A stretch of 31,149 nt of DNA from a virus. The notes under the pieces were generated by a model. It was not told where the DNA came from and did not search any database. It was given only the letters and a program-made list of their open reading frames with translations. The stretch lies in IMG/VR virus record IMGVR_UViG_3300032177_000050, positions 1-31,149 of that record; one strand, given 5' to 3'. Positions 1 to 31,149 of the stretch are shown here, one piece after another; the first letter of the stretch is position 1; every line of letters starts with the position of its first letter. The position numbers were made by a program, and so were the translations under genes.

Positions 1-3000
1 ACATCTTCCTGAATGGCTTGTTTCCGGGTATCGAGAGCAACCTTAAGGTATGCCTCACTAAATTCCTTTTCCTTAGCCAAAGCCCTCAATTCATCTTCGG
101 TTCTGTTCTTATAGGCACGACCTGTTTCGATAGCGGCCTGTTTAAGTTTAATCTCCTTTTCAGTGAGATCGGTCAATCGATCGATAAGTTTTAACTCCTC
201 TGATCTTGTATTCACTGGAAGTAAATCAAATTCCCCTGAAGGTTGCATACTTCTAACTTCCCTTAATTTATCTTTCGTTTTATCTATTTTTTTATGAAGT
301 GTCTCAAGATCATCGAGGAGAAGTTTTAATCTATCGAACTTAAGTGAATCAATAGCCTTATACATCTCATTGATGTCAGCAATTATCTTATCTTTGACGG
401 CGCCATGACTAAATCCGACCTGATTAACCATTTCCTTGAGGCCCGAATATTCACCACTAAGGTTATTGACGGAAGTCCTTAATTCATCATCACTGATCTT
501 AAGATCCAAAACCTTGATTTTTAATTGTTCCAACTCCTGAACCTGTTGGATATAAAGCAAGACTTCCCGATCAATCTGTTTAATCCTGTCCTCATTGGAT
601 TGATGGAGACCACCATAAGCCAATTTGACAGCAGTTACGGCGGCCGCCAGTAGACTGAGGGCCAGGAAAATGGGGTGTTTACCCAAGAAGGTTAAGACCG
701 TATTGAGAGTGCCAGCCCCCAATGCGAGAAGATCAAACTGTTTAATCAGATATTGGATACCAGAGATAACCGCACCACCAATAAAGACCGGCCATAGGAG
801 TTTGAAGGTTGCGACAAGTTCCCCCAGAACCTTCAACAACAGATTAAAGGACGGAACAACTATATCACTTGTACTTAGGGCCACGTCGAGAAGGCTTGTC
901 TTAAAAACATGGAGTTGAGCCATGGGTCCCTGCATAGCTCTTTCATTCATCACCAATAAGGCATTTGTGCCAGTCAGGGCATCGGTCATCTTCTGGAAGG
1001 CATCTTTACCCATATTGCTCATAGCCGCAAAGACACCGGCTTGTCTCTTCTCTAATCCTTCAAATGTATTAGTAAGGTCGAATCCCGCTTTACCGAGAAC
1101 GCCGAGGACTTCGATGAGGTTGTGGCCTGGCATCCTGATAGCTTCAAAGTCCACCCCGATAGAATGAAGTTCATCCCTAAATGCCTTGGTGGGAGCAATC
1201 AACTGTCCAAGGATGCCCCGTAGACCTGTACCGATCGTGGAGGCCCTTAAACCAGCATTGGAAAGAACCGCAATCGTAGCAGCCGTTTCCTCAATACCCA
1301 TCCCCACCTGTGAAGCGGTTGCAGCCAAATAGTTAAAAGAGGTTGTCAGATCCCCGACTTCCAATTTTGAATAGTTTAAGGCAGCAGCCAGCACATTCCC
1401 GATTCTGGTAACGTCTTTGGCTGAAATATTCCAAACATACATGGAGGTAGTCAGAATTTTGACGGCTTCCTGCGCACTCGCACCTGTGGCTGAAACCATC
1501 ATACCAACAGTTTTAAGAGCATCGGCAGACTGTTTGGCAGTCAAACCGGCCTGACCCAAGATTTTGAGAGCGTCCGCCGCTTCCAGAAAACTCATTTTGG
1601 TGGTAGTGGCAACATCACGGGCAGCCTTTTCAAGAACCTTCATATCGCCAGCCGAAGCATTGGTGATAGCTCCGACATCAATAATCGCTTGACTAAACTT
1701 CATAAGGGTACTTGTGGCTTCACGGAAGGCTTGTTGAATCTTAAAGATAGTACCGAAGATAAGAGCCCCACCAACCAACCATGCCATCTGAGATTTCAGC
1801 ATATTGCCGAAACCTTCGATAGACCATCGTTGCATGGCTCTGGCTGCATCACCCGTTTTCTTCTCTACCTCTCCGGCGTAAGCCCTTAACCCCACCATGG
1901 CCTGCGAAGATTTATTCATCTCCGTATTCATGGCAGTAGTAGCAACTCCGGTTAAAGCAAACTCTTCCCGGATCAGTTTCATCTTGGTGCCGAGGAGAGA
2001 TTGGATTTCTTCAACCTCCAACATCCCCATACCCATCTTTTTCAGGGATTTATAACTTAACTCTGCACCCCCACTAAGTTTATTGATCTGGGCATCAAGG
2101 ACACCCATGCCAGCCCTGATCTCATCAACACGCCATAACTTAGTAGAGGCAGCCAGTTCTTTGAGGTCATTGGCAAGTTTTCTGACCGTTGCATCTAAAT
2201 TGGTATAAACAACCGCGCCACCTTTACCGGAGGCTTGAGCTGCGGCTAATGCGGTCTCGACCTTAGTAATTTGGGCTTCGAGGGCAACGAAAGGTTCGGC
2301 TATCGCCTTCGCACCCGTTTGACTTCCGATCTTGGAAAGACGATTAGACAGGCTATCTATTTCAGCGTTAAGAACAGAGGTCAACCTATTGATCCTTTCC
2401 AATTCGTTAGGATCAATAAAAGCCTTCATCTGTACGGCTTGAATATTCTGTTGGAAAGCATTGACCGCACCCCTGGCTTGTTCTACATAACCTATCAGTC
2501 GCTGCCAGGACTCTACGTTTATATCTCCCTTGGTCCACAACCCACCAACATTCAGGGACTGGAATTGGGATGCTTTGGCACGTTCATATTCGTTTGCCAT
2601 CGAAGTGGCAAGGGTGACCAGTTTACCTTCGATCTCGAACCGTTCGAGGATGATTTTCTTGAGGGCTTCTTCACTTCCGCAGATACGAGCAATGACGGCC
2701 TCGGCCTCTTGATTAAGAATATTTATATCTTTGGTAGTATTCCAGATATCTTCAAGATGCTTCTTAGCAGAAGAGAAATATTTATCATCCTTGCCTTCAA
2801 CGGTCAACCCTTTACTTCGGAGAACATCGATGATTTTTGAAACTTCGGCAATCTTGCTTTTAGCATCGACCTCTGATTGATTAGCACGGGCTATCAGTTC
2901 ATCCGTGGCGAGTCTGGCCCGTTCGAATGCACCCATTCTACCCAAGACAGATTCCATCTCTTTGTAAATGGTAAGTTGTCTGGATTGATAACCGGCACTA

Positions 3001-3554
3001 ACTTCGGAAAACACCCTGTCTGTATCAGCCCCATAAGGGGAACTGCCTTGAGGGTAATCTACTCCTTCTCGCATGCCACCCGATCCAACAGCCCATTGAG
3101 CATTAGGGAAGTACATTTTCTTCTTCCTTGTAGACCATTTAGGCTGTCCCCAGCTGGTGACAATATCCTCACCTGCCTGAAGGGATGAGATGATCTTCTG
3201 ATTCTTCGCAAACTCCCGTTCAAGGTCACGTAGTTTTGCCTTAATACCCGTACTTAATTCCTCTACGTATTTCAGCGATTGATCCTTCGCTGTTTTAAAG
3301 CTGGCCGACATCTTATCGGTCGCACCCTGGACGTTCCAACCCTTAAAAATGTCGCCTGCCGGGACACTTTTGAGGAGTTCAAAGAAGGTAGAAACGGATG
3401 CTCCGATGGCCTTAAACTGTGAGGCGATAGCCTTCAGGGAAGGTTGGATCTGTTGATTGAACTGATCGACGGCTTTTTGTATTGTAGAAAAGAAGTCGGG
3501 AGAGACCTTCGAAAAAAATTCTACTCCCAATTTTTCTACTATGATTTCTGACAT
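1..3554 (-). CDS. Tail tape measure protein (3' end outside window)
   Basis: The frame stays open from an ATG at 3554 to the left edge, giving at least 1184 residues without a stop. Tape measure proteins set tail length and help eject DNA. The N-terminal half is long, helical and polar. Around residues 620-790 lies the region typical of phage tape measure proteins (TIGR01760-like), with DVGAITNASAGDM, SFLEAADALKILGQAG and TGLRGILGQLIAP. Hydrophobic stretches at about residue 590 (QMAWLVGGALIFGTIF) and near 965 (FLALSLLAAAVTAVKLA) could be membrane segments used during ejection. The start overlaps the end of the homing endonuclease gene by 16 nt. Its position after the frameshifted chaperones is the canonical one. 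The C-terminus is not in the window. Confidence 0.93.
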   Translation of the reverse strand, partial: MSEIIVEKLGVEFFSKVSPDFFSTIQKAVDQFNQQIQPSLKAIASQFKAIGASVSTFFELLKSVPAGDIFKGWNVQGATDKMSASFKTAKDQSLKYVEELSTGIKAKLRDLEREFAKNQKIISSLQAGEDIVTSWGQPKWSTRKKKMYFPNAQWAVGSGGMREGVDYPQGSSPYGADTDRVFSEVSAGYQSRQLTIYKEMESVLGRMGAFERARLATDELIARANQSEVDAKSKIAEVSKIIDVLRSKGLTVEGKDDKYFSSAKKHLEDIWNTTKDINILNQEAEAVIARICGSEEALKKIILERFEIEGKLVTLATSMANEYERAKASQFQSLNVGGLWTKGDINVESWQRLIGYVEQARGAVNAFQQNIQAVQMKAFIDPNELERINRLTSVLNAEIDSLSNRLSKIGSQTGAKAIAEPFVALEAQITKVETALAAAQASGKGGAVVYTNLDATVRKLANDLKELAASTKLWRVDEIRAGMGVLDAQINKLSGGAELSYKSLKKMGMGMLEVEEIQSLLGTKMKLIREEFALTGVATTAMNTEMNKSSQAMVGLRAYAGEVEKKTGDAARAMQRWSIEGFGNMLKSQMAWLVGGALIFGTIFKIQQAFREATSTLMKFSQAIIDVGAITNASAGDMKVLEKAARDVATTTKMSFLEAADALKILGQAGLTAKQSADALKTVGMMVSATGASAQEAVKILTTSMYVWNISAKDVTRIGNVLAAALNYSKLEVGDLTTSFNYLAATASQVGMGIEETAATIAVLSNAGLRASTIGTGLRGILGQLIAPTKAFRDELHSIGVDFEAIRMPGHNLIEVLGVLGKAGFDLTNTFEGLEKRQAGVFAAMSNMGKDAFQKMTDALTGTNALLVMNERAMQGPMAQLHVFKTSLLDVALSTSDIVVPSFNLLLKVLGELVATFKLLWPVFIGGAVISGIQYLIKQFDLLALGAGTLNTVLTFLGKHPIFLALSLLAAAVTAVKLAYGGLHQSNEDRIKQIDREVLLYIQQVQELEQLKIKVLDLKISDDELRTSVNNLSGEYSGLKEMVNQVGFSHGAVKDKIIADINEMYKAIDSLKFDRLKLLLDDLETLHKKIDKTKDKLREVRSMQPSGEFDLLPVNTRSEELKLIDRLTDLTEKEIKLKQAAIETGRAYKNRTEDELRALAKEKEFSEAYLKVALDTRKQAIQED

Positions 3555-4459
3555 GTCCGTATATCCCTACTGTTAAATAAATTGTTTTGTTGATATGATC
3601 TAATTTTTTCTTCAAGTTCTCTAATCTTTTTCTTGTATGGTTCTGCCTGATTTAAGTGTTCTCCGATTTTCATTGCAACCAAATTTTCGGGACGGTTGTC
3701 ATCCTTGACACCATTTAGATGGTGAACAACGTAACCCTTTGGTATCTTTTTTCCATATGTCTTTTCCCATACCAGGCGATGTTCATGTATATAGTAGGAT
3801 TTCGAGGTATTACGGTAATCTGGGTTTAAAACCTCTACGTATCCATTTTTGGTAATACGTCTACCGCCCTTCCAATTACTACTGTGTTCCGAAAGATGCG
3901 GGTTTCTTAATGGTACACCCAACTTAATCAATCTTCTTCTGACCGCATTGTCTGAAATATCAAACCTGGAAGCTATGGCGACCATAGATGTCCCGGCACG
4001 ATATAATTTCTCAATCTCCCCGTTATCGCTGTCATTAATCTTTTTACGATATCTCATGGAATGAGCCTTGTTCTCGCACTTGGGGCTACAATATTTCTTG
4101 TTTCTTTTGCTCATTTCTATAAATGATTTTCCGCAAATCCCACATTGGATCTCTCTGCTGGTATAAATTTTCTTTCTATTTAAACAAGTGAATCTGCGCC
4201 CACATTCTCTACTGCAATATTTCTGATTAATATGCAGTATGTCTACGAAAAACTCCTTTGTACAAATAGGACACACTTTGGGTAACTGCGTTCTATGAAT
4301 ACTTTCTTGATGTTGTCTATGATTTTTCACCCCCGGATGTTGTTTGAGATACTGTTTGTTTCTACAAGATTTATTGCAATATATTTTTCTATAGTGATTA
4401 GTGGTAAATTCTTTTTTGCATTCTGGGCAGATTCTCCGATTCATTATCACGTCTGCCAT
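3539..4459 (-). CDS. Free-standing HNH homing endonuclease with three zinc ribbons and an HTH
   Basis: 306 residues. Three successive Cys4 ribbons occupy roughly residues 11-32 (CPECKKEF...CNKSC), 63-87 (CPICTKEF...CSREC) and 105-128 (CGICGKSF...CSPKC). A helix-turn-helix follows at about 150-180 (AIASRFDISDNAVRRRL). The HNH nuclease core is near 225-265, with HEHRLVWEKTYG, VVHHLNGVKDDN and RPENLVAM. Such proteins cut an allele lacking the gene and spread by repair. It sits between the tail chaperones and the tape measure gene, and its last 16 nt overlap the tape measure start, so it carries that gene's ribosome site. Start ATG at 4459 has AAGGTG upstream. The nuclease class is clear; the target site is unknown. 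Confidence 0.9.
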   Translation of the reverse strand: MADVIMNRRICPECKKEFTTNHYRKIYCNKSCRNKQYLKQHPGVKNHRQHQESIHRTQLPKVCPICTKEFFVDILHINQKYCSRECGRRFTCLNRKKIYTSREIQCGICGKSFIEMSKRNKKYCSPKCENKAHSMRYRKKINDSDNGEIEKLYRAGTSMVAIASRFDISDNAVRRRLIKLGVPLRNPHLSEHSSNWKGGRRITKNGYVEVLNPDYRNTSKSYYIHEHRLVWEKTYGKKIPKGYVVHHLNGVKDDNRPENLVAMKIGEHLNQAEPYKKKIRELEEKIRSYQQNNLFNSRDIRTCQKS

Positions 4460-4490
4460 TTTATTTAATCACCTTAACGCCTTTCATTAA

Positions 4491-4757
4491 CTACGAGCAA
4501 AGCCCTTGCATAATCAGAGCCGCTGCTTCGGCGTTGTTCTTGTTCAAAAATCTCTTTTTCCCACGAGCCGGAGAATCACGAGATGAATCCTTATTATCGC
4601 GCTCCATATCTTTAAATTTAAGCCAAGAGACATGAGTAAGAAGGCCAATCTGACCCATCGAATAAGTCTCGAAAACCGTTTGGAGATTTGGGATACCATA
4701 CTTCTCCATGAAGGAATCATAGATCGCTAACTCTCTAAGTTCGGTGGGGATGCTGGA
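4491..4757 (-). CDS. Tail assembly chaperone, -1 frameshift extension (GT-like)
   Basis: This 88-codon segment is read in the -1 frame relative to the upstream chaperone and has no good start of its own. An internal ATG at 4709 lacks a ribosome site. The frame is open across the end of the upstream gene and joins it at an A AAA AAT heptamer. Shifting there would yield a fusion of about 253 residues from the 5251 start. In lambda-like phages gpG and the frameshifted gpGT chaperone the tape measure protein during tail assembly, and this pair lies in the expected place just before the tape measure gene. The extension is rich in charged residues (KFKDMERDNKDSSRDS) and ends ALIMQGLCS. The assignment rests on position and frame, not on similarity. 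Confidence 0.75.
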   Translation of the reverse strand, partial: SSIPTELRELAIYDSFMEKYGIPNLQTVFETYSMGQIGLLTHVSWLKFKDMERDNKDSSRDSPARGKKRFLNKNNAEAAALIMQGLCS

Positions 4758-5251
4758 TTTTTTGCCATCAGTGCAGCCATCCTCTGGGCTGCCAGCAAGA
4801 AAAAACTTGATACCAGATCTCCGATCCCCTGCTTGTTAAGTTGGGCCATGACTATCGGAAGAAGAGTGCTTGCATGGGCATCATCGGATTCGGATATGGC
4901 TTCTCTGGTAATATCGGCATCATACTTGGAACAGATAATACAGACTACATCTACCATCACGTCCATACATTGAGCAATCTTGGATGCACCTGCATTAGCC
5001 AATACCTCAGTCCATGGTTTATCTTTAAACTCGCCAATAAGATCCATCACGGGTCCTAAAGCGAGTGCTATTTTCTTTTCGTATGAGATTGGAAGAATGC
5101 GGATAGGAAATTTCTTTCCTAAAAGAGTGAAATCGTCTTTAGAAAGGGTGGGATCGATTACTTCATTAATCTGGTCTTGACTTGGAATCTGTTTCTTTTC
5201 TACCATTTTAACCTCCGTGTTAGGATGAGTCCGGTTAGCCTTCTTAGGCAT
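4727..5251 (-). CDS. Tail assembly chaperone (G-like)
   Basis: 174 residues. Acidic and helical, with a segment shared in style with phage tail chaperones: FPIRILPISYEKKIALALG followed by a helical bundle and a C-terminal LAAQRMAALMAKN. It lies between the tail tube and tape measure genes, the standard slot for gpG-like chaperones, and carries a -1 slip site nine codons before its stop. Two in-frame starts each have a good ribosome site: ATG at 5251 (GGGAGGGATAA) and ATG at 5206 (GGAGGTTAAA), giving 174 or 159 residues. The longer form adds a basic N-terminal tail. The function comes from context and the frameshift rather than from clear sequence similarity. Confidence 0.75.
   Translation of the reverse strand: MPKKANRTHPNTEVKMVEKKQIPSQDQINEVIDPTLSKDDFTLLGKKFPIRILPISYEKKIALALGPVMDLIGEFKDKPWTEVLANAGASKIAQCMDVMVDVVCIICSKYDADITREAISESDDAHASTLLPIVMAQLNKQGIGDLVSSFFLLAAQRMAALMAKNPASPPNLES
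4757..4763 (-). promoter_or_regulatory. Probable -1 ribosomal frameshift site, A AAA AAT
   Basis: In the zero frame the codons read GCA AAA AAT. The heptamer fits X XXY YYZ, so both tRNAs can re-pair one base back on AAA AAA. The -1 frame from here runs 88 codons to 4491, while the zero frame stops 30 nt downstream of the heptamer, at 4727-4729. No strong downstream pseudoknot was found by eye. Confidence 0.7.
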
Positions 5252-5280
5252 TTATCCCTCCCTATGGGGATAAGGAAAAG

Positions 5281-5333
5281 CTACTGAGTAGCGAAGGTGG
5301 ATAGCCTTACGACCCCCTACCGCTACTCAGTAA
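5281..5333 (-). terminator. Stem-loop after the tail tube gene, possible terminator
   Basis: A perfect 12-bp inverted repeat, TACTGAGTAGCG at 5282-5293 and CGCTACTCAGTA at 5321-5332, encloses a 27-nt loop between the tail tube stop (5352) and the chaperone start (5251). In the minus sense the stem is followed by CTTTTCC, a weak U-run. It could be a leaky terminator or an RNA-processing or stability hairpin that keeps tail tube mRNA high relative to downstream genes. Confidence 0.5.
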
Positions 5334-5351
5334 GTTATTGAAATCATTGGA

Positions 5352-6434
5352 TCAATCGAACATGAAGGGAATTGCCACGACAAGCTGTGAGGTTCCGTCC
5401 GTCATTATCTGTGTGGTACTCTGAACCTCAAAACTCATGTTCGCTTCCATAAAATTCTCACCAGCCTTAAAATCTGGTGCAAAACTCCCGATAACGGTTG
5501 CCTTCGGATACCAGATCGCCAACTGTCTCTGGACACTGTTCACGACCCAATCGAAGAAAACGAGCAGGCTTTTCTCAGCAATCGTTCCAAGAGGATCAAG
5601 CATCTCTACACTCTTATAGGCGGCAACGATATCCGTTGCGACTGGTGTACCCGTGAAGGCTGCATTCAGTGTCAACTTGGTGCTGGTTAGGGCGGTAACA
5701 TATTTCCGATCTGTGGATGTTCTTAATCCACCGAGATTGTCAGCGGAAATACCAGCTTTGGCAATAAAAATCACACGATCACCTACGGCGAATCGGGAAC
5801 CGTCACCAGTTGCCAACGTAACAGACGGATCGCTGGTACTGTATGAGGCAACCGTACCAGCCTTTGCAATCAACTGATCGGCTGCTTCTGGGGGTGTAGT
5901 CCATGTGCCAACACAGGTCACGGTTTTGGCGGTTGGATCAACCGCAGAAATCACCAACTCTTCCGCAGAAAGCGCATCCCCACTTGCATCCCAGAATGTC
6001 ACGTAATCGCCGACGACAAACTTGTTGGCATCGTTGGCACTGGCAAGAGTTGAAACGGCATTGACCGAATTGGCCTGGGAAACAATGGCCGCCAGGGAAA
6101 TAACATTTTTCTCTGTGACACCAATCAACGCAGAGATGGTAGCTAAAGCCATTTCGTGATAGGTAAGGGTGACCTGACCTTCACGTAACAACTCCTGAAC
6201 CTTTCTTGTGGTCTTGGGGAGGCCCAGTTGCAACTTCACCATATTTCTGGTAACCGGGATGGCGACATTAGAAATCAGACCAACGTCCGTCCATCCGGTC
6301 AACGGAGAAGCCACGTTCAAGATTGACTGACCAGAATATAGGACGGTCGAGGCGTAGGGCCTGACGAAGATCCTTGGTGAAGAAATAACAATAAAGTCCG
6401 AATAAAGCTCGGGTTGCTGAAATGAATAGCTCAT
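5352..6434 (-). CDS. Major tail tube protein
   Basis: 360 residues. The N-terminal part (GWTDVGLISNVAIPVTR, QLGLPKTTRKVQELLREG, VTLTYHEM) and the C-terminal part (FEVQSTTQIMTDGTSQL) look like the two halves of a siphovirus tail tube fold. Between about residues 125 and 265 lies a threonine- and alanine-rich beta insertion (FVVGDYVTF, FAVGDRVIFIAKAG) that is probably a surface-exposed added domain. The start ATG has a very strong site (AAGGAGGATATTTA) and is preceded by a motif shared with the capsid gene. A stem-loop follows the stop. Order after the tail terminator and before the chaperones supports the call. Confidence 0.82.
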   Translation of the reverse strand: MSYSFQQPELYSDFIVISSPRIFVRPYASTVLYSGQSILNVASPLTGWTDVGLISNVAIPVTRNMVKLQLGLPKTTRKVQELLREGQVTLTYHEMALATISALIGVTEKNVISLAAIVSQANSVNAVSTLASANDANKFVVGDYVTFWDASGDALSAEELVISAVDPTAKTVTCVGTWTTPPEAADQLIAKAGTVASYSTSDPSVTLATGDGSRFAVGDRVIFIAKAGISADNLGGLRTSTDRKYVTALTSTKLTLNAAFTGTPVATDIVAAYKSVEMLDPLGTIAEKSLLVFFDWVVNSVQRQLAIWYPKATVIGSFAPDFKAGENFMEANMSFEVQSTTQIMTDGTSQLVVAIPFMFD

Positions 6435-6464
6435 TAAATATCCTCCTTTTTTCTAAAATTGATA

Positions 6465-6490
6465 TACAAATTGTATAACCCTTGGTTAAA
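6465..6490 (-). promoter_or_regulatory. Shared upstream motif TTTAACC-N6-TATACAATTTGTA (tail tube copy)
   Basis: In the minus sense TTTAACC (6490-6484) is followed after exactly 6 nt by TATACAATTTGTA (6477-6465), which contains the near-palindrome ATACAATTTGTAT. The same arrangement occurs only before the capsid gene (11391-11416). It lies 18 nt ahead of the tail tube ribosome site. A phage late promoter or activator site is the likeliest reading; it does not fit a canonical sigma-70 promoter. Confidence 0.5.
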
Positions 6491-6543
6491 TTTAAAGAGG
6501 CATTACCGCGGGACAAACCCCTTTGGATAGCCCCTTATCGTGA

Positions 6544-6771
6544 TCATCTTTCCGTTAGAATTCGGATGAACTCATCTTCGTCTATCGGAATTCCACGCTT
6601 CTCGCTTGAAAATTTATCCCTCCACGATTTAAGGTTTTCATCGAAGGTGTTACCGATAACCCCTGATCCATCGAAATGTACCGTTAGTGAACCCTTTACC
6701 TTCATGTTCGCAATTTCCACTATTCGGTTTACAACGCATCCGATCTGCCTTGCCAGTTCACGATCAATCAT
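6544..6771 (-). CDS. Small tail-region protein of unknown function
   Basis: 75 residues, starting by an ATGA overlap with the stop of the tail terminator gene. The sequence has an amphipathic N-terminus (ELARQIGCVVNRIVEIA), a short beta segment (GSLTVHFDGSG) and a charged C-terminus. I do not recognise the family. Its position between the tail terminator and tail tube genes and the translational coupling suggest a minor tail or assembly role. A 109-nt gap follows, holding the shared motif and the tail tube ribosome site. Confidence 0.7.
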   Translation of the reverse strand: MIDRELARQIGCVVNRIVEIANMKVKGSLTVHFDGSGVIGNTFDENLKSWRDKFSSEKRGIPIDEDEFIRILTER

Positions 6772-7205
6772 AAATGCCTTGTCGAAACCTGATAGGTTAG
6801 GTGGATATCAATGGCCCGGGAAACATATCCCTCTTCATAGGGCAAGACCATTCTTGGTCTTACATCTTCAACCATAATCAATCCAACCACCTGTTCGGTT
6901 GCAACATCGTAGAGAGAAAAACTTTTCTTCCCAGACGAGGGAGACGAAAATTTCTCAACAATCTGACTTACCAGTCCAGATAGAACCGTTAGGTTAGGAT
7001 CCGATTTTGCGACGGCAAAGATCCTCGGATAAGTATGAGAAAGCTTTCCGATAACCTCATCTGAAAAATCGATTATCATAAAGCTACTTGCACTGGTACT
7101 TGGTATTGCTACCGGATTACAATAGAACTCTATCCCCAAGAATTCCTCACTGATGTAGCGTTTGAACGATTCGAACAGGTTTAGGTAAGTCAGTAAATTG
7201 CTCAT
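6768..7205 (-). CDS. Tail terminator / tail completion protein
   Basis: 145 residues. It lies between the HK97-gp10-like gene and the tail tube gene, where siphoviruses encode the protein that caps the tail tube and joins it to the head. The alternating beta and alpha pattern (ASSFMIIDFSDEVIG, YDVATEQVVGLIMVED, AIDIHLTYQVS) and the length fit gpU- or minor-tail-like terminators. The ATG overlaps the preceding stop as TAATG. The call rests mainly on gene order. Confidence 0.6.
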   Translation of the reverse strand: MSNLLTYLNLFESFKRYISEEFLGIEFYCNPVAIPSTSASSFMIIDFSDEVIGKLSHTYPRIFAVAKSDPNLTVLSGLVSQIVEKFSSPSSGKKSFSLYDVATEQVVGLIMVEDVRPRMVLPYEEGYVSRAIDIHLTYQVSTRHL

Positions 7206-7735
7206 TACCGTATTGCGTTGAGGGCATCCTTAACGATTACCTTAAATGCCCCGATATATTTTCCACGTTCAAACAGGTTGTGAACCATCTCTCTAATGGC
7301 TGGTATAAAGAGGGGACGGGAGGGTATGTTTCTGTCCTCCAAAACGGCCCCAAACTCATTTTGAATTGCCTTCTGTAGTTCCGCAGAACTCACACCGGAA
7401 ATACCGGCAAACAACTTAAACCCACCAGGGACCTGTTCGATATTATGAACCCTGACAGCCCCCTTGGTTCTTCCCGTGGCTTCCCATATCTCCATCACCC
7501 AACCATGTTCTTGCTTCTGTTTTAACCAGAACTTCGATAACTGTTTCCAATATTCCCCCATCACACGACCACCAGAATGGAACCCCATGTGGCTAATCAC
7601 GATCTCACAATATTGCTCACCGGCCTTTTTAAGAGGTTCTTGAATTTTACTCTCAATACCAGAGGCCAGAGATAACACTTTCTTTTTCAGTCTATCGCAA
7701 TCCGCCTTATTGAGTGAAATTTGGAAATCTATCAT
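7205..7735 (-). CDS. HK97 gp10-like neck / tail component
   Basis: 176 residues from an ATG at 7735, which overlaps the previous stop as ATGA and has GAGGATGGC just upstream. A GTG at 7759 would add 8 residues but lacks a comparable site. The C-terminal NEFGAVLEDRNIPSRPLFIP followed by a helix matches the hallmark of HK97-gp10-type proteins (an E-x-G segment, then R-P-F/L at the end). These small virion proteins act at the head-tail joint or tail completion. The N-terminus is helical. Position before the tail terminator agrees. Confidence 0.75.
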   Translation of the reverse strand: MIDFQISLNKADCDRLKKKVLSLASGIESKIQEPLKKAGEQYCEIVISHMGFHSGGRVMGEYWKQLSKFWLKQKQEHGWVMEIWEATGRTKGAVRVHNIEQVPGGFKLFAGISGVSSAELQKAIQNEFGAVLEDRNIPSRPLFIPAIREMVHNLFERGKYIGAFKVIVKDALNAIR

Positions 7736-8349
7736 GCCATCCTCTGATCCAGAGAACACAACATATTAAGGCAATTCGGATACGAAAAACTGTCTACCGC
7801 ATTAACCTGCCATTTACGTTGGTCACTGGTTACAATCCTGTCTCCCAACTTAGGCGTATAGCCAGACATATTCCTCTTGGAAAATATGATCGAAACGTCA
7901 GTCATTCCCATTTCTCCAATCGGGGTGAGGGTGTCATCCTTAACCAGAGAAGCAATATGGGCATAATCCGTAGTAACCACATTGAACGGAAATTCCTTGT
8001 CTCCAAAATGACCCGATGCCACCGGAGGCATAGCCTTATAAAGTGTGGCAGAATCATTCGTCTTAAAAACGAGAAGTTTCTTGTAGTCTTTCGTGCTTTC
8101 ATTCCCAACATACTGGGTTGATACGACTAAAAATCTTTCAAAGTTCAACGTGTCCTGAAAGATATCGCCACTAATTACCTGAGAATCCCACGCAAAATAA
8201 GCCATCCGCTGATATTCAAAAAGCTGGATGGTCTGACCGTGAGAAGGATTGATATAGCATATCTCGGTAATATTTCCGGCATTGCGAAGGATCGTTACCG
8301 TCCTTCCGGCCTTAGATATCAAAATTGAGATGGCATCCTGTAAACCCAC
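7732..8349 (-). CDS. Head-tail connector / stopper-like protein
   Basis: 205 residues starting with GTG at 8349, which has GAGG five bases upstream. The protein is beta-rich (GRTVTILRNAGNITEICYI, TDVSIIFSKRNMSGYTPKLG, DRIVTSDQRKWQVNAVDSF). The C-terminal pattern of a tidy beta-barrel with GDRI-V-W-V resembles head-closure (stopper) proteins that follow the adaptor gene. It is placed between the adaptor-like gene and the gp10-like gene. The function is inferred from order and fold style. Confidence 0.6.
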   Translation of the reverse strand: MGLQDAISILISKAGRTVTILRNAGNITEICYINPSHGQTIQLFEYQRMAYFAWDSQVISGDIFQDTLNFERFLVVSTQYVGNESTKDYKKLLVFKTNDSATLYKAMPPVASGHFGDKEFPFNVVTTDYAHIASLVKDDTLTPIGEMGMTDVSIIFSKRNMSGYTPKLGDRIVTSDQRKWQVNAVDSFSYPNCLNMLCSLDQRMA

Positions 8350-8356
8350 TGTTACC

Positions 8357-8539
8357 TCAAGTTGTGCGTTTTCTTGTTTTCTTATAAAGTTTAGGGTCTA
8401 TATCCGCATCACAAGGTTTTTCACATCGACTACATAAAAATGAGCATGTCCCCACCCTCATGGTCTTTGGATCGTCACCCAAAAAATCTGGACTTAGAAC
8501 CCACTGAACCTCCGCCTTGCAACATTTCGAGAGGTACAT
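8357..8539 (-). CDS. Small zinc-ribbon protein
   Basis: 60 residues. Cysteines form a ribbon-like pattern: KCC near the start and CSFLCSRCEKPC in the middle, with a basic tail (LYKKTRKRT). Such tiny metal-binding proteins are frequent between phage structural genes and have no assigned role. The ribosome site (GGATGGG) is weak. It is embedded between two connector genes in the same direction with 11- and 7-nt gaps, which supports it being real. Confidence 0.65.
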   Translation of the reverse strand: MYLSKCCKAEVQWVLSPDFLGDDPKTMRVGTCSFLCSRCEKPCDADIDPKLYKKTRKRTT

Positions 8540-8550
8540 ATTGACCCATC

Positions 8551-8994
8551 CTAATAAAGTTCTATTTCTTCAAACATCGGTGGAGTTCTGGGAACTATTT
8601 CGATAAAGGTTAACTCCTCTTTTACATCAGGATCGATCTTGGCCAGGTATGTCATACACATATTCATCGTTTTGGCAGATTCGAGACCCCAATCGATGTT
8701 TTGGATAGAATACTGATAATCTCCACCACCAATAGATTCTGATTGTTTTAGCTTTCCCTTGAGGTAATTACATACCTTCGAGGCAACATGGTAAACAGTA
8801 GCCCTTTTAAATTCCGTTGCGAATTCTATCTTCAAGGCTTCCCAGTCGGGTATCAATTCCTTAATCGCATCTTCAGATTCTGGACCATAGAGATCCCCGT
8901 CAAGAAGTGCGGTGAATACATCCTTATCCGACACCCCGAAGCATATATCCCTTACATCCTGTTGCCAAGAACCCGTTAAAAAACTTAGGGCCAT
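8551..8994 (-). CDS. Head-tail adaptor-like protein
   Basis: 147 residues. The N-terminal half is helical (DVFTALLDGDLYG, EFKRATVYHVASKVCNYLK), which fits phage adaptor proteins of the HK97 gp6 type that bind beneath the portal. It lies two genes after the capsid, in the usual slot. The C-terminus is acidic. The ATG overlaps a possible upstream mini-ORF as TAATG and has GGTGAGG upstream. No single diagnostic motif is visible, so the call depends on position and helix content. Confidence 0.55.
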   Translation of the reverse strand: MALSFLTGSWQQDVRDICFGVSDKDVFTALLDGDLYGPESEDAIKELIPDWEALKIEFATEFKRATVYHVASKVCNYLKGKLKQSESIGGGDYQYSIQNIDWGLESAKTMNMCMTYLAKIDPDVKEELTFIEIVPRTPPMFEEIELY

Positions 8995-9062
8995 TATGTT
9001 TCTACCTCACCACCAGTAACCAAATTACATAGGGGCAACTGTAAGTATCTGACCGCCCTCAA
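8994..9062 (-). CDS. Possible 22-residue small ORF
   Basis: A TTG-initiated frame encodes MRAVRYLQLPLCNLVTGGEV plus two residues and ends as TAATG on the start of the adaptor gene. The wording (R-x-L, N-L-V-T-G-G-E-V) looks like tiny phage connector-region proteins. No good ribosome site precedes the TTG, so it may be only spacer. Confidence 0.3.
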   Translation of the reverse strand: MRAVRYLQLPLCNLVTGGEVET

Positions 9063-9069
9063 TTTTACA

Positions 9070-10044
9070 TTACGATGTATATGGTCCTTGCTCTTTTTCG
9101 TCGTAACCTATTGTCAGGTAGCCAGCAGTCATTACGGATGAATTTAAAATCTTAATCACTGCCTGGTTGCCAGGTGTTATTGTAAGACCCGGCATTGTGC
9201 TAACCTTTTCAACTGTGGTCGCACCTGCGGCCTCAGACCACTTCAAATTGGCTCCATCATACACCCGAAAGAAAGATGTACCACCATTGAAAGTAGAGGA
9301 ACCGAGAATTTTGGTAATCTTTAAACTCTTATCAAGAACCACGGCAGGAACCGTAATCTTCAATTGAAGATTTGTATCACCCGCTAACCAAAGAGCAGTC
9401 TTAATAGAGGTTGCCACCACCGCAGCCAAGTTGGAACTTAAATCTGTTCCGTCAAACTGAGTACCCAATGCACAGGTATAATCGGCCAACCCATCAAGGA
9501 ATGCGACCAGTTCGGCCAAGGTGTCATAGGCAAGATCTCTCAAAAACACCTTTCCACCTGGCCCCACATTAGTATCAGGCGTTGCATTGGGAGCTTCGAT
9601 AAAAAGGTATCGATCCATATGGGTGGTGTAAGCACCAGACTTACAATCCGCCGCAGCAACGATCAACATATTCTTGGATAATTCAGTTCCAACCATATCG
9701 GCATGTTTGGTGCATGTCCAATCGGCATACGCATCAATAACAGCTACCAATTCGGTAATAGTATCATTAGCCGCAGCCGTCAGATCGAGAGTGTAAACAG
9801 GTGTCAAGGCTGGCGCACATAGAATAATACTGTTTTCCGTTACCTCGATAGTGCCAGAGGCTTCCGCCCCCACGTAAGTAACCACAATCCCGTGTTTCCC
9901 GTCAAGAACGCTTGCCCGTGCTGTTGCCTGTGCTCCAACATATGCCAATTGAATAACTTGGGTCTTATCCCATTCCTGAATCTGGGCCTTGCTTTCCTTC
10001 AATAAATCCCTGTATTGCTCCAGGGTTAATTTTTTTGGGTTCAT
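9070..10044 (-). CDS. Head-associated structural protein with internal duplication
   Basis: 324 residues. It follows the capsid gene and is rich in Ala, Thr and Val with few charges, like capsid fibres or decoration proteins. After a helical N-terminus (residues 5-27) there are two related units. NDTITELVAVIDAYADWT at 93-110 matches YDTLAELVAFLDGLADYT at 173-190, and the similarity extends 16 residues further. YVGAQATARASV at 35 echoes YVGAEASGTIEV at 57. The C-terminus is beta-rich (FRVYDGANLKW, LTITPGNQAVIKIL). ATG at 10044 has GGAG nine bases upstream. I do not recognise a named family. Confidence 0.75.
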   Translation of the reverse strand: MNPKKLTLEQYRDLLKESKAQIQEWDKTQVIQLAYVGAQATARASVLDGKHGIVVTYVGAEASGTIEVTENSIILCAPALTPVYTLDLTAAANDTITELVAVIDAYADWTCTKHADMVGTELSKNMLIVAAADCKSGAYTTHMDRYLFIEAPNATPDTNVGPGGKVFLRDLAYDTLAELVAFLDGLADYTCALGTQFDGTDLSSNLAAVVATSIKTALWLAGDTNLQLKITVPAVVLDKSLKITKILGSSTFNGGTSFFRVYDGANLKWSEAAGATTVEKVSTMPGLTITPGNQAVIKILNSSVMTAGYLTIGYDEKEQGPYTS

Positions 10045-10070
10045 TTCTGTTCCATCTCCTTCGCTTTTAT

Positions 10071-10222
10071 GGGGATAGGTAAACCTACCCCGCTCTAAAG
10101 GAATTGAAAGATATTAAAGATCAGGACATTTCGTCATTGCTGATGACTGGCCGCATCCTGATCCTCGATAAATCCGTGACTCGATTGGAGGCGGTTCCCC
10201 TCAACCGGCTTCGCCACGGATT
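10071..10222 (-). other. Three strong hairpins between capsid and next gene
   Basis: The 187-nt gap after the capsid stop holds three stems. AATCCGTG/CACGGATT (10171-10178 with 10215-10222) encloses a CGGTT/AACCG stem. GATCAGGA/TCCTGATC (10119-10126 with 10156-10163) encloses GTCAT/ATGAC. A 9-bp GGGG(A)TAGGT/ACCTACCCC stem lies at 10071-10091. No long U-run follows any stem, so mRNA protection or attenuation is as likely as termination. Confidence 0.55.
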
Positions 10223-10231
10223 GCATGTTAA

Positions 10232-11365
10232 TTATTTGTCACCCGTGGTTAACAGTTTATTACGGGCGGAGGCGAATAAGCACTGATATCCAATGGTATT
10301 GGACAGTACGATCTCGTCCCATTGACCATTGATGATCTTGTTGGTCTCAGTAAGATCAGCACCAGCCTCTCGATAGCCAATCAGGGCATATCTGTTATCG
10401 ATGCCGATCAAATCGTTAGCCACCACATCATCATGGATGACGAAATTGACATTCCCAGGCACCCTTCCGTTAATCAATCTTGGAACTCCCTGTAATTTGC
10501 TCTGGTCAATAAAATTAGTCATATAAATAGGGAAAATACTCGGCGCAGCAATCGCATAAGCCTTGATGATGTCATCTGCACAACCTATGACGGTAGTACA
10601 CATTCCAGGATAGAAACTGCATAACCAAGTAAGCCAAGACGTATATTCCAAATCTTCCGTACCGGCTGGAGCTCCACCCTGAATGTCATCTTTTAGTTCC
10701 GTTACGGCGATGGCTCCCGCTCCACCCACAGTACCACTTCCATCACCAGCGTAAAGAACAGCGATAGCCTGTGAGATCTCAGCGGCCCTTCTCTGTAGCA
10801 TGATTCGCTGGATCAATAGGGTAATGATAGGAATTGAACTTCTCCTAACGAACTCGTAGGACATTTCAAGAGCAACACCATATTTCGCTAAGGTGGTTGC
10901 CTTCTCTGACCAACTGATCTTGGTTACCGGGAACTTACCCATCTCACTGACTCGGTAAGTAGCCCTCTGTGCCGCCGTATCATCAATGTAAATGGCACGA
11001 TATACACTGGTTCCAACTAACGTCTCGGTTGAAGCCACCAACTGAGATTCAATATCATCCTGGGCCATCACCGCAACCCTGGCGATCCGGTTCAAAAATT
11101 CGGGAAAGAGAATCCTCGACGCAGGCAGATTGCTCTGAAAGAACATCTCTCCCATAGAGGCCCCTGTTCCACTTTTGGGATCGTTCTTGGTTCGAATCCC
11201 AAACCGCATCAACTGTCTCTCAAAGGCATCGAGTTGATCCTTGGGAGCAGATGGATCAATTAACTCCAAAAGACTTGAAAGACTCATATAGTTATCGTAT
11301 GCCTTCGCATACAAATCCTGATTCAGATTAATGTCATTGGCATTTTGCCTTACAATCTCAATCAT
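10232..11365 (-). CDS. Major capsid protein
   Basis: 377 residues. Located after protease/scaffold and decoration genes, with a strong ribosome site (TAAGGAGGATAATCAGC before ATG) and a shared promoter-like motif upstream. The sequence has features of an HK97-fold shell protein: a helical N-arm, FPEFLNRIARVAV, a long helix (ISWSEKATTLAKYGVALEMS then FVRRSSIPIITLLIQRIML), a domain with FPGM-like CSFYPGMCTTVIG, and a C-terminal segment RYALIGYREAGADLTET. The N-terminal part may be trimmed during maturation, which is inference. The gene is followed by three hairpins. Confidence 0.88.
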   Translation of the reverse strand: MIEIVRQNANDINLNQDLYAKAYDNYMSLSSLLELIDPSAPKDQLDAFERQLMRFGIRTKNDPKSGTGASMGEMFFQSNLPASRILFPEFLNRIARVAVMAQDDIESQLVASTETLVGTSVYRAIYIDDTAAQRATYRVSEMGKFPVTKISWSEKATTLAKYGVALEMSYEFVRRSSIPIITLLIQRIMLQRRAAEISQAIAVLYAGDGSGTVGGAGAIAVTELKDDIQGGAPAGTEDLEYTSWLTWLCSFYPGMCTTVIGCADDIIKAYAIAAPSIFPIYMTNFIDQSKLQGVPRLINGRVPGNVNFVIHDDVVANDLIGIDNRYALIGYREAGADLTETNKIINGQWDEIVLSNTIGYQCLFASARNKLLTTGDK

Positions 11366-11390
11366 GCTGATTATCCTCCTTATAGAAGTC

Positions 11391-11416
11391 TACAAAATGT
11401 ATATGTTAAGGTTAAA
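11391..11416 (-). promoter_or_regulatory. Shared upstream motif TTTAACC-N6-TATACATTTTGTA (capsid copy)
   Basis: In the minus sense TTTAACC (11416-11410) precedes TATACATTTTGTA (11403-11391) with the same 6-nt spacing as the tail tube copy. It ends 11 nt before the capsid Shine-Dalgarno. Finding it only before the two most abundant virion proteins suggests a late promoter or a translation enhancer. Confidence 0.5.
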
Positions 11417-11433
11417 AAAATTTCCGGTTCCGA

Positions 11434-11817
11434 TTACAGTTCGAATGTCACTTTATGATTCGCCGCATCCATGTTGACTACCCTGTGGGCATTAGCACCG
11501 GCTACCGCATCAAGTTGTTTGACAAGATTGGCAGTAACACCGCCTACGAAGGAGTCAAAGTTCAGAGCGGGATCATCGTGAGCTGGATCAAAATCCATGG
11601 TCACAAATCCATCGATCTGGACGCCCGCGAGACCATCGAATGCGTCAATTACCCTCACGACCCCAATGAAGGGATCATTCTCTGCACATAAAGCAACGGT
11701 ATCATTGGCAGAAACCTTCACCAATTTGTCTTCATCCGTACCCTTTACCAAGGCACTTTTGAAAGAAACCAACCCCGTAAACCCAATACCTTCAAAACTA
11801 ACTCCTCTTGCAGCCAT
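11434..11817 (-). CDS. Capsid decoration protein
   Basis: 127 residues between the scaffold and capsid genes. Beta-rich with small residues: FTGLVSFKSALVKGTDEDKL, DTVALCAENDPFIGVVRVI, VQIDGFVTMDFD, HKVTFEL. This pattern (an exposed value that 'tracks' V-K-V, then F-G-V, then V-x-G-x-V) is typical of small capsid-stabilising proteins of the lambda gpD or DUF2190 style. Strong site AAGGAGGTTTTCGT precedes ATG. The exact family is not certain. Confidence 0.7.
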   Translation of the reverse strand: MAARGVSFEGIGFTGLVSFKSALVKGTDEDKLVKVSANDTVALCAENDPFIGVVRVIDAFDGLAGVQIDGFVTMDFDPAHDDPALNFDSFVGGVTANLVKQLDAVAGANAHRVVNMDAANHKVTFEL

Positions 11818-11850
11818 ACGAAAACCTCCTTATTTTTGACTTTGATATTC

Positions 11851-13215
11851 CTAACTGGTTTTGAATAACTCAGACTTCTGGTTAACCACCCGACTCTTGT
11901 CAATAGCGTTAGGACTGCCAGTTTCTATCCTAACTATTTCTTGAACTTTCGTTTTGCGTTCAGGTGGAATGATTTGTGCTAACTGTTTCTGTTGCAGACC
12001 GATCTTCTCCTTTAACTCATCGATGGAGAGTACCCCAATCTCCTTGTCGAAAAGCTCATCACTGTGATTCTCACCATTGATGGCAACCGATAGATGTTTA
12101 CATTTGCCCCTTAAATCTGCAACGTAGGCATCCTTTATGGCCTTCAGTTCCTTGTTCTCTGCTTCCAAAACGGAAACCCTTTTCTCTGCCTTCCCCAATT
12201 TTCCTTGGAGTTCAATCTTGTCGATCTCGGAAAGCCCAAGGTTCTTGCGGAGCAACTCATCATTGGCCCGTAAATCCTCCAGTGTGGCCTCTAATGTGTC
12301 CTTCAGGACAATCAGTTCATCCTTTGCTTTTTGTAGTGTTGCCATATCTGCGGCGAGGGCTTCGACTGTTCCACTAAGATCACGGGTGCTTTCTTCTTCC
12401 GACTCCACACTTCCAACCCTTTCGATACTGCCATCGAAGTCATAATTGAAGCGGAGAATATCGTTTTGGGAAAAATCCTTGATGTTATCAGACATCAAGA
12501 CAGAACCCTTCTCGTCTATTACCTTTCCGTCCTTGACCTGTGCGTTCTCTGGAACCGTAAATTCAGACTGGATACGGGCTCCCGGCATTGCCCCCGCATA
12601 GACACCGGAAAGCTCGACAAGATTTCTTTCCTTGACGAATCCTTGATGAACCGTATAGGTACAACGCTTCACCACAGGTGATTCTCCTTCCGCAGCCATA
12701 TTGTAGAACCGACCAGGTATATGAATGCAGGTCATGGTGCGGATATCCTGATTACAAAGATTGCAGATAAAAGAACCAGCTTGGAATCCCACGCTGACAG
12801 CTTCGGTATGACCAGCTTCGACTGCCCGGATGTAATCATCGGTATTCAAACCAGAGACATTCAGATTCTTCAACATGTAGACACTCGGTTTAAATGCCAC
12901 CGGAGGATTCTCACCGTCACCCATTGAGGACACAACAGATTGAAACAGAGTTCCAGATGGAATTTTCGTCTTATCATGGCCGAAGAGATATCCCACTATT
13001 TCTGTTTCTGAATTTTCATGTCTCCTCTGTATGTCGGCATGAAAACCCTCGATCATATCTTTACCGAGATACGACCAGTGCTGTGTGAGCTTGTCTGTCT
13101 CGGCAGCCTTCACATCGAACACATAAATCTCTTCCGCCGTCAGTTCCTTCTTCGCAAAATATTTATTGATAATTTCGAGTTCTTCGATAGTTGGTATACG
13201 AACAACTTTATCCAT
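11851..13215 (-). CDS. Prohead protease fused to scaffold
   Basis: 454 residues between portal and capsid genes. Residues 70-225 contain a protease-like core with EIVGYLFGHDKT, AGHTEAVSVGFQAG and ELSGVYAGAMPGARI. A cysteine-rich insert (CNLCNQD, CIHIPG) resembles phage maturation proteases that carry a zinc-like knuckle. Residues 285-395 are predicted coiled coil (KAKDELIVLKDTLEATLEDL and following), the usual scaffold part. The protease would clear the scaffold and trim the shell. The His in GHTEAVSVGF is a catalytic candidate, by inference. The start overlaps the preceding 49-residue gene by 8 nt. Confidence 0.75.
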   Translation of the reverse strand: MDKVVRIPTIEELEIINKYFAKKELTAEEIYVFDVKAAETDKLTQHWSYLGKDMIEGFHADIQRRHENSETEIVGYLFGHDKTKIPSGTLFQSVVSSMGDGENPPVAFKPSVYMLKNLNVSGLNTDDYIRAVEAGHTEAVSVGFQAGSFICNLCNQDIRTMTCIHIPGRFYNMAAEGESPVVKRCTYTVHQGFVKERNLVELSGVYAGAMPGARIQSEFTVPENAQVKDGKVIDEKGSVLMSDNIKDFSQNDILRFNYDFDGSIERVGSVESEEESTRDLSGTVEALAADMATLQKAKDELIVLKDTLEATLEDLRANDELLRKNLGLSEIDKIELQGKLGKAEKRVSVLEAENKELKAIKDAYVADLRGKCKHLSVAINGENHSDELFDKEIGVLSIDELKEKIGLQQKQLAQIIPPERKTKVQEIVRIETGSPNAIDKSRVVNQKSELFKTS

Positions 13216-13357
13216 TGCAAAACCCCCTTAATAGTTCCTCTGTTTCCAACTCCTCTTGTGCTTTAAGAAATTCTTTCTTCTTCTTTAACTCCAAATCTCC
13301 GGCTTCATCTTCTGGTGCGATATCGTGACAACACATAGGCCAACTTTCCCCCTTCAT
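13208..13357 (-). CDS. 49-residue protein between portal and protease
   Basis: Starts MKGESWPMCCHDIAPED and continues as a charged helix (LELKKKKEFLKAQEELETEE). The ATG overlaps the portal stop as ATGA and has a perfect GGAGG seven bases before it. The stop lies inside the first codons of the protease gene. The coupling on both sides makes it credible despite its size. I do not recognise a family; the acidic-basic helix could be a scaffold-like helper. Confidence 0.7.
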   Translation of the reverse strand: MKGESWPMCCHDIAPEDEAGDLELKKKKEFLKAQEELETEELLRGFCNG

Positions 13358-14838
13358 GGATTACCTCCAGACCTACGATCCCGATTGGTCGCAGCACGTC
13401 TTTGTTCTTTACCGCCCTCTTGAGTCACGCTCCTTTGTGGATCATTTCTTGGGGATGGTGTAAAACCATCTACCCTTACCGCATCAATAGGTGGAGCACC
13501 TTTTTGACCGAGCATCCTTCGGGCGAGAGCATTTCTTTCATCCATGGAGATCGAACCCATCTGCTCTTCCTCCCAAATAAGACCCGAATATACGGCATAA
13601 TATTGAGCAGATTCATAAACAGGTCTCAAACTCGGTTCAAGCCATACCCAATCTGCATATGCCTGTATGCCACCTTCAACTTGCAGTGCCAGGGTAAAAA
13701 CACGGTCAAGAAGTCGTTTGACGATTTTCTGAAATCCCTCGATAAGTTTTACAAAAATGAGTGCTTCAATGGAAGTATAGCCTTCCGTACCTCCTCCAAA
13801 TCTCTTGCCTAAAATTGTAGAGTAGGTTTTCATTGCCGAAGCGATATCAGAAAGAAGAACATCGACGATAGCCTGAACATCGACTCCTCTACCAGAGTTT
13901 CTTCCCTCCAACGTAGAGATTGTTACGTTATCGAGATGAACAGGATTATCATCAGCCTCAAGGGACTGCATCGAAGTCTTGGCTTCCGATATTGCCGTAT
14001 TGATGGTCTTGATGATCTCCTGTGGATTACTGATTCCACCGGCCTTGCAACCGTTGATAATAGCCTCCTGGTTAATCTGGATATCAATGCGATCAAATCC
14101 GATATTGTGGAGTGCCCTCGCAAAATCCTGAAGAAGTCTAAATTTACTCATCACAGCCTGAATAGCCGAGATGATTTGATTCGTCCCGTATGGATCATTG
14201 GCTATGGGATCCACGGGAATGTAGATAAAATTACGGTAGTCAAGGGAGATATCTTGACCGAATCCGGTCTGGTACGGCACATACCGTTGGTTGTCTGACT
14301 TAAAAATAACGGTGTACGGATCAACCGAATGAATCGCCACGAGCCTATAATCACTGTTAAATTCAACCTCACCGCACGCAGCCCCATCAATCAAGACATG
14401 AGTTGCAAACTCTAAATAGGTTTTTGAAAGCGACGTGTCTGAAGCAAAACCAGAACTAACCGGATGTTCGATTCTGGCTATGAGATTGTCAATAAAATCC
14501 TGTCCTTGCGAATGGATGGAACCGTTTGCCTTCCTCGCCAACACATAATATCCGCTATCGAAGACCCTGAGATAATTAGAGAAGGCATGGGACACCGTAG
14601 GCTCTGCGTAGAGCAAAAACCGGATGAGATCGGTAGAACTTAATTTAATTAGGTTTTCGAGATTATACTTGTGAAGTTCGCTGAATTGTCGGGGAATCGT
14701 GCTAAAGATATTCTGAGCATACGAACCTATCGGGTCGGTTACGGCTTTCGATCCAACACCTATCCCGCCTGGAGAAACAAAGACGTTTACCCTCGGTCCA
14801 AAAGGAAGGAAGTTTTTAATACGTTGAAGGAAGGACAA
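13354..14838 (-). CDS. Portal protein
   Basis: 494 residues, starting with TTG at 14838 four to five bases after GGGAG. Portals form the dodecameric DNA channel at one capsid vertex. The centre reads RNFIYIPVDPIANDPYGTNQ then IISAIQAVMSKFRLLQDFAR, the wing/stem pattern of tailed-phage portals, preceded by LVAIHSVDPYTVIFKSDN and followed by LRPVYESAQYYAVYSGLIWEE. The C-terminus is basic and disordered (RSVTQEGGKEQRRAATNRDR). It is placed before the protease as expected. An A/T-rich 123-nt gap upstream may hold a promoter but none is convincing. Confidence 0.88.
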   Translation of the reverse strand: MSFLQRIKNFLPFGPRVNVFVSPGGIGVGSKAVTDPIGSYAQNIFSTIPRQFSELHKYNLENLIKLSSTDLIRFLLYAEPTVSHAFSNYLRVFDSGYYVLARKANGSIHSQGQDFIDNLIARIEHPVSSGFASDTSLSKTYLEFATHVLIDGAACGEVEFNSDYRLVAIHSVDPYTVIFKSDNQRYVPYQTGFGQDISLDYRNFIYIPVDPIANDPYGTNQIISAIQAVMSKFRLLQDFARALHNIGFDRIDIQINQEAIINGCKAGGISNPQEIIKTINTAISEAKTSMQSLEADDNPVHLDNVTISTLEGRNSGRGVDVQAIVDVLLSDIASAMKTYSTILGKRFGGGTEGYTSIEALIFVKLIEGFQKIVKRLLDRVFTLALQVEGGIQAYADWVWLEPSLRPVYESAQYYAVYSGLIWEEEQMGSISMDERNALARRMLGQKGAPPIDAVRVDGFTPSPRNDPQRSVTQEGGKEQRRAATNRDRRSGGNP

Positions 14839-14961
14839 TGCTCTCCCGATCAGAAAGTTAAGAAAAATCAGTTACATAAAAGCTCCACGGGAATGGAATG
14901 AAAAGCATATAATCCAATGCACAAAAGTATTATCTCTATAAAAATGGAAGAAAGCGTGAAT

Positions 14962-15270
14962 TTAGGCGGGAAGTATTTGTAGGATTTTTCTTAGATATGT
15001 TCTTGTGATATTAAGTGCTTTGCAGATCTCTCGGCGGGTATAACCGGCATCCATTAAGCGTGAAACCCGTTCTTTTGTGGGGAGAGAATAGAATTGATCC
15101 AATATTCTTTTTCTCTCTTGTTCATCCACATCCCCCCTGGTTGATTTTCCGAATACGGCAACTCCAAGATTGATAAATTCTTGCATCGCCCCCTCTTCTT
15201 TTAGGTAGAATTCAGCTTCAGGACATAGCGAAGAACATAGGGGTCTATTTGGACATTCTGGACATAGCAT
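14962..15270 (-). CDS. Small helix-turn-helix protein with N-terminal Cys cluster
   Basis: 102 residues. The N-terminus has CPECPNRPLCSSLCPEAEFYL, a cysteine cluster that may bind metal. The C-terminus ends in a helix-turn-helix of sigma region 4 type: RVSRLMDAGYTRREICKALN followed by ITRTYLRKILQ. ATG at 15270 has GGAGG ten bases upstream. Placed at the boundary between the accessory block and the virion operon, it is a candidate regulator of late transcription; that role is inference. It could equally be a DNA-binding packaging accessory protein. Confidence 0.75.
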   Translation of the reverse strand: MLCPECPNRPLCSSLCPEAEFYLKEEGAMQEFINLGVAVFGKSTRGDVDEQERKRILDQFYSLPTKERVSRLMDAGYTRREICKALNITRTYLRKILQILPA

Positions 15271-15298
15271 GGGTAGTATCCTCCGTTAACGAAAGCCC

Positions 15299-15565
15299 CT
15301 ATTCGTCAGCATCTTCATCAAATACAGATCGTACGTAATCGTATTCGAAACAACCCTTAGATATTATTTGCAATCGATCTACCCAATCCCCTACGTATTC
15401 GTCTAATTTTATGCGACAGGCTGGACAGATTGCCACGCCAGATTTCCGACGATTCCAAAACCAAAATTCTTCGGTCGGTTCGAGACCAGACTTGCAACCA
15501 CGGATAGGACATTTTTTAGACATACGGACAGTTCTTTCTCTCAATATTCTATAATTGATTTTCAT
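15299..15565 (-). CDS. Small zinc-binding protein
   Basis: 88 residues from ATG 15565, just after the previous stop; starts at 15592 and 15523 are alternatives and none has a good ribosome site. Cysteines form a ribbon: CPIRGCKSG and CPACRIKLDEYVGDW. The phrase GLEPTEEFWFWNRRKSGVAI sits between the two halves. The C-terminus is acidic. I do not recognise a function; many such proteins occur in this block. Confidence 0.65.
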   Translation of the reverse strand: MKINYRILRERTVRMSKKCPIRGCKSGLEPTEEFWFWNRRKSGVAICPACRIKLDEYVGDWVDRLQIISKGCFEYDYVRSVFDEDADE

Positions 15566-15569
15566 AAAT

Positions 15570-15812
15570 TTATTTTTCCGGTACTTGAACAAATAAACTT
15601 AATCGTCCATGTGTCACTAATGCACCACTAATCATTTTAAGTACCCGTAGACCAGTATCACCATCAAGACCATCCTCGCACGATATAGAGTCTATCAGTG
15701 CCCCTTCCGCAATCTCCAAGAGGTCTAACAATTCACTCACGTCCGATGGATAGCCCACCGTCCAAGTAGGTTTCTGTAACCCCTCGATGATTTTTTCTGT
15801 TGTCTCTTTCAT
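15570..15812 (-). CDS. 80-residue protein beginning MKETTEKII
   Basis: Starts at ATG 15812 after CAGAGGGATT. It begins MKETTEKIIEGLQKPTW and continues with acidic helices (ELLDLLEIAEGALIDSISCE). The first eight residues, the ribosome site and about 60 nt of upstream DNA are a near copy of those of the next gene up (16056), yet the bodies differ. A promoter-like TTGATT-N18-GATAAT lies within that copied segment. Function unknown. Confidence 0.7.
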   Translation of the reverse strand: MKETTEKIIEGLQKPTWTVGYPSDVSELLDLLEIAEGALIDSISCEDGLDGDTGLRVLKMISGALVTHGRLSLFVQVPEK

Positions 15813-15870
15813 AATCCCTCTGCCGTAGTTTTGCATTATCAGGGCAAAATGGTTTGTTAATCAATGGTTA
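15787..15870 (-). repeat. Duplicated promoter/start module, copy A
   Basis: Covers the promoter, ribosome site and first codons of the 80-residue gene. It matches 16031-16116 with only a few substitutions and a 2-base length difference, while the flanking sequence and the proteins' bodies are unrelated. It looks like a recombination module that supplies expression signals to different small genes. Confidence 0.8.
15835..15864 (-). promoter_or_regulatory. Sigma-70-like promoter TTGATT-N18-GATAAT
   Basis: In the minus sense TTGATT (15864-15859) and GATAAT (15840-15835) are separated by 18 nt. The predicted start would be about 16 nt ahead of the ATG at 15812. The identical arrangement occurs at 16081-16110. 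Confidence 0.6.
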
Positions 15871-16056
15871 GAATGCACTTTCCCCATTACATTCATGGCA
15901 AATTAACATCCCATCTCCATGTATACAATATCCCAATCCGTGGCACATATCATCAGGGCAAACTACTATTTCTCCTGTGCCTCCGCACCGATTACAAGTA
16001 TAGGGGTAATGTTCATCCTCACCCAAGTCAATGATTCTTTCTGTTGACTCTTTCAT
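15868..16056 (-). CDS. DnaJ-type zinc finger mini-protein
   Basis: 62 residues from ATG 16056 (GGAGGGATT upstream). It begins MKESTERIIDLGEDEHY and carries four Cys pairs: CNRCGGTGE, CPDDMCHGLGYC and CHECNGES. This repeats the CxxCxGxG style of DnaJ zinc fingers, common in small phage proteins. Its first codons are a near copy of those of the 80-residue gene downstream. The biological role is unknown; metal binding is very likely. Confidence 0.75.
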   Translation of the reverse strand: MKESTERIIDLGEDEHYPYTCNRCGGTGEIVVCPDDMCHGLGYCIHGDGMLICHECNGESAF

Positions 16057-16116
16057 AATCCCTCCGCTACTTAGTTTTGCATTATCAGGGCAAAATGGCT
16101 TGTTAATCAATGGTTA
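16031..16116 (-). repeat. Duplicated promoter/start module, copy B
   Basis: Second copy of the segment at 15787-15870, carrying the promoter, ribosome site and first codons of the 62-residue zinc-finger gene. Differences are scattered single bases plus two extra bases near the ribosome site. The spacing between copies is about 245 bp. Confidence 0.8.
16081..16110 (-). promoter_or_regulatory. Sigma-70-like promoter TTGATT-N18-GATAAT (second copy)
   Basis: TTGATT (16110-16105) and GATAAT (16086-16081) in the minus sense, 18 nt apart, upstream of the ATG at 16056. Its presence in both repeat copies suggests these two genes are transcribed independently of the surrounding operon. Confidence 0.6.
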
Positions 16117-16123
16117 TGTGGAA

Positions 16124-16399
16124 TTAATGACATTGACACAATCCACCATTGTAATAATAGGGGCCGTTCATTCCTGGCTGATCTACTGGATTATAGTGTT
16201 CTCCTGGAATCCCATACCAACCTTCCCCGTTGCCACAACAATCACAAACGGTTACATCATGTTCTGTATTATTATCGATCCACTTCAACACAGCATTACA
16301 GAAGTCAGGAGCTTTTTGAATCTCCTCCATATTTAATTCTGGAATTTGATGCAGGTTTAAAAAACCTGTGCTTTCACAACGGGTACAAGATAAAGACAT
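16124..16399 (-). CDS. Cys-rich phage protein (DnaJ-like CxxC pairs)
   Basis: 91 residues from ATG 16399, with GGAGG five bases upstream. It opens MSLSCTRCESTGFLNLHQIP and ends with CDCCGNGEGWYGIPGEHYN and GLCQCH. This type of Cys-rich protein, with VLKWIDNNTEHDV in the middle, recurs in many phages without known function. Its start lies 11 nt after an attC-like site, so it could be the gene next to the end of the cassette array. No further attC-like site follows its stop. Confidence 0.75.
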   Translation of the reverse strand: MSLSCTRCESTGFLNLHQIPELNMEEIQKAPDFCNAVLKWIDNNTEHDVTVCDCCGNGEGWYGIPGEHYNPVDQPGMNGPYYYNGGLCQCH

Positions 16400-16409
16400 A
16401 AGAACCTCC

Positions 16410-16465
16410 ACATAACCAATCACTCCAGCGGACGTGCGACACGCCGCTGAGTTCAGTCGTTATCT
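16410..16465. repeat. attC-like recombination site (a)
   Basis: 56 bp in the plus sense: ACATAAC at the left end and GTTATCT at the right end. Between them a central imperfect palindrome reads CAGCGG-A-CGTG, CGA, CACG-CCGCTG (16426-16449), with one bulged A. The left half (TAACCAATCACTCCAGCGG) and right half resemble integron attC arms. The stop TAA of the 76-residue gene overlaps the right box. Confidence 0.7.
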
Positions 16466-16690
16466 GAAATTATAAACCTTCATTGGACATCGCTCTGGTG
16501 TCAACGGTTCCCATAAATGCCATTGAGCGCCTTCGTCGGACATATAATCTACGCTTAAAAGAATCGAGGCATTGAGGGCTTTACAATGAATATGGGCCTT
16601 CTCCTTCGTTTTACTATTGCCAGCGAAAACGTATTGTTTGTGTTTACAAGTGCCGCCGTATTCCCCGATATTTTCACAATCACGAATCAT
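16460..16690 (-). CDS. Cassette gene, 76-residue protein of unknown function
   Basis: Starts MIRDCENIGEYGGTCKHKQ at ATG 16690 and ends TPERCPMKVYNFR. Several cysteines and histidines (HIHCKALNAS) could bind metal, but no family is recognised. The gene lies wholly between attC-like sites b and a: its ATG is 9 nt from site b and its stop is inside the end box of site a. This is the compact layout of an integron gene cassette. The frame stays open upstream to a GTG at 16738 inside site b; the ATG is preferred although its ribosome site is weak. Confidence 0.7.
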   Translation of the reverse strand: MIRDCENIGEYGGTCKHKQYVFAGNSKTKEKAHIHCKALNASILLSVDYMSDEGAQWHLWEPLTPERCPMKVYNFR

Positions 16691-16698
16691 AAAACCCC

Positions 16699-16756
16699 AG
16701 ATAACCAGCGGGTGCAGTGGATGGCCAAAAGCCACCACTGACCCTTGTCGTTATAC
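16699..16756. repeat. attC-like recombination site (b)
   Basis: 58 bp with AGATAAC at the left and GTTATAC at the right. The centre is CAGTGG-A-TGGC, CAAAA, GCCA-CCACTG. Its arms differ in sequence from sites a, c and e (CAGTGG instead of CAGCGG) but keep the pairing and the bulged A, so base changes are compensated. A further 7-bp hairpin (CGCTTAA/TTAAGCG, 16757-16775) abuts the right end. Confidence 0.65.
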
Positions 16757-16830
16757 CGCTTAACGCCATTAAGCGAAACCATTTATAAAACCTTGGAAAC
16801 GGGTCGGGTGGGGAAAACATAATTTATACT

Positions 16831-17583
16831 CTATTCAAACATAACGGTTTGATCAGGATTGAAAGGTTTTTTGGTATCATGTAACCACCATTCAAACATT
16901 TCTGATCCGTTCTTCCATCTTTTAAAGGCGGGCCTTCCCCCTCTATTCTCGAACAGTTTAATAAAGGCTCGTCTAAAAGCTTCTTTCATCCGAGGCCATC
17001 TATCCCCTTCTCTTACTTGGTGTGAGGACATGGGACACATAACGCAACCAATCCGCTTAAATCCTTCATCATACAAAGAACAATAAGAAATTTTACTTTC
17101 TTTGATGAAATCCCAAACGTCATTATCTGACCAATCTAAAATGGGATTAACATAGGTTCGGGTTGAATTTCGGTAGCATTGTTCCACAAACTTGCGGCCT
17201 GCCCGTTTGGTTGATTCTGCCGCTCTGATACCAGTCAAAACCCTTCTACCAACTCCACCATTTTCCTTAAAAACTTGGCAACACCATCGATTTTGTCTGG
17301 TTGGAAATCCCCGTATTGGTAAAACGGAAAGAAATGGCCTTTCTGGTCTTTCCCACTTTGTATCGGAGTGATGTTTCAGTAAAAACCGGATCAATTCAGG
17401 GGGATCAATGGTTGTAACATTGTAATGAGCGTCATATTTTACGCCAGACATAATCAGTAATTCCCTAACAACGGATGAATCTTTACCTCCACTGTCTGCA
17501 AACCAGTAACCTTCCGGGGGGCAAAATATCCTTATTCTTTCTAAAGAATCTTCTACTTTACAATGTCCAAATAGGTCTTTCAT
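16831..17583 (-). CDS. PAPS reductase-family (PP-loop) protein, cassette-borne
   Basis: 250 residues. The N-type PP-loop is FADSGGKDSSVV at about 28-39. Later conserved blocks are RWCCQVFKENGG, GIRAAESTKRAG, NPILDWSDNDVWDFI and FKRIGCVMCPMSS. Family members reduce phosphoadenosine phosphosulfate or activate sulfur; phage homologues are common but mostly untested. The paired cysteines (WCC and CVMC) could hold an iron-sulfur cluster as in DndC-like proteins. ATG 17583 has AAAGGAC upstream. Flanked by attC-like sites b and c, so probably carried as a cassette, with 74 nt between its stop and site b. Confidence 0.85.
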   Translation of the reverse strand: MKDLFGHCKVEDSLERIRIFCPPEGYWFADSGGKDSSVVRELLIMSGVKYDAHYNVTTIDPPELIRFLLKHHSDTKWERPERPFLSVLPIRGFPTRQNRWCCQVFKENGGVGRRVLTGIRAAESTKRAGRKFVEQCYRNSTRTYVNPILDWSDNDVWDFIKESKISYCSLYDEGFKRIGCVMCPMSSHQVREGDRWPRMKEAFRRAFIKLFENRGGRPAFKRWKNGSEMFEWWLHDTKKPFNPDQTVMFE

Positions 17584-17633
17584 TTGTCCTTTTAGGTTCC
17601 CTTCCGGCCCGTTAAGGTTGCTTTATGGCTACG

Positions 17634-17689
17634 GTATAACCCCCCACTCCAGCGGACGCTTAATGCGCCGCTGGGTTCAGTCGTTATGA
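17634..17689. repeat. attC-like recombination site (c)
   Basis: 56 bp from GTATAAC to GTTATGA. The central palindrome CAGCGG-A-CGC, TTAAT, GCG-CCGCTG is identical to that of site e 1.1 kb away, although the spacer bases beside the end boxes differ. The methyltransferase stop codon TAA lies in the right box. Confidence 0.75.
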
Positions 17690-18445
17690 CGCAAAATCCA
17701 ATACGCCTTGCGCCAACCTCTTCACTGCTATTTCGCAATACTTTTCTGATATTTCAATGCCAACTGCTCTTCTTCCTTCTTCTCTCGCAGCAACAAGGCT
17801 TGTTCCAGTGCCACAGAACGGATCAAGAATTATAACATCCTTTTGGCTCCATCCTTCAATCGCTCTTCTGGCCAGGCTTTTTGGAAATGTTGCACCGTGC
17901 CCTTTTAGGTTTTCTCCGCGCTTCATTCTCCAAATGTCTGTCATTTCTCCACGTTTAAAAAAGGCGTTCTTAAATGCTCGTCCTGCTGACGCTTCTTTTT
18001 CAAATACTAAAATAAATTCAGCCGCTTTATTTATTACCTTTTCGTGCATTGCAGGTTGTCCATGCCCTTTGTCCCAAACAATTACGTCTTTTATCTCATT
18101 AGCAAACTTACCGATGATTTTAAAAATTGCCTCTTTGCTTCCGGTTACAATCTGTATATTCCAAAAAACAAGACCGGAAATTCTAATCATTTCATGAAGA
18201 GTGCTTAGGTGAAATTTAAAGTAGTCATCAATAGACAAATCATCTCCAAAGTGGTCATATTTTTTACTAAAATGTTCGCTTTTTTCTCTGGTTGTGTATT
18301 CTCCATTCCTTATTCTAGTTCGCATATTATATGGTGGTGAAGTAACGGTCAGACCGCATAAATCATCTGGTAATTGCGGCATTATTTCCATACAATCACC
18401 GTGATAAATCGTTATTCCATTTTCTTCGTAGTAAGGTTTAATCAT
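17684..18445 (-). CDS. DNA methyltransferase (beta class, TSPPY), cassette-borne
   Basis: 253 residues. Motif IV is TSPPYNMR near residues 34-41 and motif I is LDPFCGTGTSLVAAREEG near 212-229. The order IV then I marks a beta-class amino-methyltransferase (N6-adenine or N4-cytosine). DIWRM and the C-terminal RAVGIEISEKYCEIA are also typical. It probably protects phage DNA from host restriction, though no cognate nuclease is visible. Target sequence cannot be read from the protein. The gene lies between attC-like sites c and d: the ATG is 25 nt from site d and the stop is in the end box of site c. Confidence 0.9.
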   Translation of the reverse strand: MIKPYYEENGITIYHGDCMEIMPQLPDDLCGLTVTSPPYNMRTRIRNGEYTTREKSEHFSKKYDHFGDDLSIDDYFKFHLSTLHEMIRISGLVFWNIQIVTGSKEAIFKIIGKFANEIKDVIVWDKGHGQPAMHEKVINKAAEFILVFEKEASAGRAFKNAFFKRGEMTDIWRMKRGENLKGHGATFPKSLARRAIEGWSQKDVIILDPFCGTGTSLVAAREEGRRAVGIEISEKYCEIAVKRLAQGVLDFAS

Positions 18446-18469
18446 ATTTACTTTTTCCGTTATAAAAAG

Positions 18470-18524
18470 TCATAACCAATCAATCCAGCCGATCGCTACG
18501 CTCCGGCTGATTTCTGCGTTATGT
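18470..18524. repeat. attC-like recombination site (d)
   Basis: 55 bp from TCATAAC to GTTATGT. The arms CAGCCG and CGGCTG pair around a 12-nt centre (ATCGCTACGCTC) that can form a smaller stem. The spacer AATCAATC next to the left box matches the AATCACT of sites a and e. The methyltransferase gene starts 25 nt to its left and the 53-residue gene ends at its right edge. Confidence 0.7.
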
Positions 18525-18686
18525 TTATTTAATAGATTTCAGGTCAATCCTGATGATTGTGCCTGCCCAGTACATTTGGGCTTCACAGTTACACAAAGAT
18601 GCTTCTGCCTTATTGATGGTACGACTTGAAATAATAGGCCAAACTGTTTCGATCCATGCAGCTAAATCAATGGGTAGTTCAAACAT
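18525..18686 (-). CDS. Cassette gene, 53-residue protein
   Basis: Begins MFELPIDLAAWIETVWPIIS and ends WAGTIIRIDLKSIK. The ATG at 18686 has an excellent AAGGAGGT site 4 bases away. The stop abuts attC-like site d and the start is 27 nt from site e, so it is a complete, compact cassette. The protein is amphipathic with a CNC pair in the middle. I do not recognise it; a toxin-antitoxin component is one possibility for such small cassette genes but nothing visible proves it. Confidence 0.75.
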   Translation of the reverse strand: MFELPIDLAAWIETVWPIISSRTINKAEASLCNCEAQMYWAGTIIRIDLKSIK

Positions 18687-18713
18687 AGATACCTCCTTAA
18701 TGAATAATTTTCA

Positions 18714-18768
18714 ACATAACCAATCACTCCAGCGGACGCTTAATGCGCCGCTGACCTTTGCGTTATAT
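18714..18768. repeat. attC-like recombination site (e)
   Basis: 55 bp from ACATAAC to GTTATAT with the centre CAGCGG-A-CGC, TTAAT, GCG-CCGCTG. It is the first site of the array in the transcription direction. Upstream of it a second box-like GGCGTTATTTG (around 18788) coincides with the stop of the 91-residue gene. Confidence 0.75.
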
Positions 18769-18790
18769 TCTCGCCGCCTCACCCTTGGCG

Positions 18791-19066
18791 TTATTTGACA
18801 TGAAAAATATAATGACCCCCTCGCCTCGATTCTTGCCAACATAGTATCCAAAACATCCAATTCCTTTCCAATGCCCCCATAATGTCTTCGTTACCGCTCC
18901 ATCCTCCGGTTGAAATATTATATATCTTGTCCTTCTGGACCCAGTAACCGCAGTCGGCATATTCCCAGATGCCATGAATAAAATCCATCAGGCCAGAGCA
19001 GTCTTTTGCGGACCATTTCTCAATTTTTTTAAGTTCTTCTTTTGTAGGATCTCTATTCATAGACAT
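18791..19066 (-). CDS. 91-residue conserved-type phage protein
   Basis: Aromatic-rich, with WSAKDCSGLMDFIHGIWEYA, GYWVQKDKIYNISTGGWSGN and CWQESRRGGHYIFHV. The mixture of Trp/Gly motifs resembles a small phage protein found widely and annotated as hypothetical. It overlaps the end of the peptidase gene by 10 nt; an ATG two codons in is an alternative start. Its stop TAA forms part of a TAACGCC sequence 22 nt ahead of attC-like site e, so it may be the first gene outside the array or a cassette with a degraded site. Confidence 0.7.
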   Translation of the reverse strand: MSMNRDPTKEELKKIEKWSAKDCSGLMDFIHGIWEYADCGYWVQKDKIYNISTGGWSGNEDIMGALERNWMFWILCWQESRRGGHYIFHVK

Positions 19067-19830
19067 AACTCGATAAACTTCCCGATCAATGCCATCGAAG
19101 CCTTCACTCTTTCGTTAAGTTTAAACTTACCAGGTGTCTCAGTCACGGCTACACGGACAGTTCCCTCGGTGAATAACCAATGTTCCAAACTTCCATCTTC
19201 TAATTTATATACAATACCATTGTTTACCATAACCCCGTGTCCGCCGAGAGCATCTACCGTTACCAACTCATTATCTAAGGGGTCGGTGAAAAATCCAGCC
19301 AACGTATTCCGCATTTCATTTGTAAAACGACCCGGAGCATCTGTTCTTTCAAAAGTGTAAACATAATATTTCGATGAGGTAATATCCTCATGTAACGATA
19401 AAAATCCATCGCGGGAACATGCTTTTAGTAGGGGTAGGTTTTTAAGAAGTATGATACCCTCTTCTGACGGTTTATCTCCCGAAGCCTTGGTGTTATAAAA
19501 ACCGCAATTTGACTTCTCGTTTTTTAAATTGTATCTTCGACCCAATTGATACGCCACCGGATTAATAATAGGGATGAAAGAAAGATTAAACGAATAAAAT
19601 AGTTGTGGATCAAATTCCTCCAGCCATTTTATAATAGATAGCGGGCCAGCTATCTCTTCACCATGCATACCAGCCACCATTAATAATCGGGGAGATTTTG
19701 CTCTATATCCATGCTGATTTGATAGAAACCATATTGGATAATTCCCCACTTCCCCCAACACCCGTAACCAAAGTTTCTTGTTGGATGCTACCGTAAAGAG
19801 TCGTTTATAGAAAATATTAACGGATTTCAT
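19057..19830 (-). CDS. M14-family zinc carboxypeptidase-like (succinylglutamate desuccinylase/aspartoacylase type)
   Basis: 257 residues. Zinc ligands are visible: H56 and E59 in AGMHGEEIAG, and H147 in LSLHEDI. INPVAYQLGRRYN (about 90-101) resembles the substrate-binding N-P...R block, and VTETPGKF places the catalytic Glu at 231. The chain is short, as in the aspartoacylase branch. In phages such an enzyme could trim peptidoglycan peptides or amidated metabolites; the substrate is unknown. No signal peptide. The ATG at 19830 is 22 nt after a structured RNA element; AAGGA is its ribosome site. Confidence 0.85.
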   Translation of the reverse strand: MKSVNIFYKRLFTVASNKKLWLRVLGEVGNYPIWFLSNQHGYRAKSPRLLMVAGMHGEEIAGPLSIIKWLEEFDPQLFYSFNLSFIPIINPVAYQLGRRYNLKNEKSNCGFYNTKASGDKPSEEGIILLKNLPLLKACSRDGFLSLHEDITSSKYYVYTFERTDAPGRFTNEMRNTLAGFFTDPLDNELVTVDALGGHGVMVNNGIVYKLEDGSLEHWLFTEGTVRVAVTETPGKFKLNERVKASMALIGKFIELCL

Positions 19831-19852
19831 CTTATTTAAATCCTTGAATTAT

Positions 19853-20028
19853 GAGCAGGTGGCCGGAGGGTCCCATCAACTAATCGGCCAATGTCCAGGT
19901 TCGCTTACTTGCCATTCGGATAGTATTCCTTTTGGACGCATCGAATACCCTCGATGCATTGGCCTTTTTCCCTCCGCTCCCTCGGTTCTCCGAAAACCCC
20001 CCGCTCTCCTAAGAGAGACCACCCGCCC
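19853..20028 (-). ncRNA. Candidate structured RNA, multi-branched with a perfect three-way junction
   Basis: About 176 nt in the minus sense. A 10-bp closing stem pairs 20028-20019 with 19862-19853. Inside are hairpin CTCTC/GAGAG (20017-20004), hairpin GGTTTT/AGAACC (19998-19984) and a 7-bp stem CGGAGGG/CCCTCCG (19976-19970 with 19870-19864). That stem leads to a three-way junction with no unpaired junction bases: GGCCAAT/ATTGGCC (19964-19958, 19892-19886), GCATCGA/TCGATGC (19957-19938) and GTCCA/TGGAC (19937-19933, 19897-19893). Three G-U pairs form only on this strand, which argues that the minus strand is the RNA. It forms the leader of the M14 gene. It matches no RNA class I know; a riboswitch-like leader or independent ncRNA are both possible. 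Confidence 0.6.
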
Positions 20029-20033
20029 CTGTC

Positions 20034-20210
20034 CTACAGGGTGTGATACTTTCTACACTTCCGACAATGGAATAAGTCGTCTTTTATTTGGTTTCCAAAT
20101 TTCTTAATCGAAGCCCCGCAATAAGGACATTTGGCATCAAATTTCTTTACCCAATAAACTCTTATTTCTTTTATCTCTTTAGGACCGAGATGCCCGGTTA
20201 TCCTTGTCAT
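20034..20210 (-). CDS. 58-residue zinc-ribbon protein
   Basis: MTRITGHLGPKEIKEIRVYW is followed by a Cys4 ribbon: CPYCGASIKKFG and CRKCRKYHTL at the end. The ATG overlaps the previous stop as ATGA. It resembles the many small phage zinc ribbons thought to bind nucleic acid or protein partners. Its stop codon lies in a 5-bp hairpin (CCTGT/ACAGG) at the edge of the structured RNA region. Confidence 0.75.
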   Translation of the reverse strand: MTRITGHLGPKEIKEIRVYWVKKFDAKCPYCGASIKKFGNQIKDDLFHCRKCRKYHTL

Positions 20211-20380
20211 TTCCGTTCAACCAAAATCCTTAAATCGAAAATAACCTTATCTCCAACCTGTAAGGGGAAATCTTCTAAAAGAAGGGTGGACATCACCGCA
20301 GGTTCAGCCACCACTTCCTTCGCAGACCTCCAATCCGGTACATCCATCGTTTTAACTTTTCTAAACTTTTCAATTCTCAT
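20207..20380 (-). CDS. 57-residue protein of unknown function
   Basis: MRIEKFRKVKTMDVPDWRSA, then LLLEDFPLQVGDKVIFDLRI, ending LVERK. The second half looks like a small beta-barrel segment. It is coupled on both sides by ATGA overlaps, which supports reality despite the size. No family is recognised. Confidence 0.7.
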   Translation of the reverse strand: MRIEKFRKVKTMDVPDWRSAKEVVAEPAVMSTLLLEDFPLQVGDKVIFDLRILVERK

Positions 20381-20667
20381 TTTGGCCTCAACATCTCAAC
20401 CGTGTCTTGTAATATTCGCTCGGCACGAATCCTCATCCTGAGACATTCATTCCACCATACGCAGGCAGAAGTATAAATATCGACATTAAAGACCGACAGT
20501 TGGCTTTCTGGTATAAAATATTCGTTTCCATTGCCATCATCGACTATGTGACACAAAAATGCTTCACGGTCCGGTATTGCCTCGCTCTCCCGAACTACTC
20601 CGTTGAACGGGGTCCACTGAAATCCCATTACCTTCGTACCTACTTGAAATTTAGGAATCGTTGTCAT
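20377..20667 (-). CDS. 96-residue protein, likely small beta-barrel with helix
   Basis: Residues 1-60 (FQVGTKVMGFQWTPFNGVV, CHIVDDGNGNEYFIPESQL) look like an SH3-type or PIWI-associated-type small barrel, followed by a helix (CVWWNECLRMRIRAERILQD). The start ATG has AGGCGG upstream. Function is unknown. The gene is the first of a coupled three-gene run ending at 20034. Confidence 0.7.
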   Translation of the reverse strand: MTTIPKFQVGTKVMGFQWTPFNGVVRESEAIPDREAFLCHIVDDGNGNEYFIPESQLSVFNVDIYTSACVWWNECLRMRIRAERILQDTVEMLRPK

Positions 20668-20692
20668 TACCGCCTATTCCCCCGGTATTTTC

Positions 20693-20918
20693 TTAATTCG
20701 AACTTGCTTTTTTTTGAAATTCCAGACGAGTTATGTCTGACGGGGCTAAATTACCCTTATGAATAGTCACCATAACATCACCACCAAAGGCATATTCGGC
20801 ACGTAGAAATTTACCCTCTGCCTTTACCAAATCAAAAACATGCCAAGTAATCAGGTCTTCAAGCAGAGACTTGGTGATATCACTTTCGTTTTTTATCGTG
20901 ATGGGAAATTTTTTGCAT
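20693..20918 (-). pseudogene. Small gene broken by one base in an A6 run after its start
   Basis: An ATG overlaps the upstream stop as TAATG, but the sixth A in the run (20909-20914) puts a stop after 12 codons. Dropping one A gives a 74-residue protein with no further defect: MQKFPITIKNESDITKSLLE, then DLITWHVFDLVKAEGKF, then EYAFGGDVMVTIHKGNLAP. Without the shift the main frame has no start after the TAA at 20918. Either an assembly or replication indel, or slippage on the homopolymer, would explain it. The protein family is not recognised. Confidence 0.7.
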
Positions 20919-21760
20919 TAGACCACTACCTTGCGTACATTAATTATCAGTCGGTCACGGACTTCCACGACAATATAGCCCAATTCGACAGGATCATATT
21001 CATACTTTTCTGAATAACTGGTAACGTTTTCTCCGAAGGTCTTTAAGAATGAACCAGTGTTGCAGTACCAGCGATGGTCGGGATGGATATACCCCGTTGT
21101 CCTGAAGTGGGTGTATTTTTCCTTAATGCCTTCCCCTGGTTCGGTCGTAAGGTATAATTGCGATCTCGGATCAGACACAATCAGACGATGGGTATGCGCC
21201 TTGGCCATCAAGAGGGCATCCCCGAATTTGTACTTCAAGTGCTGTTTTAATTGAAGTTGCAGATTGGCTAAATTTCTAATAGGGTCATCTGCAACCGACC
21301 GAATCAACTTTCTTCCATGGGTGAAGTAACCCTTGAATTGTAAGCCATTTTTATCATTAAGTTTCACCACACACGACCAGCCACCATAGGGAATATGAAG
21401 TTTATCCTCGCAAGTATTCTTAGTAATATCACCAATCATCGGATATAGTTTATCGGTATGATTGCCGCGAAGAATGGTGATAAGCCGTTTAGCCTTAGCC
21501 AACGGAGCAAGATCCTTAACCACCGTTTTTTGTTGTGAAAGAGGGTCTGTTTGTAAGATGGCGGGATCGTATCGTGGATCGCTGATCCAAAATGCCTCCA
21601 TCTCATCTCCCATGTGGAGAGCGAAACGGTTCTTGGCATCCAATATATACTGGATGGCCTGCTGATATCCTTTTTTGTACGATAGGATATTGCCCTCCTG
21701 ATTGTCTCCGAAAAGAATCAACTCATAATTAGCTGGTACGGCAAAATCGAGAATATCCAT
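20918..21760 (-). CDS. Calcineurin-like metallophosphoesterase
   Basis: 280 residues. Metal-binding blocks appear in order: LFGDNQEGN (D19), LHMGDEMEAF (D52), LRGNHTDKL (N100, H101), FTHGRK and AKAHTHR. These are the D-GD-GNH-GH-type signatures of metallophosphoesterases, with GNHT in place of GNH[DE]. Phage members may act on nucleic-acid ends or cyclic nucleotides; the substrate is not known. The start overlaps the end of the Arg-rich zinc protein by 32 nt. Its stop overlaps the ATG of the broken small gene. Confidence 0.88.
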   Translation of the reverse strand: MDILDFAVPANYELILFGDNQEGNILSYKKGYQQAIQYILDAKNRFALHMGDEMEAFWISDPRYDPAILQTDPLSQQKTVVKDLAPLAKAKRLITILRGNHTDKLYPMIGDITKNTCEDKLHIPYGGWSCVVKLNDKNGLQFKGYFTHGRKLIRSVADDPIRNLANLQLQLKQHLKYKFGDALLMAKAHTHRLIVSDPRSQLYLTTEPGEGIKEKYTHFRTTGYIHPDHRWYCNTGSFLKTFGENVTSYSEKYEYDPVELGYIVVEVRDRLIINVRKVVV

Positions 21761-22172
21761 ATTCCCTCCGTGTTATAGTGCTACTGTTACAGTATGTCCT
21801 ACAGACACTACATTTGTTAAAATATCCATCTCGTTCAGTGTTCAATGGATGGCCACATACGACACAAAGACCTTCCCGCCTCCACCTGTTTCTTTTTTCC
21901 CTTCTGCGTTTGCGTCGTTTTTCCAAACATTCTTGACCAATGGCATAATGTCCCAATTTCCCGTGGGGTTTTCCGCAACTGACACAACAAAAGCCCATCT
22001 TATGTTTTGCATAAGTCCTTAATCCGTTAGTACGATTCTCCCGTTGATGCTTTTCGCAATGTTGCCCCCACGATGCGATATTGCCACAATTTCGACACAA
22101 TCCACTCCCTATGTGTTCTTGTCTGCGCTCTCGTTGCCGTCGCCGTCTGTCTTCTGGGTTTTTGTAGGGCAT
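21729..22172 (-). CDS. Arginine-rich multi-zinc-knuckle protein
   Basis: 147 residues from ATG 22172 (GGAGGAGAAGAAAGG upstream; a longer frame to 22256 is less likely). It begins MPYKNPEDRRRRQRERRQEH. Cys pairs follow at CRNCGN, C-x2-H in QHCEKHQ, CVSCGKPHG, CVVCGHPLN and CSVCRTYC. Between them the chain is very basic (RRKRRREKRNRWRREG). It resembles the zinc portion of phage HNH endonucleases but no H-N-H core is visible, so nucleic-acid binding is the safest statement. It overlaps both neighbours. Confidence 0.75.
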   Translation of the reverse strand: MPYKNPEDRRRRQRERRQEHIGSGLCRNCGNIASWGQHCEKHQRENRTNGLRTYAKHKMGFCCVSCGKPHGKLGHYAIGQECLEKRRKRRREKRNRWRREGLCVVCGHPLNTERDGYFNKCSVCRTYCNSSTITRREYGYSRFCRTS

Positions 22173-22372
22173 CCTTCTTTCTTCTCCTCCACGGGTTTGA
22201 CCTCCAGGTGCGTCACCCCCCGATATCCTTTCCCAAGATAGATAAGATGACGACAAACTTCAATAATATTCGAAGCCTTAACGACTTCTTTCTTTAAGAC
22301 AACCTGTTTACCTCCAACTGTATCGCCAACCTTATTGCCAACCACCATAGAACCGATAATGGAGAACTGCAT
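22109..22372 (-). CDS. 87-residue protein of unknown function
   Basis: MQFSIIGSMVVGNKVGDTVG, followed by a charged region and an acidic, disordered tail (CPTKTQKTDGDGNESADKNT). ATG 22372 has GGGAGGTAGTTAG, a very good ribosome site. The C-terminal 64 nt overlap the zinc-knuckle gene in another frame. I do not recognise it. Confidence 0.65.
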   Translation of the reverse strand: MQFSIIGSMVVGNKVGDTVGGKQVVLKKEVVKASNIIEVCRHLIYLGKGYRGVTHLEVKPVEEKKEGCPTKTQKTDGDGNESADKNT

Positions 22373-22385
22373 CTAACTACCTCCC

Positions 22386-22553
22386 TTAATCTACTTTTAG
22401 GCACATGAGTCTTTTTAATCCTACGTTCAGTTTATGCCAGACATTGACTTTGGGTACGGGTTCGATAATTCTCTTCTCCTTAATCTTTTTGTATCGTTTT
22501 ATGGAACGAGAATGAATCCGTTTGATCTTACCGCCCACGTATTTGATCGCCAT
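22386..22553 (-). CDS. 55-residue very basic small protein
   Basis: MAIKYVGGKIKRIHSRSIKR followed by YKKIKEKRIIEPVPKVNVWH and ending RLMCLKVD. About a third of the residues are Lys or Arg. GGGAG lies seven bases ahead of the ATG. It fills the 194-nt gap after the terminase and is in the same direction with small gaps on both sides. Nucleic-acid or terminase binding is a guess from charge only. Confidence 0.65.
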   Translation of the reverse strand: MAIKYVGGKIKRIHSRSIKRYKKIKEKRIIEPVPKVNVWHKLNVGLKRLMCLKVD

Positions 22554-22565
22554 ACCGATTCTCCC

Positions 22566-24470
22566 TTATTTCCTTTCCGGCCATTTCACGCCACTGATTT
22601 TTGTGTCCGTCACCAGGGACGTATAGTTCATCCTTCCAAGTCGCCACATTAAACTTGCCGCCTGAAATGCAAACTTATTAGCGTGGGCATAATGATCCGG
22701 CCCCACTGAATACCAAATGGTTTCATACTGAACCTTTCTCGTCGATCTGGTCTTGCCTACCGTTTGTTTTTCTTCCCTGATCGTCCGTTTCAGGTTGAGG
22801 TGATGACTAATCATCTTGCCGATCACTTCCTCCGCTTCCTGTTGAGGCATCGCCAGATATCCTTGATAAAGAAAGTCGGAGTAGGCATCAAAGGCTCCTG
22901 TCTTATCCTCAGAGATCCTACCGACAAAGATTGACTGTCCACCCGGATCCTTTTCCTCATCTACCCATTTAAACCCCAAAGAAGGATCGTCAATATTCAT
23001 CCTTGTGGAGTGGTTAACAAAGACGGTTCGAGGAAAATCCTTCTGAAGATTGGATGCATCGTTACCAGATGGTTCCGCATCACAGACAGCAAGTTCACAA
23101 TGAAATTGCTTCAAGATTTGCGAGATTCTTCCTTCCCTTACCGAGATTTGACCATCTACGGTTTGAAAAGTCTTAAAGGCCAACTCATCAGGCGTAAATT
23201 CGACATGAACGATTTCCCATCTGCCGATCGGTGCAAGATCGCCCCGAGAGTTCGGAATGTATCTCCATACGCATACGTAAGCCCCCTGGTCTATACCGGC
23301 GATATAGGTATAACCAGGTTCATACCCAAATACACAGACGGGAAAGGTTTTAAAGAGTGCGGAGTTCAGACCCGACTTCTTGTCCTCGTAAGGAATGCCG
23401 AGAACATGGTGATGGAAGTATCGAACCGAATTTCCATCCCGTTCTGTCATGATCTCATGGACGGGTCTCGAATACGCCCATGGAATGCGATAACCCCTAA
23501 CACCCTCACCATAACGGGTGACCGTTTCATAAAATTCTTTTCGTTTCGGCACCCATTCACAGTTATGGGTGACATTGGGTTCGCTGGACTTCCATCCCCC
23601 GATTACACTCCAATCAAGGGGACGGTGGCAGGCAAGACATATGTAATAAAGATCGGAAGAGGGTGGTTGTCCCTTCTCATACCAGTTCGCAATTGAGTCT
23701 GGGTAAATCATGGTTTGCCAATGGGAACAATGCGAACATTTCACCATAAATTCGTGCTGGTCAGACAATTCCTCATATTCTTTTGTAACCCCGAAATTCT
23801 CCATCTCTGGACTGGAAAATTTAATCATCATTCCCCGATAGGTCTTACTTCTAAACATTGGAGAGTGCCTGAGTCTGGAAGGGATCTGTTCACCTACATC
23901 AATCTCAAATGTCCTGTCCCATTCGTCACAGATCACAATATCACCCGGAACAGTTGTGACAGATGAGACAGTTTTTCTACCACCAAAATAAACAGCCGTC
24001 CGGCCAAACTTCTTTAACCTAACCTGGTCAACCTCACCTTCGGAAAGCAAGGAGTCAAAGTACGGATTATCTCTAAAGAAACCACCAAGTCTATCAGCCG
24101 AATATTCACCAACCTTGTCGTCACTTTCCAACGTATAAATCACGGTCGGATAGTGCGCCATTTCTACCCCTTCATCGGATTTATAGAAGAAGGGCATGAA
24201 GGCGTATTGGTCAGCGAACAACATAACCTTCCATTGGATGACCTGGGTTGCTCCTACCTGCGAAGGTTTAGGTATTGCTTGTCTCGGGTGAAAATCGTTC
24301 AGAATACCGATCTGCCATTCGTACCCCCTGAACTGCACCGGTTGCCCATTGTGTCGAAGATATTTGGTCGCCCGTTCAGCAAATGTAAGCGAATAGTCTC
24401 TACTTAACGAGTTCATCATCGTCGCCATAAAGGGCATCATGTCTTTGGGAACGATCTCACGGTAAGGCAT
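22566..24470 (-). CDS. Terminase large subunit (GpA type)
   Basis: 634 residues. The ATPase has a Walker A-like KPSQVGATQ at 68-76 and Walker B IVICDEWDR at about 178-186. A zinc knuckle (CSHCSHW and CLACHR) lies at 254-291. The nuclease half carries YIAGIDQGAY, VCDAEPSGND and GPDHYAHANKFAF with conserved acidic residues. The enzyme cuts concatemers and drives DNA into the prohead. Family length and layout match lambda gpA-like terminases. Unusually, nearly 7.7 kb of accessory genes separate it from the portal. The ribosome site (AAAGGA) is distant. Confidence 0.95.
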   Translation of the reverse strand: MPYREIVPKDMMPFMATMMNSLSRDYSLTFAERATKYLRHNGQPVQFRGYEWQIGILNDFHPRQAIPKPSQVGATQVIQWKVMLFADQYAFMPFFYKSDEGVEMAHYPTVIYTLESDDKVGEYSADRLGGFFRDNPYFDSLLSEGEVDQVRLKKFGRTAVYFGGRKTVSSVTTVPGDIVICDEWDRTFEIDVGEQIPSRLRHSPMFRSKTYRGMMIKFSSPEMENFGVTKEYEELSDQHEFMVKCSHCSHWQTMIYPDSIANWYEKGQPPSSDLYYICLACHRPLDWSVIGGWKSSEPNVTHNCEWVPKRKEFYETVTRYGEGVRGYRIPWAYSRPVHEIMTERDGNSVRYFHHHVLGIPYEDKKSGLNSALFKTFPVCVFGYEPGYTYIAGIDQGAYVCVWRYIPNSRGDLAPIGRWEIVHVEFTPDELAFKTFQTVDGQISVREGRISQILKQFHCELAVCDAEPSGNDASNLQKDFPRTVFVNHSTRMNIDDPSLGFKWVDEEKDPGGQSIFVGRISEDKTGAFDAYSDFLYQGYLAMPQQEAEEVIGKMISHHLNLKRTIREEKQTVGKTRSTRKVQYETIWYSVGPDHYAHANKFAFQAASLMWRLGRMNYTSLVTDTKISGVKWPERK

Positions 24471-24478
24471 TTATTTGT

Positions 24479-24748
24479 TCAATCCTTTAAAATCTCACTG
24501 GCCTGATCATGTAAAAGTTTCATGGCCCGATCAAATTTCTTCGAAGCCTCAAGGTATTGTCCTATTTTGAACGGATCGCCAGTATTTTCTTTCATTTCCC
24601 GTTGTGCTTCTTCCGACAGACTTCTTACCTGGGCCAAGAGAGTTTCATGTCGCACGCGCCGAATAAGATTGTCTGGAATGTCAATAGTCACACGATGCAA
24701 AAGACTGATTAATTCTTCTTTGGTAAGATCTTCAATCTTTAATGGCAT
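24479..24748 (-). CDS. 89-residue helical protein preceding terminase
   Basis: All-helical and charged: MPLKIEDLTKEELISLLHRV, SLSEEAQREMKEN, LEASKKFDRAMKLLHD. AAGGAGTAACCC precedes ATG 24748, which overlaps the radical SAM stop. The stop is 8 nt from the terminase start. A small terminase subunit would fit the position, but no HTH is evident, so this is only a candidate. Confidence 0.7.
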   Translation of the reverse strand: MPLKIEDLTKEELISLLHRVTIDIPDNLIRRVRHETLLAQVRSLSEEAQREMKENTGDPFKIGQYLEASKKFDRAMKLLHDQASEILKD

Positions 24749-25590
24749 GGGTTACTCCTTGAGTAAGTTTTCCACGTTTCTGCAATACTGCCCGACTTTC
24801 TATAACATCGTGAGTAAATCATCGTTCTAAAATCGTTCAGAAGATGATTATTCTTATAAACCATCACATACGGATCGTGACCAAGATCGTGTATTGTTTG
24901 GCAACGGTAAATGTCCTGTTCTATAGTTGTATCGAAACCAACTAATACGTAAATTTCACAACCACGCAATCCAACCCTATTGATTTCACCAAAGCCTCGC
25001 AATATTGGCGATTCATCCCCCATCCTGTCCCACGAGAAATGAGGCATATGTTTGGTTCCCCATTTTGTCTCAGACAACGCCACGGCCCTTTCCTCATCAA
25101 CTAGTCTAAGATCATATCCGTTTTCGTCTATCATGGTCAGTTTAGCATCCCAAATCTCTTGAAAAGTTTCCTTCCATTGTGGGTCGGCAAAGGTGTTGTT
25201 ATTTAGGAGACAAATTTTCTTGAATTGGGGTAAATGAAAATCCCAAATAGATTTATGGGATTGGTCTTTTTCCATCTTACCAACTACGCAAAAAGAACAC
25301 TTTCTCGGACAGTAACGGTAAGTGTATCCGAGTGAAAAATCTAAATCATAAAGAGAATAATCCGGCCTACAGTCAATGCCAAGAGGTTCAAAATTATATC
25401 CTGGTCCACCATATTCATCTGCCAAAAATTTCTTGACATTCCAATCGAAGAGGACAGAAGCATATCGCTTATCGGCAGGCCACAAGGGTTGATTCAAGGA
25501 AACCTGATCACCCCTTTCTTTGTGCCAAGCCGAGAGTTTCATTAAGGCTAAATTATATTTTGGAGCATCCGTTAGAAGAGAAATCTTCAT
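24739..25590 (-). CDS. Radical SAM enzyme
   Basis: 283 residues. The iron-sulfur motif CPRKCSFC (C94, C98, C101, the CxxxCxxC pattern) is clear. The N-terminus (LTDAPKYNLALMKLSAWHK) resembles a cobalamin-binding-type Rossmann start, followed by YGGPGYNFEP and GIDCRPDYSLYDLDFS. The C-terminal part includes RVGLRGCEIYVLVGF and HDLGHDPYVMVYKNN. Related radical SAM proteins occur in other phages with no assigned substrate; nucleic-acid or nucleotide modification is possible. It overlaps the preceding gene by 38 nt. Confidence 0.85.
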   Translation of the reverse strand: MKISLLTDAPKYNLALMKLSAWHKERGDQVSLNQPLWPADKRYASVLFDWNVKKFLADEYGGPGYNFEPLGIDCRPDYSLYDLDFSLGYTYRYCPRKCSFCVVGKMEKDQSHKSIWDFHLPQFKKICLLNNNTFADPQWKETFQEIWDAKLTMIDENGYDLRLVDEERAVALSETKWGTKHMPHFSWDRMGDESPILRGFGEINRVGLRGCEIYVLVGFDTTIEQDIYRCQTIHDLGHDPYVMVYKNNHLLNDFRTMIYSRCYRKSGSIAETWKTYSRSNPCH

Positions 25591-25891
25591 ATTTTCTCAT
25601 CACGCCTTCAAAGGTCTTGGGTTCGAAATAAATTATTTTAAGGGTTTTCTCGGCCATAAAAACCATCCCGAAATCGAAGATGGTTCCGGTTGAACGTCTA
25701 TCCCAAATCAAGTGAACCTCGTCGGCCCATCTGATAAGATCACGATTGTGGACACATACCCCAAGGTCGTCCAGTTCGGGGTGGTAATCAAAGGCGGGGA
25801 TTTTTACCTCATGCCCATCGGCTTCTAACGTGACCTTATGGATTTCAAACTTTTCCTTGTATTGGGTTGATCCGATAATGACTATCTTCAT
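25553..25891 (-). CDS. Nucleoside 2-deoxyribosyltransferase-like protein
   Basis: 112 residues of Rossmann type: MKIVIIGSTQYKEKFEIHK, VCVHNRDLIRWADEVHLIWD, STGTIFDFGMVFMAEKTLKI. The DEV-x2-IWD and T-x2-FD-G-M patterns resemble the DUF4406 / deoxyribosyltransferase superfamily, which handles nucleosides. GGGGAGG precedes the ATG. The tight overlap with the radical SAM gene suggests a shared pathway. The catalytic Glu is not certain. Confidence 0.65.
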   Translation of the reverse strand: MKIVIIGSTQYKEKFEIHKVTLEADGHEVKIPAFDYHPELDDLGVCVHNRDLIRWADEVHLIWDRRSTGTIFDFGMVFMAEKTLKIIYFEPKTFEGVMRKYEDFSSNGCSKI

Positions 25892-25906
25892 CTCTAAATC
25901 CTCCCC

Positions 25907-26155
25907 TCACTTCCTGCACCCATTTAGATAATATTTCAGACAACTCTGAAACCTTCCTCTCCTTACCTGTCCGGTTGCCCGATTATCCCTCGATACAGTG
26001 AGAACTATCTTGTTCTTGCCAAACAGTCTCATGGAAAAATCGTGGACCAAGCCGCAATCACAGCAGGCGACATGGAGACTTTGATTTCTCCAACGAACAA
26101 CAACGGTTCCACCGTCTTCAATTATTGTGAATTTACTTCTCTGTTTCTTCAACAT
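25907..26155 (-). CDS. 82-residue phage protein with CCDC knuckle
   Basis: VVVRWRNQSLHVACCDCGLV followed by HDFSMRLFGKNKIVLTVSRD and NRATGQVRR. This pattern (CCDCG-L-H, then a beta segment and DNRAT-x-VRR) is familiar from many tailed phages and remains without function. The start overlaps the previous gene by 23 nt with AAGAAGG adjacent. Confidence 0.7.
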   Translation of the reverse strand: MLKKQRSKFTIIEDGGTVVVRWRNQSLHVACCDCGLVHDFSMRLFGKNKIVLTVSRDNRATGQVRRGRFQSCLKYYLNGCRK

Positions 26156-26918
26156 CCTTCTTCTTCCATTTGCCTCTCTTCTTCGCCTTAGCGATCAGTT
26201 CATCCATTTCACTTAGAGCCCATATTCTTTGACCGATAGCCTTAACCTTGTCGTCCAGGGAAAGAAGGGCATCATAAAAGATTTTCTTAATATCAACCGC
26301 TACCTGCTCAATCTGGAATCTCCGGTGAAGGGCAGGCAATAACTCAGACATTAAGAATTCACGGATCACGACATTTTGCTCATAACTGACGATCCAATCC
26401 TCCTTCTTCCGGGATTGAAGATTAGCCAAGAGTTTAGAGGCAGCCTCATTGGTGTCACGGGTCGCCTTGTCCGTTGTAGCCATACTGAACATTTTCCACT
26501 TAAGGACTCGCTCCATATCGTCATCGGTAATATCTTTCTGATCCTTTGCGAGAATTGCCTGCATCCAAGCGGGAACCTTGTCGGCTTCGGTAGCATCTGC
26601 AGTCTGTATTCTTGACCGCATATTCTGATGAGAGGTCTGGAACATGAGGGCGAGATCCTCAATGCTGAATCCCATAGACCTTAGAACATTGATCCAGTCA
26701 TTCCGAAGTATCCCCGTATGCCAACCCATGTATTGAGAAAGTGCTTCAATGCAAGCCTTCTTGTCAGATTTGACGGCATCAGATTTGATAGCATTGGAGA
26801 TCGGGTCTAATCGTTCTATCATCCGGTCGAGTCGATCCAACTGGGTTTTCCCCAACTTATTGGCAACCTGAACCTTGAATTCTTTTAGATCCTCTCGGAG
26901 TTTATCGACTGAATCCAT
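26133..26918 (-). CDS. 261-residue helical protein with an HTH-like segment
   Basis: From ATG 26918 (GGTGAGACG upstream; a frame to 26948 lacks a site). Residues 75-105 contain an HTH-like stretch: RSMGFSIEDLALMFQTSHQN followed by MRSRIQTA. The rest is long helices (VIREFLMSELLPALHRRFQI) and a basic tail (KKRGKWKKKDVEE). A DNA-binding or packaging role such as small terminase is possible given proximity, but it is several genes from the terminase. I do not recognise a named family. Confidence 0.75.
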   Translation of the reverse strand: MDSVDKLREDLKEFKVQVANKLGKTQLDRLDRMIERLDPISNAIKSDAVKSDKKACIEALSQYMGWHTGILRNDWINVLRSMGFSIEDLALMFQTSHQNMRSRIQTADATEADKVPAWMQAILAKDQKDITDDDMERVLKWKMFSMATTDKATRDTNEAASKLLANLQSRKKEDWIVSYEQNVVIREFLMSELLPALHRRFQIEQVAVDIKKIFYDALLSLDDKVKAIGQRIWALSEMDELIAKAKKRGKWKKKDVEETEK

Positions 26919-26922
26919 CGTC

Positions 26923-27132
26923 TCACCATTTAGTGGAAAATAAATCAACCACCGTAGATCCCCTTTGCACCCGAATGATGGTTATACAATCTATCAACGG
27001 AATGCAGTCAAAGACATCTTGGGGGAAAAGCATTTGTTTACATCTTTGACATCGTTTTTGAGTGTGCCTTAAATCATCCTGGTTGAAACTATTTTTACAG
27101 TAACACTGGGGTTGATTATGAATACAAGACAT
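26923..27132 (-). CDS. 69-residue zinc-binding protein
   Basis: Starts at ATG 27132 with GGTGGAGG four bases upstream (a longer frame to 27330 lacks one). Sequence: MSCIHNQPQCYCKNSFNQ, CQRCKQMLFP and DLFSTKW at the end. The Cys pairs suggest one zinc site. Function unknown. The stop lies just before the next start. Confidence 0.7.
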   Translation of the reverse strand: MSCIHNQPQCYCKNSFNQDDLRHTQKRCQRCKQMLFPQDVFDCIPLIDCITIIRVQRGSTVVDLFSTKW

Positions 27133-27173
27133 AAAACCTCCACCTGGTTCAGACATTCTACATTCTGTATAGT

Positions 27174-27821
27174 CTAACTTGAAAAAATTTTCTCTTGACT
27201 TCCTCTCATGGAATAAACCTCGTTCCACTCCTTTTGGGCCTTTTCTTTGCTTACCAGAGAAGTGTTTGATATACAACAGGTGGCACATCGAAAACGATGA
27301 TAAATACCATCCTCTCTTGTTTCGCTCCAATAATCCGGTAACTTACCACATTTCTTACATGGATAGACACAAGGGGGAGTAGGAGGACGAGTATCCTTTT
27401 TGGGTGGAGAACCGTCTAACGCATAGGAGTCTGGATTCCACGGATCGAAAGAGGATGCCATGGGGGTAGGGTTCTTTTCCCCGATAATCAAGGCTATAAT
27501 CTTCGCATAGATGGAAATGTCCTGGCACCGTTCAGCGGGTCCTTCCACTTTGGCCGAATGGCCGTTCGAGTGCATCCAAAGCAATGCGTCGAGTTGCTTC
27601 AGGAGGTAGAAAATGGCTACCGTAACTGGACTTTCCAGATCCATCCCCGGATAGAGACCGAGAATTTTAGTCACCCTGTAAAAATTCCCAAGAGAATGAC
27701 CACCACTGGCATAGTCGTGATTCTTCTTCGAGTGGAGCTCCATTTCCTTAAAACAGAGTTCTATAAACTTCTCGTGACCGTGCGGAAAAAGTTTCCTTAA
27801 CTCCTCTAAGATTTTATCCAT
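27174..27821 (-). CDS. DUF1599/Nmad1-like domain fused to Lar-like zinc ribbon
   Basis: 215 residues from ATG 27821 (AAAGGAGACAAAC). The N-terminal domain has ELHSKKNHDYASGGHSLGNF and VAIFYLLKQLDALLWM, as in DUF1599-like phage proteins associated with nucleotide modification. After a proline-rich linker (PPKKDTRPPTPPCVYP) comes a zinc ribbon: CKKCGKLPDYW, RFRCATCC, AQKEWNEVYS. That is the layout of Lar-type restriction-alleviation proteins. The combination suggests a role in nucleotide modification or anti-restriction, which is inference. Confidence 0.7.
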   Translation of the reverse strand: MDKILEELRKLFPHGHEKFIELCFKEMELHSKKNHDYASGGHSLGNFYRVTKILGLYPGMDLESPVTVAIFYLLKQLDALLWMHSNGHSAKVEGPAERCQDISIYAKIIALIIGEKNPTPMASSFDPWNPDSYALDGSPPKKDTRPPTPPCVYPCKKCGKLPDYWSETREDGIYHRFRCATCCISNTSLVSKEKAQKEWNEVYSMRGSQEKIFSS

Positions 27822-28095
27822 GTTTGTCTCCTTTAATAATTTTAACGGATAAGACAGCCCTGTTGGGTATTGAAAGTAGGTGACCCAAAATTGGTCCCCC
27901 CTTATCTTCATCTATTCTTATAGACTGACAGAAATAAATTGAGATCTTCGTTTTCCGTATGAAGTAACCTATGCTCTGATAGTGCATGGCCTTATCGTAA
28001 CCATCAAAATCAATTGTCTCTTCATCGGTCCAAAGACTTGTACTGCAGGCAGCAGAATCCAGCCACTCAATTCTGATTGTGTCTCCACGTTTCAT
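27814..28095 (-). CDS. 93-residue phage protein, small barrel type
   Basis: Begins MKRGDTIRIEWLDSAACSTS and continues DKAMHYQSIGYFIRKTKISI then AVLSVKIIKGDKHG. This form (GD-x-I-x-V-EW-DA-x-S near the start, then G-x-L) is common in phages as a small beta protein of unknown role. ATG 28095 is preferred; a frame to 28131 would overlap the gene before it. The stop overlaps the start of the next gene by 8 nt. Confidence 0.65.
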   Translation of the reverse strand: MKRGDTIRIEWLDSAACSTSLWTDEETIDFDGYDKAMHYQSIGYFIRKTKISIYFCQSIRIDEDKGGPILGHLLSIPNRAVLSVKIIKGDKHG

Positions 28096-28108
28096 TAGGG
28101 TTGTCCCT

Positions 28109-28354
28109 CTATGTCTCTCCCCGGGGACCACCGGAAGTATAAATTTCTTTACCTCCGACTCCTTGAGGTTTAGGATTCACAGTATAACAGACCGGGTCCT
28201 GGATCAATGCTATCCTAATCAGATCAAAAAGATACCACTTCCACCAAACCCTCATCTGACCATTATTGTCTGGCGCATCAACGGATACTCTTTTGCTTAT
28301 CAGGGCAAACCGTCTGTCTTTTATCCAAAAGAATAATCGTTTAGTTCTTGACAT
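28109..28354 (-). CDS. 81-residue protein of unknown function
   Basis: MSRTKRLFFWIKDRRFALIS followed by GQMRVWWKWYLFDLIRIAL and a Gly-rich end (GGKEIYTSGGPRGET). The aromatic central part is not long enough for a membrane helix with certainty. GGAAAGGATAGAAG precedes the ATG. The start overlaps the HD gene's end. Confidence 0.6.
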   Translation of the reverse strand: MSRTKRLFFWIKDRRFALISKRVSVDAPDNNGQMRVWWKWYLFDLIRIALIQDPVCYTVNPKPQGVGGKEIYTSGGPRGET

Positions 28355-29660
28355 CTTCTATCCTTTCCCCGAATAATTCGTTAAACCGTTTCAAAAAGGC
28401 TTTCTCCGCCCGCCTATATCCCAGTGGTGTTATTGTGATATTAAGGGGTTTCAAATCTACACCGTAGTTGAGGGTACGGTCAGTAATGAAATTTTCACGT
28501 TCGGTAATAAGGGCTAAAAAATCGGCACGTTTAACATGATCGTAAATCACATCTACCATCGGCCATTCAAGACCGAATTTCTTCGATATTACCTGCATAT
28601 ACTTATCTTCCAGTTTCTTATACGGTATACCCAAAAAGACTTTAAGGGGGGCAGGAATGTCCAGCAGGTATGCTTCGGCTGCATCGTGTAACAATCCCTC
28701 TTTAGCCCACATGGGATTAACAATCTTCGACACCATAACACAATGTTCTGCCACACTGTTATGAGACCCGAACCCTTCAGTCAGATATGTATGTGTAGAC
28801 GTTTCTATCGCAACCACAGACCCTACGCCAGCATCCCTTGCGTCTATCACCGGAAGAAGCGCGCCCTGCCTCGACACATCCGTCCCGACCATTTTATTTT
28901 GCATTCGACCGATAAGCCGATAGGGGCGAATGGAACCGAGAAGAGCTAATTGTTTTCCAAACCCTCCGCGCACAGTGAAGCGTTTGCATCTGTAACTTCC
29001 CTGATAAGAACATTGAACATCTACATAACGCGATTTAAATGCCCGAACCAGCAAGTCAAAAAGCACCCCTTCGTTTTGAGAAATCCCCAGAGATCGTCCT
29101 CGACTATTTTTACTCGATATGCACCCTTCCCCATCAAACATCCCTGCAAGCCATCCAGCTTCCCAGGTTCCGTCAGTTGCCCACACCGGAAGAAGTTTCG
29201 GCAAATACGTTGTTTGCCCTTTTGAAAATCGTTCAAAAATTTTCCAAGCGACTTCCCAACGTTGATTTCCAGACGCCTTAAAAGAACAAAGCAATGGATG
29301 TTCTCTTGAACAACGGACACTTGTGCCATCCCCAAATGTTAATTCAATAAGACGACGCTTAATCAATCCGTGTACAGAAGCTATCGAAGGTCTCCACTTC
29401 CGCAAACGTCTATGACCCCCGTTCGCCTCGTCGAACCCCCACAGTATGTCTCCAGACGCGATTGACCCCGCAGGAACCCAACGGTAATCATAAGTAAGAA
29501 TTTTCGTTTCAGGGGTCACACAGTAGAATGGTTCAGTCCTTCCGCCAAACCTACACTGTCTCGCCAGATGGTGCGCAATATCACGAATATCAATATCATC
29601 CACCTGCGGATGAAGGAGTTTATAAACCTTGCCAGTATAGGTATGGTCTAAGATTATCAT
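28341..29660 (-). CDS. HD-domain phosphohydrolase (YfbR-like 5'-nucleotidase type) interrupted by an intein
   Basis: 439 residues from ATG 29660 (an in-frame ATG at 29678 is also possible); 184 after splicing. Extein N: MIILDHTYTGKVYKLL, then DIRDIAHHLARQCRFGG ending EPFY. Extein C: SVAEHCVMVSKIV, LLHDAAEAYLLDIPAP with HD at 325-326, and RADFLALITE with a conserved Asp. Metal ligands therefore lie on both sides of the intein (HH near 30-31, H306, H325-D326). Phage enzymes of this type may dephosphorylate dNMPs to alter pools. The intein sits between Tyr46 and Ser302, next to the catalytic centre. Confidence 0.88.
   Translation of the reverse strand: MIILDHTYTGKVYKLLHPQVDDIDIRDIAHHLARQCRFGGRTEPFYCVTPETKILTYDYRWVPAGSIASGDILWGFDEANGGHRRLRKWRPSIASVHGLIKRRLIELTFGDGTSVRCSREHPLLCSFKASGNQRWEVAWKIFERFSKGQTTYLPKLLPVWATDGTWEAGWLAGMFDGEGCISSKNSRGRSLGISQNEGVLFDLLVRAFKSRYVDVQCSYQGSYRCKRFTVRGGFGKQLALLGSIRPYRLIGRMQNKMVGTDVSRQGALLPVIDARDAGVGSVVAIETSTHTYLTEGFGSHNSVAEHCVMVSKIVNPMWAKEGLLHDAAEAYLLDIPAPLKVFLGIPYKKLEDKYMQVISKKFGLEWPMVDVIYDHVKRADFLALITERENFITDRTLNYGVDLKPLNITITPLGYRRAEKAFLKRFNELFGERIEDVKN
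28758..29522 (-). mobile_element. Intein with LAGLIDADG homing endonuclease in the HD hydrolase
   Basis: 255 residues from Cys (29520-29522) to Asn (28758-28760). Block A is CVTPETKILTYDYRWVPAGS. Block B is VRCSREHPLLC (SxxH in place of the usual TxxH). The endonuclease motif WLAGMFDGEG is followed later by a second weaker one in LALLGSIRP. The C-terminal block is VVAIETSTHTYLTEGFGSHN followed by Ser+1 of the extein. All residues needed for standard splicing (Cys1, His-Asn, Ser+1) are present, so the element looks active. Confidence 0.9.
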
Positions 29661-29661
29661 T

Positions 29662-30528
29662 TCACCGCAATCCCGCATTACACTCTAAATGTTTTCTAAA
29701 CAACACCCCGGTCTTTTTACCAATGGACTTCCTTGTTTCCTTCGAATCCACGATTTCCCCACTGCCTTCCCTTACCACGTCCGCTATCATTTCCTTGATA
29801 ATATCACCCATCATCTCTATCCCGGGTTCTAACTCTGGGGAAAACCGTTGTAGCACATGGGCAAGGCGCATTTCAGTCACCCACTCATCGGCTATCGCTT
29901 CGGCATCCGACAATACTTTAAGTTTAGCAGGGTCAAGCTCCCTCGAGGTTTTTGTTTCCTTAAATTCTTCACGCTTATGTTTGGCAATAATGCGTTCTCC
30001 ATTGTTCTTTGTGAGTTCGATCAATGGTCTTAAAACAATTCCTTCCCGTATATGGGTATCCCCCATCCCGTTTTTTTGAGCCTGAATTGAAACTGCATCA
30101 CGGTGGGCGTTTAATGTTTTGATATCGGTTGGAACTTGGGCGTAATGGACAAAATCAAATCCTAATCCTCTGGCGACTTGCTCCGCATTGGGGACATTTA
30201 ACCATATATCTCCAATCTTGACTTCGAAGGCTATAAACTTTAGTTCCTTACCGTAGACCTTACTCATGCCTTGGCATTTACCACCATATGCCTCCCCATA
30301 AACAGTTACTACCGGATACCCAAGAACTTCAAACTTCGAAGGTAGTCCCCATGCATCAAAGAGTAGAACAAAGTTGGCATGGTCTACTCCACCGGCGAAG
30401 AAGTGAACTTGACCGTCTTTCCAAAAAACTTTTGCGGATGTGCCATGAATTTTCTCCATGGCGTAACATTCCTTAAACAAAAGAATGTCATGATTTTTAT
30501 ACAAATTGTCAATATTGAGATAACTCAT
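29662..30528 (-). CDS. RNA ligase (Rnl2-like nucleotidyltransferase)
   Basis: 288 residues. The adenylated lysine is K26 in MEKIHGTSAKVFW (motif I, KxHG). Motif III-like VVTVYGEAYGG, motif IIIa-like KFIAFEVK, motif IV IREGIVLRPL and motif V RIIAKHKREEF follow in the right order. Phage ligases of this family seal nicked RNA, often repairing host tRNA cleaved by anti-phage nucleases. No polynucleotide kinase is visible nearby. ATG overlaps the preceding stop as ATGA with GGTGGG upstream. Confidence 0.88.
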   Translation of the reverse strand: MSYLNIDNLYKNHDILLFKECYAMEKIHGTSAKVFWKDGQVHFFAGGVDHANFVLLFDAWGLPSKFEVLGYPVVTVYGEAYGGKCQGMSKVYGKELKFIAFEVKIGDIWLNVPNAEQVARGLGFDFVHYAQVPTDIKTLNAHRDAVSIQAQKNGMGDTHIREGIVLRPLIELTKNNGERIIAKHKREEFKETKTSRELDPAKLKVLSDAEAIADEWVTEMRLAHVLQRFSPELEPGIEMMGDIIKEMIADVVREGSGEIVDSKETRKSIGKKTGVLFRKHLECNAGLR

Positions 30529-30752
30529 TTTCCCACCATCCTCTTGCTCTTTTTAATGGGGTCAACGAACTTCTCCTTACCGACCTCACGTTTAAGATGA
30601 GATGCCAAGGGACAATTGCCTATCCTCCACTTCACAGACGGATATAGGAAGGCCACACAAGTACCTACGCCACGTTCGGGACCAACCCGAACCTTATCGC
30701 AACCCACACATTTATCAATTATGGGTTCACGGGTTAACTGACTTTTTTTCAT
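30525..30752 (-). CDS. 75-residue Cys-containing protein
   Basis: From ATG 30752 (AAGGAAAAAGAGG upstream; TTG 30779 less likely). MKKSQLTREPIIDKCVGCDK, VGTCVAFLYPSVKWRIGNCP and a basic tail (DPIKKSKRMVGK). Three to four cysteines could bind zinc or an FeS cluster. No function is recognised. It is coupled by overlap to the ligase gene. Confidence 0.65.
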   Translation of the reverse strand: MKKSQLTREPIIDKCVGCDKVRVGPERGVGTCVAFLYPSVKWRIGNCPLASHLKREVGKEKFVDPIKKSKRMVGK

Positions 30753-31044
30753 CCTCTTTTTCCTTTCTGTTGGGATCAATGATGGTCGCCTTCTTAGCCA
30801 TCTCTTCCAATTCCTGAATTCTGGTCATCTCCAGACCGATCTCAAGGTCGTTAATTAAACCTTTCTTTTTAAGAAGGCCAACCACGACCTGTAAGTTGGT
30901 CACCGCGGGGATTAACTGATCGAGAACCGTCTTAAATTGCAAGAACAGATCGTAAAAATATTTAATATGATTCGCATTGAGAGATTCCACCTGTCGTAAC
31001 TGTTCGTTCTTCGTCCGTTTAATCTTACGAGCAGAAGCGATCAT
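30727..31044 (-). CDS. 105-residue helical protein
   Basis: MIASARKIKRTKNEQLRQVE, then a long helix (FYDLFLQFKTVLDQLIPAV) and a charged C-terminus (DPNRKEKEDEKKSVNP). Excellent site AAGGAGGACTCTT before ATG 31044. Predicted coiled-coil character; no family recognised. Its end overlaps the next gene's start by 26 nt. Confidence 0.65.
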   Translation of the reverse strand: MIASARKIKRTKNEQLRQVESLNANHIKYFYDLFLQFKTVLDQLIPAVTNLQVVVGLLKKKGLINDLEIGLEMTRIQELEEMAKKATIIDPNRKEKEDEKKSVNP

Positions 31045-31068
31045 AAGAGTCCTCCTTAATCAATCTCT

Positions 31069-31149
31069 TTAGTCTAACCACCTAAACTCGTCCCGAAACT
31101 TCTTAATATCGGAAATGTACTTCGCATGATGCTTGCCAACTCCCGTCTT
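31069..31149 (-). CDS. C-terminal fragment of a gene cut by the window edge
   Basis: The last 26 codons of a minus-strand frame, KTGVGKHHAKYISDIKKFRD ending DEFRWLD and a TAA at 31069. It lies just upstream of the 105-residue gene with a normal 24-nt gap. Too short to classify. Confidence 0.55.
   Translation of the reverse strand, partial: KTGVGKHHAKYISDIKKFRDEFRWLD

Follow-up and report, generated by a model that had tools for sequence, protein, structure and literature searches.

Parts of integrons are known in phages as rare finds. CALINs have been described in virulent phages (Qi et al. 2023, PMC9892861), where attC sites and cassettes occur in lytic genomes and IntI1 recombined the attC sites in a laboratory assay. 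These phages resemble the one examined here in that they lack intI and carry methyltransferase cargo, but the arrays of TJE1 and PH101 are described as oriented in bacterial style, unlike the present array, and neither cassette turnover within a lineage nor sharing of cassettes across phages is mentioned in the sections consulted, unlike what is found here. The same paper records phage attI in a cryptic Shewanella prophage that has intI and in class 1 integrons of P1 (PMC9892861). A second point of comparison is the sedentary chromosomal integron found in the class of Smithella (G062:C154 and G190), which has the attI sequence, the attC type and the G/TT junctions of the locus described below, but differs from it in possessing intI and in having canonically oriented genes in those examples where the gene is clear. 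In Vibrio cholerae, the orientation of the array relative to replication alters folding of the attC bottom strand and excision, and attC bottom strands located on the lagging-strand template raise excision strongly (Belt and braces, PMC11023631). There the whole chromosomal array was inverted experimentally, whereas in the phage array it is the gene that is inverted within each cassette. Set against the open-access literature, a pool of inverted phage cassettes, a phage attI and turnover at the population level look new.

The window, meaning the whole stretch of DNA that was analysed, is the 31,149-bp IMG/VR viral record IMGVR_UViG_3300032177_000050, which is classed as linear. It encodes a tape measure protein, a major head protein, a portal and a large terminase, all on the minus strand, and these structural and packaging genes identify it as a fragment of a tailed phage. 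Its protein relatives in isolated phages are distant (less than 60% identity). No close relative of the terminase was found in genomes of the Smithella class, which therefore provide no prophage link to the host. All contigs compared in this work are metagenome assemblies, and the viral records are partly fragments. Elsewhere in the window, a phosphohydrolase (dNMP phosphatase) gene at 28341-29678 is interrupted between about residues 55 and 290 by an insert with HNH-endonuclease similarity and intein-like ends.

Genomes of 84,980 bacterial and archaeal species were searched with an exact pattern derived from three sites of the window, which matched 54 loci with the usual attC frame GCCTAAC...GTTAGGC. 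The loci come from Nitrospinota, Planctomycetota, Desulfobacterota, Nitrospirota and other groups, and many of the genomes concerned carry intI. Covariance model R1 was built only from bacterial attC sites among these loci (n = 27); it does not recognise the attC of phage TJE1. The original prediction had named five integron-like sites starting at 16410, 16699, 17634, 18470 and 18714 and had proposed an attC covariance search as a check. Searching all 31,149 bp on both strands with R1 (E ≤ 10) gave exactly five matches, all on the plus strand and all at these positions, with E-values of 1e-7 to 2e-16 and nothing elsewhere. The strongest are site e (18714-18768; 58.9 bits, E 1.9e-16), site a (16410-16465; 58.3 bits, E 2.9e-16) and site c (17634-17689; 51.9 bits, E 3.8e-14), followed by site d (18470-18524; 37.6 bits, E 1.8e-9) and site b, whose arms are divergent (16699-16756; 31.8 bits, E 1.4e-7). 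Since sites b and d do not fit the seeding pattern, they are independent tests of R1. The window has no Rfam match at gathering thresholds, and no sequence similar to site a was found in isolated phages or plasmids.

DNA folding of the antisense strands, which correspond to the attC bottom strands, gives attC-type hairpins (z = -3.1 to -4.4; -3.3 for site a and -4.35 for site b) with an R-stem, an unpaired spacer, an L-stem and an extrahelical base. Taken together, R1 and the DNA folds find in the window sites the R''/R' and L''/L' boxes, the extrahelical base and the unpaired spacer of attC. The arms of site b had been seen to depart from the others while still pairing, and comparison with a homologue in another phage (G013) bears this out, both arms having changed together (CAGTGG/CCACTG in the window vs CAGAGG/CCTCTG in the homologue). 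Site d has about two differences from an attC in the genome G190:C71, from the class that includes Smithella, a similarity that favours a host bearing such an integron. Next to site e, positions 18763-18790 on the plus strand are probably the decayed right half of a further attC, resembling a site near 9288-9310 of the reversed contig L137. The gene at 18791-19066 has its TTA stop directly after this half-site, at what would be the old G/TT junction, and is probably an older cassette, now fixed beside the array.

Six units make up the array (15868 to 18762), and an attI-type site lies at the end with the lower coordinates. The sites of the predicted array (16410-18768) stand, but its extent does not, the attI-type site having been missed; that each pair of sites brackets one gene holds. 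Unit 1 (15868-16113, 246 bp) has an inverted 62-aa gene on the minus strand (15868-16056) and ends not in an attC but in a second attI copy (16081-16113); a 99.6% identical unit occurs in the unrelated phage G013 in another context. Cassette 2 (16114-16459; minus-strand gene 16124-16399, attC a) is also present in G009 between other neighbours. Cassette 3 (16460-16750; minus-strand gene 16460-16690, attC b), in which the first three bases, TTA, form the TAA stop codon, is 98.5% identical in G013, and part of it stands beside another cassette in G045. Cassette 4 (16751-17683, attC c) carries a PAPS-reductase-family gene (16831-17583, minus strand; PF01507, E 4e-24). Cassette 5 (17684-18518, attC d) carries a DNA N6/N4 methyltransferase gene (17684-18445, minus strand; PF01555, E 4e-34), whose stop is again the first three bases of the cassette; both kinds of cargo had been named in the original prediction. 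Cassette 6 (18519-18762; attC e) holds a 53-aa gene (18525-18686, minus strand), and its right recombination point, between 18762 and 18763, coincides with the right limit of homology with G004 and G007 at 18762.

The boundaries are those of canonical cassettes, falling between G and TT and with R'' complementary to the 5' end of the same unit. R'' pairs 10 nt of its own 5' end and 5 of the neighbouring unit in cassette 2, 9 vs 5 in cassette 4 and 8 vs 6 in cassette 5, and the R'' of cassette 6, AACATAAC, read by eye, pairs 8 nt with its own 5' end, GTTATGTT. Nearly every unit in the lineage of the window and in G013 follows this rule, with 8-14 nt paired to the cassette's own 5' end vs 4-6 to the neighbouring R'. 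In a wider, automatically parsed set, 21 of 28 R'' sequences pair better with their own end and 6 are ties, several of the remaining cases being parsing failures.

At the other end of the array, the attI-type site occupies 15835-15867 on the plus strand (ATTATCAGGGCAAAATGGTTTGTTAATCAATGG followed by TTA), with its recombination point between 15867 and 15868. Position 15867 is the left limit of homology with G007, G009 and G045, beyond which the cassettes differ. Reading this boundary as a cut at R'' was considered and rejected in favour of an attI-type site on the plus strand. When a 25-base core was scanned with up to 3 mismatches through 155 genomes of the class of Smithella sp. UBA2180, four matches were obtained, compared with none for a reversed-pattern control, and at least three of the four adjoin an IntI start. 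One lies about 110 bp from the start of an IntI scoring 446 bits, where the first cassette of the bacterial array begins at the same G/TT as in the phage and has its gene in canonical orientation; two others adjoin N-terminal fragments of IntI. The site in the window matches the attI beside IntI in G062 and G190, and by its sequence 15835-15867 is an attI of the integron kind. The motif also occurs in the phage arrays L137 and L139/L143 and, as noted above, at the end of the 246-bp unit common to the window and G013. The exact attI scan of viral contigs gave many unrelated chance matches, and only those with attC nearby were kept. The left recombination points of two further phage lineages described below resemble the window attI weakly or not at all, lineage 2 having only the last bases in common with it, and a scan with a second motif (CGCATAATCAATGGTTA) gave lineage 2 and two unrelated matches only. 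Within arrays, the motif is found at 2221-2300 of L143 and 8690-8747 of the reversed L137; in L143 it is fused as a hybrid to the left half of an attC, and R'' still pairs with the 5' end of its own cassette. Copies of attI seem to move with cassettes. The bacterial integron with the phage-type attI in G062:C154 (L191) has as its first cassette a 478-aa gene, possibly encoding an abortive-infection (AIPR-like) protein.

Judged from sequence, the window holds an integron platform, with attI and attC cassettes, that lacks intI. The array departs from canonical cassettes in its gene orientation, since the gene does not lie along attC and attC is not downstream of the stop. R1 matches the plus strand and every cassette gene is on the minus strand, so that the original prediction was right about the spacing between genes and sites but not about orientation: the top strand of attC being the plus strand, it is starts, not stops, that adjoin a gene's own attC. 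The opposite assignment, with attC polarity along the genes on the minus strand, was rejected on three grounds. R1 matches only the plus strand; in bacterial loci having both intI and attC (L086 and L089), the R1 orientation leads away from intI, as in known integrons; and the methyltransferase cassettes of G013 and G045 have the start-side attC in common while the other side differs. The joint movement of this attC and the methyltransferase gene is independent confirmation of the polarity.

When polarity was scored by the longest ORF between neighbouring attC sites, this ORF ran opposite to attC in 31 of 34 viral segments vs 4 of 36 bacterial ones (Fisher p 6e-12; the bacterial comparison set is small). 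An enlarged viral set has 38 of 40 cassettes opposite to attC, and in bacterial arrays of the same attC type the gene follows attC polarity in 32 of 36. According to the ORF lists, cassette genes are co-oriented with neighbouring phage genes in nearly all viral contigs examined; the single-site contig G010 has mixed gene orientation. As attI and attC face against phage transcription, the inverted genes would be those that can be read from phage promoters. With inversion, the bottom strand of attC would also be the non-template one and may be single-stranded as transcription proceeds, and a Pc promoter in front of attI, if present, would read the antisense strand of the inverted genes. A 66-kb viral contig (L108, IMGVR_UViG_3300020171_000022) has two attC arrays in opposite orientations (2708-4840 and 11422-13547), each running against the local direction of its cassette genes.

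Comparison of related records shows that cassettes are naturally gained, lost and exchanged in phage populations. Lineage 1 consists of the window, G004 with G045, G007 and G009, which are 99.3-99.9% identical outside the array (99.9% for G004 over its overlap with the window). Each record has its own cassette set between 15868 and 18762, and the differences are confined to this interval; the window and G007 each cover both flanks in a single contig and have different contents. Fixed palindromes in related phages had been given as an outcome that would count against cassettes; instead, different cassettes lie between the same recombination points. In lineage 2 (G001 and G013), the records are 98.5-99.8% identical over about 10 kb and their cassettes differ. 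In lineage 3, G204 (an apparently circular contig of 57.1 kb) and G205 differ by one complete 253-bp cassette with base-precise G/TT ends, which only one of the two possesses, and the flanking 200 bp contain a single mismatch; at the insertion point there is no attC on the left side, only a TTAT overlap. Three elements recur in both lineage 1 and lineage 2, whose backbones are unrelated: a methyltransferase cassette (95%), cassette 3 (98.5%) and the 246-bp unit (99.6%). One attC in G004 is without the AAC of R''. Another, in G007, is a hybrid: its right half corresponds to the fixed flank, suggesting some homologous exchange inside attC as well.

No IntI was found in the window or in any related viral record, in keeping with the original prediction, so that the five attC sites constitute a CALIN (at least two attC sites with no intI nearby) and not a complete integron. 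The 57-kb G204, which takes part in cassette gain or loss, has no tyrosine recombinase. On these grounds, the simplest account is that recombination is carried out by an IntI that the host supplies in trans, this host most likely being a member of the class containing Smithella. Very probably, then, the locus is a tailed-phage integron platform without an integrase whose cassettes are moved by host IntI. This explanation builds on attC and attI identity, exact cassette boundaries, cassette gain, loss and exchange, and gene inversion, each shown by comparison of sequences. The platform would consist of one attI-type site, duplicated here, followed by attC-bearing cassettes. On infection of a host with a chromosomal integron, the host IntI would act in trans, recombining folded bottom strands of attC both among themselves and with the attI-type site of the phage, and cassettes would be excised, inserted and exchanged between co-infecting phages. 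Their genes, being inverted relative to attC, would be read with the phage operon, the TTA at the recombination point often serving as the stop codon. Integron parts would then serve natural phage populations, which do not have an integrase of their own, as a functioning means of cassette exchange.

Alternatively, the array could be a plain CALIN, that is, bacterial cassettes captured once by off-target IntI activity and now passive. CALINs of virulent phages, whose attC sites recombine with IntI1 in the laboratory (PMC9892861), are a precedent, and the same attC type is present in bacterial integrons. This reading is nonetheless unlikely, as the inversion of 38 of 40 viral cassettes is not seen in bacterial ones, turnover occurs in three lineages, unrelated phages have cassettes in common, and an attI-type site is present and retained. 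Somewhat more doubtful is the view that the hairpins are mere conserved linkers or terminators and that exchange takes place by homologous recombination at short repeats, as in phage mosaicism. Stretches of 20-50 bp are indeed common to the sites and the hybrid attC of G007 looks like a crossover within a repeat, but the whole cassette that distinguishes G204 from G205 has only the TTAT overlap and no left attC, junctions fall at G/TT, R'' pairs with the far 5' end of the unit to which it belongs, and homologues of the attI adjoin intI.

A third possibility, which appears very improbable, is that a phage-encoded tyrosine recombinase moves the cassettes. The candidate is a 284-aa Xer-like protein of G004, the close relative of the window, encoded outside the part that the window covers. 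Its score is 47 bits, where the cut-off of the IntI model is 265, and it is closest to XerA and phage integrases; besides this Xer/phage-integrase-like protein no tyrosine recombinase was found in the records of lineages 1 and 2 or in other array-bearing viral contigs, G204 included. It is scarcely credible that bacterial integron reads were fused to phage contigs at repeats during assembly: every record does come from a metagenome assembly and attC-like sequences are repetitive, but both flanks lie on a single contig in the window and again in G007, with different contents in each, separate IMG assemblies give agreeing flanks, gene polarity is unlike that of bacterial arrays, and the pattern recurs in three unrelated phages.

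Beyond movement of the cassettes by host IntI, it is somewhat favoured that a phage-specific pool of reversed-polarity cassettes, with attC 5' of the gene and a stop codon located at the recombination point, is in circulation among phages that are unrelated, have their own attI-type sites and parasitise host IntI, forming a shared stock of DNA-modification and other small genes. If so, reversed polarity could favour folding of the attC bottom strand and cassette exchange during infection. Consistent inversion of the gene would define a class of phage cassettes separate from the bacterial pool, and such cassettes would allow the control of recombination by attC polarity, transcription and replication to be tested directly.

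Defence genes have been reported in bacterial integrons. A Pfam scan of 36 cassette proteins from the phages gave at least seven DNA methyltransferase matches (four N6_N4_Mtase and three MT-A70), one TET-associated glycosyltransferase, one PAPS reductase and one or two HNH proteins. The remaining proteins are mostly small and without a Pfam match, some having zinc-finger-like cysteines. It is inferred that this cargo helps the phage, through DNA methylation that would act against restriction, and the methyltransferases together with the base-modification glycosyltransferase point to a mobile counter-defence stock that mirrors the defence genes of bacterial integrons. A separate observation in the relative G004 is a 1180-aa protein (L021, 4965-8507) in which methyltransferase and SNF2-type helicase motifs can be recognised by eye and which is possibly DarB-like.

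Follow-up and report, generated by a model that had tools for sequence, protein, structure and literature searches.

A structured 176-nt element in the intergenic gap ahead of a phage M14 peptidase gene

The viral record IMGVR_UViG_3300032177_000050 (positions 1 to 31,149; these 31,149 nucleotides are referred to as the window) contains an intergenic gap ahead of an M14-type peptidase gene, for which a first-pass annotation had proposed a novel structured RNA, acting either as a leader of that gene or as a free RNA. Does the gap indeed contain a structured element, from which strand would it be made, and what could it do for the genes around it? The following features of the locus are relevant to these questions:

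19057..19830, minus strand: M14 / AstE-AspA type zinc carboxypeptidase gene, next downstream of the element (PF24827, E 3.4e-8)
19853..20028, minus strand: structured non-coding element, 176 nt (z against shuffles and rank among the folds of the window)
20034..20210, minus strand: zinc-ribbon-like ORF of 58 aa carrying two CxxC pairs, immediately before the gap (PF06044, E 3.2e-4, below cut-off)
20207..20380, minus strand: 57-aa ORF with homologues beside M14 in other phages (tblastn and global alignment)

Folding strength and coding potential of the gap

The stop of the 58-aa ORF at 20034 and the start of the M14 gene at 19830 leave an intergenic gap of 203 nt, exactly as annotated. The accompanying statement that genes otherwise overlap in this genome did not hold, as the ORF list contains gaps of similar size at 10045-10231 (187 nt), 20668-20917 (250 nt), and 22373-22565 (193 nt).

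The structure at 19853-20028 is real in the sense that none of 1000 dinucleotide shuffles folds as well, whichever strand is taken. For the exact 176 nt, the minus strand reached -73.3 kcal/mol, compared to -58.0 +/- 4.1 kcal/mol for the shuffled sequences (z -3.75), and the plus strand -64.6 compared to -45.6 +/- 4.0 kcal/mol (z -4.74). Folding of the 206 nt at 19840-20045 against shuffled sequence, a check proposed along with the annotation, gave z -3.47 for the minus strand, where 1 of 200 shuffles folded as well, and z -4.45 for the plus strand, where none of 200 did, and the structure stands. Among 312 folds covering both strands of the whole window in steps of 200, those of the element ranked first (plus) and second (minus), the next best values being -4.05 and -3.97; in this comparison the element was folded at its own coordinates with 100 shuffles and all other segments on a fixed grid with 20. 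No other stretch of 176 nt in the window is as rich in G+C as the element (56.8%, a value reached by 0 of 3098 sliding windows). Of the three other gaps, 10045-10231 folds better than the element (z -4.94, 0 of 200 shuffles as good), and folding of 20668-20917 and 22373-22565 was not significant (z -0.93 and 0.36, respectively). The well-folding gap lies behind the major capsid gene and shows three strong hairpins on the minus strand, the middle one being followed by UUUAAUAUCUUU, so that this hairpin may be a terminator. It is unchanged in three near-identical contigs and not recognisable by eye in a more distant one (L014, see below).

The gap looks non-coding, its frames on the minus strand being short or closed. 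The longest of them, a GTG frame of 48 aa at 19876-20022, scores like off-frame sequence (-0.21; the 2.5th percentile for 170 in-frame segments is -0.19), and an 87-aa frame on the plus strand has no Pfam match; a coding gap was therefore rejected. Rfam 15 gave no match at gathering scores in the whole window and, at E<=10 over 19700-20200, three chance-level matches only, the best with 17.4 bits compared to a gathering score of 80. These results agree with the earlier remark that the element matches no nameable RNA class, and a structured, non-coding element without Rfam match is supported. No intrinsic-terminator-like sites were detected on either strand of 18700-21000 in a scan limited to simple hairpins, and a scan of the minus strand of the same region for promoters of the sigma-70 type, other promoter types being outside its scope, found none.

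Several other candidates were rejected. CsrA/Rsm sponge RNAs are characterised by an excess of GGA motifs; the element contains eight, with 5.3 expected, and this number is reached by 12% of mononucleotide shuffles. HDV-like or hammerhead ribozymes, looked for by eye and in Rfam, gave no match. Inspection by eye revealed neither attC-like AAC...GTT boxes at the ends of the element, as for an attC/attI site, nor a target duplication, as for a transposon with terminal repeats.

Predicted fold and strand

On the minus strand, the following parts were predicted:

20018..20028, minus strand: P1 5' arm, GGGCGGGTGGT, pairing with 19853-19863 (probabilities 0.88-1.0, three G-U)
20004..20017, minus strand: P2 hairpin CTCTC-TTAG-GAGAG, 5 pairs (0.75-0.83)
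19995..20003, minus strand: P4' 5' arm, CGGGGGGTT, dominant partner of 19864-19872 (0.67-0.84)
19981..19994, minus strand: P3 hairpin (minimum-energy fold)
19970..19976, minus strand: alternative P4 5' arm, CGGAGGG (0.10-0.13; forced fold -72.2 compared to -73.3 kcal/mol)
19958..19964, minus strand: P5 5' arm, GGCCAAT (0.84-0.99 with 19886-19892)
19938..19957, minus strand: P6 hairpin, GCATCGAG..TTCGATGC (0.78-0.98)
19893..19937, minus strand: P7 hairpin with internal loops (closing pairs 0.88-0.97)
19886..19892, minus strand: P5 3' arm, ATTGGCC, partner of 19958-19964
19864..19872, minus strand: 3' arm common to P4' and the alternative P4 (pairing analysis)
19853..19863, minus strand: P1 3' arm, partner of 20018-20028

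The closing helix, first described with 10 bp, was recovered as P1 with 11 pairs (20028-20018 with 19863-19853), and the three-way junction was confirmed as P5/P6/P7, with no unpaired junction bases and junction pairs of 0.84-0.98. The 7-bp helix of the earlier description is firm if P5 was meant; if CGGAGGG/CCCTCCG was meant, it is predicted at about 0.13 only and is beaten by P4' (CGGGGGGTT, about 0.8), the two helices contesting one partner arm and lying 1.1 kcal/mol apart. By our own reading, the P6 loop GGUAU could in addition pair with AUACU in P7. The start codon of the M14 gene is predicted to be open and outside the element, and its GGAUUU ribosome-site stretch is predicted to pair with AAAUCC in the first codons, giving a small hairpin of 6 bp that would form independently of the element.

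Transcription of the minus strand had been proposed from three G-U pairs. These pairs were found in P1 and exist on the minus strand only, being A-C on the plus strand, but folding by itself gives no preference for the minus strand, because the z value is better on the plus strand. That all three wobbles fall on the minus strand has a chance of 1 in 8 by our own arithmetic, and the main neighbouring genes are encoded on this strand as well. Wobbles and gene direction thus lend weak support to the minus strand, which we consider more likely than the plus strand, and the gap probably corresponds to a structured segment within a messenger RNA.

Relatives, gene order and a nearby cassette array

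Apart from the window, the element was detected only in two near-identical contigs, 3300031707_000126 and 3300031772_000224, with a shared stretch 99.9% identical to the window. There is no difference within the element, the nearest one being located at 20047, and at 0.1% divergence this constancy in three contigs is uninformative. Searches for DNA similarity yielded one 25-nt chance match each in phages and plasmids, and none in E. coli. Exact patterns in viral_contigs hit, beyond the two near-identical contigs, four stretches for each of two 16-mers and none for a 21-mer. None of these eight stretches matches R1, a covariance model made from two identical sequences, by which distant forms could be missed. 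Applied to 59 of 66 loci (the remainder, L001-L006 and L012, being the window itself or DNA near-identical to it), R1 recovered L007, itself a near-identical copy, and one match at E 9. In 19 whole viral records it found two near-identical ones only, in 43 genomes with similar attC sites none (one locus per genome by record titles, 9 of 52 loci being dropped as duplicates), and in two phyla, represented by 395 genomes each, 0 and 1 matches, respectively. This single match, locus L085 (19.7 bits, E 0.9 for its genome, several pairs broken), was taken as chance. In a simulation, the three exact patterns kept 38% of homologues at 0.10 changes per site and 8% at 0.20. Since such patterns miss the majority of homologues once divergence exceeds about 10% per site, the absence of relatives is weak evidence, and searches with a single sequence show rarity among close relatives rather than absence in nature. 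Relatives of the phage itself are few: besides the near-identical contigs, the capsid protein led to one contig at 55% identity (L014) and the terminase to one at 26% (L008).

The M14 gene provided a wider comparison. A distant search revealed 14 viral loci, including two that are near-identical to the window; in the 12 others (29-61% identity), of which about 10 are independent as the pairs L070/L071 and L075/L076 each appear to represent a single phage, the element was never found before M14. HGEE, HED and TETPG stretches of M14 are invariant in an alignment of three sequences. In two of the loci, L069 (61%) and L078 (42%), the gene directly before M14 resembles the 57-aa ORF of the window, and in a third, L072, a homologue is located just after M14 (tblastn E 4e-5 for L072, 0.002 for L078, and 0.058 for L069; global-alignment z 7.4 for L078 and 3.9 for L069). 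The suggestion that the element is a leader belonging to M14 was not borne out by this arrangement and by its absence from 12 of 12 distant loci. The M14 frame of L069 overlaps the frame before it, whereas more than 200 nt separate the two in the window; in a huge phage with an M14 relative, M14 again overlaps the preceding gene. For the 58-aa ORF, only near-identical copies were detected in viral_contigs. In the window, this ORF and the 203-nt gap stand between the 57-aa ORF and M14, and they look inserted because the 57-aa homologue stands directly before M14 in L069 and L078. The simplest reading would be an insertion of the gap, perhaps with the 58-aa ORF, as suggested by two phages with remote homologues, one at E 0.058.

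Another relative of M14 is encoded on a Klebsiella plasmid (L010, NZ_CP082806.1) beside genes for ThrRS, dihydroorotase, hemB, folE2, and carbonate dehydratase, which we take to be a set of duplicates for zinc starvation (Zur). A connection of the phage enzyme with zinc supply is possible.

An array of cassettes is located 1.1 kb from the element (about 15870-18766), with five attC-like sites at 16411-16463, 16701-16754, 17635-17687, 18471-18522, and 18715-18766 and cassettes comprising PAPS-reductase-like, N6_N4_Mtase, and small ORFs. In near-identical contigs (L001/L011, L002, L013), different or reordered cassettes are present at 15870-~18716, and in part the same genes are joined to different attC-like sites. 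Since the flanks are 99.7-99.9% identical, these differences point to active cassette exchange in a phage without integrase in the window, in which no tyrosine recombinase was found. In bacterial genomes, the attC-type pattern was detected in 52 stretches. Of the 53 sites examined there, 44 have the longest preceding ORF on their own strand, three have it on the opposite strand, and six have none. In the phage array (16411-18766), genes are mainly on the opposite strand, contrary to the usual attC polarity. Cassette clusters without integrase, including methyltransferase cassettes, and sites in divergent directions have already been published for phages (PMC9892861); the portions of that paper considered here make no mention of cassettes being shuffled inside a single phage population. 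A direct repeat of ~45 + 40 nt (15784-15870 and 16028-16116) spans small-ORF starts at the constant edge of the array, which breaks at ...TCAATGGTTA. Further away, in a 445-aa frame at 28341-29678 (minus strand), two parts matching phage deoxyribonucleoside monophosphate phosphatase or phosphohydrolase profiles flank a stretch that matches an HNH endonuclease profile and has the appearance of an intein.

Possible roles of the element

Our preferred reading, with a probability of roughly 0.38 and largely inferred, is that the operon mRNA of the minus strand carries the element as a structured spacer acting in cis, which would set M14 apart from the upstream genes. The gap, perhaps with the 58-aa ORF, would have come between the 57-aa ORF and M14, and the element would now punctuate the operon. 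Its compact P1-P4'-P5 stack could block ribosomes reading through or exonucleases, or it could be cut by a double-strand-specific nuclease. As a result, M14 and the next gene (18791-19066) would form one unit of expression that is decoupled from the preceding genes. Fold significance, P1 wobbles together with gene direction, the lack of a terminator-like site, the open M14 start, absence from the 12 distant loci, the order in L069 and L078, a second structured gap, and the non-coding frames were counted in favour of a cis-acting spacer, and the better z value of the plus strand against it. The structured gap behind the capsid gene would fit a general habit of structured operon joints.

Known RNAs offer partial parallels. 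The RNase III processing sites of T7 are structured intercistronic mRNA elements of a phage operon. Like these, the element lies on the coding strand between two genes of an operon, with compact helices and no terminator; unlike these, which consist of one long hairpin, it is a branched structure of 176 nt with a three-way junction, known here from its predicted fold. The pRNA of phi29 (RF00044), with about 174 nt and a three-way junction, is similar in size and also phage-borne, but the element does not match its Rfam model, and the phage described here has a GpA-type terminase, which differs from the motor ATPase of phi29-type packaging. Retron msr-msd RNAs resemble the element in that a closing inverted repeat encloses small hairpins and a longer one. 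A reverse transcriptase gene is lacking in the window; RVT_1 was detected in 0 of 1 window record, which may be a fragment, and in 3 of 14 controls.

Among the alternatives, a free phage RNA acting in trans, which would be released from the operon mRNA or have its own transcription inside the operon, is unlikely, although the element is compact, closed end to end by P1, and apparently without coding role: neither a minus-strand promoter of the type searched for nor a terminator-like site was found, and the searches revealed no relative elsewhere. Foreign or decayed DNA of high G+C content that folds without function is an equally doubtful explanation. The base composition, the lack of relatives, and the apparent insertion would agree with it, but shuffles of equal composition never folded as well in 1000 trials; the unchanged sequence in three contigs does not bear on it at such low divergence.

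Somewhat less likely still is an element of the plus strand, either an antisense RNA or a structure terminating antisense transcription. The z value is better on this strand (-4.74 compared to -3.75), and by our own reading a T run (TTTTT, 19965-19969) follows the P5 three-way-junction stem, a branched arrangement outside the simple-hairpin terminator scan. Against it, the main neighbouring genes are on the minus strand, P1 contains three A-C mismatches on the plus strand, and the scan, within its limits, found no terminator.

For a leader of M14 sensing a ligand or state by switching between P4' and P4, the chances appear small. Two mutually exclusive helices are available to 19864-19870 within 1.1 kcal/mol, the P6 loop could contact P7, and a position upstream of a gene with competing helices is shared with riboswitches and leader RNAs in Rfam. 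Unlike these, the element has no Rfam match, involves the M14 ribosome site in neither fold, and is not kept with M14 elsewhere, and G-rich runs easily give such register alternatives. Slighter again is the chance of a phage RNA device of an undescribed class, in which a P4'/P4 toggle on the shared arm and a P6-P7 loop-loop lock would have been inserted between formerly adjacent genes for separate control of M14. A DNA-level site for packaging, replication, or recombination using inverted repeats, possibly linked to the cassette array, is very improbable: the element folds well on both strands and attC sites such as those nearby also act as folded single strands, with bottom-strand recombination (PMC9892861), but it has no attC-like boxes at its ends, no tyrosine recombinase is found in the window, and the contigs holding it do not differ at the element.

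The element is at present a well-founded candidate without relatives and by itself opens no general question. If it is a working RNA, it would represent an orphan structured element added to phage operons, appearing between genes that are adjacent in other phages.
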